In this document: positions 1-63,945 of the stretch, piece by piece
Numbering within the stretch: position 1 is the first letter of the stretch
Layout: the number at the start of each line of letters is the position of its first letter
DNA from: Fimbriimonas sp.
GTDB taxonomy: Bacteria > Armatimonadota > Fimbriimonadia > Fimbriimonadales > Fimbriimonadaceae
DNA: 63,945 nt
NCBI GenBank assembly: GCA_031292555.1
Contig: JARLGV010000068.1
Span: forward strand, 1-63,945
Direction: 5' to 3'
Notes under the pieces: generated by a model
Database searches by the model: none
What the model saw: the letters and a program-made list of their open reading frames with translations, nothing else
Told to the model about the DNA's origin: nothing
Translations under genes and position numbers: made by a program

Positions 1-1
1 T

Positions 2-271
2 GCACGGAAGCTTGAGGAGTTGGCCACCCACTATCAGATCGTCGTCATCAGCCATTTGCCGCAGCTTGCGAGCCGGGCGTCGATCCACTACCGAATCGAA
101 AAGACCGAAACGAACGGGCGGGTGGTCACCCAGGTTCGGCTGCTCAAAGCCAAGGAACGGATCGAAGAGATCGCAAGGATGCTCGCGGGCGAACATGTGA
201 CCGAGAGCGCGTTCGCAAACGCGCGCGAGATGCTCAAGGGGAAGTTGGCCTCTCACAGCCTGTTCGAGTAA
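2..271 (+). CDS. recN: DNA repair protein RecN, C-terminal fragment
   Basis: This is the last 89 codons of a gene whose start lies outside the window; the frame is open from base 2. The fragment carries the RecN C-terminal pattern: VVISHLPQLAS (the segment after Walker B, where many SMC-like ATPases have the conserved His), then a strand ending in HYRIEK, then RIEEIARMLAG. RecN is an SMC-like cohesin ATPase of double-strand break repair that acts on DNA in the cytoplasm. The stop is TAA, and the next gene converges 6 bp downstream. The call rests on a short region but the motif order is typical. Confidence 0.85.
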   Translation, partial: ARKLEELATHYQIVVISHLPQLASRASIHYRIEKTETNGRVVTQVRLLKAKERIEEIARMLAGEHVTESAFANAREMLKGKLASHSLFE

Positions 272-277
272 GCCAGA

Positions 278-793
278 TCAGCGATTGCCCTTCCAGGGAG
301 CGGAAAACACGGATTTTCCACTATCGTTGAGAAGCTCGAGCCGTGGCCCTGAGGGGCCCATCTCCTCCGAAAGAATGGCGCCTCCCTTACCGATCAGGAG
401 GACCTTCGCAAGGTCCGGTGCGACGGTGAATCCGAGAGTCGTGTCGTTCTCCCCGTGTTCGTCGGCGCTACTGAGCGTAATCTCCGCCTTTCGTGGTCCG
501 GCCTGCCACCACGATCGTTTCTCGCCAAGCTTGTCGCGCAAGACGATAGAACCACCCTCCTCGGTTCGATCCGTACCGATCGCCACAAGCGGAACGCCTC
601 GTGAGTCGACGACTTCGAGCCTTCTCACGCGCATGACCCCATCCTGACCCAGCGGATCGTGCCCCGGCGTCCGCCACCCGGCAAGAGCAAGCAGCACCGT
701 GGCGATGCTCAAGATAGACAACGCGGTTAGCAGACGGTTGCTACGTTCGAGACGGTGCAGACGGATTTGAACGGCAGGATCGATATCGCTCAT
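278..793 (-). CDS. Membrane-anchored hypothetical protein
   Basis: A 171-residue protein I do not recognise as a named family. Residues about 20-40 (LLTALSILSIATVLLALAGW) form one hydrophobic segment after a charged N-terminus, so it is probably an inner-membrane protein with its bulk outside. The remainder has repeated strand-like units: VRRLEVVDSRGVPLVAIGTD, GGSIVLRDKLG, AEITLSSADEHG and PRLELLNDSGKSVF. This resembles the short beta repeats of many bacterial envelope proteins. It converges on recN with a 6-bp gap. No catalytic motif is visible. Confidence 0.7.
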   Translation of the reverse strand: MSDIDPAVQIRLHRLERSNRLLTALSILSIATVLLALAGWRTPGHDPLGQDGVMRVRRLEVVDSRGVPLVAIGTDRTEEGGSIVLRDKLGEKRSWWQAGPRKAEITLSSADEHGENDTTLGFTVAPDLAKVLLIGKGGAILSEEMGPSGPRLELLNDSGKSVFSAPWKGNR

Positions 794-826
794 GAACGGT
801 ATGACGACGCCAGGAGCCCACCGTGT

Positions 827-1459
827 TCACTTATGGGTGGCCAAGAAGGCGACAGTCTTGGCTATCGTCTTGCGAGCGAGCGATTCGATGAGCGCCAAGC
901 TCTGGCGCTTTATCGGGGCGAACGTGACCGACCGGCCCGTGAGCTTGCTTGGCGGCGTCTCAACCGCCTGCACGACGATACGTCCCTGGCATGCGACGAT
1001 CGACGCCGGCGCTCCGTCACTTGAATGCCAGCATTGTGAGCCGAGGCTTCGGCCCGAGAATGAACCTGAAGCGAGTGAGGGCTTGGGGGGTCTTGCCTTC
1101 GGCCCCCAAGTGCGAGATAATGCGCCCAATTTGGCAGCCATCGGGCTTTCGTACACGCCCCACATCAAAGTGACTCGGCCAGGAAACCGGAACTGGGCCG
1201 ACGGAAAGCTCCACGTGAGAATACAGAGCGATGCGGTTGTGCTCAGCAAACTACGGTCTTTGAACGTCTGGAGCACGATAGGAGACGCATAGCGGATCGG
1301 CGTCAGACGTGCGGCACGGGCAGTCTCTTTCATTCCAGCCGGAGCATCTGGAGCCGTGTCTAGCAGCAGTTGATCGGTGTTCGGCAGGCCCTTCGTTTGG
1401 GTGGCAAAGGTGGGTGCGGCGAGTAGGACGGCAAACGATGCGAAAATCCACGGTTTCAT
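827..1459 (-). CDS. Secreted hypothetical protein
   Basis: A 210-residue protein starting at MKPWIFASFAVLLAAPTFA, a clear signal peptide with an AxA-type cleavage site near residue 19. The same frame stays open far upstream inside araA, but the signal peptide fixes this start. The mature part contains a WxxPSAQFRFPGRVTLMWGVYE segment and a basic C-terminus, with no domain I can name. A TAAAAT-like -10 (1473-1478 on the minus strand) lies 13 nt before the start, implying a very short leader. It is transcribed divergently from araA. Confidence 0.65.
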   Translation of the reverse strand: MKPWIFASFAVLLAAPTFATQTKGLPNTDQLLLDTAPDAPAGMKETARAARLTPIRYASPIVLQTFKDRSLLSTTASLCILTWSFPSAQFRFPGRVTLMWGVYESPMAAKLGALSRTWGPKARPPKPSLASGSFSGRSLGSQCWHSSDGAPASIVACQGRIVVQAVETPPSKLTGRSVTFAPIKRQSLALIESLARKTIAKTVAFLATHK

Positions 1460-1573
1460 GTCGCTGGAGGCTATTTTAACTGCTTCGCTCAGTCGACGTA
1501 GTCGAGTGCTCCGAAGCCGCTTACTGCGCTGCGAATCGGCTCTAGGGTAGTGCATGATAGGAGTATGGATTCG

Positions 1574-3067
1574 ATGGAGATTTGGTTTGTAACCGGTAGC
1601 CAGCACCTTTACGGCGACGAGACACTGAGGCAGGTGGCGGATCATTCGCAGCAGATCGTCCGCGCCTTGAACGATTCGAGAGCTTTGCCTTTGAGCATCG
1701 TGTTCAAGCCGGTTCTGACGGATCCGGCGGCGGTCCGAAATCTTTGCATCGAAGCCAACTCGGCCACGAATTGTGCCGGCCTCGTGCTCTGGATGCATAC
1801 TTTCTCTCCCGCCAAGATGTGGATTGGCGGACTGACTTCGCTTCGCAAGCCGATCGCTCACCTTCACACCCAGTTCAACCGCGACCTGCCTTGGGGCGAG
1901 ATCGACATGGACTTCATGAATCTCAACCAGGCCGCGCATGGCGATCGGGAGGCCGGCTTCCTCCATGCGCGACTCCGTTTGGCTCGGAAGGTCGTCGTGG
2001 GTCATTGGAGCGATCCTGAGACCTTGGCACGATTGGGTGCTTGGGCGCGCGTCGCCAAAGGCTGGCATGATCTCCAGGGCTCGAGATTCTGCAGGTTTGG
2101 AGACAACATGCGGGAGGTCTCGGTTACCGAAGGCAACAAGGTATCTGCCGAAATCCAGTTTGGGTTCTCCGTGAATGGATACGGCGTCGGGGACCTTGTG
2201 AAGGTCTTGGATGGCGTGTCCGAGGCTGAAATCAACTCAGTCTGTTCGGAATACGAGGAGACCTATGCGGTGGCTCCAGAGTTGGCGAAAGGCGGGGCTC
2301 GACACGAGTCGCTTCGCTATGCGGCCCGCCAAGAGATCGGCATCCGCACGTTCCTTGTTGACGGAAACTTCAAGGGGTTCACGACGACGTTCGAGGACCT
2401 CCACGGGCTGAAGCAGCTTCCCGGTTTTGCGGTGCAGCGCTTAATGGCAGATGGCTATGGCTTCGGCGCCGAAGGCGACTGGAAGACCAGTGCGTTACTC
2501 CGATTCGCCAAGGTGGTGGCCGAGGGCTTGCCGGGAGGCACTTCCTTCATGGAGGACTACACCTACCACATGGATCCGAAGCGTCCGCAGGTATTGGGAG
2601 CCCACATGTTGGAGATCTGCCCGTCGATTGCGGAGTCGAAGCCAAAGGTTGAGATTCATCCGTTGGGTATCGGCGGCAAAGAAGACCCGGTACGGATTGT
2701 TTTTGACGCAACTCCCGGGCCTGCGATGAACGCGTCTCTCGTTGACCTGGGTAATCGGTTCCGGCTCATTGTGAACGAAGTCGACGCCGTTAAGGCCTCC
2801 CATCCGATGCCGAAGCTGCCGGTCGCCCGGGCACTTTGGGAGTGCAAGCCGGACTTCAAGACGGCGCTGGCGGCGTGGATCTACTCCGGCGGGGCGCATC
2901 ATACCGTCTATTCGTATGCGGTGACGACCGAGCACATGCGCGATTTCGCTGAGATCGCCGGAATCGAAATCGTCGTCATTGATGCCGATTCGAAGCTTGA
3001 GGCGATCCGTAACGAACTCCGCTGGAACGAAGTCTATTACGGAATCGCACCAGGTCTGGGCCGCTAG
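1574..3067 (+). CDS. araA: L-arabinose isomerase
   Basis: Converts L-arabinose to L-ribulose in the cytoplasm with a divalent metal (Mn2+). About 497 residues, the normal family length. Family landmarks: [13 protein letters not shown] at the N-terminus, [10 protein letters not shown] (metal-ligand Glu), [12 protein letters not shown] (metal-ligand His) and [11 protein letters not shown] (metal-ligand His near the C-terminus). The ATG at 1574 is preferred because AGGAG (1559-1563) sits 10 nt upstream; ATG 1565 and GTG 1550 are possible but poorly spaced. No araB or araD is adjacent, so this is a lone isomerase here. The stop overlaps the convergent TraB/GumN gene by 4 bp. Confidence 0.95.
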
Positions 3068-3993
3068 GGCGCGGTCGCCGGAACCTGAAAGACGCTATAG
3101 CCTCGCTTCTTGAGCAAGGCTATAACCCCTTCGTCGCCGATCAAGTGTGCCGCTCCAACAACGAAGAAGCAGGGACCGCCCGATTTGAGATACTTTTCGG
3201 CGACGTCTGCCATGTGGGGATTGCGGTCCTCGCGCAGGGCTCGCATAATCTTCGCCAAATGGGGCGGGCTCTTCGGCAGAGCGGCGTTCAATGCTTCCGC
3301 ATCGCCGTCGATCCAGAGCTTCTCCAGCTTCGTGTCGTCCTTAACGGCTTGGCTACTCTCTCCGAGGCTGTTCGACAAGAACTCATCGGACAGGCTCTCC
3401 GGCATCGAGGACAGAAGGTTCAACTGGAATTCTGCCGTCTCTAGCTGTTCGATCCTCTTTGGCGGCTTGGACGAAGGCGCCCGGTCAAGAAAGTACTTAT
3501 CGATTCCCAGATTCAGATTCATTCCTGCCTTCTGCATGGGCAGTGCCTCCAATTCGACGGCAGCTACCCAAGGTTTGAACATGCCAAACATCGACGCATC
3601 CATGTCGTACTTGGTGCAAAATTTCCGAACCTTGTCGGCGGTCTCCGGGCTGATGTGCTTCCAAAGCGTGTCGTCGTCGGAATACATGCCCTTTTCATGA
3701 ATGAAGGTCATCGCCTCAGTCATGTCCACCTTCGAAATGTCGACCTCGACGACCAGGACCTTGGCACGTGCGAACGCGTCCTCAATCGGTTTGGCGAGCG
3801 GGTACATCTTCTTGGAGCCTAGGTGAATCGAACCCAGCAAATAGACGACGTTGTCTCCCGATACGGCCTTCCAAAGGAGGCACTTGCGTGGCTGAACAGA
3901 GGCATGGGGTGCTTGACCGAATACTCCGGCGGTCAAGATCAGACCCGCAACCAAGGCAAGAGGACGGAGTCGTCTGTAAAATGTTAGGTTCAT
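3064..3993 (-). CDS. TraB/GumN family protein
   Basis: A 309-residue secreted or membrane-tethered protein with an N-terminal signal ([16 protein letters not shown]). The family is recognised by [21 protein letters not shown] near the N-terminus, VLVVEVDIS, and the C-terminal [19 protein letters not shown], where the two Gly-x-x-His regions are the proposed metal and active-site parts of this protease-like fold. The function in bacteria is largely unknown. It overlaps the araA stop tail-to-tail and is divergent from the DUF1272 gene. Confidence 0.85.
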
Positions 3994-4098
3994 GGCCGTT
4001 TGGTTCCGAATCGAGGCGGCATTTCGTCTGTCACTACGGTCGGTAGACGATTTTGAACTGTGATGCGGCGCAAATGAATCATTTAGGGGAGGTTGTCG

Positions 4099-4287
4099 AT
4101 GCTAATAATGAAACCGGCTTGTGAGAGATGCGGGAAGGTGCTCCCGAACGATTCGGTCGAGGCCATGATCTGCTCATACGAATGCACGTTCTGCCAGAGT
4201 TGCGTAGAAGGACATCTTGAGCGTAAGTGCCCAAATTGCGGGGGCGAATTCACGCGCCGGCCACGCCGTGCCATCCGGGACTCTTAG
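4099..4287 (+). CDS. DUF1272 small zinc-binding protein
   Basis: A 62-residue cysteine-rich protein. The Cys pairs CERCG, CSYECTFCQSC and CPNCGGEF are arranged as in DUF1272, with the typical RRP ending, and probably bind zinc in a rubredoxin-like or treble-clef fold. The biochemical role is unknown. The ATG at 4099 is chosen because AGGGGAGG (4085-4092) lies 6 nt upstream; this is one of the few strong Shine-Dalgarno sequences in the window. It is followed 31 bp later by a dehydrogenase gene on the same strand. Confidence 0.85.
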   Translation: MLIMKPACERCGKVLPNDSVEAMICSYECTFCQSCVEGHLERKCPNCGGEFTRRPRRAIRDS

Positions 4288-4318
4288 GCTGGTAGGCTAG
4301 ACGGGTAAGGGGCGGTTG

Positions 4319-5323
4319 ATGAGAGCATTTCGGCTTTACGGCTTCGGACTGGATGGTCTTGCCATAGGAGACTTGGCGACCCCTGACCCAGGTCCGGGTC
4401 AAGTACTGGTGGAGACCAGAGCCGTTTCGCTGAACTATCGTGACTTACTGATGGTGAAGGGGCTATACAACAAGCACCAGCCACTACCCATGACCCCGGC
4501 TTCCGACGGAGCGGGCGAAGTTGTCGCAGTCGGCAAGGACGTCTCTGGACTCAAGAAGGGAGACCGGGTAATCGGCGCCTTTATGCAGGGTTGGCTCGAT
4601 GGCCCGTACACTCGCGATAAGTCGCGAACGTCGCTTGGAGGCGAACTGCCGGGCACACTCGCCACTCACTTCGTCCTGGAAGCAGCGGGAGCGATCAAGA
4701 TCCCCGACTATTTGTCCTACGAAGAGGCTGCCGCATTGCCTTGTGCGGCCGTGACCGCTTGGAACGCGCTGTTTTGCGAGTCGAAACTGAATTCAGGACA
4801 AACGCTGCTGGTGCAAGGCACGGGCGGCGCTTCGGTATGCGCCCTACAATTGGCTCATGCCGCCGGCGCGAATGTGGTCGTAACCTCAAGCAGCGACGAT
4901 AAGCTTCTGCGAACTGAACAGTTGGGCGCATGGAAGGCGATCAACTACCGGTCGACTCCCCATTGGGGTGCGGCTGCTCGTGAACTCACCGGTGGCGGAG
5001 TGGATCTTGTCTTGGAGGTTGGCGGCGTTGGTACCCTGAGACAATCGCTCGATGCAGTCAAGTACGGCGGACATATTGTCTTGATCGGGAATCTCGCGGT
5101 GGCGACCGGCGAGTTGCCGGCTAACCTGATCATCCACAAGGGCGTGCACATTCGTGGCCTATACGTTGGCTCCATCCGGATGCTGAAGGATGTCGTGGCG
5201 TACATGTCATCACATTCGATTCGGCCCGTTGTCGGAGCCTCATTCGAGTTCGAACAGACGATCGATGCGTTGAAGCTGATGGAATCCGGTGGCCACTTCG
5301 GGAAGATCGTCATCCGATTCTAG
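4319..5323 (+). CDS. Zinc-independent medium-chain dehydrogenase (quinone oxidoreductase-like)
   Basis: A 334-residue MDR-superfamily oxidoreductase that probably uses NAD(P)H. Visible: a GroES-like N-terminal domain (VSLNYRDLLMVKG, then PASDGAGEVVAVG), the nucleotide-binding glycine motif GTGGASVCALQLAHAAGA, and VDLVLEVGGVGT later in the Rossmann domain. The Cys/His catalytic zinc ligands of classical alcohol dehydrogenases are absent. ATG 4319 is preferred over the overlapping TTG. The substrate cannot be read from the sequence. A second, zinc-type dehydrogenase follows 40 bp downstream, so the two may be cotranscribed. Confidence 0.85.
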   Translation: MRAFRLYGFGLDGLAIGDLATPDPGPGQVLVETRAVSLNYRDLLMVKGLYNKHQPLPMTPASDGAGEVVAVGKDVSGLKKGDRVIGAFMQGWLDGPYTRDKSRTSLGGELPGTLATHFVLEAAGAIKIPDYLSYEEAAALPCAAVTAWNALFCESKLNSGQTLLVQGTGGASVCALQLAHAAGANVVVTSSSDDKLLRTEQLGAWKAINYRSTPHWGAAARELTGGGVDLVLEVGGVGTLRQSLDAVKYGGHIVLIGNLAVATGELPANLIIHKGVHIRGLYVGSIRMLKDVVAYMSSHSIRPVVGASFEFEQTIDALKLMESGGHFGKIVIRF

Positions 5324-5363
5324 TGGGAGCTGCATTGGACCGGTCAGTAGGAGCGACACCGCT

Positions 5364-6491
5364 ATGAGGATTTGCGAAGAGTTGCCAGAAACAATGCCCG
5401 CCGGAGTGCTCGAGGCCCCTGGTCGACTGGTCGTTCAGACAATCCCGGTGTGGCAGATTGAGAGCTATGGGGACCCGGACATGGTTCTCATCCGAGTCGC
5501 CTCATGCGGGGTGTGTGGCTCAGACTTTCGATATTATCAGGGAGAAAACCCGTGGGCTCAACACACGCTTGGGCGATTTGTACCGAATCCGCCCAACATC
5601 GTTCTGGGGCACGAGTACTCCGGAACCGTTGTGGCGATCTGCGACGATCGAAACGCCCACTTGTTGGGAAAGCGAGTAGCCTCGATCTGCTTCAAGGTCT
5701 GCGGCGAGTGCTCGGACTGTCTTGCCGGCAGGTCGCATTTATGCGAAAAGACGATCCATATGGGGCACGGTCAAGGCTGGGGTCAGCAGGAGTTCTTTCC
5801 GGGCGCCTACGCTCGTTACGTTCCTTCCTGGGGCAGTTCTTGCTTTGAACTGCCCCGGAACGTCACCTTTGAAGAGGCGGCGATGATGGATATTCTGGCG
5901 GTATGCGTTCACGTCGCCGTACAGGGACAAGTCCAGCCGGGTCGAGCGGTGTTGACGATCGGCGCGGGGCCGGCCGGCAACGGGATTGCTCAGGCTTCCA
6001 AGGCGATGGATGCGAGTCGCGCCGTGCTGCTCGACCGGTCGGACGCGGCAATCCAAGTTGCCCAACGGCAGGGAATCGGTGAGGTTCTGAACACGCAGGG
6101 GATGAGCCAGGACCAGATCATCAGGCGCCTACGCGAATTGGAACCGTTTGGATATGGCACGGTCTTCGATACCGTTGGTTCGGCAGAGTCGTTCGCAATG
6201 GGCCTGAGCGTTCTCGGCAAAGCGGGAACATTTGTGGCGGTCGCCGTCCACGATGAAGATGTGCCCTTGAACATATGCCGATTGGGTTCTGAAAGACGCA
6301 TCGTAACAAGCTGTAACTTCGAGTCGAACGACTATCCGAAGGCGCTCGCCTGGTTGACCGAGGGGAAGCTTAGAGTGAAGGAGTGGCTGACGCCAATCCG
6401 GTTGGAAGGTGTTCCGAACGAGTTTGCGCGAATAACGCGCGAGCCGGAAGCGAAGGGCGTGTTCAAGCTCCTCGTGGACCCATGGGCTTAG
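5364..6491 (+). CDS. Zinc-dependent alcohol/polyol-type dehydrogenase
   Basis: A 375-residue MDR enzyme with both zinc sites: catalytic Cys in CGVCGSD and LGHEYSG, and the four-Cys structural site CGECSDCLAGRSHLC. The Rossmann glycines are in TIGAGPAGNGIAQ. The family includes threonine, sorbitol and formaldehyde dehydrogenases, and the exact substrate is undetermined. The ATG at 5364 has AGGAG 10 nt upstream; the frame is open further upstream without support. The stop is 5 bp from the convergent GH9 gene. Threonine dehydrogenase is one option, since kbl lies in this window, but about 45 kb away. Confidence 0.85.
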   Translation: MRICEELPETMPAGVLEAPGRLVVQTIPVWQIESYGDPDMVLIRVASCGVCGSDFRYYQGENPWAQHTLGRFVPNPPNIVLGHEYSGTVVAICDDRNAHLLGKRVASICFKVCGECSDCLAGRSHLCEKTIHMGHGQGWGQQEFFPGAYARYVPSWGSSCFELPRNVTFEEAAMMDILAVCVHVAVQGQVQPGRAVLTIGAGPAGNGIAQASKAMDASRAVLLDRSDAAIQVAQRQGIGEVLNTQGMSQDQIIRRLRELEPFGYGTVFDTVGSAESFAMGLSVLGKAGTFVAVAVHDEDVPLNICRLGSERRIVTSCNFESNDYPKALAWLTEGKLRVKEWLTPIRLEGVPNEFARITREPEAKGVFKLLVDPWA

Positions 6492-6496
6492 TCGAT

Positions 6497-8905
6497 TTAG
6501 GTGCGGGGATCGTCAAAACGAGACAATAGGTGATCGGCGGCGGCTACCAAAAACACGAAGTCGGAGGTTGGATATCCCACGCAGTATTCGGTCTGCTGCC
6601 AGAGGAAGGGCCATTCGAGAAGTTCGGGATAGTCTGGACGGATAAGCGCGGTACCAGATCCGATCCCGCCGGGGATGTACGACTCATCGGCACGATTGAC
6701 CCCGTAACCGGGAATCATTGATTTGGCGCCGACACCCGAAACAAACGAGGCGGTGTTCGACCCGGGGTGACATCCCAGCACAAAACTGAGCGCATGGAGC
6801 ATGGAGTCGAGCGGGAATACCAATGGGAGTGCGCGGTGCAGCCAGTATTGCTGGACTCCGAACCGCTGTATTCCCCAGCCGGCGCCCCAGATGTGCGGCT
6901 CGTAGGGAATGCCGTACGGCGTCTTCGATTCGAGCGCTTCGATTGCAGATCGCAAGCTTGTAAGTCGTTCACGGTACGAATGGCCCGGCCTGGCCTTGTC
7001 AATCACTGAGAGACCACGGGCGATCAGCCAACCATGTCTCTCCAGATTTGAGCACGCTCTGTCCAGCAGTCCCAGATAGGTCTCCTGGTAGTTCGGATTG
7101 CCGGTAGACCGGTAGAGTTCGAACGACGCCTCCATTCGATCCAGCGGTTCGTTCTCGGCGGCGCGATCGTAAAGTGCCTCGGCTGCCGCCAAACATTCGG
7201 ATGCCAGGCCATCGTTGAATCCGGAAAGCACGCGCGAAGCGGCAGCGAGAGCCCCGGATACGCTCAATTCCCGGCGTGGGTTTTCCTCAGTAAAGACCCA
7301 CCGGTCGTCGGGAGTGCCGGTCACGTTGTCGGTGACAGTACAGGCATCGCCGAGGTGAACATACTGCCGAAGGGTTGGTTCAATGATTCCGCGGCACAGC
7401 CGTCCCAGTGCCCTAAAGGGGCCAAGAATACCTAAACAGCCGTGTTCGATCTGCTGGAGAACGTCTGGCTTTCCATCGGGGCGTAGCATTTCGACGACCT
7501 TGGCTGCCTGATCGACGGTGGTGTTGTCGTAGTTCAGGCAGAACTCCTCGTAGGCAAGAGCCAGGCCGTGAACCGTATCCGCTTGGGATTCGACGCGTAG
7601 ATCGTAGTCGCCAGCATCGTGCCAGCCTCCTCGATCGAGTCCGGGCACATGGTCTCCGCTGCTGAACGGACAAAGGGTTGAAGGGCCCTGTTGATAGCCG
7701 TCGATATGGTTGAAGTCGACGGGCGCCATCGTTGCGTCGTCCATATGGCAGAGCCCATGCCAGACGCGGTAGTTTTCATTCACGCGCATGTGGCACATCT
7801 GAACCGGCAGAAAGCACTCTACGGTCGGTTGCCATACCCCGTGAGTGAAGACCTCGGGAGCAATTCGAAACACGGACGACCGCTGATCTCCATAAGCCAC
7901 AAGATAGATGCCCGACTCGGTTACATCGGTGAAATCAAAGCGCAAGTATCGATAGCGGAGGAATCTGCCCCAATCCTCGGCTTTTGCGGCTTTCACGCTG
8001 CGTTGATCTCCTTCGGCGTCGATCTTGACAAGACGAACCTCGAGGATGTCTTCGGTGCTCTTGTCCAGTTCGATGACCGCCACCTTCTGCTGGCGCGGAT
8101 GATAGCCGACCTGGGACACTTGAATCGTCGGCGTCGATCGCCAGTCTGGGACAACGCTTGGCGTTACAATCCACTCAAGTGCGCCCTTCGTGGGCCCGGA
8201 GCCGATTACCGAACGCACCACATACCAACCGTTGTTGTGGAGCCCCCTTCCATCGATGAGACAGACGTTGCCACCGGATCGAGACTCGATGGTGATTCTG
8301 CGAAGATCGTCTTCCGGGGCAAGGGTCAGTCTGCGACCCGTAGCCAAAGTGTTGAGACGATAGGAGGGGCCGTCTTGAGCTAATCCCGTTTCGCCCGGCT
8401 GTCGAGGAAACATTCCGACCCCAGTCTCGGTACAGAAGCTCTTGCCAAACAGTGACGCAGGATAAAACTCCAGGTTGAAGCCCACATGACCATCCCACTC
8501 CGGCGGGATTGGCTGATCGAGGTCGACGAGCACCCGAAAACTCTGACCCTCGGGACGGACTCGAAGGGTGTAGGAGATATGCAGGTCAGGGTATTCGATC
8601 GGATTGAAGCCTTTGCGATTTCGAGCCTCGTCCGGATATTCCATGTGGACCACCAGTTCATTTGTCGCTCGATCGACTTCGCGCTTTCCGGCCTTGGGAA
8701 TCGGTGACCATTGCCCGGGCGCCGGCTCAATCCTCAGGTCTCCGTTCGTGGCGACCCGGAGCCCATTCTGGATGATCACCACACCACCTTGGTGCCCTTC
8801 GGGATAGTAGTCATGAGCTAGCATGACGTTCAGTCCGGCGGTTTCCAGGTACTCGAGTTCGTTTATGCAGAGTGGAGGGATCGGCTTTGATTCGGAAGTC
8901 ATCAA
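6497..8905 (-). CDS. Glycoside hydrolase family 9 protein, apparently without signal peptide
   Basis: An 802-residue protein with the GH9 signature GGWHDAGDYD at residues 426-435, where the two Asp residues are the catalytic base pair of endoglucanases. The proposed acid Glu lies in QQTEYCVGYPTSDF near the C-terminus, where GH9 enzymes carry a similar Glu-plus-NAP segment. Residues about 257-350 (TIQVSQVGYHPRQQKVAV onward) match the Ig-like domain found before GH9 modules. The first 250 residues form an extra beta-rich domain I do not recognise. The N-terminus (MMTSESKPIPPLCINELEYL) has no signal peptide, which is unusual for a cellulase and suggests intracellular action on oligosaccharides. 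Confidence 0.85.
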   Translation of the reverse strand: MMTSESKPIPPLCINELEYLETAGLNVMLAHDYYPEGHQGGVVIIQNGLRVATNGDLRIEPAPGQWSPIPKAGKREVDRATNELVVHMEYPDEARNRKGFNPIEYPDLHISYTLRVRPEGQSFRVLVDLDQPIPPEWDGHVGFNLEFYPASLFGKSFCTETGVGMFPRQPGETGLAQDGPSYRLNTLATGRRLTLAPEDDLRRITIESRSGGNVCLIDGRGLHNNGWYVVRSVIGSGPTKGALEWIVTPSVVPDWRSTPTIQVSQVGYHPRQQKVAVIELDKSTEDILEVRLVKIDAEGDQRSVKAAKAEDWGRFLRYRYLRFDFTDVTESGIYLVAYGDQRSSVFRIAPEVFTHGVWQPTVECFLPVQMCHMRVNENYRVWHGLCHMDDATMAPVDFNHIDGYQQGPSTLCPFSSGDHVPGLDRGGWHDAGDYDLRVESQADTVHGLALAYEEFCLNYDNTTVDQAAKVVEMLRPDGKPDVLQQIEHGCLGILGPFRALGRLCRGIIEPTLRQYVHLGDACTVTDNVTGTPDDRWVFTEENPRRELSVSGALAAASRVLSGFNDGLASECLAAAEALYDRAAENEPLDRMEASFELYRSTGNPNYQETYLGLLDRACSNLERHGWLIARGLSVIDKARPGHSYRERLTSLRSAIEALESKTPYGIPYEPHIWGAGWGIQRFGVQQYWLHRALPLVFPLDSMLHALSFVLGCHPGSNTASFVSGVGAKSMIPGYGVNRADESYIPGGIGSGTALIRPDYPELLEWPFLWQQTEYCVGYPTSDFVFLVAAADHLLSRFDDPRT

Positions 8906-9032
8906 GGGCTCGCTATCGTCCCCAATGGTCGGAGACGAGACCTAATTGTGACACTGATGGAGGCGATCGGACGGGGGCGAAATACCAGTGCTGAGCCTGG
9001 CACGTTGTGAGTTAACGGTATATGATAAAGGC

Positions 9033-9533
9033 ATGCATCCAGAGATTGCTCAAAGACTCGAATATCTTGAAATGCGCAAGGAAGCGCTGATTGGAAGGGT
9101 CCGGGCGCTGCCTCCGGAAAAGCAGTCGGCGCGATCGGATGCCAAGTCGTTTACGCCGGTCGAGATGATCGCGCACTTGGCGATAAGCGAGCAAATGACC
9201 GCCGACCGGATGAAGAAGGTTGGCCCCAAGGACCTGATTGGAAAGTCGCCTCGAGCGAGCTTCATTTTCCGAAAGATGGTCGACAAGATGAACCGGGGGC
9301 AAAAAATGAAATCCCCTACCGCAATGCTTCCGCAGGAAAGACCCAACCTCGATCACTCGGAACAAGCGTGGCAGCGTGCCCGCAACGAGCTCAAGCTATT
9401 CTTCAACGATGTCAAGCGTCCAGATGATCCGATGCAGCAGATATTCATCTTCGGCACGCTTTCCGCCCATGACGTACTCGTTCTGCTCGAATCGCACCTG
9501 CACTATCATGAGGTGAGATTTCCAGGCGACTAG
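9033..9533 (+). CDS. DinB-like four-helix protein
   Basis: A 166-residue protein. The pattern MHPEIAQRLEYLEMRKEALIG, then FTPVEMIAHLAISEQM, and a final VLLESHLHYHEVRFPG fits the DinB/YfiT-like four-helix metal-binding superfamily; the conserved His residues are in MIAHLA and in HLHYHE. Such proteins often act in thiol or stress-related chemistry, but no specific function can be assigned. ATG 9033 is chosen because TATGAT (9021-9026) lies 6 nt upstream, suggesting a leaderless mRNA; the frame is open to a GTG at 8988. It converges with the histidine kinase gene. Confidence 0.75.
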   Translation: MHPEIAQRLEYLEMRKEALIGRVRALPPEKQSARSDAKSFTPVEMIAHLAISEQMTADRMKKVGPKDLIGKSPRASFIFRKMVDKMNRGQKMKSPTAMLPQERPNLDHSEQAWQRARNELKLFFNDVKRPDDPMQQIFIFGTLSAHDVLVLLESHLHYHEVRFPGD

Positions 9534-9574
9534 GCCGGTCGCAGGAGATCGACAACTTCTCTGGCGCAGGGCCG

Positions 9575-12232
9575 CTAAGCTGGCAGTCCCCATTTCGCCA
9601 GAACGGTCCTCAGCGTGTCGTCGGTGAACGGCTTCGACACATAGTCGTCCATGCCTGCTTCAAAGCAGCGGTCTCGTTCCTCAGTCATTGCTCCCGCCGT
9701 TAGCGCGACGATGGGGGTTCGAACTCCAGTTTCCTCCTCAAGTTTCCGAATCTCGCGAGTCGCGGCGAGCCCGTCCATAACCGGCATGCGGACATCCATG
9801 AAGATCAAATCGAAGTAGTGTTCCAAACTAAGCTGGACGGCAAACCGTCCGTCCCTAGCACATGTCACGTCACATCCCAACCTGCGAAGGAAGTGTTCGG
9901 AGACGATCAAGTTGACTTCGTTGTCCTCGACCAAGAGCACTTTGATTCCCGTGAACGTAGAAGGAACGTCTTGAGTCGGTCCTTCAGGTTCGAGGTTGGT
10001 TGTCTGAAGCGGCAGGCTAAACGTGAAGCGACTACCCTCGCCAAGCGACGAGCGAACGGCCATCGTGCCGTTCATCAGTTCCACGAGCCGTTTGCTGATT
10101 GTCAGGCCCAGCCCGGTTCCTTCGTTGCTCTTGCCTGAATGCGTCGCCTGATGAAAAGGATCGAAGATACGATCGAGCCGATCGGTGGTGATTCCTATGC
10201 CGGTATCGGTCACGGAAAACAACGTCATGCCATGATCCATCGAGACGTCGATGGTGACTGAACCGGAAGGAGTGAATTTGATTGCGTTGCCGACCAGGTT
10301 CGCGAGGACCTGACGCACTCGTGTGCCGTCGGCAAGCACCAAGGGCGGGACGTCGGACGCGACACTGTGTTCGAGCGCGATGGAACCTTCGGCCGCTTGA
10401 CCTCGGTAAAGGCCCACGATGCCGAAGACGATCTCCCTCACGCTTACGGGTTCCGGTACGATTTCAAGGAAGCCGGCCTCAATTTTGGACATGTCCAGGA
10501 TGTCGCCGATGAGCCGGAAGAGAATATCTCCACTGCCAATGATGTCCTTGACGTAAGCTCGCTGAGTCTCGTCGAGATTCGTTTCGCTTAGCATACGAGC
10601 CAAGCCCATCACTCCGTTGATCGGCGTGCGGATCTCATGGCTCATATTTGCGAGGAATTCGGCCATTGTGCGCTCTGAACGCATAGCGGTGTCTGCCGTT
10701 CGACGGAGCGTCTCCTCGATTTCACGTTCGGTCGTGATATCTCGCAGCGTCAGTACGAATCCGTCGCCACTTGGGACCAACCTCCTTCGTGTCCAAACGC
10801 GCTTTCCATCCGCAAGTATCTCTACGACATCCTCGTATCGCTTTCTGAGCTCTGTCACCTGACGCATTGGCTCGCCGAGACCCAGCAGGTATGGGTTATC
10901 CGAGATTTCAGAAAAGAGGGCGACGTATCCAATCTGCCTGTTGATGGTCTGAACTCCGGCCAAGTTACGGTATTCGTTCAAAAAGTCCTTACAGGTAGAG
11001 TCCTCTCCTCGAAGGGCCGTGAAAACCAGGAACGGATTCGGTGAATCGGCGATGCCATCTTCCAATCGAGAAGCGATACGGCGTCGTATGTCGTGGCTGA
11101 ACTTTGCATCTGGGAGATCGACCGGAACGTGGATCTCCTCGGCTCCACTCTTCTGTCGAAGGAATTTGTGCGCATGGTTGACTCGTCGTGCCAGCCATGG
11201 TAGTCCGGCTCGCTCAGCGTCGGCGATGGCAGAATGAAAGATACGTTCAGGTTCCGAAGCCGCCTCGGGACTTGCGGGAGGGATCTCGAACATATTCAGC
11301 CGGCCCAAGGTGAGCACCGATTCGATCCGGCCCCACTCGTCGCCCACGTATTCGCACCAAGCGATCGCGGTGCGGATCGTCTCTTCCAGTTGGATCCGAT
11401 ATCCTTGATCGGTAGCGGCACTTGAGGCCACTTGAAGCAAGCGCCCCGTCCACTTCCAGGCTTTGTTGGCTTTCGCCATTTGAAGGGCACGTTCAATCCA
11501 CTCGATGGCTGTGATGTACTCGCCGTGAGCGATCTTGCTGTACGAATACTCGAAGTGACAAACGATGGATAGGTCGTACTCTCCATAGTCGGCAAGAACC
11601 GCCGCGCTCTCCTTGAAGAGTAGGAGGGGGTAATTCCAATGGTCGCGGATCCTCAGATTTGGGTTTGGCTCAATAAGGGCGCCCTTCTCGGTAGCCAGAG
11701 CCAAGCAGTAACCGGCGATGCCTCGGATCATCGGATCCTGAGTCTCCGTCTCCAAGTCGGCCAACTCGCCGAGGTAAGTTCGGACACGCTCCTCGTTGTC
11801 AGAGGAGATTGCCGAAACAGCGAGCCACCGAAGCGCCTTCGCCAAGGTGCGGTCGTCGTTCTGCTCGCGAGCCGCGATGCTGAGGCGCATGGAGAATTTG
11901 TCTGATTCGGCAAACGCGCATAAGTCGCAAAAATACTCGGCGGCTCGCTCAAGCCAAGGCATTGACGAGCGATCCTGCTCGCCGAACAAAGCCTGACGTC
12001 GCCTGGACGATTCGAGGCCGAACACGGCGTCGCCCGGGTCGATAGTTCGCAGATCCGGAATCGGAAATCGCGCGATCGACGCAAAGGAAAAGTCCCCGAT
12101 CGGCTCCGGAGGCATTGAACCGCTGGGCGCCTGCGCTGACATAGCTGGCGGCACCAGCCCCTTCAGTGGTGATGGACGATCAGAATCCACATTTACCTTG
12201 ATCGTCGCCTCGTCGTCTTGTTCCTGAATCAT
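9575..12232 (-). CDS. Hybrid sensor histidine kinase with TPR-like sensor region
   Basis: An 885-residue cytoplasmic sensor kinase with no membrane segment. Residues about 90-360 are helical repeat-like (AAEYFCDLCAFAES, AIEWIERALQMAKANKAWKW), as in TPR-type sensor arrays. A PAS-like domain at about 385-505 includes GFVLTLRDITTEREIEE. The HisKA domain has the phospho-accepting His532 in FLANMSHEIRTPINGV. The HATPase has NLVGNAIKF, DTGIGI and GTGLGLTI. A C-terminal receiver (VLLVEDNEVN, IFMDVRMPVMDG, ALTAGAM, SKPF) ends the protein. No dedicated output regulator is adjacent, so the receiver must pass the signal elsewhere or modulate the kinase itself. Confidence 0.9.
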   Translation of the reverse strand: MIQEQDDEATIKVNVDSDRPSPLKGLVPPAMSAQAPSGSMPPEPIGDFSFASIARFPIPDLRTIDPGDAVFGLESSRRRQALFGEQDRSSMPWLERAAEYFCDLCAFAESDKFSMRLSIAAREQNDDRTLAKALRWLAVSAISSDNEERVRTYLGELADLETETQDPMIRGIAGYCLALATEKGALIEPNPNLRIRDHWNYPLLLFKESAAVLADYGEYDLSIVCHFEYSYSKIAHGEYITAIEWIERALQMAKANKAWKWTGRLLQVASSAATDQGYRIQLEETIRTAIAWCEYVGDEWGRIESVLTLGRLNMFEIPPASPEAASEPERIFHSAIADAERAGLPWLARRVNHAHKFLRQKSGAEEIHVPVDLPDAKFSHDIRRRIASRLEDGIADSPNPFLVFTALRGEDSTCKDFLNEYRNLAGVQTINRQIGYVALFSEISDNPYLLGLGEPMRQVTELRKRYEDVVEILADGKRVWTRRRLVPSGDGFVLTLRDITTEREIEETLRRTADTAMRSERTMAEFLANMSHEIRTPINGVMGLARMLSETNLDETQRAYVKDIIGSGDILFRLIGDILDMSKIEAGFLEIVPEPVSVREIVFGIVGLYRGQAAEGSIALEHSVASDVPPLVLADGTRVRQVLANLVGNAIKFTPSGSVTIDVSMDHGMTLFSVTDTGIGITTDRLDRIFDPFHQATHSGKSNEGTGLGLTISKRLVELMNGTMAVRSSLGEGSRFTFSLPLQTTNLEPEGPTQDVPSTFTGIKVLLVEDNEVNLIVSEHFLRRLGCDVTCARDGRFAVQLSLEHYFDLIFMDVRMPVMDGLAATREIRKLEEETGVRTPIVALTAGAMTEERDRCFEAGMDDYVSKPFTDDTLRTVLAKWGLPA

Positions 12233-12516
12233 TGTCGAAATACGCCCGGCCGATCGTCATTGTGATGAAACCGATAAACACTAAGTTCCTGCCCCCGCTG
12301 AGGCGATTACCTGGATTCTACATTCCATGCGTAAGCGCAGAGCGGATTGGTCCTAGGCACAATGGTCCACTCAAGATGGAACGTCAGAAGGTTGTTCAGC
12401 TTCGTTTGAACTGAGTGAATTCTCCATTCGCGACGAATCGCTGGGACCAACTCAAGAACTCGCAGAATCGTGCCGAAGTAGTGCCTGCGTGTAACCGGAT
12501 ATCGAGTATTTGATCA

Positions 12517-13293
12517 ATGGATCCGGCCACTCGATGGATTGCCATGAGTACCTATATTGACGAGCAGTTCGTTGTCCGATCTGTGGCGAACGGTCTGAAT
12601 CAGGATTCGGTCGCCGCCCTGCACGTGAATGGCTACTTTCATTTTCACTCCCCGGTTTTCACTTCCCGGCAGTTCAGCCATCTGCAGGATCGGTTTCTGG
12701 ACTATTTGGACATTTTCGGGGAGGAAGATCTGGAAGGCGTTCATCTGCGTGATGGCCAAGTCGTCGGACTGCTTACGTCCGACTCGGTTATGCGATGCTT
12801 GGTGCCCTTGCTCGGGCCGAACATCGGCATCTTCGATTCGCGCTTCGACTTTACTCCCGCGTTTGCCGGTCGCGCTTGCCGATGGCGTCGGGGGTCGACT
12901 CCGGTCCTAACATCGGAACCCGACCCTGAGAAGATGGTGACGATTTGGATCGCCATCGAGAGATCTTTTGAGGCGAACGGCGCGATGGTTTTGAAGGCGG
13001 GCACTCATCGCGATGCCAAGGGCGCTGGTTTTGAGTCAGCGATCGGCTCGATTCGTCGTGAATACAAGGATGTTGTCATGAATCTCGATCCAAACGAGTG
13101 CAGCTTCTACAGCCCCTATATCCTGCAATTTCATCGCGAGAACGGGTCTCCCTATCCCCGAGCAGGTTTGTCCGTCACCTACTTCTCGACCGACATCCAC
13201 CTGAACATCGACGATCCGCGAAACGGCAACGTGCGGCCCATATTGGCCCTTGGTCGCGATATCGGAGGCAATCGGTATGTGTCGCTCCGGTAA
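12517..13293 (+). CDS. PhyH-like (phytanoyl-CoA dioxygenase superfamily) protein, metal site degenerate
   Basis: A 258-residue protein whose central segment MVTIWIAIERSFEANGAMVLKAGTHR matches the PhyH core (typically vtvWiAl, then eNG, then vPGSH). The C-terminal FHRENGSPYPRAGLSV resembles the second-His and 2-oxoglutarate-Arg region. Where the iron-binding HxD should lie, the sequence is [10 protein letters not shown] with no His or Asp, so catalysis as an Fe(II)/2OG oxygenase is doubtful. ATG 12517 or 12544 could be the start; neither has a clear ribosome-binding site. It sits at the edge of the halogenase region, converging with the first halogenase gene. Confidence 0.55.
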   Translation: MDPATRWIAMSTYIDEQFVVRSVANGLNQDSVAALHVNGYFHFHSPVFTSRQFSHLQDRFLDYLDIFGEEDLEGVHLRDGQVVGLLTSDSVMRCLVPLLGPNIGIFDSRFDFTPAFAGRACRWRRGSTPVLTSEPDPEKMVTIWIAIERSFEANGAMVLKAGTHRDAKGAGFESAIGSIRREYKDVVMNLDPNECSFYSPYILQFHRENGSPYPRAGLSVTYFSTDIHLNIDDPRNGNVRPILALGRDIGGNRYVSLR

Positions 13294-13315
13294 CCGGCTT
13301 TGCCTTCGAGGTTCC

Positions 13316-15019
13316 TTACTGGATCGGAGGGTCTTGATTGGGCAGAATGCTCTGGTCCAGGTAGCTGACATTCATCAAGGGTCTCTGTGGGTTGAATGAG
13401 GCATCGACCCAACCGTCATTCGTCATCGCTTCCAATGCCTGAACGACTTCGACCATGGCACGATTCTGCTGCCCCATGTCTTCAAAGTCGTTTTGGATGC
13501 TTCGCCGTAACATTTCGAAGAGTGACACGACATCCGACGTGCGCTGCAGTAGGTCCACTACGATTTGGCATGCGCCGTCGATTGGAAGCGTGCGGCCGTC
13601 TCGAGTGTAACTCTGGGTCGGAAACACTCGTCCGTCGCGGTATTGGGCTCGATCTCGCCACGAGGCGCCGGCGAGGTTGAGCTTGAACACATTATTGGAC
13701 TGGAATGGTGAAGTCGCCTCGACGTCCGAAAGCACGGACCCGAGGGTCTTGATCGAGTTCAAAGTAAATCCACCGACGCCGAAAGACAGGCGCTCATCCA
13801 CAAATCCGCCCTGGGCGATCCAGCGCCATGCCGATTCGGGAGTGAGATCGAGTCCGACGTCATGGGCCAATTGCTTGGTGAAGTCTTGTAGGTCGGAGAA
13901 CTGTGCATTGGCCGAGTACCAGAACTCGGCGAACCGCATGTGCGTGCGCACCCGCTGCGACTGGCGAATTGCGAACTCGTCTTTGAGCCACTGCACGCGC
14001 TTGTTGCCGCGCTCGATTTCCAAGAGGGTGTAGGCGAGTTCGCGTCCTGCCGCGTGCGCCATCGTCATCCCGGCGGAGAGGATCGGATCGGCAAACCCCG
14101 CGCTTTCGCCGGCAAGGAACCAGTTGTCGCCGCATTGTCGCTCGGAAAGAAATGACCAGTCCTTTGTGGTGGTGAACTTGTGTTCACGAGTGGCGTTCTT
14201 GGTGAGAGCTGCGATGCGTTCTTCGGTTGCGACCGCCTCCAGATAGAGGTCCTCGGGCCGTCTACCAGAATTCTTGTAGTAGCTTGCCGGCACCACGAGC
14301 CCGATGCTGGTTCGGGTTGGGCCAAGCGGGATGAACCATAGCCAGCCGTATCCGAGGCTCATGACCTGGATCTTGGTTCCACCGATGCCGATTTTGACCG
14401 CCCACTCGGCGTTTTGCCAGTAGTCCCAAAAGGCGACGTTCTGTAGGGTGGTCGGACAGTCCATATTGACTCCCATCGCCCGACGTATGACGCCGACGTG
14501 CCCCGAGGCGTCGACGTAATGTTTGGCTTGCACCATCTCACCCGTCGCAAGCTCAATTGCGGTGACCCGGTCGCCCTGACGATGGACTTTGGCGGCTCTT
14601 GTTCCCTGGCGAACGACGGCGCCTCTTGACTCTGCATGATCCAGCAGGATCTTGTCGTAGATCGATCGGTCCACCTGGAAGGCGGTGCCGCGGCGCTGTC
14701 CCTCGTATTTGGCCGGCCTCGGCTCGTCGACGAACAGATTCGAAGGGAAAAATTCGAAATCCCATAGTTCCGGCTTCTTGCCCCAACGGTTGGTAGATCC
14801 AATCTTGATGGGAAAGTTGGCGGCTTCAACCGTGTCCCAAACCCCCATTTCGTGAAGGACGGACGAAATGCCGGGAAGCATGCTTTCGCCAATGTGATCT
14901 CGCGGAAAGACCTCCTTTTCGAAGATCCCCACCGAGATTGCCGGGTTGTATTTCTTGATGAGGGTGCCGGTTGTCGATCCTGCCGGGCCTCCTCCGATAA
15001 TAGCTACGTCGAGTTCCAT
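13316..15019 (-). CDS. Flavin-dependent halogenase-like protein, subfamily A (A1)
   Basis: A 567-residue FAD enzyme. The N-terminus has the dinucleotide motif VAIIGGGPAGS. Lys72 in FPIKIGSTNRWG is placed like the catalytic Lys of flavin halogenases, and WLWFIP at residues 226-231 is an intact WxWxIP halogenase motif. GESAGFADPILSAGMT is the second FAD motif. A tail of about 150 residues (roughly 410-567) extends past the usual core. The predicted reaction is FADH2/O2/halide-dependent halogenation; the substrate is unknown and no flavin reductase is nearby. It is likely the last gene of a leftward run from the deacetylase and sulfotransferase genes, with a structured leader at 15033-15079. Confidence 0.85.
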   Translation of the reverse strand: MELDVAIIGGGPAGSTTGTLIKKYNPAISVGIFEKEVFPRDHIGESMLPGISSVLHEMGVWDTVEAANFPIKIGSTNRWGKKPELWDFEFFPSNLFVDEPRPAKYEGQRRGTAFQVDRSIYDKILLDHAESRGAVVRQGTRAAKVHRQGDRVTAIELATGEMVQAKHYVDASGHVGVIRRAMGVNMDCPTTLQNVAFWDYWQNAEWAVKIGIGGTKIQVMSLGYGWLWFIPLGPTRTSIGLVVPASYYKNSGRRPEDLYLEAVATEERIAALTKNATREHKFTTTKDWSFLSERQCGDNWFLAGESAGFADPILSAGMTMAHAAGRELAYTLLEIERGNKRVQWLKDEFAIRQSQRVRTHMRFAEFWYSANAQFSDLQDFTKQLAHDVGLDLTPESAWRWIAQGGFVDERLSFGVGGFTLNSIKTLGSVLSDVEATSPFQSNNVFKLNLAGASWRDRAQYRDGRVFPTQSYTRDGRTLPIDGACQIVVDLLQRTSDVVSLFEMLRRSIQNDFEDMGQQNRAMVEVVQALEAMTNDGWVDASFNPQRPLMNVSYLDQSILPNQDPPIQ

Positions 15020-15032
15020 GATATGACGGCCT

Positions 15033-15079
15033 GCGAGCTTTGCCTTGCTTGCTTCTTCCGACCAAGCGAAGCAACTCGC
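15033..15079 (-). promoter_or_regulatory. Predicted structured leader before halogenase A1
   Basis: The plus-strand sequence GCGAG...CTCGC closes a structure with an inner perfect 7-bp stem (TTGCTTC with GAAGCAA). It ends 13 nt before the A1 start codon. It could be a translational control element or an attenuator between the sulfotransferase and halogenase genes. No U-tract follows. Prediction by eye only. Confidence 0.35.
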
Positions 15080-15138
15080 GGTTAAGGGAAGGCTCCCAGT
15101 TTAAACCGATCTGCCGGAGGGTGCCAAGGTCCCCGCAG

Positions 15139-16908
15139 CTATTCGGTCACATCGGCAAGCTCGGCAAGGGGCCCAAGCCATGGTTCGTATCGTCGCCATC
15201 GTTCGGTCGATGAGCGATAGATCGGCTGGCGAGCTTGCCAGAAACTGGGGGTCTGGATCCGCCGCGGGTTCATCTCCGGATGCAGGCACCCATCATCCCA
15301 CTCGAGCCCGCAGAATTCGACCATGCGTCTACCGTGCGTCTCTGGGTCGGTCACAAGATCCTCGTAGACGATCTCCGTATAGCGGTCGGTTGGCAGGACG
15401 CTGCGCCAGTGTTTACTGATCGTAGCGTACTCGCGGTAGGCCTTGACTATGCTGTTCCGATCGCTAACGAAGGGAGCCCGGGCGCTCATCGGCGTCGTCC
15501 AAATCGAAAGAGCGGTGTCGATCGGATTTCTCTTCACGCGTATGATCCGAATATTCGGAAAGGCAAGGAAGAGTGAGCCCACCGACATGAAATTGCTGGG
15601 ATTCTTGTCGACCACGCGTTCGAAGCCGGGCGCGATCGAACGAAGGATCTCCTCATATTCCCTCGCACATGCCAGGAGCCTTTGCGGATGCACACGCAAC
15701 CCCATATGATCGACAAAAGACGGCTCGTTCTCGCCCCAGTAATACTGCTCGCCGGCGCCGCCGACTTTGGGATGGCAGGTGAGCATCTGCTCAACGAGAG
15801 TCGTACCCGATCGGATCATGCCCACCACCAGAATCGGTACCCGGGAAGTGACGCCGATGTTGCCCCAGTTTTTGAGGTTCTCAAGCGTGAAGAGCCTAAT
15901 GGTGGCATCGACTACCGCATGCACGACATCCATATTGAATGCGGGACCCACACGAGTTTCTTCGCGCAGCGCGTTTGCCCGATCGAACCACCCGATCGCC
16001 TGCTCGAAGTCGCCGAGATCGTCGTGAGCCTTGCCCAATGCATACAGCACACTCACTCGGTCGTCGTTCGAGAGACTTGAGCGCTCAATCAATGCCTTCA
16101 TCTGGCTGACAAGATTGTCGTCTCCAGCCTTGAGCTTGCGGCAATAGGCTAGCGCCCGATAGGCTTCGCCTTGGTCCGGCTTAAGGGCGATTGATTCCTC
16201 CAGTTCTGCAACCGTGCGATCAAATTGGCCGACCGTTCCGAAGGCGAACGCCTTGGTCAAGTGAAGCGACCATGACGGTTCATCAAGTTCCGCGGCACGC
16301 TGCCAGTGAACCTCGGCCTCGGCAGTCTTGTCTTGCTCGGTTAGGAGGCGAGCGAGCAAAACGTGGGCGCCGGATAGGTTCGGATCGAGTTCGATGGCTT
16401 TTCGGCAGAAGGTCACCGCGTCCACGACTCGCCCCGATTCCCGTTCGAGGTCAGCGAGAATCAAATAACCTTGGGCATTCGGCGCGGCAGGCAGAACGTG
16501 CCGGAGGATCTGCGCGGCGCTCCTTTCCCGATGAGTCGCGACTAGAGATTCTGCCAGACCGAAGGCGGCTTCGTAGGCGGACGGATTGATTTGGAGAGCG
16601 GCCTGAAACTGCGGAATAGCATCGAAATGGTGACCCATGCTCGCCAGGGTTTTTGCGAGAGCCGCTCGCGAGGCGGCTTGGTTGGGATCGCAATTCACCG
16701 ATTGATTCAGGTGGTGAGCGGCGACTTGAAGTCGTCCCGTTCCTGCCTCGACCAGTCCCAGAAGCAGAAGCGCCTGCGGATCGTGGGGGTTGGCGCCAAG
16801 CGCCTTGTGGAGGAGTCCCTCGGCATCTAGGAGCTTTCCGGCTTGATAGAGCCTCTGTGCTTCCGCCTTGTGGACCTGGGCGGCTTCGTTTGGACGAGGT
16901 TTTGACAT
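15139..16908 (-). CDS. TPR-repeat sulfotransferase (ST1)
   Basis: A 589-residue two-part protein. Residues 1-330 are TPR-like repeats (for example EGLLHKALGANPHDPQALLL, FQAALQINPSAYEAAFGLAE, CRKAIELDPNLSGAHVLLAR). Residues 355-580 form a PAPS-dependent sulfotransferase: the 5'-phosphosulfate loop is VVGMIRSGTTLVEQML (RSGTT 366-370) and the 3'-phosphate region is IIRVKRNPIDTALSIW. It should transfer sulfate from PAPS to an unknown acceptor, with the TPR part probably binding a protein or peptide. It lies 5 bp after the deacetylase stop on the same strand, so the two are almost certainly cotranscribed. Confidence 0.9.
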   Translation of the reverse strand: MSKPRPNEAAQVHKAEAQRLYQAGKLLDAEGLLHKALGANPHDPQALLLLGLVEAGTGRLQVAAHHLNQSVNCDPNQAASRAALAKTLASMGHHFDAIPQFQAALQINPSAYEAAFGLAESLVATHRERSAAQILRHVLPAAPNAQGYLILADLERESGRVVDAVTFCRKAIELDPNLSGAHVLLARLLTEQDKTAEAEVHWQRAAELDEPSWSLHLTKAFAFGTVGQFDRTVAELEESIALKPDQGEAYRALAYCRKLKAGDDNLVSQMKALIERSSLSNDDRVSVLYALGKAHDDLGDFEQAIGWFDRANALREETRVGPAFNMDVVHAVVDATIRLFTLENLKNWGNIGVTSRVPILVVGMIRSGTTLVEQMLTCHPKVGGAGEQYYWGENEPSFVDHMGLRVHPQRLLACAREYEEILRSIAPGFERVVDKNPSNFMSVGSLFLAFPNIRIIRVKRNPIDTALSIWTTPMSARAPFVSDRNSIVKAYREYATISKHWRSVLPTDRYTEIVYEDLVTDPETHGRRMVEFCGLEWDDGCLHPEMNPRRIQTPSFWQARQPIYRSSTERWRRYEPWLGPLAELADVTE

Positions 16909-16913
16909 GACGG

Positions 16914-17885
16914 TCAGGAGAGGGTAGCGCGTCGCAAAGTGTGCTTGAGGTTCATCGTCTTATCGACGATCTTGTCGGCGCTGAGCCCAAGTCGATGGGG
17001 TGGCCAACCGGTTGCGCCTCGAAGCGAGGCCGATGTACGACTCTCGAAATGGGCGAAATCCTCTGTGGATGGGGTTTCGAATCGCCAGTCCATTCGGACT
17101 GTGTCGTCGACTCCGATGACCCTGTATATCTCTTTGATTCTGCCGAGAAACTCGCGGAGGTTGTACTTTGAGCGCTTGTACACATCATCGGAAACGGGCT
17201 GGACGAATTCGGGCTCGGCGGGGGTTCTGCCGAAGTAGTAGGGCTTGTCCCAGTACTCGTTGTGGCGGAACTTGGTCGGATGGCCAACAAATACGCCGAT
17301 CCAGGGCTGATCAATCGTCTCGATACTGCGCAGAACTCGTTCGACCGCTTCCGAAGCCCGCCGGTCGTCTGCCCAATCGGTTTCAGAGATGCTGAGAGCC
17401 TGGGGGAGGGCTAGAACACCGTTGAATTCGTGGACCGCATGATCCGGCAACTCTGTCATGGCGTAGGCATATGCGGGAACTCCTAGCCGTTTAAGCGTAT
17501 CGGTTATCTCGGGTGACCACGTATTTCCCCCGCCTCCCCAAAAGATGGGATTCCGGCCGAACAAGTCGCAGAAGGCTTCGAAGCCTTGCCGCTCCTCCGA
17601 ATAAGCCGCCTCGCAGCCCTCATCGAACGAAAGATCGGCAAGCAACTCCATCGTCGTCGGGTGAAAGGAGTGCCGGTTGGTATGGAGCCCCAGCGCATGG
17701 GGTTTGTACGCTTCCGCAACGTCGATCCGAGAGCGTTGTTTGAGCGTGCGGCACTTCTCGCCGGTAAGGCAAAACGAACCTCGAACTCCCTGGTCCGCAA
17801 AGAGCCGGGGAAAGTCCAGCGCGGCATCGTCGGCAAGTGGATTGATCGGATCCTCGACGTCCATGAACAGGGAGACCGCTTTCAT
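16914..17885 (-). CDS. NodB-like polysaccharide deacetylase-family protein
   Basis: A 323-residue protein with the polysaccharide deacetylase signature: SLFMDVEDP (catalytic base and metal Asp, D9/D12) and LGLHTNRHSFHPT (metal His68 and His72 in HxxxH). A FWGGGGNTWSPEI segment and a later GVFVGHPTKF segment, which could hold the C-terminal catalytic His, fit the family. It probably hydrolyses an N- or O-acyl group from a carbohydrate-like substrate; there is no signal peptide. It heads the leftward run (deacetylase, sulfotransferase, halogenase A1). The 165-bp gap to halogenase B1 is a divergent promoter region. Confidence 0.8.
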   Translation of the reverse strand: MKAVSLFMDVEDPINPLADDAALDFPRLFADQGVRGSFCLTGEKCRTLKQRSRIDVAEAYKPHALGLHTNRHSFHPTTMELLADLSFDEGCEAAYSEERQGFEAFCDLFGRNPIFWGGGGNTWSPEITDTLKRLGVPAYAYAMTELPDHAVHEFNGVLALPQALSISETDWADDRRASEAVERVLRSIETIDQPWIGVFVGHPTKFRHNEYWDKPYYFGRTPAEPEFVQPVSDDVYKRSKYNLREFLGRIKEIYRVIGVDDTVRMDWRFETPSTEDFAHFESRTSASLRGATGWPPHRLGLSADKIVDKTMNLKHTLRRATLS

Positions 17886-18011
17886 CGCTCTCTATTGTGA
17901 CTGGTCGACCTTTCTATCGGACGTGCGGGAGGTATGGGCAGGGTCATTGGCGGCTTTGGACCAAACGGTGGTTCGCTACATGTTTCGTCTGTGCGATCGA
18001 ACGGGTTCCTA

Positions 18012-18050
18012 TATAATTGGTTTTAGGGCCAACCTCGGCCCGGGTTGGCC
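18012..18050 (+). promoter_or_regulatory. -10 element and leader hairpin before halogenase B1
   Basis: A perfect TATAAT lies at 18012-18017. The leader then contains a perfect 8-bp stem (GGCCAACC 18027-18034 with GGTTGGCC 18043-18050, 8-nt loop) whose last base touches the ATG at 18051. There is no Shine-Dalgarno and no clear -35. The hairpin would bring the start codon to the base of a stem. Confidence 0.55.
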
Positions 18051-19784
18051 ATGACCAAATCCGTAGACGTACTTATCATCGGCGGCGGACCAGCAGGGAC
18101 CACGGTCGGATCTCTGCTTCGACGTTACAGTCCCCATTTGAGGGTTCTGATTGTCGAGAGGGAGCAATTTCCAAGGGACCACATTGGTGAGAGCCAATTG
18201 CCGGCGATCTGTAAGGTGCTGAACGAAATCGGCGTGTGGGACAAGGTGGAGGCGGCCGGATTCCCGATCAAGATCGGCAGCACCTATCGCTGGGGCCGGA
18301 CCGATGAGCTTTGGCAGGTCAACTTCCTGACCGACGACCTACAAGAGCAGCCGCGCCCTAATAAATTCGAGGGACAAAGGGCTCGGACGGCCTTTCAAGT
18401 TGATCGAAGCATCTACGACAAGATCCTATTGGATCATTCGAGAGAAGTTGGGTGCGAGGTCATCGAGAATATGAGAGTCACCGAGGTACTGCGAGACGGC
18501 GATCGGATCCTTGGTGTAAGAGTGGCTCCAACTAAAGCCGGTCCTGAGGAAGCAGAGACAGTCACCGCCCGATTTTACGTGGACGCTTCCGGAGTATCCG
18601 GGATTATTCGTCGGTCCATGGATGTCGAAGTGGACTCTCCGACGACTCTACGCAACATAGCGCTATACGACTACTGGCAGGACGCGGAGTGGGCGGAGAC
18701 GATCTGTCGCAGCGGTACTCGGGCTCAGATCATGAGTATCGGCTGGGGGTGGCTCTGGTATATCGCGATCACCTCGACGCGAACGTCGATCGGCTTGGTG
18801 ACGCCGGCGAGCTATCTCAAATCCTGTGGCAAGAAACCGGAAGACCTCTATCTAGAAGCGATTGCCGCCGAACCGAGGATTTCAAAGCTGGTCGGGAACG
18901 CCCGACGAGAGAAGCTCTTCCAAACGACGAAGGACTGGAACTATATTTCCGACCGGCTCGCCGGCGAGAACTGGTTCCTTGTAGGGGATGCATGCGGATT
19001 CGCGGATCCGATTTTGACGGCCGGGATGACGCTTGCCCAAGTCGGAGCGCGAAAAGTCGCTTATACGATTCTCGAATTGGAACGCAAGGAACTCGACCCA
19101 GGCTGGTTGCGAAGCGAATACACGCGTACTCACCGGTCGAACATTATCCAGCACATAAGGTTTGCGGAGTTTTGGTACTCGTCGAACGGCTGTTTTACTG
19201 ACCTGCAGGAAAACTGCAAGCAAATCGCTCAAGATGCGGGGCTCGACCTATCGCCTGACAATGCGTTTCGGTGGCTCGGCACGGGCGGATTCGCTTCCGA
19301 CGTTCTGGCGGACGAGGAGGCCAACATCTTCGGCTTCCAGAGCGCCCGCGTAATCATCAGCCGGTTCACCGGTCTCCCCATGACTTGGTCGGTCACCCAG
19401 AACAATCGGTTCAAACTAGACCTGGTAGGCGCCGTGCCGGACACGATCGCATATTATCAGGGTGGCCGGGTGATCTCAGTCAAGTGCTACAAGCGGGGCG
19501 AGAAAATACTTCCGCTTAACGGTCCCAACCAGTTCGTGTTCTCGATCCTGAATCAAGAGTCGGATGCCACCACGATCGCCCGTCACTTCACTCACTTCTT
19601 TAAGTCGCGACCGCGTGACTTCCCGAACTATGGGGCGGCATACCAGAAGGCGTTCGAGGTGCTCGAGACGATGATTTCGGAGGGTTGGGTGACGGCGTCG
19701 GTCAACAAGGCTCGCCCATTCATACCTCTCGGCGATCCAAACACCAAGTCCGCCGTCCAGGCGTCCACCAGCGAGGAAGGATAA
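18051..19784 (+). CDS. Flavin-dependent halogenase-like protein, subfamily B (B1)
   Basis: A 577-residue paralogue of A1. Visible: VLIIGGGPAGTT (FAD), Lys74 in FPIKIGSTYRWG (halogenase Lys position), and GDACGFADPILTAGMT. The halogenase WxWxIP motif is altered to WLWYIA (residues 234-239), so the Pro is lost. Subfamily B differs from A in the region after the Lys (RWGRTDELWQVNF rather than RWGKxPELWDFEF) and in YDYWQDAEWAETI. The start is ATG 18051, not the upstream in-frame TTG, because the leader hairpin ends at 18050. ST2 follows 73 bp downstream. It may be a halogenase or a halogenase-derived monooxygenase. Confidence 0.82.
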   Translation: MTKSVDVLIIGGGPAGTTVGSLLRRYSPHLRVLIVEREQFPRDHIGESQLPAICKVLNEIGVWDKVEAAGFPIKIGSTYRWGRTDELWQVNFLTDDLQEQPRPNKFEGQRARTAFQVDRSIYDKILLDHSREVGCEVIENMRVTEVLRDGDRILGVRVAPTKAGPEEAETVTARFYVDASGVSGIIRRSMDVEVDSPTTLRNIALYDYWQDAEWAETICRSGTRAQIMSIGWGWLWYIAITSTRTSIGLVTPASYLKSCGKKPEDLYLEAIAAEPRISKLVGNARREKLFQTTKDWNYISDRLAGENWFLVGDACGFADPILTAGMTLAQVGARKVAYTILELERKELDPGWLRSEYTRTHRSNIIQHIRFAEFWYSSNGCFTDLQENCKQIAQDAGLDLSPDNAFRWLGTGGFASDVLADEEANIFGFQSARVIISRFTGLPMTWSVTQNNRFKLDLVGAVPDTIAYYQGGRVISVKCYKRGEKILPLNGPNQFVFSILNQESDATTIARHFTHFFKSRPRDFPNYGAAYQKAFEVLETMISEGWVTASVNKARPFIPLGDPNTKSAVQASTSEEG

Positions 19785-19857
19785 TCGATACAAGTTGCCT
19801 TCGGAGTTGGCCCAATGGCTCTGTTCAATCTGCGCGCTGGACTGGCGACAAGACCTG

Positions 19858-21615
19858 ATGGAGACTAGCCCGCAAGCCCTGTACGATCGAAGCCGCGCAG
19901 CCTTTCGCAAGGGTGACCTTCGCGAAGCGGCGCTGTTTGCCGACCAGTTAGTGCTTGCGACAGGGGAATCGTCTCAGGCGATGGCATGGGCAGCGCGCAT
20001 TCGGCTCGCCGGGCGCGACTGGAGCGGTGCGCTGGCGATCGTCCTTCAAGCGATCAAGAAGGAGCCAACTTCCGAGTTGCACGGCCTGCTTGGCCAGACG
20101 CAAGTGGGCCTTGGCGAGTACGAATTGGCGGAGGCGGCTTTTAGCGAGGCGAGTAGGTTGCAGCCCGACTACGCACCTTGGAAGTATCAACGTGCGCTTG
20201 TGCTGTTACGGCTGCAGCGCGATTTTGAGGCAATGGACCTTCTCAGACAGGGCGCCGCAATTACACCAAACGCGAACTGCCTCTTTCGCCTCGCCGAACT
20301 GGAACTCAACTATAGCGACCCGACAGCGTCGCTCGCGGCCGCAGAAAGAGCGTTGACTATGGAGCCATCGGACGCGATGGGGCACACGGTGGCCGCCAGC
20401 GGTTTGCAGGATCTAGGGCGCGAGGCAGAAGCAGACGCTCATTGGGAATCCGCCAGATCGCTGGCAAAACCAGATTCGGAGCAGGTCGATCTTATTCGGG
20501 CGCGATACTTTGTGCAGCGAGGGGACATGGACAAGGGCGCCGCCATTTTGGAGGACCTGATCGACCGCTATCCCGATCGTCCGGCCGCCTATGCCCGTCT
20601 CGCGGCAAACAAGAAGTTCAATTCTGAGGATCTGAAGTTGGTCGACAAGATGACCGATCTCACCGAGTCGGGGCAGTTGGCCGACGCCGACCGCATGCAG
20701 ATCGAGTATTCGCTTGGTAAAGCGCATGACGACCTGGGTCAATACGAATCTGCAATGTCTCACTTCAATCGGGCCAATCGACTCGCCCGTCGGTCGATCG
20801 AAGAACGAGGCGGATTCAACCGAGACGAGTTTTCCGACATCATTGCGATTCGAAAGCATGTCCTCTGCGCCGAATCGGTCGCCAAGCTCCGTCGAATCGG
20901 GAATCCAACGGAGATGCCGGTCTTCGTGATGGGAATGATGAGGTCAGGCACAACGCTTGCGGAACGAATCCTTGCGAGCCATCCGGCGGTTCAGGGGGCG
21001 GGGGAGCAGAGTCTGTGGATCAATGCCGATCATCGTCTGACGGATTTCAGGGCTCACCGGCTGAACGAACTGCTCGTTCACGAGACCTCAGCCCTGTATA
21101 TGAGGTTGCTTGCGCGCTATGCGAACGGTGCCGATAGGGTCGTGGATAAGCAGCCTGGCAACTTGATCCTTGCAGGCATCCTTCATATCGCATTCCCTAA
21201 CGCGAAGATCGTCTACATGCGCCGGAACCCGGTTGACAACGCGATTTCGATATGGAATACCCATATACGGACGACGACCCCCTTTGTCAACGACAAATCG
21301 AACATCGTGTACGCCTTCAAACAATATGACGATCTGTTCGGCCATTGGAAGCAGGTCATTCCGGCGGATCGGTTACTGGAAGTCTCCTACGAAGGATTGA
21401 TTCTCGACCGCGAAAACACGACACGAAGGATTCTTGAGTTCTGTGGGCTTCCGTGGAGCGATAGTTGCCTGGAGCCGGAGAAGCACAAGGGGTTAGTGAC
21501 GACTCCGAGCGTATGGCAGGTGAGGCAATCGGTGTACCGGACTTCTGTCGATCGGTGGCGAAACTACGAGCCGTGGCTCGACGAGTTCCGAGAGCTGCTT
21601 CAAGGCGAGTCGTGA
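19858..21615 (+). CDS. TPR-repeat sulfotransferase (ST2)
   Basis: A 585-residue paralogue of ST1 with the same layout: TPR-like helices (AAEAAFSEASRLQPDYAPWK-like units) for the first 300 residues, then a PAPS sulfotransferase with VMGMMRSGTTLAERIL (RSGTT 362-366) and IVYMRRNPVDNAISIW. The C-termini of both end in a matching VWQ/FWQ-RQ-YR-S-WRRYEPWL segment. The start is set at METSPQALYDRS, where the repeat region begins; a TTG 63 bp upstream is also open. It sits between halogenases B1 and A2, mirroring ST1 beside A1. Confidence 0.88.
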   Translation: METSPQALYDRSRAAFRKGDLREAALFADQLVLATGESSQAMAWAARIRLAGRDWSGALAIVLQAIKKEPTSELHGLLGQTQVGLGEYELAEAAFSEASRLQPDYAPWKYQRALVLLRLQRDFEAMDLLRQGAAITPNANCLFRLAELELNYSDPTASLAAAERALTMEPSDAMGHTVAASGLQDLGREAEADAHWESARSLAKPDSEQVDLIRARYFVQRGDMDKGAAILEDLIDRYPDRPAAYARLAANKKFNSEDLKLVDKMTDLTESGQLADADRMQIEYSLGKAHDDLGQYESAMSHFNRANRLARRSIEERGGFNRDEFSDIIAIRKHVLCAESVAKLRRIGNPTEMPVFVMGMMRSGTTLAERILASHPAVQGAGEQSLWINADHRLTDFRAHRLNELLVHETSALYMRLLARYANGADRVVDKQPGNLILAGILHIAFPNAKIVYMRRNPVDNAISIWNTHIRTTTPFVNDKSNIVYAFKQYDDLFGHWKQVIPADRLLEVSYEGLILDRENTTRRILEFCGLPWSDSCLEPEKHKGLVTTPSVWQVRQSVYRTSVDRWRNYEPWLDEFRELLQGES

Positions 21616-21766
21616 CCGGACGTCGTCAGTCCCCTTAGTCAGCGTTTGACGCGGATCGAGGGCTTGCAGACTCATTTCCAAAATGGCGCCTTGTCCTGTA
21701 GAGTTATTGATAGGATTGGCGCAGGTCGATGCGAATAGCCTCTGATCTGCACCGAGGATATTTGTA

Positions 21767-23464
21767 ATGCAATACGATGTGGCTATTATCGGCGGCGGCC
21801 CGGCGGGCACTACGGCGGGCACTCTTCTAAAAAAATACCAGCCTGATCTCAACGTTGTGATCCTTGAGCGAGAGAAGTTCCCACGAGATCATATTGGCGA
21901 AAGTCAGCTGCCTGCGATCTCGATGATCCTCCACGAGATGGGTGCGTGGGACAAGATCGAGGCTGCCAACTTTCCGATCAAGATTGGCTCGACAAACCGA
22001 TGGGGGAAAGTGCCGGAACTGTGGGACTTTGAGTTCTATCCGTCTGAAAAGTTCGAGGAACAAGAGCGGCCCGCGAAGTTCGAGGGGCAGCGACGGTTCA
22101 CTGCATTCCAGGTGGACCGCTCTATCTACGATAAGATTCTGCTCGACCACGCCGCCGAGTGTGGAGTCGAAGTTAGGGAGCAAACGACAGTCAAGGAGAT
22201 TCTCAAGACAGGCGATCGGGTCGATGGTCTCACGTTGGCCGACGGCGATGTGGTTACTGCGAAGCACTATCTAGACGCCTCGGGCCACACGGGGATTCTC
22301 CGTCGAGCGATGGGCGTCACTTGCGAGTATCCGTCGACCCTGCAGAACATTGCCCTCTGGGACTACTGGCAGAATGCGGAATGGGCGGTAGAGATTGGGG
22401 TCGGCGCCACCAAGATCCAGGTGATGAGCCTTGGGTATGGCTGGATCTGGTTCATTCCGCTGGGGCCCACGAGAACCAGTATCGGCTTGGTCGTGCCGGC
22501 TGAATACTACAAGGAACGCGGGATACGCCCGGAAGACCTTTACATGGAAGCGCTGGGACAAGAAGAGCGGATCTCTGGCCTGATCACGAATGCCACGAGG
22601 GAGGGGAAGTTCACCTCGACAAAGGACTGGTCATTCCTATCTAGCCGACAGAGCGGGGAGAATTGGTTCCTAATCGGAGAAAGCGCCGGCTTCGCCGACC
22701 CGATTTTATCGGCGGGGATGACGATGGCGCATTGCGGCGGTAGGGAAGTTGCCTGTACGATCTTGGAACTCGAAAAGGGGCAACATGACTCTGCCTGGCT
22801 AAGAGAGCAGTTCGATCTCAGACAGTCACAGCGCGTGACCAGTCATATACGTTTCGCCGACTTTTGGTACACCGCCAACGCCCAGTTCCAGGATATCAAG
22901 GAATGCATCCAGCGTATCGCTGGGGATGCCGGACTGGATTTGACTCCCGACCATGCCTGGGATTGGCTCGCAAGGGGAGGATTCATCGACGAGGACCTAT
23001 CCACCGGAGTCGGTGGCTTTTCGCTCCTTACGGTCAAAGGGCTATCGACGGTGCTTGCGGATCTGCCGCAGCGGGATCCCCTGAGCGAGAACAACATGTT
23101 CAAGCTAAACTTGGCGGGAGCATCGGTCAAGGAGCGAGCCGAATACTCGAATGGAGGGATCAAGGCCTGTAAGTGCTATGTAAGAGGGGCCAAGGTGCTC
23201 CCGGTAGACGGGCGATTCAAGATGGTGATTGGAATGCTCCAACGGTCTTCATCGATGGACCACATCATTCCGATGATTACTCAATTCGTCGAGTCCTTCC
23301 CCGATTCGAATGTTCGGTATCGGGCATTCACCAAGACTATGGAGGCTTTTGAGGCACTTATCGCAGACGGGTGGGTTATCGCGTCCTGCGATCCTAACAA
23401 GCAACTCTATCGTATCGAGTATCACGACCAAACGATCCGACTGAATAAGGACACCCTCCATTGA
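21767..23464 (+). CDS. Flavin-dependent halogenase-like protein, subfamily A (A2)
   Basis: A 565-residue close paralogue of A1. FAD motif VAIIGGGPAGTT; Lys72 in FPIKIGSTNRWG; intact WxWxIP as WIWFIP (226-231); GESAGFADPILSAGMT. The tail of about 150 residues again has a LPVDGRFKMVIGMLQRSS segment and an EALIADGWVIAS segment like A1. The ATG at 21767 is preceded by GAGGATATTTGTA, a possible weak ribosome-binding site. The 151-bp gap from ST2 contains a possible stem of GCAGGTC with GATCTGC. With WxWxIP and Lys both intact, A2 is among the best candidates for real halogenation here. Confidence 0.86.
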   Translation: MQYDVAIIGGGPAGTTAGTLLKKYQPDLNVVILEREKFPRDHIGESQLPAISMILHEMGAWDKIEAANFPIKIGSTNRWGKVPELWDFEFYPSEKFEEQERPAKFEGQRRFTAFQVDRSIYDKILLDHAAECGVEVREQTTVKEILKTGDRVDGLTLADGDVVTAKHYLDASGHTGILRRAMGVTCEYPSTLQNIALWDYWQNAEWAVEIGVGATKIQVMSLGYGWIWFIPLGPTRTSIGLVVPAEYYKERGIRPEDLYMEALGQEERISGLITNATREGKFTSTKDWSFLSSRQSGENWFLIGESAGFADPILSAGMTMAHCGGREVACTILELEKGQHDSAWLREQFDLRQSQRVTSHIRFADFWYTANAQFQDIKECIQRIAGDAGLDLTPDHAWDWLARGGFIDEDLSTGVGGFSLLTVKGLSTVLADLPQRDPLSENNMFKLNLAGASVKERAEYSNGGIKACKCYVRGAKVLPVDGRFKMVIGMLQRSSSMDHIIPMITQFVESFPDSNVRYRAFTKTMEAFEALIADGWVIASCDPNKQLYRIEYHDQTIRLNKDTLH

Positions 23465-23485
23465 TTTGGCGGGCGTAGGCATCGG

Positions 23486-23550
23486 TTGTCTGAGCCGTGG
23501 AACTATCCTATAATGGCTTCGTTCGGGGATAGCCCCGGAATCCCGTGCCC
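23486..23550 (+). promoter_or_regulatory. Promoter and leader hairpin of halogenase B2
   Basis: A -35-like TTGTCT at 23486-23491, a 17-bp spacer and a perfect TATAAT at 23509-23514 form the best promoter in the cluster. The leader contains a hairpin CGGGG-ATAG-CCCCG (23524-23537, extendable by two pairs) close to the ATG at 23551, with no Shine-Dalgarno. The arrangement parallels B1. Confidence 0.7.
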
Positions 23551-25242
23551 ATGACATACGACGTACTTATCATCGGCGGCGGACCTGCCGGAAGCTCGGT
23601 CGGCGCCCTGCTCCGCCGATACAATCCTTCTCTCAAGGTCCTGATTATCGAGCGTGAGCGCTTTCCCCGCGATCACGTGGGCGAGAGCCAACTGCCGGCG
23701 ATCTGTTCCGTTCTGAACGAGATGGGCGCCTGGGACAAGGTCGAAGCGGCCGGGTTCCCGATCAAAGTCGGCAGCACCTATCGATGGGGACGTACCGACG
23801 ACCTCTGGCAGGTTAATTTCCTTCAGGAGGATATCGAGGACCGGCCTCGTCCTGGTCAGTACCGGGGGCAGCGTGCCCGAACCGCATTTCAGGTCGATCG
23901 ATCCATCTACGACAAGATCCTCTTGGAACATGCCCAGTCGATGGGATGCGAAGTGATCCAGAACGCAAAGGTTACAGAGATCCTAAGGGACGGCGACTGT
24001 ATCACTGGAGTGAAAACCGCACCGTCCGATCCCACCGATGTTCAAGCGGGGGAGTCAGTACCGGAACTGCTGACCGCGCGGTACTACGTGGACGCTTCCG
24101 GGGGCTCGGGCATCTTGCGCCGGGCTATGGACGTTCAAATCGAGTCACCGTCCACTCTTAGAAATATCGCGCTCTACGACTATTGGCAAGATGCTGAATG
24201 GGCGGAGACGATCGGAAAGCACGGAACACGCGCTCAGATAATGAGTATCGGTTGGGGCTGGCTCTGGTTCATCCAGATCACTCAAACGAGGACATCTATC
24301 GGCTTGGTCACGCCGGCGGAGTACTACAAATCGTGTGGAAAGAAGCCGGAAGACCTCTACATGGAGGCAGTGTCAATCGAGCCCAGAATCTCCAAACTGG
24401 TTCAAAGCGCGCGCTGCGAGCACAAGTTCCACGCTACCAAGGACTGGAACTACCTTACCGACCGTCTCGCAGGGGACAACTGGTTCTTGGTTGGCGACGC
24501 ATGCGGCTTTGCCGATCCAATATTGACGGCAGGCATGACTTTGGCTCAGGTTAGTGCGCGCAAGGTCGCATACACGATCATCGAGCTTGACCGCAAAGAA
24601 GTGGACGAAGCATGGCTGAAGACTGAATATACGCGCACCCACCGTTCGAACATCTATCAGCACATAAGGTTTGCCGAGTATTGGTATTCGGCTAATGGCT
24701 GCTTCACCGACCTGCAGGACAACTGTCGCCAAATCGCCGCGGATGCGGGCCTCGACCTATCACCCGATGCAGCATTTCGATGGCTAGGGACAGGCGGCTT
24801 CGCATCGGATGTCTTGGCGTCCGAGGATGCAAACATCTTTGGGTTACGTATGGCAAAGGTCATAGCGGGACGTTTCGGCGGCGCCCCGGCTGGCTGGGAG
24901 GTCGTGAAGAAGAACAAGTTTCAGATGAATCTTGCTGGAACTACGCGGGACACCATGGCCATCTATCTGGATGGGCGAGTGAATGCAGTTAATTGCCTTA
25001 GGCGTGGCAACAAGGCGCTTCCGCTCGTTGGCAACAACCAGATGATCTATTCGATCTTGAAGTTCGAATCGGATGCCACAACGGTTGGCCAGCTAATGGC
25101 AAACCACATTTCGAAGAATCCTGGGCTCTTTCCCGAGCCGCAAAGGGCTTTCGACAAGGGCCTCGAGGTTCTGGAGACGATGATTGTCGACGGATGGGTG
25201 ACCGCGAGCATAAACAAAAAGCGGCCATTCCTAGATATCTAG
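23551..25242 (+). CDS. Flavin-dependent halogenase-like protein, subfamily B (B2)
   Basis: A 563-residue paralogue most like B1: VLIIGGGPAGSS, Lys72 in FPIKVGSTYRWG, RTDDLWQVNFL, and GDACGFADPILTAGMT. The WxWxIP motif reads WLWFIQ (237-242), so the Pro is replaced as in B1. The C-terminal tail has LPLVGNNQMIYSILKFESDA and VLETMIVDGWVTAS, again the winged-helix-like pattern. It has its own promoter (23486-23514) and is the last gene before a strong terminator. ATG 23551 is preferred to the in-frame GTG two codons earlier because of the leader hairpin. Confidence 0.82.
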   Translation: MTYDVLIIGGGPAGSSVGALLRRYNPSLKVLIIERERFPRDHVGESQLPAICSVLNEMGAWDKVEAAGFPIKVGSTYRWGRTDDLWQVNFLQEDIEDRPRPGQYRGQRARTAFQVDRSIYDKILLEHAQSMGCEVIQNAKVTEILRDGDCITGVKTAPSDPTDVQAGESVPELLTARYYVDASGGSGILRRAMDVQIESPSTLRNIALYDYWQDAEWAETIGKHGTRAQIMSIGWGWLWFIQITQTRTSIGLVTPAEYYKSCGKKPEDLYMEAVSIEPRISKLVQSARCEHKFHATKDWNYLTDRLAGDNWFLVGDACGFADPILTAGMTLAQVSARKVAYTIIELDRKEVDEAWLKTEYTRTHRSNIYQHIRFAEYWYSANGCFTDLQDNCRQIAADAGLDLSPDAAFRWLGTGGFASDVLASEDANIFGLRMAKVIAGRFGGAPAGWEVVKKNKFQMNLAGTTRDTMAIYLDGRVNAVNCLRRGNKALPLVGNNQMIYSILKFESDATTVGQLMANHISKNPGLFPEPQRAFDKGLEVLETMIVDGWVTASINKKRPFLDI

Positions 25243-25251
25243 GATCCCAAC

Positions 25252-25294
25252 ATGCAATTGAACCCGACACTTGACGTGCCAGGCTCAATTGCAT
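25252..25294. repeat. Inverted repeat downstream of halogenase B2
   Basis: ATGCAATTGAACC and GGCTCAATTGCAT are 13-nt inverted arms with one G-U pair, separated by 17 nt, beginning 10 bp after the B2 stop. It probably forms a hairpin as the first part of a double terminator with the stem at 25295-25326. Confidence 0.6.
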
Positions 25295-25326
25295 CTGGGC
25301 TCGAGTGGATACACTTCCGAGCCCAG
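25295..25326. terminator. Bidirectional-type intrinsic terminator
   Basis: CTGGGCTCG pairs with CGAGCCCAG (9 bp), with an inner AGTG-GATA-CACT stem; TTTGCTATTT follows on the plus strand. It lies between the B2 stop (25242) and the stop of the convergent lipoprotein gene (25331), so it can close both transcripts. Confidence 0.8.
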
Positions 25327-25330
25327 TTTG

Positions 25331-25546
25331 CTATTTGGCTTTGCTACCAGGCTGCAAGGGCGTCGAGCCGGGAATGGCTCCCGGCTTCGGCGCGGAGCCC
25401 GCCGCCGCATCGCCTCCATTATTGGCCTTGGGACCAGGCGCGGAGGATGCTGTCGCGTCGGACGATTGGCTAGAATCGCCGCTATTACAGCCGCACAGAT
25501 AGAGACACGAGGCTACAAGCAAGGCAGTGAGGAACACGTTCCTCAA
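25331..25546 (-). CDS. Small lipoprotein (copy 1)
   Basis: A 71-residue protein with a lipoprotein signal: a hydrophobic stretch VFLTALLVASCLYL then LCGC, whose last Cys fits a lipobox. The mature part is low-complexity and rich in Ser, Ala, Gly and Pro and ends PGSKAK. The start is inferred to be TTG at 25546, which overlaps the TGA stop of the upstream pseudopilin (TTGA), implying translational coupling; an ATG 15 bp further upstream is the alternative. It is paralogous in layout and C-terminus to the gene at 26921-27130. Function unknown. Confidence 0.65.
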   Translation of the reverse strand: MRNVFLTALLVASCLYLCGCNSGDSSQSSDATASSAPGPKANNGGDAAAGSAPKPGAIPGSTPLQPGSKAK

Positions 25547-26397
25547 TTGACGTTGCCCCATAGGTACTGGTTCGTGTTGGTGAAGACGACTGCGCTATCC
25601 GCGATGTTCGGATTCCAGTTCGTGCCAGCGGCCATTGCTCCTGGCGGCATCACCTTCACGTGTCCGTCGCAGAAGCTGACGATGCCGTCGCCTGCCTTGC
25701 GAATTGAGTTCCAACCCGTGTAAGCGCCCGCGATTCGGTTGCCTTGCATCGGAGTGGATTCCCACCAGCCGGATCCCCAGTTGTCGATGCAGAGCGGATT
25801 GATCGAATAGCACTCCGGAGCTTCAACCGTGTAGGGCGAAGCCAAGAGCGTTCCCGCCCCCCACCAGTACTCGCTGTTCTCCTGGGCAGTGGAGTGAGCG
25901 GAGACCATTACCGTCTCGGACGGTCGGCTGAGCGAAGTGAACGAAACCGGCGTGCGGACCCACTTGTTAGGGCCGGTGCCACTCGTCGATGTGATTGGGC
26001 TCAAAGCGGTGTAGTTGTAGCCGTACTCCGGATTGTATGAATACCAGCCCGAATCGGATCCGCCCGGATTTGGGGTTGTTTGAGGATCTTCCAGGATGCC
26101 ACCATTCTTGGTGTACGGAAGAATCTCATAGCTCCAGGGGCTGAATGCGCTGCTCCAGGAACCGTACCAGTAAAGTGCGTCGTGTTGACCCCAGATACAA
26201 TCGACCGGCGCCATATCGTCAGCATCGGCAGAGTACATGAGGACCGCAAGTGACTGCTGCTTCTCGTTGCTTACCGAAGCAGTAGCCTTTGCGGCTGCTT
26301 TTGCTTGAGCAAACACCGGGAAGAGAATCGCTGCGAGAATCGCAATGATTGCGATCACAACCAATAATTCAATAAGAGTAAATGCTTTTCGGCCCAA
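25543..26397 (-). CDS. Type II secretion-type pseudopilin with H-X9-DG-like C-terminus (copy 1)
   Basis: A 284-residue protein with a class III prepilin signal: GRKAFTLIELLVVIAIIAILAAILFPVFAQ, with cleavage before F and Glu at +5, followed by a hydrophobic helix. The C-terminus has FCDGHVKVMPPG, the motif typical of the large Planctomycetes/Armatimonadota pseudopilin family. It is expected to sit in the inner membrane and be processed by a prepilin peptidase (not in this window). The start is TTG with a strong AAAGGAGG 5 nt upstream. Its lipoprotein partner overlaps the stop. Confidence 0.9.
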   Translation of the reverse strand: MGRKAFTLIELLVVIAIIAILAAILFPVFAQAKAAAKATASVSNEKQQSLAVLMYSADADDMAPVDCIWGQHDALYWYGSWSSAFSPWSYEILPYTKNGGILEDPQTTPNPGGSDSGWYSYNPEYGYNYTALSPITSTSGTGPNKWVRTPVSFTSLSRPSETVMVSAHSTAQENSEYWWGAGTLLASPYTVEAPECYSINPLCIDNWGSGWWESTPMQGNRIAGAYTGWNSIRKAGDGIVSFCDGHVKVMPPGAMAAGTNWNPNIADSAVVFTNTNQYLWGNVN

Positions 26398-26868
26398 AGG
26401 AACCTCCTTTCGAGTCCGCGCAAGAGGGCCCCGCGCGTCGTTACATTATCAAAGAAAAGTTCGCCGTATGGAAGGTCTTTTTTTAGAATTTCCACAGGAA
26501 TTGGGGATGAAAGGACTGATCTGAATCGCATTACCCCTGGAATCGCCTCTCTTCCAGCATGTACTGCCATAGAATGGCTTCGCGTTGCGCGATGAATCGG
26601 TATATCGCCCAGGATGATTCGAATCCGGATCTCTTGTACGCCCCCCTATCTGCCCAATAGCGGAAGATCCTGGCGATACGATAGTGTACTTTGGATTTGT
26701 GTATATGTTATGCGCACTCTGCTAAAGAAATAGACCAATATATAGATAGGGATTTGGCCCCATGCTGGCTGAGCACGCCTATCGAGCGATTACCTGTGCG
26801 TTGCTCGGTCAATCGAACTCCGTCGGCTGGCCAGACCCTGAAGAAGTTGAGGTCCGGGCGAAAGAGCC
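26398..26868. other. Long intergenic region upstream of pseudopilin copy 1
   Basis: About 470 bp with no convincing gene on either strand. It holds the promoter of pseudopilin copy 1 (26445-26473) near its left edge and AT-rich patches around 26690-26750. I see no tRNA, repeat or mobile element in the remainder. Confidence 0.5.
26445..26473 (-). promoter_or_regulatory. Promoter of pseudopilin copy 1
   Basis: On the minus strand TTCCAT (-35 position) is followed by a 17-bp spacer and GATAAT (-10). The -10 lies 47 nt before the TTG start. The spacer contains GGCGAAC, which is shared with the promoter of copy 2. Confidence 0.55.
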
Positions 26869-26899
26869 GGTCCACGTTGCGATGAGTGCGACGTGGACC
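26869..26899 (-). terminator. Hairpin after lipoprotein copy 2
   Basis: GGTCCACGTTGC and GCGACGTGGACC form a 12-bp stem with one G-U pair and a 7-nt loop, 21 bp beyond the lipoprotein stop. On the minus strand it is followed only by a short CTCTTT, so the U-tract is weak. A terminator is likely. Confidence 0.6.
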
Positions 26900-26920
26900 G
26901 TGCTTGAACGTAACCGGCAG

Positions 26921-27130
26921 CTATTTGACTTTCGAGCCAGGTTCCTTGACGTCGACGGCGCCAGGGATTCTGCTTGGCGTGGGTGCGCCAGCCGCATTGG
27001 CACTCCCATTCTTCGCGGTTGGCGCTTGGCCGGATCCAGCCTGAGAGCCTGCTGTGTCGTCAGAGTGAGCGCAGCCTCCAATCAAGGTCGCGGCAATTGC
27101 GACGAACACGAGCAGACAACGCTTGCTCAC
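26921..27130 (-). CDS. Small lipoprotein (copy 2)
   Basis: A 69-residue protein: a basic N-terminus (SKR), hydrophobic LLVFVAIAATLIGGC with a lipobox-type LIGGC, then a flexible Gly/Ala/Pro/Ser-rich tail ending PGSKVK, as copy 1 ends PGSKAK. The GTG start at 27130 overlaps the TGA stop of pseudopilin copy 2 (GTGA), the same coupling as copy 1. The role is unknown; the fixed partnership suggests it works with the pseudopilin. Confidence 0.65.
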   Translation of the reverse strand: MSKRCLLVFVAIAATLIGGCAHSDDTAGSQAGSGQAPTAKNGSANAAGAPTPSRIPGAVDVKEPGSKVK

Positions 27131-27984
27131 TGAAAATTCCCCCACAGGTAGTTCTTGGAGTTGACCATCACCAGTTGGCTGTCAGCGATGTTCGGGTTCC
27201 AGTTCGTACCGGCGGCGAGTTGACCAGGCGGCATTGTCTTGACGTGACCGTCGCAGAAGCCGGCAATCGCATTTCCCGACTTCCGGAGCGAGTTCGAGCC
27301 GGTAAAGGCCCCCGCCGCCCGATTGTTCTCAAGCCAAGTGTTAGCGAGCCAGCCGCTTCCCCAGTTGTCGATACAAGTCGGAGCGATGTCATAGCAGTCA
27401 GGCGCTTCAACGGTATATGGCGAGATCAAGAGTGTTCCTGCATTCCACCAATACCAGCCAATATCTTCGTTCGCCGCGTTGTGGGCGCTCACCATAACGG
27501 TTTCCGATGGCCGGCTAACGGACGATAGCGACACCGGCGTTCGTATCCATTTGTTCGGACCGGTCCCACTAGTGGACGTGATTGGACTTAACGCAGTGTA
27601 GTTGTATCCGTATTCAGGATTGTAGGCGTACCATCCGGTATCGGATCCGCCAGGGTTTGGGCTGATTTGCGGGTCGTTAAAGATGGCTCCGTTCTTGGTA
27701 TATGGCGTCACCTCGTATGTCCACGGGCTAAATGCGCTGCTCCAAGAGCCGAACCAATACAGTGCGTCGTGTTGGCCCCAAATGCAGTCGACTGGCGCCA
27801 TATCGTCAACGTCAGAGGAATACATCAGGACGGCGAGCGACTGCTGTTTCTCGTTGCTTACGGAAGCGGTCGCCTTTGCGGCGGCCTTCGCTTGAGCGAA
27901 CACGGGGAACAGAATCGAGGCAAGAATCGCGATGATCGCGATGACAACCAATAATTCAATAAGCGTAAACGCTTTCTGGCACAT
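27127..27984 (-). CDS. Type II secretion-type pseudopilin with H-X9-DG-like C-terminus (copy 2)
   Basis: A 285-residue near-duplicate of copy 1. The prepilin helix and the stretch through NEKQQSLAVLMYS and DCIWGQHDALYW are almost identical; the middle and C-terminal parts are more varied (FCDGHVKTMPPG retained). ATG start with AGGGAGG 6 nt upstream. The gene and its lipoprotein partner repeat the layout of 25331-26397, so the pair arose by cassette duplication. The likely location is the inner membrane or a pseudopilus-like fibre. Confidence 0.9.
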   Translation of the reverse strand: MCQKAFTLIELLVVIAIIAILASILFPVFAQAKAAAKATASVSNEKQQSLAVLMYSSDVDDMAPVDCIWGQHDALYWFGSWSSAFSPWTYEVTPYTKNGAIFNDPQISPNPGGSDTGWYAYNPEYGYNYTALSPITSTSGTGPNKWIRTPVSLSSVSRPSETVMVSAHNAANEDIGWYWWNAGTLLISPYTVEAPDCYDIAPTCIDNWGSGWLANTWLENNRAAGAFTGSNSLRKSGNAIAGFCDGHVKTMPPGQLAAGTNWNPNIADSQLVMVNSKNYLWGNFQ

Positions 27985-28032
27985 TGGAACCTCCCTATAA
28001 TCGCGCGGAGGGACAGGACCGTGCTACCGCTC

Positions 28033-28061
28033 ATTATCGGCAGTTCGCCCATTTTTGGGAA
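28033..28061 (-). promoter_or_regulatory. Promoter of pseudopilin copy 2
   Basis: TTCCCA, a 17-bp spacer and GATAAT on the minus strand, 48 nt before the ATG. The spacer includes GGGCGAAC. The layout matches copy 1 although the surrounding sequence has diverged. Confidence 0.55.
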
Positions 28062-28210
28062 GGTGTCCAAGGCTGGAATTTGTTTGATTCCGAGAAGAAT
28101 TCCGATAATGTACTTTACTGGACACTGCCTTGATCCTAAGTGGCAAGCGCCTGGCAGCCGCCTCTTGCACCAGTGCGCGATGAGTTTGTTCGGTCAAACT
28201 TAGTGCGAAC

Positions 28211-29512
28211 ATGGATTTTCGGTCGATTCTAGAAGCTCGCCGCGACGGTGGGCGCAATTCCCTGGACGATCTTCGCGTCCTCGCCGACGGAGCAGCCAAA
28301 GAACTGATCCCAGACTATCAATTGTCGGCATGGTTGATGGCCGCCTATCTCAACCCCTTGGACGCGGACGAGACAGCGTGGCTTACCATGGCGATGGCGG
28401 AGAGCGGAGATCGAGTCGATTTGACCGGTCTGCCGAAACCGTGGGTCGATAAACACAGCACCGGGGGCGTCGGAGACAAGACTTCGATCGTTCTGATTCC
28501 CCTTCTCGCGGCCTGTGGGCTGACGGTCGTCAAGATGAGCGGGCGAGGCCTGGGGATCACGGGAGGGACTGTCGACAAGCTTAGTTCGATTCCCGGCTTT
28601 CGGTTGGATCTCACTCCGGATGAGCTCAAAGACCAGGCACAACGCATAGGTCTCGCGCTGACGGGTCAGACTCCGAACTTGGCCCCGGCGGACAAAGTGC
28701 TCTATGCGCTCCGCGACGCCACCGCAACCGTCGGGTCGATTCCGCTGATTGTCTCAAGCATTCTAAGTAAGAAACTGGCCGGAGGAGCGGAAACCGTCGT
28801 TTTGGACGTCAAGTGCGGCCGTGGCGCATTCATGCCGACCTTGGATCGGGCAAGGCTCTTGGCGGCGAGTCTTTCGACGACGGGAGCGAAGTGCGGACTC
28901 AAGACTCGAATTGCGATCTCCGACATGAATCAGCCCCTGGGACGGTCGGTTGGGAATGCTCTGGAAGTCCGGGAAGCGATCCGCGTTCTCCAAGGGGAGC
29001 AAGGCAGGTTTACAAACCTGTGCATCGAACTCGCGGGGCTTGTCCTCGAAGCAAGCGGTTTGGCGCCAGACCAAGTTTCCGGTCGCGAGGTGGCCGCTCG
29101 AACACTTGAGTCGGGACTGGCCGCGTTGAAGGCTCGAGAGTGGTTTGCCGCCCAGGGCGCGACGATTGATGTACTTGCGTTTCCCGATGCCTTGCCTCGT
29201 GCCAAATTCTCGCAATCGGTTCTCTTCGACGGACCCTCCGGATGGGTTCAAACGATCGATGCCGAGACCATTGGAAAGACGGTCGTAGCGATCGGAGGGG
29301 GGCGCCGGACGAAGACCGACTCCATCCTTTTGGGCGTGGGTCTTGAATTGGACGTGGAGGTTGGTTCGCCGGTGGCCCGCGGCTCAGTGCTTTGCACGGT
29401 CCACGCTGAATCGGAGCAGGAAGCTGTCTGGGCTGCTCAACAGGCACGTGGCGCATTCACGTTGTCTGAAACGCCAATCCAACCTTTCGACGCGTTCATC
29501 GAGGCGGTCTAG
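28211..29512 (+). CDS. deoA: Thymidine / pyrimidine-nucleoside phosphorylase
   Basis: Phosphorolysis of (deoxy)pyrimidine nucleosides to free base and pentose-1-phosphate in nucleoside salvage. The 433-residue length is normal. Motifs: KHSTGGVGDKTS (phosphate-binding loop), KMSGRGLGITGGTVDKL (the family signature), and DVKCGRGAFM with nearby metal and substrate residues. Whether it is DeoA-type or Pdp-type cannot be decided by eye. It stands alone; the secreted protein gene at 29529 converges on it. Confidence 0.92.
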   Translation: MDFRSILEARRDGGRNSLDDLRVLADGAAKELIPDYQLSAWLMAAYLNPLDADETAWLTMAMAESGDRVDLTGLPKPWVDKHSTGGVGDKTSIVLIPLLAACGLTVVKMSGRGLGITGGTVDKLSSIPGFRLDLTPDELKDQAQRIGLALTGQTPNLAPADKVLYALRDATATVGSIPLIVSSILSKKLAGGAETVVLDVKCGRGAFMPTLDRARLLAASLSTTGAKCGLKTRIAISDMNQPLGRSVGNALEVREAIRVLQGEQGRFTNLCIELAGLVLEASGLAPDQVSGREVAARTLESGLAALKAREWFAAQGATIDVLAFPDALPRAKFSQSVLFDGPSGWVQTIDAETIGKTVVAIGGGRRTKTDSILLGVGLELDVEVGSPVARGSVLCTVHAESEQEAVWAAQQARGAFTLSETPIQPFDAFIEAV

Positions 29513-29528
29513 CCCGAAGTGGCTCGCG

Positions 29529-30059
29529 TCACCTCGGAGCGGAGAATCGGGCGAGTTGAGCCCAAAAGTGCGATCCATCCTGGGCGATCGTGTCGAGTTC
29601 GACGGTGATGCTGACCTTTTCGGTTGGCAGAACCAACATGATGAACGGAGTCGCCACAACCCGAAGGGCATTGTTTGGGTACGGATTGGGAGCGAGTTGA
29701 ATGACGGCGTCCTTATCTCGAACAACCGTCCGAACGTAGTCGTAGGCTTGTACGTTTGCGACCTGGCCGCCAAATACGACCAACACCTGACTCTTGGCAA
29801 AATCCACGTTCGGCGGCCTTTGTGCGTCCGCGTTGACGATGCCCCCTGACGCCGAAGGCACTCCCGGGATGCCCTTGTGCAAAGTCCAAAGCTCGTTCCA
29901 TTGCTCTTGGTTTTGGATCATTCGAACGAGCGGGAACCCGATCAGGCTCACGCCGCCTTGGATCATGCCAAGCGGCTTGACTTTCGATGGGTCGCCGGTT
30001 CCGCTCGTATGCGTCAAGGCGATCAGACTTGCGGCGAGAAATTTGTAGACGATGACCAT
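29529..30059 (-). CDS. Secreted hypothetical protein, possibly PrcB-like
   Basis: A 176-residue protein with a short signal-like N-terminus (VYKFLAASLIALTHTSG). The segment NQEQWNELWTLHKG, then PPNVDFAKSQVLVVFGGQ, then VIQLAPNPYPNNALRVVATPFIMLVLP recalls the small beta domain of PrcB-type proteins (W near the start, then vDF, then vvvf.G), but the match is weak. No enzymatic residues are visible. It is probably periplasmic. The 129-bp space to the AAA+ gene includes a hairpin at 30167-30185. Confidence 0.6.
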   Translation of the reverse strand: MVIVYKFLAASLIALTHTSGTGDPSKVKPLGMIQGGVSLIGFPLVRMIQNQEQWNELWTLHKGIPGVPSASGGIVNADAQRPPNVDFAKSQVLVVFGGQVANVQAYDYVRTVVRDKDAVIQLAPNPYPNNALRVVATPFIMLVLPTEKVSITVELDTIAQDGSHFWAQLARFSAPR

Positions 30060-30166
30060 TTTCTTTAGGATTGGAAAGGGGGCCCGCGGTGCACGAGCCG
30101 TTGACCGTCGAATAATTCGTTTGACTTAGTCTTGGTGACTATCGTTCCAATCAGTCTATCATCGAG

Positions 30167-30185
30167 GGCTCTGGAGCAGAGCCCA
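30167..30185 (-). terminator. Hairpin after the ARC-type ATPase gene
   Basis: GGGCTCTG-GAG-CAGAGCCC is a perfect 8-bp stem with a 3-nt loop, 3 bp past the ATPase stop. The following minus-strand sequence lacks a U-run, so it is at best a weak or factor-assisted terminator. Confidence 0.5.
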
Positions 30186-30188
30186 CAA

Positions 30189-31895
30189 CTACACAATGCT
30201 CTTCTTGGAAAACTCCTCGCCATGGTGTCGTCCGATCGGTTTGATCGAAGCAACGTTCTCGGGCGCGAAGTCCAGTAGCTGGAGCCAATCTTCATGAGTA
30301 TCGCCTTTGGGGAAGATCTCGTTCTCGCGATATTCCTGATCGACCGCTTCAATCAGGTCTTGTAGCGATACACCGGCAAGATGCTGGGGGTCGACGATTG
30401 CGCGCTTGATCGCCGTATCCTTTGCCCGGTCGACAACGCTCTTGAGCAGGGCGCCGGAAACGAGATCTTTGAAGTACAAGGTTTCGGTCGAGCCGTTTCT
30501 TAAAAACACCTTGAGGAATTCCGTTTCGCGATTCTTGCGCCAGAGGTGATCCATAACTCCCTCGATCAGCTCCTTTCTGGCGCAATCGACTTCACCCATG
30601 TTGTGCTTCAAGACATCGGCATCGAGCGGTATTCCGGCGTGAAGGTATATCCCAAGGATCTGGATCGAAGAGTCGCGATCTGGGCGTGAAATCTTCACTT
30701 TGCGGTCGATTCGCTCCGGCCTGAGCACGGCGGGGTCGATATAGTCGGGCCGGTTCGACGTGAGCATGAGCACGACGTTCTCGAGTGACTGCAGCCCGTC
30801 AAGTTCGGCGCAAAACTGCGGCACGACGGTGTTAGAAATGTTCAGGTAGCGGCCACTCGAGCGTGTCCGCAGCACTGACTCCGCCTCATCCATGAAGATG
30901 AAGACCAACCGTCCTTCCTTGGCCTTCTCACGCGCGGTCCGGAAAATCTCACGCACGATGCGCTCGGTTTCGCCCAGCCACATGTTGAGGATCTTTGGGC
31001 CACTGATCGCCATGAAGTACTCCTTGACCTCCTTGCCGGTTCGCTTGGAGTACTCGCGAGTGAGATTGTAGGCAGTTGCCTTGCCAATGAGGGTCTTGCC
31101 GCATCCTGGAGGGCCGTAAAGCAGAATTCCCTTGATCGGCTTCTTCTCGAACCGCTCGAATATCTCGGGATAGAGCAAGGGTTGTTCGATCGTGTCTCGA
31201 ATCAGGTGAATCGCCTTCTGCTGTCCGCCCACCTTGTCCCATGGAAGCACGGGAACATCCTCAAGGAAGTAATCACGGGTCTCTTGCTTGCGATAGTGTT
31301 CGAGGGCAATGCGGCCTGTTCCGTCCACGCGAACCTCGTCGCCGGTGTCGATTTTTGTGTCTACTAGCGCGTCACCTCGAAGGATCAGCCGTCCGTCCGA
31401 TCCCGGCACATCGGATCCGACGCGTAAGCGGCCATCTTCAAGTGGTTCCGAGACTTTAACAAGGCTGCCCACTACGGCAGGTGGAAGTTGTCCGACCACC
31501 GCATAGGCTTCGTTTATCTTCACTCTTGCGCCAACAGTCAGCGTTCCCGAGTCGATTTTCGGGTCGACCTGAGCGACATATTCTTGATCCCCAAGCGAGA
31601 TCATGGCCAGCCGGTGGGCGGGGGGCGGATCCCCGTCCGGAGACTCCCTGTCCTGAGCGGCTTCTTCAAGCCACTGCAGGAAAACGCCGATCCGATTGGC
31701 AGGTGCCGTCAGCTTGTTGTATGCCTCTTCGTACTCGGCGAGCATTTGTTGAGCCTCCTCAACCTCCCGCGAGTCGTTCTGAAGAGACGTCCGTAGTGCG
31801 GCCAAATAGTTTTGCAGCCTGGGATTGTCCTTGGGCGCTTGCTCTACGATCCGGTCGAGCAACTCCAAGGTTCGCGAAGTCTCTCCTGATTTCAT
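30189..31895 (-). CDS. Proteasomal (ARC/Mpa-type) AAA+ ATPase
   Basis: A 568-residue AAA+ unfoldase. It has an N-terminal coiled coil (about 35-75, EVEEAQQMLAEYEEAYNKL), tandem OB-like beta domains (95-210), Walker A GPPGCGKT, Walker B LVFIFMDEAES, and arginine-finger and sensor regions (LTSNRPDYIDPAVLRPERID). This order is that of the bacterial proteasome activator ARC/Mpa. The C-terminus (FSKKSIV) lacks the usual GQYL or HbYX docking tail. No proteasome subunit or Pup-like gene is nearby. A TACTAT -10 lies 5 nt before the ATG, suggesting a leaderless transcript. Confidence 0.88.
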   Translation of the reverse strand: MKSGETSRTLELLDRIVEQAPKDNPRLQNYLAALRTSLQNDSREVEEAQQMLAEYEEAYNKLTAPANRIGVFLQWLEEAAQDRESPDGDPPPAHRLAMISLGDQEYVAQVDPKIDSGTLTVGARVKINEAYAVVGQLPPAVVGSLVKVSEPLEDGRLRVGSDVPGSDGRLILRGDALVDTKIDTGDEVRVDGTGRIALEHYRKQETRDYFLEDVPVLPWDKVGGQQKAIHLIRDTIEQPLLYPEIFERFEKKPIKGILLYGPPGCGKTLIGKATAYNLTREYSKRTGKEVKEYFMAISGPKILNMWLGETERIVREIFRTAREKAKEGRLVFIFMDEAESVLRTRSSGRYLNISNTVVPQFCAELDGLQSLENVVLMLTSNRPDYIDPAVLRPERIDRKVKISRPDRDSSIQILGIYLHAGIPLDADVLKHNMGEVDCARKELIEGVMDHLWRKNRETEFLKVFLRNGSTETLYFKDLVSGALLKSVVDRAKDTAIKRAIVDPQHLAGVSLQDLIEAVDQEYRENEIFPKGDTHEDWLQLLDFAPENVASIKPIGRHHGEEFSKKSIV

Positions 31896-31999
31896 AACTG
31901 ATAGTACGTCGTTTCGTTCCGATACGTAGACAGAACGGTCGCCTGATCTGGGTGGAACTCAAACGGCTCCTAACTGCCTGCCTCGCGGTCGATGGAAGA

Positions 32000-33031
32000 T
32001 TAGTCGCGTGCCAGCGAATCGACGACCTGATCGACGAACTGGCGTATGTGGGACCGGATCGACTCCATCTCCTCGGCATGCAGCTTGAAGCTGGCGGCGC
32101 GAAGGTATGCATCGGCGGGCTCAATACCTGCCGCGCGCGCCACGCTTACTTCGGAAAGTCCCGCTTCGTGCAATAGGGTGTAGAGCGCCAGATCGGTGCT
32201 GGAGATGGCGGGGAACTGCTCTTTGCAACTATCGGCTATCTTCAGTATTTTGTGCTTGAGATCCCATATGCCGTTGTCCGCAAAGAAGGGATCGAGCAGG
32301 CCGAAAGCTCTGAGCGTTGCACTGGGATCGAGCCAATTGGTTCCCGATAGCCTTAGCCGCTTAAGCGCTCCCGATAGCGTACGGCCATTTCCGTGCATTT
32401 GGTCGGCAATGACCTTGCTCAGACGCGGGGACAGCAGAAGGCCCTCGGCAATGCTCATTTGGTGCAGCAGCAGCACACGTTCGGCGGGTTCCGCAGCTCC
32501 CATCGTTGCGATCGTCCACTCGCGGGGAAACGGCAAGAACGCTCTGAGAGCCCTGCTTGGCTTAGGTGAAGTAAACGCCACGATAGTGGGCTTTCCACAT
32601 CGAACCCGACGCTCGAGATTTAGCCGCAACGACATCTTGAGCCGGCTCTTGCCAAGCGCATCCTGAACGTCATCGAGCAGGAGTGGCCCATTGACGTCGG
32701 CACGGGGAAGGCTTGCCAGGTAGTCGCTAACCGAGTAGCGCTCGTGTGAAGTCGCAAGTTCGTGAGACAGCCGGCTTGATACGGCGCTAAGCAGGTGTGA
32801 CTTGCCCCAACCGCTTGGACCGATGAGAGCAACGAACGGGTTGTAACCGGCGGAAAACATCAAGGCGGCCTCAATGGCTTGAACGTTTGATGGAAGGGCA
32901 GCAAGCGAATTGAACGACGTCTCGCGCCGCTCAAATAGCACTTTGGAGATCTTGGTCGTTTGCTCCGAACTGCCGATTCGGTTAACCAAATGCGCCCGAT
33001 CTAGATGATACGCTTCGTCTAACGTCGCCAT
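32000..33031 (-). CDS. dnaA: Divergent DnaA-like replication initiator
   Basis: A 343-residue AAA+ protein that aligns by eye with DnaA domains III-IV: FNSLAALPSN and AGYNPFVALIGPSGWGKSHLL (Walker A 71-78), PLLLDDVQ (Walker B Asp120-Asp121), and GNGRTLSGALKRL (sensor II Arg). It has no domain I and only a short N-terminal linker. The C-terminal helices (DLALYTLLHEAGLSEVSVARAAG) resemble domain IV, but the DnaA signature with its GGRDHTTV-like DNA contacts is absent. The ATG at 33031 is preferred to a TTG at 33058. It lies beside the DnaA-box cluster, which supports an initiator role. Confidence 0.75.
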   Translation of the reverse strand: MATLDEAYHLDRAHLVNRIGSSEQTTKISKVLFERRETSFNSLAALPSNVQAIEAALMFSAGYNPFVALIGPSGWGKSHLLSAVSSRLSHELATSHERYSVSDYLASLPRADVNGPLLLDDVQDALGKSRLKMSLRLNLERRVRCGKPTIVAFTSPKPSRALRAFLPFPREWTIATMGAAEPAERVLLLHQMSIAEGLLLSPRLSKVIADQMHGNGRTLSGALKRLRLSGTNWLDPSATLRAFGLLDPFFADNGIWDLKHKILKIADSCKEQFPAISSTDLALYTLLHEAGLSEVSVARAAGIEPADAYLRAASFKLHAEEMESIRSHIRQFVDQVVDSLARD

Positions 33032-33058
33032 ATTAAGGGAAGCTCGATCCTCGATCAA

Positions 33059-33214
33059 CTATTGTCTCTTAGACATTGATAGCCGTCAAGGGTCATTAAG
33101 GGGAACATTCTACGTTCGATCGAACTCCTAATCCTCGAATTATCTGCTGATATCTCTGTTTTTCTCAATTTCAAGAAATATTTTATCCACCGAGCTATCC
33201 ACAAGTTATCCACT
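33059..33214. other. Candidate chromosomal origin (oriC) with three DnaA boxes
   Basis: Three direct-repeat DnaA boxes lie at 33183-33191 (TTATCCACC), 33195-33203 (CTATCCACA) and 33206-33214 (TTATCCACT), spaced 12 and 11 bp apart, each at most one base from TTATCCACA. An AT-rich block (33152-33184) adjoins them as a possible unwinding element. The region is upstream of the DnaA-like gene, the usual bacterial arrangement. The third box runs into the stop codon of the cytochrome gene. Confidence 0.75.
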
Positions 33215-34476
33215 TACCGGTGGCGAATCTTGGGCCAGGAGGTTAAGGGGTTAAAGTTCGGACTCTGCTCTGAAGTGTGGCATGAAAGGCATGCGCCTAG
33301 CTTGACGGTTGGGAGCTTGAAGGCATGTGGATGCTGCACATGACGCTTGGCGGCCCCATGGCACGACTCGCATCCGACATTCGCCAAATTCCGATTCAGG
33401 GCTCGTGAGTGAAACCCTCCGACAGCGTTCAGACCGACGACATGGCAGCCGACGCAATCGGGATCTCGGGCATGCCCCTTGGACTCCAAGCTAGCGAAAG
33501 CTTGTGCATGGCGGCTGTGAGCCCAGACGTCATACGCCTGTTTGTGGCACGCCAAGCACGCTAGACTGCCGGCAAAAGCGGCGGATGGGGATCGCGGTAA
33601 GCGATCGAGGAACCCGCCTTGATCGACCCGCTTGAGATACTCGGCGTAAAAGCGTGCGACCTTTGGATCGTCCTTGAAGTCCGGTCCCAGGGGGATTGCC
33701 TGATAGACGCCAAACGAACTGCCGTCATAGTTGATCCTAACAACTCCCTTGCCGCCTTCGCCGGCGGTTACGAGCATTGAATGGCCGATGTATCGCGGGG
33801 CGCTAGGAACGTTGTCCGGTGACCGGTAGACGATTAGGCCCAATTGAGGAAACTTTCGCGCCACGCGATCGGCATCCGAGACGCTTCCGTCGAGCATCAG
33901 GACGGGGGCAAGATCGAGGCCCTTGGCGTCGCTAATCAACTTCTCAACGGCTTGATCCAGACCGATTTCCTGTGAGCCGAGGTCTGAAGCGATTTGCCTC
34001 GACCTCGTGGAAGCGCCTCCGATCAGGAAAGGACCCTCTTGCCGGGTGTCCTTGAGTGGGAGAGACGGTGTCGGCGTTACGCATCCGCATACGAGTCGGC
34101 TATTTGAACTATTCTGAATGGCATAGATCCCACCGATGCCGAGCCTGGCGTCTTCCTCCGCGAGGTTGATGGCGCCGACTCCCATCTCCTCATAAGCCTG
34201 AGCGATCGTTTCCGCTTTGATTTCGTCTCTCTTGCCAACGTCGTTGACCATCGCGCCGTTCGCGAGCAGGACGACATCCTGTTTCGACCTGAGAGCTTTC
34301 ACAAGGGTAGCCAGTCGAAGGATTCCCCCAGTCTGAGGAGTGGTGCATCCGCAAGGCTCCAGGTGCCCCTGAAGGTCGCCGGTGACGATGAGCGTGGTCG
34401 AGTGGTCCTGCCACGCGGCGCCAAGTGCGCCGCACGCGATGCCGCAGAGGCCCAACCATGCCGCCCATGGCTTCAT
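33214..34476 (-). CDS. Metallophosphatase-like / tetrahaem cytochrome c fusion protein
   Basis: A 420-residue secreted protein with an N-terminal signal (WAAWLGLCGIACGALGA). Residues 25-260 resemble the 5'-nucleotidase/UshA-type phosphoesterase fold (VTGDLQGHLEPCGCTTPQTGG, then VVLLANGAMVND), although the metal His/Asp set is incomplete. Residues 300-405 carry four CxxCH haem sites (307, 341, 369, 396), like cytochrome c-554 modules. It is expected to lie outside the membrane and move electrons. The start overlaps the DUF1573 gene stop by 4 bp (ATGA), so they are translationally coupled. Confidence 0.82.
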   Translation of the reverse strand: MKPWAAWLGLCGIACGALGAAWQDHSTTLIVTGDLQGHLEPCGCTTPQTGGILRLATLVKALRSKQDVVLLANGAMVNDVGKRDEIKAETIAQAYEEMGVGAINLAEEDARLGIGGIYAIQNSSNSRLVCGCVTPTPSLPLKDTRQEGPFLIGGASTRSRQIASDLGSQEIGLDQAVEKLISDAKGLDLAPVLMLDGSVSDADRVARKFPQLGLIVYRSPDNVPSAPRYIGHSMLVTAGEGGKGVVRINYDGSSFGVYQAIPLGPDFKDDPKVARFYAEYLKRVDQGGFLDRLPRSPSAAFAGSLACLACHKQAYDVWAHSRHAQAFASLESKGHARDPDCVGCHVVGLNAVGGFHSRALNRNLANVGCESCHGAAKRHVQHPHAFKLPTVKLGACLSCHTSEQSPNFNPLTSWPKIRHR

Positions 34477-36074
34477 TGGACCTTGGCACGCACGGCGACG
34501 TGGATGATCGGTTGTACGGGATCGCTGGTTTTGATCCTCACATCGGCGATAAGTTCGCCCGATCGTGCCTTTCCGTCGTATTGGACATCAACGGCGTAAT
34601 CGGCGGTATCTGGCACCTTCCGGGCAGTCGCCGTCAGGTTTGGCGTATTCGTCGTCAATCCCAAAATCTTGAACCCGGTTCCCGGTCCGGACAGGAGGAA
34701 CGTTCGGGTGACCGGTACGCGTCCGACCTGGTTCATGAAAAGCTCCTCCGGCAAGGCGATGATGCCCTTTTGAGCGTACATGGAAAAGGTTAGATTCGGA
34801 AAATCCGAGTTCGTCGTGAACACTTGAAGCGTGCCGGAGACCCTTCCAGTTGGAAGGCTGTCCTTGATGTCGATCACGTATTTATAGCCGGATTCCATCT
34901 TCGGTCCCGAGTGAGACTCTGGGTCGGCCAGCATGCCGTGAAATGGCACGACGGTCACGTTCGCCGGCATGCCGTCAAATTTGAACGATACGGGATCGAG
35001 GTTCGCCTTTGGGTCGGGTATCAGGTAGACCGGCACCTTTCGCCCTCCCTTGCGGACCACGACCTGCGGACCGTCAGGTGCGACAAATCGGTATAGCGAC
35101 CGGATGGGAATCTTGAGCGTAATGACCTTGACCGGAGTGGCGGGATCGTTCGTATAGAGCAGCACGTGCTTCTCCATGTCCCTTGAGAAGAGGCGTGTAT
35201 CAACCGCAACTCGCAGTAGCCGAGTGGATTGCGGGGCAACCGAATCTGGGTCCGCAACGACCGTACAGCCACAATCGGGGAACATGCTATAGGCGAGCGC
35301 GCCATTTCCGTGATTGGAAACCTCGATATCGAAATCGACTCGATCTCCCTGAAGCGCGGGGGGCGCCTCGAGCGTGCTCTTGTCTACGAATATCTCGGCC
35401 TTGACGGGAACGATGGGAACTTGGCCCTCAACGGCCTTTGAAATGAAATCGATCGCCACGAGGTTTCTCTTGCAGGTGGTCAATTCGGTTCCTGAAATGC
35501 CGGATCTTTCCATCCGAGGAAGATCGGACGGTCCCATGGTGTAGACCGGAGTCGGTCCGTCGGCAATACCCAGATAGGCCCCGATCGCATAGGCCACATC
35601 GTCAAAAACGTCGGTGACTTGGGAAGTTTGCGCCGGTCTGCCACGCTTGAGGCCCATCACAAAGTCGAGGCGTGGCTGGCCGGGGTCCTCGCTGAAGAAT
35701 GCGACGTGTCCGGCAGGAAGCGACGTCTCGGGCCGAACCGCCAGTTCCGGCTCGAAGCTGAACTTGATGTCGCACCTTGCTGTCGGAGAGAACGAGAGTT
35801 TGGGCACTCGCGACTTCCACATTGCGAAAGCTTCGTCCCGAGCCTTCCGGTATTCGGCACGGAAAGATGACGGGACCTTGTCGTCGCTCCAGGCGAACCC
35901 TATTGACAGTTTGGGAAGCAGGCGGAGCCGATCCTTGGCCGCCTTGAAGTCCTGATTGTGCAGGGCATCCTCGACGGAGAGAATCGTTGCCTGGAATTGC
36001 GGGCTGCAGTTGGGTGGTAAGACGGGGCCGAGAGTTTGATACGCGAAGGAAGCGAGTGCGATACCTACAAGCAT
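34473..36074 (-). CDS. Secreted DUF1573 protein with metzincin-like N-terminus
   Basis: A 533-residue exported protein (short signal MLVGIALASFAYQ). The middle (about 225-330) is a DUF1573/HYDIN-type Ig domain: FDIEVSNHGNGALAYSMFPDCGCTVV, then LLYTNDPATPVKVITLKI. More beta domains follow to the C-terminus (TLQVFTTNSDFPNLTF). The N-terminal AMWKSRVPKLSF, DIKFSF and DDVAYAIGAYLGIADG pattern looks like a matrixin fold without the HExxH zinc motif. It is coupled to the tetrahaem protein gene; 36 bp separate it from prfB upstream. Confidence 0.75.
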   Translation of the reverse strand: MLVGIALASFAYQTLGPVLPPNCSPQFQATILSVEDALHNQDFKAAKDRLRLLPKLSIGFAWSDDKVPSSFRAEYRKARDEAFAMWKSRVPKLSFSPTARCDIKFSFEPELAVRPETSLPAGHVAFFSEDPGQPRLDFVMGLKRGRPAQTSQVTDVFDDVAYAIGAYLGIADGPTPVYTMGPSDLPRMERSGISGTELTTCKRNLVAIDFISKAVEGQVPIVPVKAEIFVDKSTLEAPPALQGDRVDFDIEVSNHGNGALAYSMFPDCGCTVVADPDSVAPQSTRLLRVAVDTRLFSRDMEKHVLLYTNDPATPVKVITLKIPIRSLYRFVAPDGPQVVVRKGGRKVPVYLIPDPKANLDPVSFKFDGMPANVTVVPFHGMLADPESHSGPKMESGYKYVIDIKDSLPTGRVSGTLQVFTTNSDFPNLTFSMYAQKGIIALPEELFMNQVGRVPVTRTFLLSGPGTGFKILGLTTNTPNLTATARKVPDTADYAVDVQYDGKARSGELIADVRIKTSDPVQPIIHVAVRAKVQ

Positions 36075-36110
36075 GTGTTCACGAACCTACCTGGGACATC
36101 TTTCATGGGC

Positions 36111-37227
36111 CTACTCAACAAACGTATCTTCGGAGGGCTTTTGCTTCAGATACGCCTCAATGAACCCGTCGATCTCACCGTCGAGTACACCAAGGACGTT
36201 GCCGGTTTCGAATCCCGTTCGATGATCCTTTACCATCGTGTACGGCTGCATCACGTAGCTGCGAATTTGGCGACCCCATGCAGCGGGGCCGCCGTCGCCC
36301 TTCAGTAAATTCATCCGATCTAGCGACTGGGTGCGTTCCAATTCGCTTAGCCGGGCAAAGAGCACCGACATCGCGCTTGCGCGGTTCTTGTGCTGGCTTC
36401 GCTCATTTTGACAGTTGACGACCAAGCCTGTCGGTAGGTGAGTGATGCGAACCGCACTTTCCGTCTTGTTGACGTGTTGACCGCCGGCGCCGCCTGCCCT
36501 CAGAGTCTCGACCTTCAGGTCGTCAGGATTGATATGGACTTCGGATTCCTCGATCTCGGGCAGAACTTCGACTTTGGCAAATGATGTATGGCGTCTGGCC
36601 GCTGCGTCGAACGGCGAAATCCTCACCAGCCGGTGCACGCCATTCTCGGCTTTCAGGAAGCCGTAGGCATTCTCGCCGCTGACCAGCATCTGAACGGACC
36701 GATAACCTGTCACATCGCCGGGCGTTTCGCTGATGATCTCCATCTTGAAACTGTGCTTCTCGCACCACCGCGCGTACATCCGTTGGAGCATGACCGCCCA
36801 GTCGCATGCTTCGGATCCGCCTGCCCCGGCATTCACTTCGACGAGTGCATTTCGCGCGTCGTGTTCGCCGCTCAGAAGAGTTCGAAGCTCATAGGCGTCT
36901 AGATCGTCGAGCAGGGCGAGAGCCATTTTGTCGGCTTCGGCTTCGGTTTCCGCATCAGATTCCAGCCGGAGCATCTCGTAGAGCTCGGCGACATCCCGCT
37001 CCGTTTTGTCCAGGCGTAAAAACGGTTCCGCAACTCCTCTTAGCCTGGAGAGCTTCTGCAGTGTCTTGTTCGCGAAATCCGGATCGTTCCAGAAATCGAT
37101 TTCGGAAGACCGTGCCTCTAGTTCGGTAATTTGGGTTTGCAGTTGAGGCAGGTCAAAGATGACCTCGGATAGCGTCCAGTCTCCCCCGAGCCTTGGACAG
37201 CGCTTCTTGCCGATCGAAATTCAGCAT
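36111..37227 (-). CDS. prfB: Peptide chain release factor 2 with programmed +1 frameshift
   Basis: Terminates translation at UGA and UAA codons. The reading starts at ATG 37227, runs 24 codons to CTT TGA C (37152-37158 on the minus strand), and continues in the +1 frame to 36111, giving 371 residues, normal for RF2. GAGGT lies just before the slip site, matching the internal Shine-Dalgarno used in bacterial prfB autoregulation. The body has AGGAGGQHVNKTESAVRITH (GGQ catalytic motif). The codon-recognition loop was not localised. The frameshift is real biology and not a pseudogene. Confidence 0.95.
37152..37158 (-). promoter_or_regulatory. prfB autoregulatory frameshift site
   Basis: On the minus strand CTT TGA C follows GAGGTCAT. 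When RF2 is scarce, ribosomes pause at the in-frame TGA and slip +1 to GAC. This is the widely conserved autoregulatory element of prfB. Confidence 0.95.
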
Positions 37228-37456
37228 GGCGAGGATCATACCACGAAAGGAAGCGAAGGCAAGGCGCTCCTCCAATTGGGGCTAGGGTCCCGGCAATCTT
37301 ACGGTAGGTTCAAATCCGGCTGGCGTCAAACTTTCCCAAGTTTGGCCTTTCTTCAGTCGTTTCGCGCATTGATGCCGTCAAGAGTATTAGAATGTACTTG
37401 TTAGATCGGACGGACCTTCGTGTGCCTTCTGGTCACCGCTGGAGTGATAACCAATC

Positions 37457-39655
37457 ATGCCTCAATCTCGCCTTAGTTCAAGTCTGCAGTGCCCGCCGAT
37501 GAGGAAAGTGTTTCTCGCTGGTGCGCTGGTATTTGCGGTTGGATTCGGCACGACGGCCCTTGGACAAACTGTTAAATTAACGCAGTTGTCGCAGCCCGTT
37601 CCTTCGATCATCCAAAAATCGCAGTTAGTCTCTCACAAGGCTTTGACGGACATCGTTCACGTCAACATCAGCCTCACCCCGCCAAACCCTGGCGCTCTCC
37701 AGGCGTTTGCCGACAGCGTTAGCAATCCCAACAGCCCCAACTTTCATAAGTTTGCAACGCCAGATCAGTTGGGTCAGTTGTTCGGCCAACCGGCATCGAC
37801 GGTCCAGAAGATCGTTAGCTACCTGCAGGGCAAAGGGTTCAAGGTCACTTTGATCGCAAAGAGCCGCCTGAACGTGATGGCGGATGCTACGGTGGCCCAA
37901 GTCGAATCGGCATTCAACACAACGATTAATAACTACCATTCGTTGTCTCCCAGCGACTATCGCCGAACCGACTACTACTCATATAGCGAGCCGATCGAAT
38001 TTCCGGTGGCCACTGCTGCGGTCGTGGTAGACGTTACCGGCCTCGATAACATCGCGAAGCCGCATCCCCGATGGAAGAAAGTCGCGGCGGCGAAGGCCAA
38101 GAAGTTCAATAAGGATCCTCTGACGCCGACGCAAACTCGAACCCTCTACAACACAGCGCCGATGTACAAGGCCGGTATGCAGGGTCAGGGACGGAATGTT
38201 GCGATTTCGAGTTTCGACGGCTTCAAACTGTCGAACGTCCCGCTCTATTACACGCAGTTCAATCTCCCCGTGCCTTCGGGCGGCGTGGGAAGCAACGTCA
38301 AGGTTGTGACGGTCGACGGAGGTTCCGGATCTGGAACGCCCGGTGGCGAGGCTGACCTCGACATTCAGATGGTGCTTGGCATGGCCCCGCTCTGCTCGTT
38401 CACTGTCTACGACGGCGGCGGTGGCATTCTCGACGTCCTGACCAAGGAAGAGAACGACAACACCGCCGACATCATTAGCGAGAGCTACGGTTGGATGCTT
38501 ACTTCTAGCCAGGCGCTCGCTTGCCACAACTTGCATGTCCTGATGACGTCGGAAGGCATCACCTACATGGAAGCGACCGGCGACTACGGAACGACTCTCG
38601 AACCGTACTCCTATTCGAACTACGAGCCCGAGTGCTTCCAGGTAGGCGGAACAGTAGCCAACACAGATTCGGCGGGCAACCGAACCACTGAGGTCGGTTG
38701 GAGCGGCAGCGGCGGAGGTTGGGCAACCGAGTCAGTCTCATTCAATACGCTTCCGTCATGGCAGAAAGGCCTCGGCGTTCCTACGACGATCAACTACCGC
38801 TTGAATCCCGATGTGGCGCTGAACGCCGCTGGTGCGACGACCGGCGCCTATCAGTTCTATTTCAACGGCACGCTGAATTTCGACTATGACGGAACAAGCT
38901 TTGCATCTCCGGTCTTTGCCGGTGCGCTTGCCGTTACTGAGCAGAAGGTCATCAGCCTTGGCGGTAACAATCGCTTGGGCCGAATCGCGGATATGGTCTA
39001 CAACCAGAACGGACGATCAGACGTGTGGTTCGACGTAACGAGCGGTAGCAACGGCACCTTGCCGAACGGCACCGCATCGAACGCCGGTCCTTTCTGGGAT
39101 TTCGTTACGGGTTGGGGCGCGGTCAATTTCGCTGCATTGGCGCAGTCGGTCGCGGTTACCAAGCCTTCGGTCTATAACATCTCCACGATCAACGTCTACG
39201 TCAACAAGGCGCTCAACCCCAACGTCACGGAGGGGCAGAGCTGGAGCAAGATCAACGTTGTTCCGTTCCGGGCTACATCGGTATTGGAATCAGCCATCGG
39301 TCGAGTTGTAACGACGCAAGGTGCGTTCAACACGACGGTCAACGCTTCCAAGGTCGCGAGCATCAGCCTCGTGGCAAGCGGTTCGGCTCCTGCCGCAGCG
39401 ACGGTCACGGTCTACATTCTCAACCAGAAGACGGCCAAGTACGAGACGCTGAAGAGCTTGAGCGGAACCGCCTTTGGAACTCCGGCTACCTTGGTAGTGC
39501 AAGGAACGCCGCTGACCAACTACTTCGCCCCTAACGGTCAGATCCAAGTGCTCGTTCGAAGCCTCGTTCCGAACAGTCGGTCGACCCAGGTTCCCAGTGA
39601 CTATGTGTTCATGGTGAACCAGCTTCAAGTATCGATCGTTCAGAACCTGAACTAA
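37457..39655 (+). CDS. S53 family (sedolisin / kumamolisin-like) serine carboxyl peptidase 1
   Basis: A 732-residue secreted protease with a signal peptide (residues about 15-37, ending TTALGQ), a pro-kumamolisin activation domain (about 60-200, VHVNISLTPPNPGALQAFAD), and an S53 catalytic domain: Glu298 and Asp302 in GEADLDIQ, oxyanion Asp376 in ATGDYG, and nucleophile Ser481 in DGTSFASP. The last 150 residues form a beta-rich C-terminal module. It is probably active outside the cell, at acid pH for this family. A strong terminator follows (39672-39704). The paralogue lies immediately downstream. Confidence 0.92.
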   Translation: MPQSRLSSSLQCPPMRKVFLAGALVFAVGFGTTALGQTVKLTQLSQPVPSIIQKSQLVSHKALTDIVHVNISLTPPNPGALQAFADSVSNPNSPNFHKFATPDQLGQLFGQPASTVQKIVSYLQGKGFKVTLIAKSRLNVMADATVAQVESAFNTTINNYHSLSPSDYRRTDYYSYSEPIEFPVATAAVVVDVTGLDNIAKPHPRWKKVAAAKAKKFNKDPLTPTQTRTLYNTAPMYKAGMQGQGRNVAISSFDGFKLSNVPLYYTQFNLPVPSGGVGSNVKVVTVDGGSGSGTPGGEADLDIQMVLGMAPLCSFTVYDGGGGILDVLTKEENDNTADIISESYGWMLTSSQALACHNLHVLMTSEGITYMEATGDYGTTLEPYSYSNYEPECFQVGGTVANTDSAGNRTTEVGWSGSGGGWATESVSFNTLPSWQKGLGVPTTINYRLNPDVALNAAGATTGAYQFYFNGTLNFDYDGTSFASPVFAGALAVTEQKVISLGGNNRLGRIADMVYNQNGRSDVWFDVTSGSNGTLPNGTASNAGPFWDFVTGWGAVNFAALAQSVAVTKPSVYNISTINVYVNKALNPNVTEGQSWSKINVVPFRATSVLESAIGRVVTTQGAFNTTVNASKVASISLVASGSAPAAATVTVYILNQKTAKYETLKSLSGTAFGTPATLVVQGTPLTNYFAPNGQIQVLVRSLVPNSRSTQVPSDYVFMVNQLQVSIVQNLN

Positions 39656-39671
39656 TCGACTGGCTCCCACA

Positions 39672-39704
39672 GGGCGGCACTCCAATACGGGGTGCCGCCC
39701 TTTT
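39672..39704 (+). terminator. Intrinsic terminator after S53 peptidase 1
   Basis: GGGCGGCAC (39672-39680) pairs with GTGCCGCCC (39692-39700), followed by TTTT. A classic rho-independent terminator, 16 bp beyond the stop. Confidence 0.92.
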
Positions 39705-39818
39705 CGTTGGTCGACCTCACTGGATTTCGAACAACGGGCCGCGAATCTCGTCATGGATTCGGGTTGCGTTGGAATATCGGAGACCCGTTGCCAGCCAACC
39801 ATCCGAACGAGAACCAAG

Positions 39819-42035
39819 ATGGAAATGATCGATCGAGTCGGGACCTACAAGCCTCAGTGGATGCGTCGCCTTTGCCTACTTGCAGTGCTATCGTCAACCG
39901 TATGGGGCAGTCCGGCCGCTCTTGCTCAGAGTTCAAAGCTCGTGCAACTGCCGCTCCCCGTTCCAGACGTGATACAGCGATCACAGATGCTGGGCCACAA
40001 GGCGGCAAACGAAATCGTTCATGTCAACATCAGTCTCCTGCCGCCCAATCCTGCCGCCCTGCAGGCGTTTGCGGATAGCGTCAACGATCCAAGCAGCCCA
40101 AACTACGGGAAATTCGCGACTCCTGCCCAACTGGGCAAGCTTTTTGGGGCGCCCCAGTCTTTTGTCGATAAGGTCGTGAGCTACCTGCGAGCGAACGGGT
40201 TCAAGGTGACGCTCGTGGCTGACAGCAGGTTGAATATCATGGCTGATGCCTCGGTCGCGGCAGTTGAGAAGGCTTTCGATACGACGATCAACAACTATCG
40301 TGTGCTGAATCCGGCTGAGCCAACCCGAACGGTTTACTATGCCAACAGTGAGCCGATCGAATTTCCCGCGAACTTGGCGCCATCCGTTCTCCTCGTTTCG
40401 GGTTTGGATAATACGCTCAAGCCCAAGCCGGCCCACAGAAAGCTGGCCCTTACTGGGAAGGGGCGGTTCGGCGCGACACCGCTTACGCCCGACCAAACGC
40501 GAACCGTCTACGACACAGCTCCGATCTATGCTGCCGGGATGCAGGGCCTTGGGCGTCATGTCGCGATTTCGAATTGGGACGGCTATCGTCTGACGAACGT
40601 GCAACTGTACTACAAGCAGTTCAACCTTCCGACGCCGGCCGGAGGCCTCTTGAGCAATATCACCGAGGTTTCGATCGACGGCGGTTCGGGTTCCGGTTCC
40701 CCGGGAGCGGAAGGCGATCTCGACATTCAGATGGAGCTAGGAATGGCCCCTCTGGCTTCGATGCTGATTTACTCTGGCGGTGACCTGCTTAATCTGTTGA
40801 CCCGCGAGCAGAACGACAACCTGGCCGACGTGATCAGCGAAAGCTGGCTGTGGGGGCTACCTACAACCTACGCCCAGGCGGTTCATAACGTACACGTCTT
40901 GATGTCTGCCCAGGGGCAAACGTACATGGCGGCGTCGGGAGACTGGGGAACCAGTTTCAACGGCTACACCTATTCGGGCGTGGAACCCGAGGTGCTGAAG
41001 GTGGGGGGCACGATTGCCGACGTCGACGCCAAAGGCAATCGACTCTCGGAGGTCGGATGGAGCGGCAGCGGCGGCGGCTGGACTACCGACGGCTTACCCT
41101 TCAACGTCCTGCCGAGCTGGCAGACCGGCAAGGGTGTGCCCACGAAGATCAACTATCGGTTGGTGCCGGACGTTGCCCTGAACTCGGCGGGAGACACAAC
41201 CGGCGCGTATCAGTTTTTCCTGAATGGATCACTTAGCTTCGGCTACGTTGGAACGAGTTTCGCCAGTCCAGTGTTCGCCGGCTGCCTGACGATTACGGAG
41301 CAAAAGCTGATCAGTCTGGGAGGGAACAAGCGCCTGGGAAGAATCAGCAGCCTGTTCTATCCGCTCAACGGTCGGTCAGACGTTTGGTTCGACGTCGTTC
41401 AAGGAGCTAACGGGACGCTTCCGAACGGAACTACATCCAATGCTGGACCCTACTGGGATTTCGTGACCGGCTGGGGAGCGATCGACTTCGCGGCATTCGC
41501 CAAGGTTGTAGCGACGACCGCACCCCAATACCTGAATGTTTCCACGATCGCTGCGTATGACAACAAAGCGCTAACGCCGGCAGTGCTCGAGGGAGTCAAT
41601 CCTGCAGGCGGCCCATCCAACTTGGCCGCGGCAGACGGAAAGACGTTCAACCTGGGATCGGTGCTTGAAAAGCAGATTGGCGCCATTACCACGATGCTGG
41701 CGACCTTCAACACCAAGCTGGTTCCGAGTAAGGTGGCCAGTCTGTCACTGTCTGCAGCCGGCTCGGCTCCTGCCGCTTCGACAGTGATGGTCTACGTCCT
41801 CAATCAGACAACCAATCAGTTCGTACTCTTGCAAAGCATCAGCGGGACTGCGTTCGGAACGCCGACCTCCTATCCGGTGAACACGAAGACATTCTCGAAC
41901 TTCGTCAACCCGTCGGGGCAGGTGCAAGCGATTGTGAGGTGCCTGGTGCCCAATAGCCGCCTCTCCCAAGTAGGAGCATTCACATTCAAGCTGGATCAGC
42001 TTCAACTGGTGGCGACGAGTACGCTCAGCAACTGA
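39819..42035 (+). CDS. S53 family (sedolisin / kumamolisin-like) serine carboxyl peptidase 2
   Basis: A 738-residue tandem paralogue of the preceding protease, alike along its full length. Signal peptide (CLLAVLSSTVWGSPAALAQ), pro-domain (VHVNISLLPPNPAALQAFAD), and catalytic residues in EGDLDIQ (Glu and Asp), ASGDWGTS (oxyanion Asp) and VGTSFASP (Ser). The start is set at ATG 39819; 39825 and 39861 are possible. It has its own terminator, and a terminator separates it from peptidase 1, so the two are independently transcribed. Confidence 0.92.
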   Translation: MEMIDRVGTYKPQWMRRLCLLAVLSSTVWGSPAALAQSSKLVQLPLPVPDVIQRSQMLGHKAANEIVHVNISLLPPNPAALQAFADSVNDPSSPNYGKFATPAQLGKLFGAPQSFVDKVVSYLRANGFKVTLVADSRLNIMADASVAAVEKAFDTTINNYRVLNPAEPTRTVYYANSEPIEFPANLAPSVLLVSGLDNTLKPKPAHRKLALTGKGRFGATPLTPDQTRTVYDTAPIYAAGMQGLGRHVAISNWDGYRLTNVQLYYKQFNLPTPAGGLLSNITEVSIDGGSGSGSPGAEGDLDIQMELGMAPLASMLIYSGGDLLNLLTREQNDNLADVISESWLWGLPTTYAQAVHNVHVLMSAQGQTYMAASGDWGTSFNGYTYSGVEPEVLKVGGTIADVDAKGNRLSEVGWSGSGGGWTTDGLPFNVLPSWQTGKGVPTKINYRLVPDVALNSAGDTTGAYQFFLNGSLSFGYVGTSFASPVFAGCLTITEQKLISLGGNKRLGRISSLFYPLNGRSDVWFDVVQGANGTLPNGTTSNAGPYWDFVTGWGAIDFAAFAKVVATTAPQYLNVSTIAAYDNKALTPAVLEGVNPAGGPSNLAAADGKTFNLGSVLEKQIGAITTMLATFNTKLVPSKVASLSLSAAGSAPAASTVMVYVLNQTTNQFVLLQSISGTAFGTPTSYPVNTKTFSNFVNPSGQVQAIVRCLVPNSRLSQVGAFTFKLDQLQLVATSTLSN

Positions 42036-42044
42036 TTCTTAGGA

Positions 42045-42083
42045 TGGGCGTCGGCACTTGGTCGGCGCCCACCTTTTATTTTT
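42045..42083 (+). terminator. Intrinsic terminator after S53 peptidase 2
   Basis: TGGGCGTC pairs with GGCGCCCA (one G-U), followed by a U-rich CCTTTTATTTTTC. It also overlaps the stop region of the convergent membrane protein gene. Confidence 0.85.
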
Positions 42084-42537
42084 CTGGTTCCTCGTTTGGC
42101 ATGAAGACCAAGGCGAGGATGAGCGTCAGGATGATCCAGCCCGCGGGAACCAAGTAGACAAGCAGGTGCGGGTAGTCGGGCTTGGGAGCCTGCCGAGCAA
42201 GCGCGGCGACAAAGGCCTGATCGAGCCTTAGGAAGAGGAAGATCCCAGTCGCCATCGACCCCCCGACGAATCCACAGGCGCCGGCGAGACCGAATCGGCG
42301 GGTCGCCGCGATTCCGAGCAAAGCGGATGGCGTCAGTCCGATCGCGGAGCACATTGCCAAGCGTGCGAGAATTTCCGAATCCTGGAAGACGAGGTAAGGC
42401 CAAACAGAAAGGATGTAGCCGCCGATAGACGTAAAGACAAACCCGGAGCAGCCAAAGAGCATGGCCGTATCCATGTCGGGGTCGGCCTTGACCGGTTGGT
42501 CCAGTTTCTCGTCAGTCTGAAGCGGCTCGAAGGGCAT
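42076..42537 (-). CDS. Small integral membrane protein, unknown function
   Basis: A 153-residue protein with a charged N-terminus and about four membrane segments (FGCSGFVFTSIGGYILSVW, LAMCSAIGLTPSALLGIAA, GLAGACGFVGGSMATGIFLF, LLVYLVPAGWIILTLILALV). No named family is recognised. It follows the aminopeptidase gene by 12 bp and is likely cotranscribed with it. Confidence 0.7.
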   Translation of the reverse strand: MPFEPLQTDEKLDQPVKADPDMDTAMLFGCSGFVFTSIGGYILSVWPYLVFQDSEILARLAMCSAIGLTPSALLGIAATRRFGLAGACGFVGGSMATGIFLFLRLDQAFVAALARQAPKPDYPHLLVYLVPAGWIILTLILALVFMPNEEPEK

Positions 42538-42549
42538 CGTGTTGGTTCC

Positions 42550-43953
42550 CTATCGCCCGATAGGACGCTTTCCGATGCCCTGCTGTTTCATGAGCGCCTC
42601 GATGTCGGCGATCTGCCTGGGGGCGGCGGCGGACAGGTTTTCGGGGCCCTTCTCGGTGACGAGAATGTCGTCTTCGATGCGAATGCCGATGTTCCAATAC
42701 TTGGGATCGCAGCGACTTCCTTCTCGGATGTAGATGCCCGGTTCCACGGTTAGGACATAGCCGGGGTGAAGCGTCCAATCGCCGGACGCATCGTGGACGT
42801 CGAGTCCGATATAGTGACTGATACCGTGAGGCAGGTAGGTGCCGACCTCGTTCCGATCTTTGATGATTCCGAGCTTCAATAGACCGTCGGCAACGACTTT
42901 TTCTGCGGCAACTCCGGGGGCTCCAAAGCTGTTTCCCGCTTTGCACTGGACGATGCCGGCCGTCTGGGCCGCCAATACGATTTCATAGATCTGCCGCTGG
43001 GCAGGAGAGAACTTCCCGTTCGCAGGAAACGAGCGCGTTACGTCTGCGGAGTATCCGTGATATTCCCCGGCAGCGTCCATGCAGATCATGTCTCCCTTCT
43101 CGATCAGCCGGCGGTCGTCTTCGTAATGGAGGATGCAGCTGTTCGGACCCGATCCAACAATCGAGTTGTATCCGACCGATTCGCACCCATTTCGGGCGAA
43201 CATGTACTCGGCCAGAGCCTGCAACTCGTATTCGCGCATGCCGGGTTGGACGCTGCGCATCACCTCACGATGGCCGGACGTCGAAGCTGCCGCAGCATGG
43301 CGTAGAAAGGCGATCTCCTCGGGCGACTTTTTGACGCGCAACCCCGCCAACATCCCTTGCGTCGAACCTGCCGGATGCCAGTCGGAATGTGATTTGACCC
43401 AGCTGCTATATGAATGGAGCAAGCTGCCAACGTGGCCGGATGGATCGGGCGGTATCGAAGCGGCCCACAAGCGCAGGCTCTTAATCGATTCAAGAGATTT
43501 GAGAGTCGCCGCCCAGTTTTCGTTGGAGTTGGTCAGCACGGCATCCATGCCGAGAAGAGCCTTGGCGTCCTTCGAACCCATGCGGTACCCAAGCCACGTA
43601 AGCGAGCCAGGATCGTTCTCGTTCACAAATAGCGCTTCGGTTACGGAGTGGCCGTCTACCAAGAAGCCGTCGTGCGATAGAACCAGGGCAGAATCCGGTT
43701 CCTCGAAACCTGAGAGGTATAGGAAGTTCGAATCGGCGCGAAATCGAAAGTCGCAGTCGTTATTTCGATTCCTTTCGGGATTCGTGAAGAACACGGCGAC
43801 TCCACCGGGACCAAGCTGCCGCTTGATCGCCTCACGCCGTGCTCTGGTTTCGGCGATCGGAGTCTTATCGTGCTCAAAAACCGGGTACGTGACCTTCTGA
43901 GCAACTGCGCAGGCGGATACCAGAATGAGGCCGGCAATACAGGCTGTACGCAT
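42550..43953 (-). CDS. pepP: Secreted Xaa-Pro aminopeptidase (M24B)
   Basis: A 467-residue aminopeptidase P-type metalloenzyme that removes the N-terminal residue before proline. The metal ligands are visible in order: the two Asp of MDAAGEYHGYSADVTRSFP, His in GISHYIGLDVHD, Glu in TVEPGIYI and Glu in IRIEDDILVTEKG. The N-terminal AMP_N-type domain contains FFTNPERNRNNDCDFRFRAD and FLYLSGFEEPDS. A signal peptide (MRTACIAGLILVSACAVAQ) marks it as exported, which is unusual for this normally cytoplasmic enzyme. The start at 43953 has GGAG 5 nt upstream. Confidence 0.9.
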   Translation of the reverse strand: MRTACIAGLILVSACAVAQKVTYPVFEHDKTPIAETRARREAIKRQLGPGGVAVFFTNPERNRNNDCDFRFRADSNFLYLSGFEEPDSALVLSHDGFLVDGHSVTEALFVNENDPGSLTWLGYRMGSKDAKALLGMDAVLTNSNENWAATLKSLESIKSLRLWAASIPPDPSGHVGSLLHSYSSWVKSHSDWHPAGSTQGMLAGLRVKKSPEEIAFLRHAAAASTSGHREVMRSVQPGMREYELQALAEYMFARNGCESVGYNSIVGSGPNSCILHYEDDRRLIEKGDMICMDAAGEYHGYSADVTRSFPANGKFSPAQRQIYEIVLAAQTAGIVQCKAGNSFGAPGVAAEKVVADGLLKLGIIKDRNEVGTYLPHGISHYIGLDVHDASGDWTLHPGYVLTVEPGIYIREGSRCDPKYWNIGIRIEDDILVTEKGPENLSAAAPRQIADIEALMKQQGIGKRPIGR

Positions 43954-43994
43954 AGGGCTCCATTCTACGTTCGCGCCTCCGATCCCTGCTGGCG

Positions 43995-44909
43995 CTAGCG
44001 AGAGCCCGCCGCGCAATACTCGCGATAGCGTTCAAACAAATGATGCGCCGATGGGTAGCTGGAGTGAGGGGACATGAAATGGGGGAACTCGAATGTAATG
44101 ATCTTTTCGGCAACGACCGCCGCGGATTCCAACTTGAACCGTAAATAGCGCCAGTCGGCCGGAGGAAACTTGATGGGCATGTCCCGATCAAAAGTCTCCA
44201 AGTTGGACCAGATGGTCACGCCATGCTTGGCTCCCAGTTCGCCGATGGAGGCGACAAATCGGGGCAGCTCCTGATAGTGAATCTGTCCGTCCTGGAACGC
44301 ACAGATGTCGAATGCACCACGCGTTTCGTCGAAAATGCGCCCCCAATGGTCGATCGACTCGTCCAAAGACATAACCGCCCCGCCGCTGAACTGCTTGGCG
44401 CCTTGAGGGAATGGCGAAATGAGTACCGGGAGGTCCTTGGCCGCCTTGCAGTGCCGGCCGATGTGATTGAAGAGCTCGATGATGTGCGTCGTGTTCCGCG
44501 AGGTCTCGTGGCAGAGATACCAGCCCTTGAATGAAGGATGCGATCCGTATCGCTCCACCGCCTCGTCGATGAACGCCTTGTTCACGTCGACCTCCTTCCA
44601 CCACGTTCCGCGATGCCAATGGAGCCCCGAGTCGTAGGTTCCGAAGTAGACACTGAGGCCGATCTCGTCAGCGAGACTGAAGAAGATCTCTCCGATGTCC
44701 TCATACACTGGAAGAAGGTCTGGGATCGACGTCGCCGGGAAGATGCACTTGTTCTGATATCCGGCGCGAATGATGATCACCGTGTCGATGCCGATCTGCT
44801 TGTAAAGCTCGAACTCCTTGCGCCACTGGTTGGCGCCCCAGTTCTGGGAAGGGATGTCATGGGTGATCTCGTCAAGGAACGTACCCGTGATTCGCGGCAA
44901 TGTCGGCAT
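43995..44909 (-). CDS. DUF4434-type (alpha/beta-barrel) protein
   Basis: A 304-residue protein: ITGTFLDEITHDIPSQNWG at the N-terminus, DTVIIIRAGYQNKC, GLSVYFGTYDSGLHWH, and FKGWYLCHETSRNT (acid in strand four) match the DUF4434 glycosidase-like barrel. No signal peptide, so cytoplasmic. The exact substrate is unknown. A TACGCT -10-like element 7 nt before the ATG suggests a leaderless transcript. It lies 41 bp ahead of the aminopeptidase gene on the same strand. Confidence 0.8.
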   Translation of the reverse strand: MPTLPRITGTFLDEITHDIPSQNWGANQWRKEFELYKQIGIDTVIIIRAGYQNKCIFPATSIPDLLPVYEDIGEIFFSLADEIGLSVYFGTYDSGLHWHRGTWWKEVDVNKAFIDEAVERYGSHPSFKGWYLCHETSRNTTHIIELFNHIGRHCKAAKDLPVLISPFPQGAKQFSGGAVMSLDESIDHWGRIFDETRGAFDICAFQDGQIHYQELPRFVASIGELGAKHGVTIWSNLETFDRDMPIKFPPADWRYLRFKLESAAVVAEKIITFEFPHFMSPHSSYPSAHHLFERYREYCAAGSR

Positions 44910-44946
44910 AGCCGCAAGCGTACACTGTGCCGCCCGATTCGCGCCG

Positions 44947-46083
44947 CTAGGTTCGTCTAGCGACGAGGCGGTTCAGGGTTGCCTCCATGATCGCAGGGGT
45001 CTGGGCCGAAACAGTGTAGACAAGAGCCTCTCGGTAGATTCGCTGGGCCGGGTGGTCGATTGAATTGGATGCCCCACTTGACGAGGCGATCGCAGCATGT
45101 GCGCAGCGAACTGAGAAGTCGATTGCCCAAGCTCGAACCTCTAGACGAGCTGGGGTGGTTTCCTCGCCCGCTGTCTTCTGTGCCTGGGCGGTGGCCATTC
45201 GCAAGGCGGCCAATTCAGACTCGAAGGAGGTGACTGCATCCGGCAGAAAGCAAAACGGCTTTGACTGCGCGTTCCGACGAACGACATCGATCCCTGCCAT
45301 CGCGCAACCAATTGCGAAGTGGCCTTGCAGCGCGATGTTGATCATGTCGTTGTTCTGGATCCAGCCGGCCGGCTTGATAAACGCGACCTTGTCGTCGGAA
45401 GCGAAGTAGTTCGTGAACTCAGCGGTGACCGTCATCGCTGCACCCATAGCGGCGAGCTGCATCGGCGGCGACACGCGGATGCGTCCGAAGGTCGACTGAT
45501 CGTCAGAGGTGGGCTTAAACACGCCAGAATATTGCGGTATCTCTTGATCGATGTCGATGAGAGGCGCGATAACAAACAGTGATTGGCTGTCTGGGAGAGT
45601 TGCTCCCAGCATGAATTCCGGGTAGAAACTCCAACCGGTGATCCAGGGCACATGACCGTCAAGAAGGTAGCCGCCGTCGACTCTGGTGGCCCTCATGATT
45701 GGGGGACCGCCTCGCCTCAGCTGACTGAACCCGATTCCAACAAGGCGCGTACCGTCCGCCATGAGGGGCAGATAGGTCTGTTTGAGAGCCTCGTTGCTTC
45801 CGGCGGCGATCATCGCCACCGCGCTCTGGTGCTGGGTCGTAAGGAAGGCCAGGGTGCCCGAGACGCGCGCCACCTCTTCCTGAAAAGCACGAAAAAGTGG
45901 GTCCGACATCCCTGGGCCGCCGAACTTCTCCGGGCGCTTGAGGGCAAGGAGCCCGCACTCACCCATGCGATCGACGATCCTCCGCAGAGCGTCAACATCG
46001 CGATCGATGATCTCGGCGACGGGGGCAACCTCTTCCTTTAGAAAGCGTTTTGCCTCCTCAAGGACCTCAACTTCGCGCATCAT
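44947..46083 (-). CDS. Acyl-CoA dehydrogenase-family protein
   Basis: A 378-residue flavoprotein-family member. The N-terminal helical domain (EVLEEAKRFLKEEVAPVAEI, then GECGLLALKRPEKFGGPG), a middle beta domain (GIGFSQLRRGGPPIMRATRVDGGYLLDGHVPWITG) and a C-terminal helical bundle fit the family. The catalytic Glu could not be placed with confidence, so dehydrogenase, monooxygenase or other ACAD-like chemistry remains open. CATAAT (46090-46095, minus) is 6 nt before the ATG: a likely leaderless start. Confidence 0.8.
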   Translation of the reverse strand: MMREVEVLEEAKRFLKEEVAPVAEIIDRDVDALRRIVDRMGECGLLALKRPEKFGGPGMSDPLFRAFQEEVARVSGTLAFLTTQHQSAVAMIAAGSNEALKQTYLPLMADGTRLVGIGFSQLRRGGPPIMRATRVDGGYLLDGHVPWITGWSFYPEFMLGATLPDSQSLFVIAPLIDIDQEIPQYSGVFKPTSDDQSTFGRIRVSPPMQLAAMGAAMTVTAEFTNYFASDDKVAFIKPAGWIQNNDMINIALQGHFAIGCAMAGIDVVRRNAQSKPFCFLPDAVTSFESELAALRMATAQAQKTAGEETTPARLEVRAWAIDFSVRCAHAAIASSSGASNSIDHPAQRIYREALVYTVSAQTPAIMEATLNRLVARRT

Positions 46084-46135
46084 AGCCTCATTATGGACAC
46101 GAGGGTCCGTCTCGGCCCTTACCAGGCCGTGGACG

Positions 46136-48226
46136 TTAACCTTCGATAACGATCTTGGAGAAGTCTCCGGCGACTAGAAGCTGCTCAGAGACCGCCTGCA
46201 TCAGGGAAAGGCGTGCATAGCGGACCGCTGGGTCTTCGGCCATTACCATCGTGGTCTCAAAAAACCGGTTGATCGGATCAGCCAGAGTCCGGAGTTGTTC
46301 GACGATTCCGGACGAGTCCTCCGACTGCGCGGACACATTCAAGGCGCCGGCCGTGAGTTGAAGCGCGTTCAACAGCGCGACACCCTCTGGCGATTCGATC
46401 CCAGAGGGGTCGACTTGGTCGAGCACGGCGCCTTCGGCAAAGTCAATTCCCTTCTTTCGTGCCGACGCAACAATGTTCAGTGGTCTCGTCGCGGTTTGGA
46501 CGAAACCGGTGTCGACTGCGAGCGCCTCAAGACACTGCGCCCGCAGTCGAACGCCCCGGGGAGCGGTGACGGTGGCGCTCTCGGGGGCAATCAGGGAAGC
46601 CTCCAGCAAATCGTGGCGGACGTTAGGGAGCATCGCGGTGTATCGGGAAGCGAAGACAGTCCTGATGGCCTTGGATGCCGCATTCTCGTCTAGTGGCACG
46701 CCCTGCTCGGCATATAGCGAGAGAGCAAACCGGAAGAACTCCTCATAGTTCGGCAGAGATTCCGGCCACATCCAAGCCGCCTCAATGAGGATCGTCGCGG
46801 CCCGCCGAAGTCCATAGGGATCTGACGAACCGGAGGGTTCCTGCCCGATTCCCAAATATCCAGCCAGCTTGTCCAGTTGGTCGGCCATCGCCAAGCGAAG
46901 CGAAGCCCGCTCACCGGAGCAGAATCCAGGATCGGTGTTCTTCGAGATGTCGTATTGAGTCTCGATTGCCCACGCGATTGAGCCGAAGATCCCCTGCCGT
47001 CGCGCATAGGCGCCGCCAATCACGCCTTGAAGCGAGGAAAGCTCGCTCACCAGGCCGGTGCTGAGATCAGCCTTGGCATAGAGCCCGGCTTCACGGGCAA
47101 ATTCGATCTCGCGCCCCTTGGCGCCGGTCTGAGCAGCAATCTGCTCTGACAGTCTTGAAAGCCGGTCGGCCCTTTTTCGAACCGATCCAAGCTTCTCTTG
47201 GAAAACGATGCCGTCCGTCTTCTCCAAGAAGTAGGCGAGGTCGTGCTTCGAGTCCTCGTCGAAGAAGAACTTCGCATCGTTGAATCGGGCATTGAGAACC
47301 CACTGCGCGCCCGCCCGAACCGAATCGTCTTCGCCTGAATTTCGGACAAACACAAATCGATTCGTGAGCTTTCCATGCTCGTTACGAACGGGGAACATCT
47401 TCTCGTGCTTAGCCATGGCAGTCACAAGCACGGCCTCGGGCAGTTCAAGATATTCTTGGCGAAACTCGCCCTGAATCGCGGTTGGCCACTCCGTCAGATA
47501 GACGTTTTCCTCGATTAAGGCTTCAGTCAGTTCGGGAGCCCCGTCGGCTACGTCCTTGGCTTGGGTTTCGACCAATGCCCGCCTTACGGCTGGGTCCGGC
47601 TCGACTTTCCGCATTCTGAGACTCTGGACCAGTTCGTCGAGCGTGGTCGCTTCGAACGGCTCAGGTGCATAGAATCGATGTCCGCGGCTTTTCGTGCCGC
47701 TTCGAACCCCTTCGATCTCGAAGTCGAGAGACTTGCCGGCAAAGCAAGCCAGTATCCATCGGATGGGACGGGCAAATCGCATGCGCGAGCCACCCCAGCG
47801 CATGGTCTTATCGAAGGTCATGGCTCGAATCGCCTTGGGAAGCACCTCGTTCAATATCTCTTCCGCCGATCGCCCGACCACCGTCTTCGTAACCCAAACA
47901 TACTGATCGTCACGATGCAAATCGTCGGCCGAAACGCCCTGACCTCGGCAAAATCCCAGGAGAGCTTGGGTCGGTTTGCCTTCGGAATCATACGCGCCCT
48001 TAATGCCGGGACCGCGTACTTCCTTGGTGGCGTCATCCTGTCGTTCCCGGATTTCAGCGAACGCAACAATGAGTCTTCGCGGAGTTCCCAGCGCCGTGCC
48101 AGCGCCTTGAATGAGGCCGGCTTCGGAAAGAAGACTTGTGATGTTCTGGAGGAGGTCGGAACTCGCTTTACGGACAAATGAGGCGGGCAACTCTTCGCAG
48201 CCAAGTTCCAGCAAAAGCTCTGGCAT
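46136..48226 (-). CDS. glyS: Glycyl-tRNA synthetase beta subunit
   Basis: Subunit of the alpha2-beta2 glycyl-tRNA synthetase that contacts tRNA. 696 residues, the usual size. The N-terminus MPELLLELGCEELPASFV is diagnostic, and MAKHEKMFPVRNEHGKLTNRFVFVRN and GSSDPYGLRRAATILIEA are further family landmarks. The alpha subunit glyQ is not in the window, although they are often neighbours; here an ABC ATPase gene lies 3 bp upstream, making an odd operon. Confidence 0.95.
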   Translation of the reverse strand: MPELLLELGCEELPASFVRKASSDLLQNITSLLSEAGLIQGAGTALGTPRRLIVAFAEIRERQDDATKEVRGPGIKGAYDSEGKPTQALLGFCRGQGVSADDLHRDDQYVWVTKTVVGRSAEEILNEVLPKAIRAMTFDKTMRWGGSRMRFARPIRWILACFAGKSLDFEIEGVRSGTKSRGHRFYAPEPFEATTLDELVQSLRMRKVEPDPAVRRALVETQAKDVADGAPELTEALIEENVYLTEWPTAIQGEFRQEYLELPEAVLVTAMAKHEKMFPVRNEHGKLTNRFVFVRNSGEDDSVRAGAQWVLNARFNDAKFFFDEDSKHDLAYFLEKTDGIVFQEKLGSVRKRADRLSRLSEQIAAQTGAKGREIEFAREAGLYAKADLSTGLVSELSSLQGVIGGAYARRQGIFGSIAWAIETQYDISKNTDPGFCSGERASLRLAMADQLDKLAGYLGIGQEPSGSSDPYGLRRAATILIEAAWMWPESLPNYEEFFRFALSLYAEQGVPLDENAASKAIRTVFASRYTAMLPNVRHDLLEASLIAPESATVTAPRGVRLRAQCLEALAVDTGFVQTATRPLNIVASARKKGIDFAEGAVLDQVDPSGIESPEGVALLNALQLTAGALNVSAQSEDSSGIVEQLRTLADPINRFFETTMVMAEDPAVRYARLSLMQAVSEQLLVAGDFSKIVIEG

Positions 48227-48229
48227 AGG

Positions 48230-49201
48230 CTATGAGGATACCGTTCTGGAGGTAGACATCACATCGGATGCTCTCCAACAGGCGGCTTCGTGACCTAACT
48301 CGACTTGGCAAAGCGTTGGCGCTTCTTCGCACTTGCCGAATTTGAGTGGACATCTCGGCGAAAATGTACACCCGACCGGTAAGTTTGAGAAATCGGGAGG
48401 ATAGCCACCGATCGCCTCCAGCCGTTCGCTGTTGGCGCGTGGCAGAGCATTCAGGAGTGCACGCGTATAGGGCATCGCGGCATGTTGGAGCACCCGGTCC
48501 GCCGGTCCGCACTCCACGATTTGGCCACCATAGAAGACTGCGATGCGATGAGAGATCGAGGCGATAGCGCCGATATCGTGCGAGATCAGCATTACGGCGG
48601 TTCCGTTGGTGTCTTGCAGATCTCGAATCAGACGCAGGATTTGAGCCTGGGTAGTTACGTCAAGCGCGGTTGTGGGCTCGTCCGCAATCAAAACCGCAGG
48701 CTTGCAGGCGAAGGCAATGGCTATGACGACACGCTGACGTTGTCCGCCGCTCATCTGATGGGGGAACTTACGCGCAGCACCGGCGGGGTCCGGCACTCCG
48801 ACCTTGTCCAGCATGTCGATGGCGTTGGCCCACGCGGTCTTGCGATCCATTCCCTGATGCAGGCGATAGGCCTCTCCGATCTGGTCTCCAATGCGCATCA
48901 TCGGATTCAAACTCGTGAATGGATCCTGCATCACGAGCGCGATCTGGTCGCCGCGGATCTGACGCAGGTCCTTTTCCTTGAGTCCTACGATTTCTCGGCC
49001 CGCAAGCTTGATCGAACCTGCGGAGATCATGCCGGGAGGCTGGAGCATTCCCATGATCGCGAATCCTGTCATGGACTTGCCGCAACCTGACTCGCCGACA
49101 ACACCGAGAGTCTCGCCGGCTTCGAGATCGAAAGATATGCCGCGTAGGATGCGTATGTCGCCAAAGGAGACCTCAAGATCGCGAACTTCGAGCACTGCCA
49201 T
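48230..49201 (-). CDS. Oligopeptide-type ABC transporter ATP-binding protein (OppD/DppD-like)
   Basis: A 323-residue ATPase with Walker A GESGCGKS, the signature MSGGQRQRVVIAIAFA, Walker B VLIADEPTTALD, and the C-terminal oligopeptide-transporter region VGCTFSPRCPLKFGKCEE. It would energise uptake of di- or oligopeptides or nickel; no permease or binding protein is adjacent. The start is set at ATG 49201 (MAVLEVRDLEVSFG); a TTG 51 bp earlier is also open. It overlaps no gene but is probably cotranscribed with glyS. Confidence 0.9.
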   Translation of the reverse strand: MAVLEVRDLEVSFGDIRILRGISFDLEAGETLGVVGESGCGKSMTGFAIMGMLQPPGMISAGSIKLAGREIVGLKEKDLRQIRGDQIALVMQDPFTSLNPMMRIGDQIGEAYRLHQGMDRKTAWANAIDMLDKVGVPDPAGAARKFPHQMSGGQRQRVVIAIAFACKPAVLIADEPTTALDVTTQAQILRLIRDLQDTNGTAVMLISHDIGAIASISHRIAVFYGGQIVECGPADRVLQHAAMPYTRALLNALPRANSERLEAIGGYPPDFSNLPVGCTFSPRCPLKFGKCEEAPTLCQVELGHEAACWRASDVMSTSRTVSS

Positions 49202-49317
49202 GGGAATACTAAGGGTACCGGCTCCGTCAAGACCGTTGGTCGGTCCGTCCAACGGGAATTAATGGTCCTAGAAGAGGTAAGACCATGAGAGGAGATACCG
49301 ACAATCTATGTGTCGTT

Positions 49318-49366
49318 AAGTGATGCAAGTGATATTCTTGGAAAAAGATATGTGGTCGCATCACTT
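49318..49366. promoter_or_regulatory. Dyad upstream of the NarL-type regulator gene
   Basis: Perfect 9-bp arms AAGTGATGC (49318-49326) and GCATCACTT (49358-49366) with a 31-bp AT-rich centre, ending 25 bp before the -10 of the regulator gene. A possible operator, for the regulator itself or another factor. Confidence 0.45.
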
Positions 49367-49388
49367 TTCACCGGCCTGACATGAACCC

Positions 49389-49404
49389 TGATATAATCGC
49401 CCCC
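49389..49404 (+). promoter_or_regulatory. Extended -10 promoter giving a leaderless mRNA
   Basis: TGATATAAT (extended -10; TATAAT at 49392-49397) is followed by 7 nt and the ATG at 49405. Transcription should begin at or next to the start codon. No good -35 is visible, as expected for an extended -10. Confidence 0.7.
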
Positions 49405-50067
49405 ATGCCGAAGAAGATCCGTGTAGTTGTAGCGGACGACGAGGCCTCTTACCGCAAGGCGCTCGAAAAGACTCTTGCGCTGATGGCGGATTGCGAGGTT
49501 ATAGCCGTTTGCAAAGATGGTCAGGAGGCGCTGGATGCTTGCCTTTCCGACCCGCCCGACGTCTTGCTGACCGATATCAACATGCCGCGAATGAGCGGCG
49601 TCGAACTGACCCGCAAACTCCTAAAGAAAGAAAAGCTTCTGAAGATCGTGATTCTCACCGTAAAGGAGGATGACGATACGGTTTACGAGGCTTTTCGAGC
49701 AGGCGCCCTTGGATACCTCCTCAAGACCTCTACGCCCCAGGATGTCATCGAGAGTATTCGCCTTGCCGACAAGGGCGAAGCGAAGATCACGCCTCGTATC
49801 GCGACCAAAGTCTTGGAAGATTTCCGGCGCATCAAGGAAGAGGAAGAGATCGACGATTCCGAGATGTTCGTCCTCAGCGATCGCGAGCAAGAGATCTTGG
49901 ACCTCGTCGCAATGGGGCTCCGGAACAAAGAGATCGCGACTCGACTTTGTATCGCGGAAAAGACCGTTAAGAATCACGTCAGCAACATCCTCAAGGCGTT
50001 GCAGGTGAACAGCCGAACAGAGGCGGCAATGAAGGCGGTCAAGTCTCGTTTAGGCGAAAAGAACTGA
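49405..50067 (+). CDS. NarL/FixJ-type response regulator (LuxR HTH)
   Basis: A 220-residue transcription regulator. The receiver domain has VVVADDEASY, the phospho-accepting Asp57 in VLLTDINMPRMSG, and a Lys in YLLKTSTPQ. The C-terminal LuxR-type HTH has LSDREQEILDLVAMGLRNKEIA and KTVKNHVSNILKAL. ATG 49405 is chosen over ATG 49381 because the TATAAT lies between them. No cognate kinase is adjacent. A pseudopilin-like gene starts one base after its stop and is probably cotranscribed. Confidence 0.92.
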   Translation: MPKKIRVVVADDEASYRKALEKTLALMADCEVIAVCKDGQEALDACLSDPPDVLLTDINMPRMSGVELTRKLLKKEKLLKIVILTVKEDDDTVYEAFRAGALGYLLKTSTPQDVIESIRLADKGEAKITPRIATKVLEDFRRIKEEEEIDDSEMFVLSDREQEILDLVAMGLRNKEIATRLCIAEKTVKNHVSNILKALQVNSRTEAAMKAVKSRLGEKN

Positions 50068-50068
50068 A

Positions 50069-50632
50069 ATGTCGGGGGCGCCTCCTCGAATGTCCGCGCC
50101 ATCGGAAGGATCGTCCGATCCTCCCAGGCGTGGACGCCCCAGCATCCTGATGATAGCGCTGGGAATCGGAGGCGCCGTCGTGGTCGGCTTGATGTTTCTT
50201 GGCGCGATCCTGTTTCCCGTCTTTGCCCAGGCGCGTCGATCGGCATTGGGCAATCGGTGCCTTTCGAACATGCGACGCCTCAACTCGGCCGTTACAGAGT
50301 ACGCCGCAGATAACGATGGCGCCTTCCCGGTTGCCAACCGCTGGATGGACGATTTGTCTTTGAAGTCCGTGCGTCCACGCCAGTTGCGATGTCCGGCCGT
50401 GGGAGGTGTCTGGAATCGACGTTACGGCTATGCGTTCAACAGTGAGCTTTCAAGTAAGAGAGCTTCTGCTTTGGAGAAGGACGTTCCGGTCATCTTCGAC
50501 AGCACACTTGTTGGGCGCAATGCGACCTCAGGATTAGAGACGCTGCCAAAGCCGGGCCGTCATTTCGCAGGCTCGCGAGCCGTCAATCACGTCCTGATGA
50601 CCGACGGCTCGGTGACCTCGAAGCCGAACTAG
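50069..50632 (+). CDS. Pseudopilin-derived membrane protein without a prepilin cleavage motif
   Basis: A 187-residue protein. After a Pro/Arg-rich cytoplasmic start (about residues 1-25) comes a membrane helix (ILMIALGIGGAVVVGLMFLGA) leading into ILFPVFAQARRSALGNRCLSNMRRLNSAVTEYAADNDGAFP, the pattern seen after the cleavage helix in the pseudopilins of this genome. It lacks the G/FTLIE prepilin signal, and the C-terminus ends HVLMTDGSV, a vestige of the H-X-DG motif. It follows the regulator gene by 1 bp and ends 4 bp inside the convergent HhH gene. Confidence 0.75.
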   Translation: MSGAPPRMSAPSEGSSDPPRRGRPSILMIALGIGGAVVVGLMFLGAILFPVFAQARRSALGNRCLSNMRRLNSAVTEYAADNDGAFPVANRWMDDLSLKSVRPRQLRCPAVGGVWNRRYGYAFNSELSSKRASALEKDVPVIFDSTLVGRNATSGLETLPKPGRHFAGSRAVNHVLMTDGSVTSKPN

Positions 50633-50925
50633 CCCTCCGCTTTCTGGGCGGCCCTCCGCTTGCGCTCAGGTGTGAAGTGCCACCACGGCTGCGCGAGGTT
50701 GCCCTCCGCAAAGGAAACAACCGACATGAAAGTGTCGAGGACGCATGGATCCTGCCGGGCGCCCGTCATCTCGCAAAGGCGTGAGTACATCGCTTCTGCA
50801 TCGGCGCCCTTGAGCGACTCTGGTGAACGGTATCCCAGCATGTAAAGGTCCCGCGCGATCGACGGACCGACATTGGGCATCGTCGCCAGCAGCTTCAGCG
50901 CAGTCTTTTCGTCGGGATCGCTCAT
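50629..50925 (-). CDS. Helix-hairpin-helix (Cdd1/pathogenicity-locus-like) protein
   Basis: A 98-residue protein with TMPNVGPSIARDLYMLGYRSPESL (an HhH-type motif), then YSRLCEMTGARQDPCVLDTF and a WWHFTPERK ending, matching the Cdd1-like family. It probably binds DNA or RNA; the function is not known. ATG 50925 overlaps the kbl stop as ATGA, so translation is coupled to kbl. The same frame is open upstream through kbl without support. Confidence 0.8.
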   Translation of the reverse strand: MSDPDEKTALKLLATMPNVGPSIARDLYMLGYRSPESLKGADAEAMYSRLCEMTGARQDPCVLDTFMSVVSFAEGNLAQPWWHFTPERKRRAAQKAEG

Positions 50926-52118
50926 GCGGAACCCATCATATCGCGGACCCGCTTGAACGCCTCGAGAGCGTCTGCCAGATCCTCCTTTGTATGGGCAGCC
51001 GACGGCATCGTGCGTAGTCGAGCCTTGCCCCGCGCAACCGTTGGATAGACGATCGCGAGTGCATAGACGCCTTCCTCCCAAAGAGCTCGCTCCATCGCTT
51101 GAGCGGCCCCTTCGTCGCCCACGTACACCGGGGTAATCGGTGTTTCGCTTCCCATCGTGTCGAAGCCCGCCTCGGCGAGTGCGTTCTTCCACCAGCGAGT
51201 GTTATCCCAAAGCCGTTGCATTGGCTCCGGATCGTTCTCCATGATGTCCAGCGATGCGATTAGGGCGGCTGCGACCATTGGGGGATGCGCCGTGCTAAAC
51301 AGATAGGGCCTCCCTCGGTTGATGAGCCAATCCTTGAGAGCGGCTGAACCGGCGATATAGCCGCCGACGACTCCGAGGGCCTTGCTGAGAGTTCCCAACT
51401 GGATGTCGACGCGACCGTACAGATTGAAGTGCGATGTTGTTCCCGCCCCATTTTTGCCGAGTACGCCGCTGGCGTGGGCATCGTCAACCATCACGAACGC
51501 GTCGTACTTTTCTGCCAGTTCGACGATCGCAGGTAGGGGCGCGATGTCGCCGTCCATGCTGAATACGCCGTCTGTGATGATCATCCGCTTCTGGAAACTC
51601 TGAGTGTTCTGCAGGATTTTCTCGAGCGCTTCCATGTCTTTGTGGGCGTACACTAAGCCGTCAGATTTCTTGTACTTCGCCGATCCAAGGCGCACTCCGT
51701 CAATGATTGAGGCGTGATTCAACTCGTCGCTTATGATCACGTCCTTGTCGGTGACGACGGCAGGTATGGCGCCTGAGTTGGCGGTGAATCCTCCGGTGAA
51801 CACCAGCACGGCCTCGGTCTGTTTGAACTTCGCCAGCCGCTGTTCCAACTCGTCATGGATTCGCATGGTGCCGCCGATCCAGCGCACGGCGCCGGCGCCC
51901 ACTCCCCATTCGTCAATTGCCTTGAGGGCGGCTTCGCGTACTTTCGGGTGGTTCGCCAGTCCGAGGTAGTTGTTGCTGGACAGGTTGATCACCTGCTTCC
52001 CGTTCATCTGGACACGGCCTCCGGCTGGAGATTCCAGAATCTTGGGGATCTTGTAGAGGTTCTGGTCCCTCAGCGCCTGAAGCTGCTCGCCGAGCCACGA
52101 CTGGAGATGTGCATTCAT
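50922..52118 (-). CDS. kbl: Glycine C-acetyltransferase (2-amino-3-ketobutyrate CoA ligase)
   Basis: A PLP enzyme that converts 2-amino-3-ketobutyrate and CoA to glycine and acetyl-CoA in threonine breakdown. 398 residues, family-typical. Motifs: LSSNNYLGLANHP, HASIIDGVRL (stacking His), VMVDDAHASGVLG (PLP Asp) and GTLSKALGVVGGY (Schiff-base Lys). Related enzymes (AONS, KAS) share the fold, but the N-terminus favours Kbl. TAAAAT (52125-52130, minus) is 6 nt before the ATG, a leaderless start. Its usual partner, threonine dehydrogenase, is not adjacent. Confidence 0.92.
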   Translation of the reverse strand: MNAHLQSWLGEQLQALRDQNLYKIPKILESPAGGRVQMNGKQVINLSSNNYLGLANHPKVREAALKAIDEWGVGAGAVRWIGGTMRIHDELEQRLAKFKQTEAVLVFTGGFTANSGAIPAVVTDKDVIISDELNHASIIDGVRLGSAKYKKSDGLVYAHKDMEALEKILQNTQSFQKRMIITDGVFSMDGDIAPLPAIVELAEKYDAFVMVDDAHASGVLGKNGAGTTSHFNLYGRVDIQLGTLSKALGVVGGYIAGSAALKDWLINRGRPYLFSTAHPPMVAAALIASLDIMENDPEPMQRLWDNTRWWKNALAEAGFDTMGSETPITPVYVGDEGAAQAMERALWEEGVYALAIVYPTVARGKARLRTMPSAAHTKEDLADALEAFKRVRDMMGSA

Positions 52119-52166
52119 GGCCGTATTTTACGGCTCCGAAGCCCGATTTCGCCGGACGGACAGCCT

Positions 52167-52478
52167 TTAGTAGATCAGGGGAAGCCACTTCCCTTTGGGA
52201 AATAGGTTTGAGGCGCGAAGCTGACGCCGAGCAATCAACTCGCCGGCGACGACTGAGAGCCCAAATGCAAAGAAGAGCAGGTCCTCCGCCGTGTTCGGGT
52301 TCTTGATGAGGTGGGGACCATGGGCACAAAAGAACCAGACGAATGCCTCCGCGAGCCCGAGGCCGGCCAGCGAGACGGCAAACCGGATGGCGAAGAGGGT
52401 GGTCGTGAGCTTCCAGCCCAGTTGAGGCAGGGTTGCCCTACACAGGCACGCAATCAAATAGACGGCTACGACAGACAC
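52167..52478 (-). CDS. Small membrane protein, unknown function
   Basis: A 103-residue protein if GTG 52478 is the start; the frame is open further upstream into prpB with no support. Three hydrophobic stretches (VSVVAVYLIACLC, AIRFAVSLAGLGLAEAFVWFFC, LLFFAFGLSVVAGELIA) suggest an inner-membrane protein. No family recognised. It is an uncertain gene between kbl and prpB. Confidence 0.5.
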   Translation of the reverse strand: MSVVAVYLIACLCRATLPQLGWKLTTTLFAIRFAVSLAGLGLAEAFVWFFCAHGPHLIKNPNTAEDLLFFAFGLSVVAGELIARRQLRASNLFPKGKWLPLIY

Positions 52479-52604
52479 CGAACGAAGACTACCGCGCGGA
52501 CGGCATGGAACGGGCCGACCTGAGAGGCATTTCAGGAGGGTCTCGGCTCGTGAGAGAAGCGGCCAAAGTGCCTGAGCTCTCAACCAAGATGGTACGCTCC
52601 GAGC

Positions 52605-53492
52605 ATGCTTAGACCGACGATTCAGACTCCCGGCGCCGTCCTTCGAAGGATGATGGGACAAGACACGGTGGTTATGCCGGGAGTATTCAATGCCATCAGC
52701 GCGGTCTCAGCATATAAGGCAGGAGCCGAAGCGCTCTATCTCAGTGGTGCAGGGATCACCAATGCGAACCTCGGCGTGCCGGATATTGCGCTCGCATCCC
52801 TTACCGAGTTCGCCCAGCAGGCTTCGTACGTCACCCAAGTCGCCCCGGTCCCCGTGATCTCCGACGCGGACACCGGGTTCGGCGAGTCGCTCAATGTCGC
52901 ACGAACGGTATTGGAGATGGAGCGAGCCGGGTTGGCGGGGATTCACCTGGAGGACCAGGTTAGTCCGAAGCGATGTGGCCATCTCGATGGTAAGAACTGC
53001 ATCGCACCGCAGGAAATGGCGCGGAAGATCGTGGCTGCGGTGGAAAGCAAACGAGACGAGAGCTTTCTCATCGTTGCACGTACCGATGCAAGGAGCGTTG
53101 AAGGGCTTGATGCCGCCATCGAACGCGCCAAACTCTACGAGGACCAAGGTGCAGACGCGGTGTTCCCGGAAGGACTCGCTTCCGAACGGGAATTCGAGGC
53201 GTTCCGGGCCGCGATCACCGTTCCGTTGCTGGCAAACATGACGGAGTTCGGCAAGACGCCGATCATCCCGGTCTCCCGATTCCGGGAGATGGGATATCAG
53301 TTGGTGATTTTCCCGATGACTGCATTTCGAGTCATGCTCAAGGCGCTCGATGATTCGTACGCCGAACTGCTGGCCACGGGAACCCAAGCTGGCTTCATCG
53401 ATCGCATGAGAACACGAGCGGAACTGTACGATCGAATCGACTATGCCGAGTACGAAGCTGCCGACCGTCGGTGGGGCGACGCGTGCCAGTAG
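52605..53492 (+). CDS. prpB: Methylisocitrate lyase-like protein
   Basis: A 295-residue member of the isocitrate lyase/PEP mutase superfamily. PVPVISDADTGFGES (Mg-binding Asp region), LEDQVSPKRCGH (the lyase KRCGH signature with catalytic Cys) and VARTDAR identify it as 2-methylisocitrate lyase rather than PEP mutase. It cleaves 2-methylisocitrate to pyruvate and succinate in propionate oxidation. TACGCT lies 6 nt before the ATG. It overlaps the first citrate synthase gene by 10 bp, so they form an operon. Confidence 0.9.
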   Translation: MLRPTIQTPGAVLRRMMGQDTVVMPGVFNAISAVSAYKAGAEALYLSGAGITNANLGVPDIALASLTEFAQQASYVTQVAPVPVISDADTGFGESLNVARTVLEMERAGLAGIHLEDQVSPKRCGHLDGKNCIAPQEMARKIVAAVESKRDESFLIVARTDARSVEGLDAAIERAKLYEDQGADAVFPEGLASEREFEAFRAAITVPLLANMTEFGKTPIIPVSRFREMGYQLVIFPMTAFRVMLKALDDSYAELLATGTQAGFIDRMRTRAELYDRIDYAEYEAADRRWGDACQ

Positions 53493-54661
53493 GCGGTTCG
53501 GCTCCGCTGAAGTTTCCGTATAGCCCCGGACTTGACGGCGTGGTTGCCGGGATCACCCGGATCTGTCGGATCGATTCCGAAGTCAGCAACGTGCAGTACC
53601 GCGGTTACGACGTGTGCGACTTGGCGCGCGACGGCTGCTATGAGGAAACCGCGTACCTGCTGATCCACGGCAGTCTGCCAACCGTTTCGCAGTTGGCGGC
53701 CTTTCGTTCGCGGTTGGATGGGCTGCGCCGGGTCCCGCACGAGGTCTATCGCGTTCTTGGGGCGCTGCCTCCTCACACCGATCCAATGGACGTGATGCGT
53801 ACCGCGTTCTCGGTTCTGGGCTCGACCGATCCCGACTACCGCCGTCCGGCGACCGATCGGGAAGCAAACCTGCGGAAGGCCGAGCGGATACTCGCTTTGG
53901 CGCCGACTATCGCCGGAAACGGCTTCCGCATCATGCAGGGGCTCGAACCGTTGGATCCGTTAGCTGACCGGGGCTCGGCGGCAAATCTGCTCTATCTGGC
54001 CTCCGAATCCGCGCCGGATCCCGAGGTGGAGCGGTTTCTCGACGCGTGCATGGTCCTCTACGCCGAGCACGAATTCAACGCGTCGACTTTCGTTGGCCGG
54101 ATCGCTGCCAGTACGCTCAGCGACCTCTATGGGAGCGTGACTTCTGCGGTGTGCGCACTCAAGGGTCCACTGCACGGAGGAGCAATCGACGGCGCTCTAG
54201 CGATGATCCTGGAGATCGGATCGCCGGAACTGGCAGAGGATTGGCTTCTCGCCTCACTGGCATCCGGGCGACGCATCATGGGCTTCGGCCATCGGGAGCA
54301 TCGTCACGCGGATCCCCGAGCTTCCTTGCTCTCAAGCTTGGCGAAGTCGTTGGGCGAGGAGAGATCTCAGCCTCAGCTCTTTGAAATCGCATCGACTTTG
54401 GAGCGGGCGATGATTCAAAGGAGGGGATTGCATGCGAACATCGATCTGGCCGCGTCCTTCGGATTCCATTTGGCCGGCGTGCCGCGGGAGATGTCGCTAC
54501 CCGTCTTTGCGTCGGCACGGATGGCGGGTTGGTTGGCGAATGCGATCGAGCAATTGGAGAGGAATCGGATCTTCACACCGACGTTCCTCCTGACCGGCGA
54601 TGAATGGCAGGCAGGTCGTCGACAATTCCACTCCGTTAAACCAGGTAGTGATTGCCGCTAA
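53483..54661 (+). CDS. prpC: Citrate / 2-methylcitrate synthase, divergent copy
   Basis: A 392-residue citrate synthase-family protein. The three catalytic positions are present: His in GPLHGGAI, His in GFGHREHRHADPR, and Asp in HANIDLAASFGFHLAG. The usual Asn after the first His motif (GGAN) is Ile, and other active-site stretches diverge from the second copy. GTG 53483 is inferred as the start, with a GGTGGGG upstream; GTG 53471 is possible. Its position right after prpB favours 2-methylcitrate synthase. Confidence 0.82.
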   Translation: MPVGGSAPLKFPYSPGLDGVVAGITRICRIDSEVSNVQYRGYDVCDLARDGCYEETAYLLIHGSLPTVSQLAAFRSRLDGLRRVPHEVYRVLGALPPHTDPMDVMRTAFSVLGSTDPDYRRPATDREANLRKAERILALAPTIAGNGFRIMQGLEPLDPLADRGSAANLLYLASESAPDPEVERFLDACMVLYAEHEFNASTFVGRIAASTLSDLYGSVTSAVCALKGPLHGGAIDGALAMILEIGSPELAEDWLLASLASGRRIMGFGHREHRHADPRASLLSSLAKSLGEERSQPQLFEIASTLERAMIQRRGLHANIDLAASFGFHLAGVPREMSLPVFASARMAGWLANAIEQLERNRIFTPTFLLTGDEWQAGRRQFHSVKPGSDCR

Positions 54662-54707
54662 CCACGCGGGTATGCTTGCTCCCCGTAACGATTTACGAGG
54701 CAGACGA

Positions 54708-55856
54708 ATGAGCGGACCGGCTACGCAGTATCCCAACTACAGCCCAGGACTTGAAGGAGTACCTGCAGGCATCACTAGCATCAGCAAGATCGACAGCGAT
54801 CGGAGCAGTCTTCAGTATCGCGGATACGACGTACACGATCTTGCCGAATTTGGCAGCTACGAGGAGACCGCCTACCTGCTCCTTCACAAAAAGCTTCCAA
54901 CGGCTTCCGAGCTTGCCGAGTTCAAACAGCTCCTCGGCTCAGAGCGCGACGTGCCGGCCGAGATCTACTCCGTGCTTGCCGCGATGCCCAAGACGGCGGA
55001 TTCGATGGACACCCTTCGAACCGCCTTTTCTGTTTTGGCTCCATTCGATCCCGACTATAAGGCCTCGCCAACCGACCACGATGCCAACATTCGAAAGGCG
55101 ATTCGAATCGTAGCCAAGGCAAGCACGCTCGTGGGCAACGGCCATCGAATTCGTCAAGGGCTCAACCTGATCACGCCGAACCCCGAACATACGGCGGCCG
55201 AGAACTTCCTTCATCTGATGACGGGCCAGGAGCCCGATCCGGCGACGGTCAAAACGATGGACGCCTCGCTCACGCTTTACGCAGAGCATGGATTCAACGC
55301 TTCGACCTTTGCCTGTCGAGTGACGGTTTCCACTCTCAGCGACCTGTACAGCGGTATCGTGGCGGGCATCAGCACGCTGCGGGGTCCTCTTCATGGTGGG
55401 GCCAACGAAGAGGCGATGCGCATGATCCTCGAGATCGGCACGCCCGAGAATGCGGAGCCTTGGCTCCGCGATGCGCTGGCCAACAAGAAGAAGATCATGG
55501 GCTTTGGCCACCGCGAATACAAGAAGGGCGACAGCCGGTCGTTCTACATGTCGAAAGTCGCCAAGGAACTGGGCGTCAAGAAGGGCATCACGATTTACGG
55601 AGAGATCGCCGACGTCTTGGAGAAGATCATGGCGGACGAAAAGGGAATCTATCCAAACGTGGACTTCCCAACCGCTTACGGCTATTACCTGCTTGGAATC
55701 CCGATCGAACTCTATACGCCGATCTTCGCAATGGCCCGGGTCGCCGGATATTCCGCCCATGCGATCGAGCAGATCGACGGTAACCGGTTGATTCGTCCCA
55801 AGGCGATCTACGACGGAGACACCAACTTAACATACGTGCCGATCGCGGACCGGTGA
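54708..55856 (+). CDS. Citrate / 2-methylcitrate synthase, canonical copy
   Basis: A 382-residue citrate synthase-family enzyme condensing acetyl-CoA or propionyl-CoA with oxaloacetate. Catalytic residues: His in GPLHGGANEEAM, His in GFGHREYKKGDSR and Asp in YPNVDFPTAYGYYLLG. It is closely related to the preceding protein along its whole length. The ATG at 54708 has GAGG 8 nt upstream. It could be the main TCA citrate synthase or the methylcitrate enzyme; context cannot settle this. Confidence 0.9.
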   Translation: MSGPATQYPNYSPGLEGVPAGITSISKIDSDRSSLQYRGYDVHDLAEFGSYEETAYLLLHKKLPTASELAEFKQLLGSERDVPAEIYSVLAAMPKTADSMDTLRTAFSVLAPFDPDYKASPTDHDANIRKAIRIVAKASTLVGNGHRIRQGLNLITPNPEHTAAENFLHLMTGQEPDPATVKTMDASLTLYAEHGFNASTFACRVTVSTLSDLYSGIVAGISTLRGPLHGGANEEAMRMILEIGTPENAEPWLRDALANKKKIMGFGHREYKKGDSRSFYMSKVAKELGVKKGITIYGEIADVLEKIMADEKGIYPNVDFPTAYGYYLLGIPIELYTPIFAMARVAGYSAHAIEQIDGNRLIRPKAIYDGDTNLTYVPIADR

Positions 55857-55871
55857 ACTGGCGCCAGGTCG

Positions 55872-55894
55872 ACTCGCACCGCTAAAGTGCGAGT
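55872..55894 (+). terminator. Hairpin after the citrate synthase genes
   Basis: ACTCGCAC-CGCTAAA-GTGCGAGT is a perfect 8-bp stem, 15 bp past the stop. No U-tract follows, so termination may be partial or factor-dependent. Confidence 0.5.
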
Positions 55895-56002
55895 TGCGGG
55901 ACTTTCGCCTGTAATAGGGATGCCCATAATTTTCGTTGCAGGCAAATCGCACGTATGAAGAAGGAGATGCGTCCTTTACAATAGGTAAAAGCACCCTCGT
56001 TC

Positions 56003-57763
56003 ATGAACAGCCCTCCCTCAACGCTTGGCCAATACCAGATCATCAGGGAGATCGCACGCTCAAACGACATCGTTTACGAAGCGTACGATCCTTTGATGAA
56101 CCGCCGGGTTGCCATCAAGGAGTTGGCAATGCCGCAGGGGGCTACGTCTCAGCAGCAAGAAGAGCGCATCAACAGGTTCAAGCGTGAAGCTCAGGCTGCG
56201 GGCACCCTAAACCATCCCAACATCATGACGGTGTTCTCCTTCGCGGAGGACAACGGCAGAACGTTCATGGCGATGGAGTACTTGGACGGCTGCACGCTGC
56301 GAAACGAGCTGGATACCAAGGGCTCGTTGCCGATTGACCGGGCGGTCGAAATCATCGGTCAGGTACTGGAAGGTCTGGCCCATGCCCATTCCAAGGGCGT
56401 TATTCACCGAGACATCAAGCCGGACAACATTCAGATCCTTTCAAACGGCACGATCAAGATCACTGACTTCGGCATCGCGCGTTTGACGTTTCAGCCCAAC
56501 CTGACGATGGACGGCCAGGTTTTCGGCACTCCGAGCTACATGTCGCCCGAACAGGTCGTTGGTCGAGAGATCGACGCCCGCAGCGACCTGTTCAGCGTTG
56601 GTGTGGTTCTGTACGAAATGCTCGCCGGGCAAAAGCCATTCGCGGGCGACAGCGTCGTCTCGATTACCTATGCGATCATGAACGCGGAGCCGCCGCATCC
56701 GCCCCAGGCGAACTTCGCGATCTGGCAGGTGTTGACGCGGGCGCTCGACAAGAGCCCTCAGATGCGGTACGCGAACGCCGATGACATGAGCAAGGCGATC
56801 AAGGATGCGATCAAGGCGACGCAGTCGGGAGCGATGGCGGCGGTGCCTCCTCCGGCAACCGGTACATACGCCGTCGGGCCATACATGACTCCGCCTCCTG
56901 CCCCGACCGGGCCGCCCCCTCCGATTTACGCGTACAACCCTTACCAGCCGCATTCATACACCCAGCCCTCACAGGCCTATCAGACGTCGCCGTATCAGAC
57001 ATCTCCTTACCAAGCTGGGCCGAGCATGATGCCGCCGGGAAACATCCCGATCTACTACCCTCCGCCTCCCAGGCAGCCGCTGATCAAGCCGGAAACTGCG
57101 TCGTTCATGAAACGCGTCGCCTTGACCTTCCTGATCGTGGGTACGCTTTTTCTACTTCTGCTCGAGGGCATAAACGCCCTTGTGAGCGGTTTGAGCAACG
57201 CCAGTCAAGAGCAGCACGACGTCAAGATCTCGAACGAATTAAGCAACCTACCGGCGAATATGCCGGTCGAGGAGAAGATCGATCGCTACAAAAGCGAGTT
57301 GGGAAAGCACTTGGCCGTCGGCGTTCAGGCTGAGCTTAGGCACCGGCTGGCAGCGCTCTATGAAGTTGAAGGTAATCAGGCCCTCGCCCACGCTGACACG
57401 CGTACGGCGGAGGTTTGTTTCGCCCAGGGCGCCGAAGTCGATCCGTCCAATGCCGCACTTTGGAGCGATCATGCAAAAGTACTGTCGAGCTTGATCGGGC
57501 CGGGATCTGATCCCGAACTGATGATGGACGCCGGCAATTCCTGGCTCCAGGCTGCCACTTTGGAGCACGACACGTCAAAGAGCGTCGTCTACGGCAAAGG
57601 TGCGGCACAAGCCTTCCTCGCCTACGCACAATCGATCTTGGCGACCCAAGATCGGGACAAGTTTCGCAAAGCTCGTGAAGCGCTATATAACGCCCGGACG
57701 GTGACCGACCAGAACGACGAAATTCAGGCCAAAATCACCGACATGCTTGCTCAGTTGAGTTAG
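56003..57763 (+). CDS. Membrane-bound Ser/Thr protein kinase (PknB-like) lacking a glycine-rich loop
   Basis: A 586-residue Hanks-type kinase. Catalytic elements: Lys39 in RVAIKELA, HRDIKPDN (Asp137), DFG (155-157) and GTPSYMSPEQ. The P-loop position (about 17-27) reads EIARSNDIVYEAYD with no glycines, unlike GxGxxG kinases. Residues 280-360 are Pro/Tyr-rich, including tandem YQTSP repeats. A membrane helix at 371-393 is followed by a roughly 190-residue outside domain of TPR-like helices (ALYEVEGNQALAHADTRTAE). It converges with the SDR gene (4-bp overlap). Confidence 0.88.
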   Translation: MNSPPSTLGQYQIIREIARSNDIVYEAYDPLMNRRVAIKELAMPQGATSQQQEERINRFKREAQAAGTLNHPNIMTVFSFAEDNGRTFMAMEYLDGCTLRNELDTKGSLPIDRAVEIIGQVLEGLAHAHSKGVIHRDIKPDNIQILSNGTIKITDFGIARLTFQPNLTMDGQVFGTPSYMSPEQVVGREIDARSDLFSVGVVLYEMLAGQKPFAGDSVVSITYAIMNAEPPHPPQANFAIWQVLTRALDKSPQMRYANADDMSKAIKDAIKATQSGAMAAVPPPATGTYAVGPYMTPPPAPTGPPPPIYAYNPYQPHSYTQPSQAYQTSPYQTSPYQAGPSMMPPGNIPIYYPPPPRQPLIKPETASFMKRVALTFLIVGTLFLLLLEGINALVSGLSNASQEQHDVKISNELSNLPANMPVEEKIDRYKSELGKHLAVGVQAELRHRLAALYEVEGNQALAHADTRTAEVCFAQGAEVDPSNAALWSDHAKVLSSLIGPGSDPELMMDAGNSWLQAATLEHDTSKSVVYGKGAAQAFLAYAQSILATQDRDKFRKAREALYNARTVTDQNDEIQAKITDMLAQLS

Positions 57764-58539
57764 GCAAGGCCCTTTGTCAGACCGCCATCGACCAGGAGGT
57801 TCACTCCGGTGATGTAGGCAGCTTGCTCGCAGCACAAAAAGGCTACCGCCGCACCAATCTCATCCGGCGTCGCCATCCGCTTCATCGGGATTTCCTCCGC
57901 TTGGCGCGCGAGAGCCTCTGCCGGCGAAATGCCTTCCCGCTGAGCTCGAACTTCGGAAAGATGGTGCTGACGGTCCGTCAGCGTGTGTCCGGGGAGAACG
58001 CTGTTCACGGTGATGCCTTGAGCCGCGAATTCGGTTGCCTGAATCCGGGTCAAAGCCATAATGCCGGCGCGCAAGGTCGAAGAGATCGGTAGAACCCGGC
58101 TCGGCTCTTTGGCGACAAGGGAAGTGATATGCACGATTCTGCCCCAGCCCCGCTCGGCCATGATCGGCTGAACGCCGCCGACGAGACGGACCACGTTCAT
58201 AAGCGTACTGTCGAAACCTGCTTGCCATTGCTCGTCGGTGATCTGGTCAATTGTTCCGGCGGCGGGCCCGCCGGTATTGGTCACCAGAATGTCCACGCCG
58301 CCTAGATCTTGGACAGTCTGTTCGACCCACCATGTCAGGTCCTCGGAATTGGATACGTCGACAACGTATGAGCGCGTGTCATCTCCGATTGCCGAGGCGG
58401 CGGCCTCCAGGGATTCTTCGTGACGAGCGCAGATCGAGACCTTGCAGCCTTCCATTGCGAGTTGCCGCGCGATGGCAAATCCGATGCCCTTGGTAGACGC
58501 TGCCACCATCGCTACTTTTCCGCTAATTCCAAGATCCAT
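57760..58539 (-). CDS. SDR-family protein lacking the YxxxK motif (BKR-like)
   Basis: A 259-residue short-chain dehydrogenase-fold protein. The glycine motif is AASTKGIGFAIA, atypical for TGxxxGIG, and NTGGPAAG replaces NNAG. At the catalytic site, ITSLVAKEPSRVLPISSTLRAGIMAL has Ser but no YxxxK, as in the known BKR-like SDR subgroup that lacks the perfect tetrad. It may bind NAD(P) without the classic chemistry. An AGGGGAG lies upstream of the ATG. It converges with the Ser/Thr kinase gene. Confidence 0.85.
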   Translation of the reverse strand: MDLGISGKVAMVAASTKGIGFAIARQLAMEGCKVSICARHEESLEAAASAIGDDTRSYVVDVSNSEDLTWWVEQTVQDLGGVDILVTNTGGPAAGTIDQITDEQWQAGFDSTLMNVVRLVGGVQPIMAERGWGRIVHITSLVAKEPSRVLPISSTLRAGIMALTRIQATEFAAQGITVNSVLPGHTLTDRQHHLSEVRAQREGISPAEALARQAEEIPMKRMATPDEIGAAVAFLCCEQAAYITGVNLLVDGGLTKGLA

Positions 58540-58735
58540 GTCTCATTATCTCCCCTGGATTGGCGGTTTCGCACCGGTGATAATCCTATAGGTACCGGCG
58601 CCAATCGCGGTTGGAATGGCCCACCTTACACATTTACCAGCCATCCTAGCTACAATGTTATAGGACGCTTGGAGAGGGGCGTTGTCGATTCGAGCCATGC
58701 GGCAGGTCCGCGTCTGGCGGAGACTGAAACAAGAA

Positions 58736-58769
58736 TTGTCATACCCTTCACTTTGGTTAGAGTATACGG
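58736..58769 (+). promoter_or_regulatory. Promoter of the signalling operon (leaderless)
   Basis: TTGTCA (58736-58741), a 16-bp spacer and TAGAGT (58758-58763), then 6 nt and the ATG at 58770. Transcription would start at or near the start codon. No Shine-Dalgarno is present. Confidence 0.6.
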
Positions 58770-61700
58770 ATGCCTTCTAATCGCCAAAAGACGCGCCTTT
58801 TAATCAGCTTTGCTTACGGGTTGGGCTGTTTGGCGTTGCTTGCGGTTGCATTAGCGACATTTAGCAGCTCGAATCGCTTTATGAAGAGCGCCGAGCGTTT
58901 CGAAGCTGCGACCAAGCAGATCCAACTCGCGAGCGATATCGAGGGAATCCTTACGCGAGCAGAGTCTGAGCAACGTGGATATCTGATTACGCTGAAATCG
59001 GACTACTTGCGGTCGTTCGATGAGGACTCCGTCGCCTTTCTGATTTGTATCCGCAAGCTAAAGGATGCTGCCAAGGGAACCGCCAAACTCGAGAAGACGG
59101 TCGAACGAGTCGAGTCGCTTGGAACACGAAAAATCGAAGTCATGCACCGGGTGATTACGACTGCTCGAAGCCGTGGCGCGGATGCCGGCTCGGACATGGT
59201 GCGAGGTTGGCAGGGACTCCACCTGATGGACGACGTTCGGTCAGAAATCAAGGTATTGAGGCAGGATCTGGAGAAGCACCTGTCCGAACTGGCTATTGAG
59301 AACGAGTCCAATCGTAGCGCATCTCAAACATGGTTGATCGGCGGCCTCGTCATCGCTACGTTGGCGGTGCTTGGAGCGGCGTTGCTCCTCATGCGGGACT
59401 TGGCCTCTCGAATTGAAATCGAGAATAGCCTCCAGCAGGCTAACGCCTTACAGTCCGCGATCTTCGATTCGGTTGGAAGCGCGATAATCGCGACCGATAC
59501 GCACGGCACGATTACGATCTTTAATCGCACGGCTGAAGAGTGGCTGGGTTACTCGTCGGCTGAAGTGGTCGGAGCAAAGGATCCCACGATCTTCGTGGAC
59601 CGATCGGAATTGGAGGCTCGGGCCGCGCTACTCTCGCGAGACTTGCATCGAAAAGTCTCTACCGGCTTCGAGACCTTGGTCGCAAAGGCTCGCTCTGGCA
59701 CGTTCGACTCGAACGAATGGACCTATGTCAGCAAGGATGGAACCCGGTTCCCGATCGTGCTTACGATCAGTGCGGTCAAGGACGTCAACGGCAACTTGCT
59801 CGGGTTCGTGGGCATGGCCAACGACTTGACCGAGCAGAAGAAGACGCAGTCGACGCTTGATACCTATGTCAGAGAGATCGAGGCCGCGAACCAACTCGCC
59901 TACCAGCAGAACCGGGAGTTGAAACGTACTGCTGAGGAACTGAAGGAATCGCGAGATTCCGCGGTTGCGGCGACCAGGATGAAGTCCGAGTTTCTCGCGA
60001 ATATGAGCCATGAGATCCGAACGCCGATGAATGGCGTGATCGGCATGGCGCATCTGCTGCTGAATACTCCGCTCACCGAAAAGCAGCAAGGCTACGCCCG
60101 AACCGTCCGAGAGAGCGCCGAAAGCCTATTGGCGATCCTCAACGACATCCTCGACCTGTCGAAAATGGAAGCGGGCAAGATGACTCTTGAGAACTTCCCA
60201 TTCGATCTGCGGCTGATGCTGGAAGACCTCTGCGACGTCATGGCGCCGACCGCGCACGTCAAAGGGTTGGAGCTGAATTGCGTCATTCCGCCGGGAATCA
60301 CTTCGAGAGTCGTGGGAGACCCGAGCAGACTTCGCCAGATCCTGACAAATCTGCTTGGCAATGCGATCAAGTTCACCGAGCGCGGCGAGGTTAGCATTCA
60401 GGTCAGCGTCTTGAAGGACAACCCCAAGCGCGTGACGTATCGACTCGCGGTCGTCGATACCGGCATCGGCATTCCCGCCGATCGGCAGGCAAAGATCTTC
60501 GACAGCTTTACTCAGGCCGATGGAACGACGACGCGCAAGTTCGGTGGAACAGGTCTGGGCCTTACGATCAGCAAGCAGCTCGCCGAGTTGATGGGCGGCG
60601 AGATCGGGGTCAAGAGCACGGTGGGGAAGGGGAGCGAATTCTGGCTGGAAGTGGCGTTCAAGAAGCAAGCCGCCCCGAAGGTCGACGTCGAAGAGGTCAG
60701 CAAGAATTTCCCAGAGATTCGAGTGCTGGTCGCCGACGACAACGCAACGAACCGCTTCATCCTGCGCGAGATGCTGCAATCCTGGAACTGCCGCGTAGAA
60801 GAAGCCACCAACGGCACCGAAGCCTTGTCTGCGATCGCGCTTAGCACCGCCGACCCTTTCTCGACCGTCATTATGGACCTACATATGCCGGGCATGGACG
60901 GTCTGCAAGCGGCTCGCACGATCAAGCGGGACGTGCGATTCAAGGAACTCCCGCTGATCCTGCTTTCCTCCTCCGGGTTCAACCCGCCAGATACGGAGTC
61001 GGCGTCTCTCTATGCAGCGGTGCTTTCGAAGCCGGTACGGAATTCTCCGCTGTATAACGCTCTTTCCCAAGTGACGGGCATCGTGCCGAAAGCCGAACCT
61101 GAACGAAAGGACAACACCGATGTCGGGCAAGTGCTCAAGGGCGTGCGAATTCTCGTCGTTGAGGACAACCCGGTAAATCAAATGGTGGTATCCGAATTGC
61201 TCGATATGTGGGGCTGCAATGTCGTGACCGCCAACAACGGACTGATGGCGGTCGACGCCACCGCCAAGGAGAAGTTCGATGCCATCTTGATGGATGTTCA
61301 GATGCCGGTGATGGATGGCTTCGAGGCGACAGCCGTGATCAGGACGCAAGAGCAATTGACTCAATCCCACACAGAGATCATTGCCATGACGGCGAACGCG
61401 ATGACGGGAGACAAGGAGCGATGCCTGAGTGCAGGTATGGACAGCTATCTTTCCAAGCCGCTGCAGCCGGCCCTGCTTCTGGAGAAGTTGACGGCGGCAA
61501 CGGGGAGACACGTCGCGGAGACACTTCATCGGCAGGCGCCGGAGCCCAAACGGGATTCCTCGTTCGATCTCAAACGGCTGGATGAGTCCTGTAGCGGAAG
61601 CTCCTCGCTCAAGCTGAAAGTGATTGACCGGTACCTCGCCACCTCGGTAGATTCGGTCTCGCAGATCGAGAGATCGATCTCTTCGATCGACCACAAGGGT

Positions 61701-61913
61701 GTGCGGGCGGCCGCCCACGCGCTCAAGGGAAGTAGTTTTACAATCGGCGCCAATCGGGTCGGCACGATCTGTCAGGATCTGGAGACCCTTGCCGTGAACG
61801 AGCAGATCGACGATAAGTCGGGGGCCCTGGCGACTGAATTGAGCCACGAGATGGTGCTGCTGCACGAGGATCTCCGCTCGTACATCGATGGGTTGAGTAA
61901 GGCTGAAGCATGA
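58770..61913 (+). CDS. Hybrid histidine kinase: CHASE3-like, PAS, HisKA, HATPase, two receivers, HPt
   Basis: A 1047-residue membrane sensor. Helix 10-31 and helix 187-208 flank a CHASE3-like helical sensor (AESEQRGYLITLKSDY). Then a PAS domain (about 225-355, IFDSVGSAIIATDTHG), a coiled linker, HisKA with His414 in FLANMSHEIRTPM, and HATPase (NLLGNAIKF, DTGIGI, GTGLGLTI). Receiver 1 has VLVADDNATN and VIMDLHMPGMDG; receiver 2 has ILVVEDNPVN and ILMDVQMPVMDG. A C-terminal HPt has the His in AAAHALKGSSF. The stop overlaps the next gene as ATGA, so a phosphorelay to the following REC-PP2C protein is likely. Confidence 0.92.
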   Translation: MPSNRQKTRLLISFAYGLGCLALLAVALATFSSSNRFMKSAERFEAATKQIQLASDIEGILTRAESEQRGYLITLKSDYLRSFDEDSVAFLICIRKLKDAAKGTAKLEKTVERVESLGTRKIEVMHRVITTARSRGADAGSDMVRGWQGLHLMDDVRSEIKVLRQDLEKHLSELAIENESNRSASQTWLIGGLVIATLAVLGAALLLMRDLASRIEIENSLQQANALQSAIFDSVGSAIIATDTHGTITIFNRTAEEWLGYSSAEVVGAKDPTIFVDRSELEARAALLSRDLHRKVSTGFETLVAKARSGTFDSNEWTYVSKDGTRFPIVLTISAVKDVNGNLLGFVGMANDLTEQKKTQSTLDTYVREIEAANQLAYQQNRELKRTAEELKESRDSAVAATRMKSEFLANMSHEIRTPMNGVIGMAHLLLNTPLTEKQQGYARTVRESAESLLAILNDILDLSKMEAGKMTLENFPFDLRLMLEDLCDVMAPTAHVKGLELNCVIPPGITSRVVGDPSRLRQILTNLLGNAIKFTERGEVSIQVSVLKDNPKRVTYRLAVVDTGIGIPADRQAKIFDSFTQADGTTTRKFGGTGLGLTISKQLAELMGGEIGVKSTVGKGSEFWLEVAFKKQAAPKVDVEEVSKNFPEIRVLVADDNATNRFILREMLQSWNCRVEEATNGTEALSAIALSTADPFSTVIMDLHMPGMDGLQAARTIKRDVRFKELPLILLSSSGFNPPDTESASLYAAVLSKPVRNSPLYNALSQVTGIVPKAEPERKDNTDVGQVLKGVRILVVEDNPVNQMVVSELLDMWGCNVVTANNGLMAVDATAKEKFDAILMDVQMPVMDGFEATAVIRTQEQLTQSHTEIIAMTANAMTGDKERCLSAGMDSYLSKPLQPALLLEKLTAATGRHVAETLHRQAPEPKRDSSFDLKRLDESCSGSSSLKLKVIDRYLATSVDSVSQIERSISSIDHKGVRAAAHALKGSSFTIGANRVGTICQDLETLAVNEQIDDKSGALATELSHEMVLLHEDLRSYIDGLSKAEA

Positions 61914-63505
61914 GGATTCTAGTCGCCGACGATGACGAGGTCTCCGCAGAGATCCTCATTCAGAGCCTGAGCTCGATGAATCACGACGTGGTCTTCGCGA
62001 GCAACGGCGCCGAGGCATGGAGCCTTCTCCAAAAGGAACCGTTCCGGGTCGTCATTCTTGACTGGATGATGCCGGAGATGGATGGCATGGAGGTCTGCCG
62101 AAGCATCCGCGCGATGCAGGCCAACAGCTACACGTATATCATCCTGCTTACCGGGCGCACGGACCGCAAGGATCGCTTGGAGGCTCTGGAAGGCGGCGCC
62201 GACGACTTCTTGACCAAGCCGCTCGACCATGGCGAGCTTGTGGCGCGGCTGAACGTCGCGAATCGTATTCTAGAATCGGAGGAAGCGGTTCGTCGGACGA
62301 ATCGCGAGCTTCAGCAGGCGAGGCAGAATGAGATCGAACTTGGCGCGACGATCCAAAAGCGCCTGCTGTACCGACCGCCTCCTCGAACCACGAGCGCGAT
62401 CGAGACCGCAAGTCTAAGCATTCCGTCCCAGCAAGTCGACGGAGATTTCTGCGACTTCTTTACCCACGGCAGCAACCTGGTCGACGTGTTCGTCGGCGAC
62501 GTGATGGGCAAGGGCGTTCCGGCCGCCATGGTGGGCGCCGGAGTCAAGGCCGGTCTCCAGCGCTGCATGATCTCCCTGCTGACCCAGGGCGGATCGCCCG
62601 GGCTGCCTAGCCCAGAGAGGTTGATTCAGAGCCTGGACGAGTTGATTTGCGCAGAACTGATCGACCTTGGGACGTTCCTCACGCTTTGCTATGCGCGATT
62701 CGACGCGTCGACCGACACCCTCACCTACGTGAACTGCGGGCACCCGAAAATCGTTCTCTGGGACGCCTTGTCGGGCACTTGCTTCCTCCAGGACACCACG
62801 AATGTTCCGCTCGGTTTTTCGGGCTCCGAGTCGTATCAGCAGCACAGCGCCCGACTTCAGCCGGGAGACCTCCTGCTCTTCTACTCAGACGGCGTCACCG
62901 ACCTGAAACTTCCGGACGGAAAGCGGATGGGAATGTCGCGCTTTGCGGCCTGGGTCGAGGATCGCGGACACTTGCCGCTTGAGGAGTTTCTCTCCGAGGT
63001 ACGCGAGCTCAGGCGCGAAGGGCTTGAGGGACTTGGTGTCGGCGACGACTTCACGTGCGTGGCGATCCGCTACCGAGGGCTGGAGCAGGCAAGGGCCGGA
63101 TCCCTTCGCTTGTGGGCCGATTCGGGAAGCCTTCGAAAAGTGCGTAACTTCGTCAAAGGTGCGGCATCCAGTGCCAGATTCGGGTTTACGGCAGACGAGG
63201 TCAGCGCGCTTCTGCTTGGAGTGCAAGAGGCGGCGAGCAATGTGGTGCGCCACTCGCGGCCGGGGCACAAGGGAATTCCGATCGAAGTACGTCTATCTGC
63301 CAGCGATGGGTGGTTCAACGTCGATATGGTGTACCCAGGCGCCCACTTTGATCCTATCACAGTGCCCGATCCGGTCTTGGATGGCTCGAAAGACGGTGGG
63401 TTTGGGATTTCTATCATAAAAAAGTGCGTAGACGAGGTTGCATATCGTCTGGAAGGCCACCAAAATCTACTGACACTGAAAAAACGTGCTAACGTATTCA
63501 AATAG
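61910..63505 (+). CDS. Response regulator with PP2C (SpoIIE) phosphatase and anti-sigma kinase-like HATPase domain
   Basis: A 531-residue three-domain regulator. REC 1-120 has ILVADDDE and Asp51 in VVILDWMMPEMDG. The SpoIIE/RsbU-type PP2C domain (about 150-370) has VDGDFCDFF and VGDVMGKGVPAAM (metal Asp residues) and LLLFYSDGVTDL. The C-terminal HATPase (about 385-530) has VQEAASNVVRHS and DGGFGISIIK, like RsbW anti-sigma kinases. Opposing phosphatase and kinase functions in one chain mark a partner-switching module acting on the STAS protein encoded 3 bp downstream. Confidence 0.92.
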   Translation: MRILVADDDEVSAEILIQSLSSMNHDVVFASNGAEAWSLLQKEPFRVVILDWMMPEMDGMEVCRSIRAMQANSYTYIILLTGRTDRKDRLEALEGGADDFLTKPLDHGELVARLNVANRILESEEAVRRTNRELQQARQNEIELGATIQKRLLYRPPPRTTSAIETASLSIPSQQVDGDFCDFFTHGSNLVDVFVGDVMGKGVPAAMVGAGVKAGLQRCMISLLTQGGSPGLPSPERLIQSLDELICAELIDLGTFLTLCYARFDASTDTLTYVNCGHPKIVLWDALSGTCFLQDTTNVPLGFSGSESYQQHSARLQPGDLLLFYSDGVTDLKLPDGKRMGMSRFAAWVEDRGHLPLEEFLSEVRELRREGLEGLGVGDDFTCVAIRYRGLEQARAGSLRLWADSGSLRKVRNFVKGAASSARFGFTADEVSALLLGVQEAASNVVRHSRPGHKGIPIEVRLSASDGWFNVDMVYPGAHFDPITVPDPVLDGSKDGGFGISIIKKCVDEVAYRLEGHQNLLTLKKRANVFK

Positions 63506-63508
63506 GTT

Positions 63509-63844
63509 ATGACTATTACTCCAGAATCGATCCAACACGGACGCGCTCTCGTGCTGAGGGTCAATGCCGATAGCCTCGAAACGGACAACGTCGCAACCTT
63601 TCGTTCGGCGATGAGCCCATTGATGGACAAGTCCGCCCATTTCGTAATCGACCTGTCGGAAGTGGAGTTTATGGACAGCACCGGCTTGGGAGCCATGCTT
63701 TCTTGCTTGCGCAGCATCAAGGGCAAGGGCGGCACGCTCCGGCTCTGCAGCCTGTCCGCCGAGGTCAAACAGCTTTTCGAAATGGTCATGATGGATCGGG
63801 TATTCGAAATCTTCGAAACCCCAGAAGCCGCGCTGGCGAAGTAA
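63509..63844 (+). CDS. STAS-domain anti-sigma factor antagonist
   Basis: A 111-residue SpoIIAA/RsbV-type protein. VIDLSEVEFMDSTGLGAML carries the DSTGLG motif with Ser57 as the expected phosphorylation site. In partner switching the unphosphorylated form sequesters the anti-sigma kinase. The 3-bp gap to the REC-PP2C-HATPase gene indicates one operon. No sigma factor gene is visible nearby, so the target is open. Confidence 0.92.
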   Translation: MTITPESIQHGRALVLRVNADSLETDNVATFRSAMSPLMDKSAHFVIDLSEVEFMDSTGLGAMLSCLRSIKGKGGTLRLCSLSAEVKQLFEMVMMDRVFEIFETPEAALAK

Positions 63845-63857
63845 ACTCTAGTCTCGC

Positions 63858-63945
63858 GGAGAGATGGCAGAGTGGTCTATTGCGGCGGTCTTGAAAACCG
63901 CTGGGCAGCGATGTCCCAGGAGTTCGAATCTCCTTCTCTCCTCCA
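63858..63945 (+). tRNA. tRNA-Ser (anticodon UGA)
   Basis: An 88-nt tRNA with acceptor stem GGAGAGA / TCTCTCC, an anticodon loop CTTGAAA (anticodon TGA at 63892-63894, reading UCA), a long class II variable arm around CTGGGCAGCGATGTCCCAGG, a T-arm with GTTCGAATC, and a genome-encoded CCA that ends on the last base of the window. The long variable arm and the anticodon identify serine. Confidence 0.95.

Follow-up and report, generated by a model that had tools for sequence, protein, structure and literature searches.

Two halogenase clades paired with TPR-sulfotransferases in Fimbriimonas: a possible cassette for modifying a ribosomal polypeptide

The stretch of DNA analysed here (the window) is one contig of 63,945 nucleotides from a Fimbriimonas genome of 6.46 Mb (Armatimonadota). 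Four halogenase-like genes, two TPR-sulfotransferase genes and a NodB-like ORF were located in it, with the same coordinates and strands as in an earlier sequence-only reading of this DNA. The halogenase region is adjoined at 25331-27984 by prepilin-lipoprotein pairs, which that reading had not reported. The features are the following:

13316-15019, minus strand: A1, CmlS-like flavin-dependent halogenase (FDH) of the A clade; WLWFIP (WxWxIP kept), FADPILSAG
13373-13732, minus strand: C-terminal winged-helix domain of A1, RRE/PqqD-like by the predicted fold of the family
15139-16908, minus strand: ST1, TPR domain and Sulfotransfer_3 domain; RSGTT, GAGE and DK motifs
16914-17885, minus strand: NodB-like ORF, diverged; weak Pfam match, probably outside the cassette
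18045-19784, plus strand: B1, CmlS-like FDH of the B clade; WLWYIA replaces WxWxIP, FADPILTAG
19365-19724, plus strand: C-terminal RRE-like winged-helix domain of B1
19795-21615, plus strand: ST2, TPR domain and protein-tyrosine-sulfotransferase-like domain
21767-23464, plus strand: A2, CmlS-like FDH of the A clade; WIWFIP, FADPILSAG; AlphaFold model with pLDDT 83
23054-23410, plus strand: C-terminal RRE-like winged-helix domain of A2; bbb-aaa, isolated model with pLDDT 94.8
23545-25242, plus strand: B2, CmlS-like FDH of the B clade; WLWFIQ, FADPILTAG
24874-25233, plus strand: C-terminal RRE-like winged-helix domain of B2
25331-25561, minus strand: small lipoprotein of 76 aa, lipobox LCGC, adjoining prepilin 1
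25543-26397, minus strand: prepilin 1, DUF1559-type prepilin-like protein (N_methyl), candidate substrate
26921-27145, minus strand: small lipoprotein of 74 aa, adjoining prepilin 2
27127-27984, minus strand: prepilin 2, DUF1559-type prepilin-like protein, 79% identical to prepilin 1

A scan for promoters and terminators had a yield no higher than in shuffled sequence.

The four halogenases all matched the Pfam family Trp_halogenase (E-values 4e-27 to 4e-33), with identities of 61% between A1 and A2, 71% between B1 and B2 and about 50% between A and B. The genome holds 18 FDHs, which form one family with 44-100% identity. In a 251-genome sample of the phylum this family was detected in 26 genomes; those listed with a match share the window's genus, family or order. 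Phycisphaerales, Cyanobacteria and a few Proteobacteria are also represented among the best named matches. In a tree of 135 FDH sequences, the genus shows two large clades, one with A1/A2 and the other with B1/B2; the two subfamilies are real. B1 and B2 are sisters (support 99), A1, A2 and one relative form a trio (support 99), and the A clade as a whole has a moderate support of 92. The motif contrast following the Lys is exact in the four proteins (WGKKPELWDFEF and WGKVPELWDFEF in the A type versus WGRTDELWQVNF and WGRTDDLWQVNF in the B type), and it marks the A1/A2 and B1/B2 pairs only, not the entire clades.

The best full-length match of the A2 model is CmlS, the FADH2-dependent halogenase of chloramphenicol (PDB 3i3l), with the C-terminal winged-helix domain included (Foldseek E-value 8e-33; VIA Z 33.7 over 479 residues); the CndH/FasV/PltA group is matched as well (VIA Z 38.2 with CndH). 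This predicted common fold comes with identities of only ~23-33% to the window FDHs, which score 162-168 with the NCBIfam CmlS family against a cut-off of 900, and the chloramphenicol or carrier-protein context of CmlS is absent from the window. Lys72, Glu45 and Asp311 are invariant in 18/18 FDHs of the genome, B1 and B2 keeping the catalytic Lys72 of the P.K.G region; the same residues occupy the positions that we take to be the active-site Lys, Glu and FAD-linked Asp of the CmlS structure.

The co-occurrence of A, B and sulfotransferase genes was surveyed in 91 FDH loci from Fimbriimonas and relatives. A sulfotransferase was found within 3.5 kb in 10/10 loci containing both clades versus 11/81 of the others (Fisher test, 5.5e-8, drawing on all genomes with orthologous loci included), and in 0/6 loci with two tandem FDHs of one clade. 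Given this difference, the A/B/sulfotransferase association is real. A and B are thus not unrelated families which never accompany a TPR-sulfotransferase in other genomes, an outcome that would have told against the sequence-only reading. Six genomes (L017, L099, L106, L109, L111 and L117) have in common a cassette of A, one or two B genes and a sulfotransferase beside a prepilin; a second cassette type is present in two genomes (L010 and L120), the window represents a third type and L154 a fourth. Since the loci of one type are orthologous, the independent cases number about four. Restricted to the loci of the window's own genome, the comparison becomes 3/3 versus 3/8, which is not significant alone (P 0.18). 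In this genome, 12 of the 18 FDHs are located within 5 kb of a sulfotransferase, for 6% expected, and the clustering of halogenases with sulfotransferases is not due to chance.

ST1 and ST2 match the Pfam families TPR and Sulfotransfer_3 (E-values 3e-35 and 3e-40), about 36 Sulfotransfer_3 proteins being encoded in the genome. The best PDB matches of the ST2 domain are the protein-tyrosine sulfotransferases TPST1/2 (E-value 1.5e-13), whose PAPS-loop and catalytic Glu and Lys align with those of ST2; the corresponding RSGTT, Glu399 and Lys447 are invariant among nine sulfotransferases. In contrast to TPST1/2, ST2 is a bacterial TPR fusion, and the alignment covers about 200 residues at low identity. 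By sequence, the enzyme is of the protein type and closest to the protein-tyrosine sulfotransferases, which suggests peptidyl-tyrosine sulfation as the predicted activity. The sequence-only reading had also proposed that an A/B/sulfotransferase module was duplicated. A and B were indeed duplicated locally, and separately the prepilin-lipoprotein pair; the sulfotransferase was not duplicated along with them, since in the sulfotransferase tree ST2 groups with a sulfotransferase of other loci (100/100) and ST1 does not.

Modelled alone, the C-terminal domain of A2 adopts the bbb-aaa arrangement, which is the strict RRE topology (PMC12710340). Among the first 20 rows obtained by VIA-align with this isolated domain, 11 are RRE proteins (Z 4.7-7.0); the RRE proteins matched are TbtB, TbiB1, MccB, lasso B1, ThcOx, PqqD and LynD, and QhpG was matched as well. 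All Z values of the isolated domain are below 8, PqqD does not figure in the 25-family list obtained with 92 FDH members at E<=1, and CmlS, which belongs to a small-molecule pathway, has the same winged-helix domain. Structure-based RRE matches in general include many false positives (PMC12710340), and one NRPS oxidase is known to retain the remnant of an RRE (PMC8795117). Because of these low Z values, of the domain shared with CmlS and of the NRPS-oxidase remnant, the predicted RRE-like domain favours a peptide substrate but does not prove it.

In six cyanobacterial loci, an ORF of 62-102 aa with HTWTENLDIA-type repeats is located 70-270 bp upstream of the FDH. In five other loci, from Okeania, Alteromonadaceae, Halieaceae and Phycisphaerales relatives, an exported P-domain protein carrying the motif HTWxGD(L/I), more precisely HTW(S/I)GD(L/I), lies beside the FDH, several of these proteins having PEP-CTERM-type tails:

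L048:9566-9799, L050:8828-9079, L062:9436-9744: (HTWTENLDIA)n ORFs
L067:9537-9725, L069:9444-9725, L080:6969-7187: (HTWTENLDIA)n ORFs
L029:9217-9813, L058:9210-9878, L059:9100-9879: P-domain proteins
L079:11803-12477, L085:3204-4163: P-domain proteins

The cyanobacterial repeat resembles the motif of the P-domain proteins, and this likeness is the best sign that the FDH family may recognise a Trp-containing polypeptide. Many Phycisphaerales loci have neither a repeat-peptide nor a P-domain neighbour. The (HTWTENLDIA)n peptide together with its FDH is a candidate for an unreported RiPP bearing halogenated Trp. The nearest functional precedents are published RiPP halogenases such as ChlH (PMC12518702) and a proteusin brominase (PMC10858898, PMC10286304). 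The peptidyl-Trp halogenases of RiPP pathways (ChlH of chlorolassin, the SrpI brominase and MibH) act on a ribosomal peptide, as proposed here, and the cyanobacterial FDHs likewise adjoin a Trp-repeat precursor-like peptide. MibH is a distant fold match only to the window FDH, ChlH and SrpI are likened to it by function and not by sequence, and unlike the RiPP halogenase loci, the window, where we looked for a repeat precursor peptide, contains none that could be recognised. A conserved protein of 247 aa with no good Pfam match precedes the cyanobacterial repeat peptides.

About 99 DUF1559-type prepilin-like proteins are encoded in the Fimbriimonas genome. A prepilin is found within 3 kb at 56/91 FDH loci, mostly less than 400 bp away, and a small lipoprotein gene often sits between the FDH and the prepilin. 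Of the seven FDH clusters on the single-contig chromosome of the relative G008, six have a prepilin no more than 3 kb away, where 0.9 would be expected (rotation P 1e-4). Using a 5 kb limit, 28 of the 36 sulfotransferases of the window's genome lie near a prepilin (15% expected, P ~2e-16), as do 12/14 FDHs and 14/22 sulfotransferases of a third genome, G004 (13% expected). At 31 of the 91 FDH loci (Fimbriimonadales) no prepilin occurs within 5 kb, and many of these loci adjoin antiporter-like or housekeeping genes. We compared the FDH-adjacent prepilins with 40 distant ones and observed no enrichment of Trp, Tyr or any motif tested. As the prepilins thus carry no sequence signature of modification, it is their adjacency that points to them as putative substrates. 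Co-divergence of FDHs and prepilins was rejected as a proof of specificity: the Mantel correlation, 0.62 overall, drops to -0.03 among divergent FDHs, so that it reflects joint inheritance only.

Another set of FDHs of the family (L104, L131, L153, L158, L164, L165, L167, L168 and L172) is located away from prepilins and sulfotransferases, beside a conserved gene identified by eye as cation/proton-antiporter-like. Some prepilin genes of the genome stand together with genes for a small lipoprotein, a LacI-type regulator and a glycoside hydrolase, an arrangement possibly serving polysaccharide capture.

Our main reading, to which we assign a probability of roughly 45%, is that the region is a duplicated cassette modifying a ribosomal polypeptide by halogen and sulfate, a prepilin or lipoprotein being the likeliest substrate. 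A and B would be CmlS-type halogenases of different specificity, the RRE-like domains of which would bind the polypeptide. In the cytoplasm, with FADH2, O2 and halide, they would introduce halogen into its aromatic side chains (Trp or Tyr), and the TPR-fused TPST-type sulfotransferase would use PAPS to sulfate one or several tyrosines of the same polypeptide. In Fimbriimonas, the best candidate would be the exported DUF1559 prepilin-like protein encoded alongside, or the small lipoprotein paired with it, later to be displayed on the cell surface. We infer a polypeptide substrate from the TPST-like sulfotransferase, the RRE-like domain and the repeat peptides and P-domain proteins beside the relatives, and a ribosomal polypeptide common to halogenases and sulfotransferase appears rather probable. 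That this polypeptide is the prepilin or its lipoprotein is more doubtful. Still more speculative is a wider, so far undescribed bacterial system, in which RRE-bearing FDHs would halogenate, and TPST-like sulfotransferases sulfate, aromatic residues of pilin-like and P-domain surface proteins that the cell itself exports, the cyanobacterial HTW-repeat peptides being a RiPP offshoot based on the same recognition. In the light of the sulfotransferase type, the RRE-like fold and the repeat peptides, a modified polypeptide is more probable than the free halogenated natural product or glycan initially suggested for this region.

In a small-molecule pathway, the FDHs would halogenate a phenolic or pyrrolic unit, free or carrier-bound, and the sulfotransferase would sulfate its hydroxyl. 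The sequence relatives with structures (PltA, Mpy16, ChlB4, CmlS and CndH) mostly use carrier-bound or small substrates, and an adenylation/carrier gene is present at one B-clade FDH locus (L130:2949-7611, FDH beside an AMP-binding/PP-binding protein of 1340 aa), a possible case of carrier-bound halogenation. However, no carrier, NRPS or PKS gene was found among the window genes scanned or among the gene families recurring beside FDHs, and both the protein-tyrosine likeness of the sulfotransferase and the repeat peptides and exported proteins adjoining FDH relatives argue against such a pathway, which we regard as unlikely.

No better placed is the possibility that FDHs, sulfotransferases and prepilin-lipoprotein pairs are independently expanded families gathered in carbohydrate-use islands, as neighbours without shared chemistry. 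The large numbers of prepilin-like proteins and sulfotransferases in the genome, the LacI and GH16 genes surrounding FDH loci and the sulfotransferases found near prepilins without any FDH speak for it. Simple crowding is at odds, however, with the all-or-none presence of the sulfotransferase at A+B loci as opposed to same-clade pairs, and with the repetition of the same grouping with a prepilin in six genomes.

Within the proposed cassette, the B-type proteins might be aromatic hydroxylases or accessory proteins, only the A type being halogenases. WxWxIP is kept in A1, A2 and 168/176 family members and changed in B1 and B2, its proline being replaced in only 6/176; B1 and B2 moreover carry Thr for Ser in FxDPxxSxG. 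QhpG, a peptidyl tryptophan dihydroxylase of the same flavoprotein superfamily, is a distant relative, matched by fold, C-terminal part included, and by its NCBIfam family at 113-116 bits, under the cut-off of 240. Unlike QhpG, all window FDHs possess the halogenase Lys, and the A enzymes WxWxIP. As most B-clade members keep WxWxIP, its loss is not a trait of the B clade, being confined to B1, B2 and four other proteins, and a B type devoid of halogenase activity seems quite improbable.

The NodB-like ORF, which the sequence-only reading had counted as a deacetylase of the module, matches Polysacc_deac_1 below the Pfam cut-off (E-value 0.047, 14.1 bits for a cut-off of 23.1). Its gene is single-copy in 8/20 genomes of the genus, lies away from FDHs elsewhere and was found at 0/90 other FDH loci scanned, so that it probably drops out of the module. 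Tailoring of an exported surface polysaccharide by sulfation and other decoration, with this protein as deacetylase, would suit the carbohydrate-type neighbourhoods and the adjacency in the window, but is very improbable in view of the unlinked NodB-like gene in other genomes, the protein-type sulfotransferase, the window genes scanned, which include no cluster of glycosyltransferases, and the fact that aromatic halogenases are not known to act on sugars. The NodB-like protein shows 50-69% identity among several Fimbriimonas genomes, and most relatives are devoid of it. A PhyH-like gene (12517-13293; E-value 3e-4, just below the cut-off) was likewise considered as a module member and discarded, since none of the 90 further FDH loci from the genus and its relatives contains a homologue.

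We found no paper linking a halogenase with a prepilin or with Fimbriimonas, or describing this combination; a single one mentions both PEP-CTERM and halogenase, and it is a genome survey on an unrelated subject. If the main reading is correct, two kinds of protein modification would be new, the enzymatic halogenation of a bacterium's own structural proteins at the surface and the sulfation of tyrosines in pilin-like proteins, and part of the large, unexplained Fimbriimonas expansion (18 FDHs, ~36 sulfotransferases and ~99 prepilin-like genes in a single genome) would acquire a function. If only its peptide-directed part holds, the family would still provide new peptide halogenases, for which HTWTENLD is a candidate recognition motif already at hand.

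Elsewhere in the window, an AAA protein resembling proteasomal ATPases, with OB domains, is encoded at 30189-31895, and a tandem pair of proteins with pro-kumamolisin activation domains at 37457-42035.
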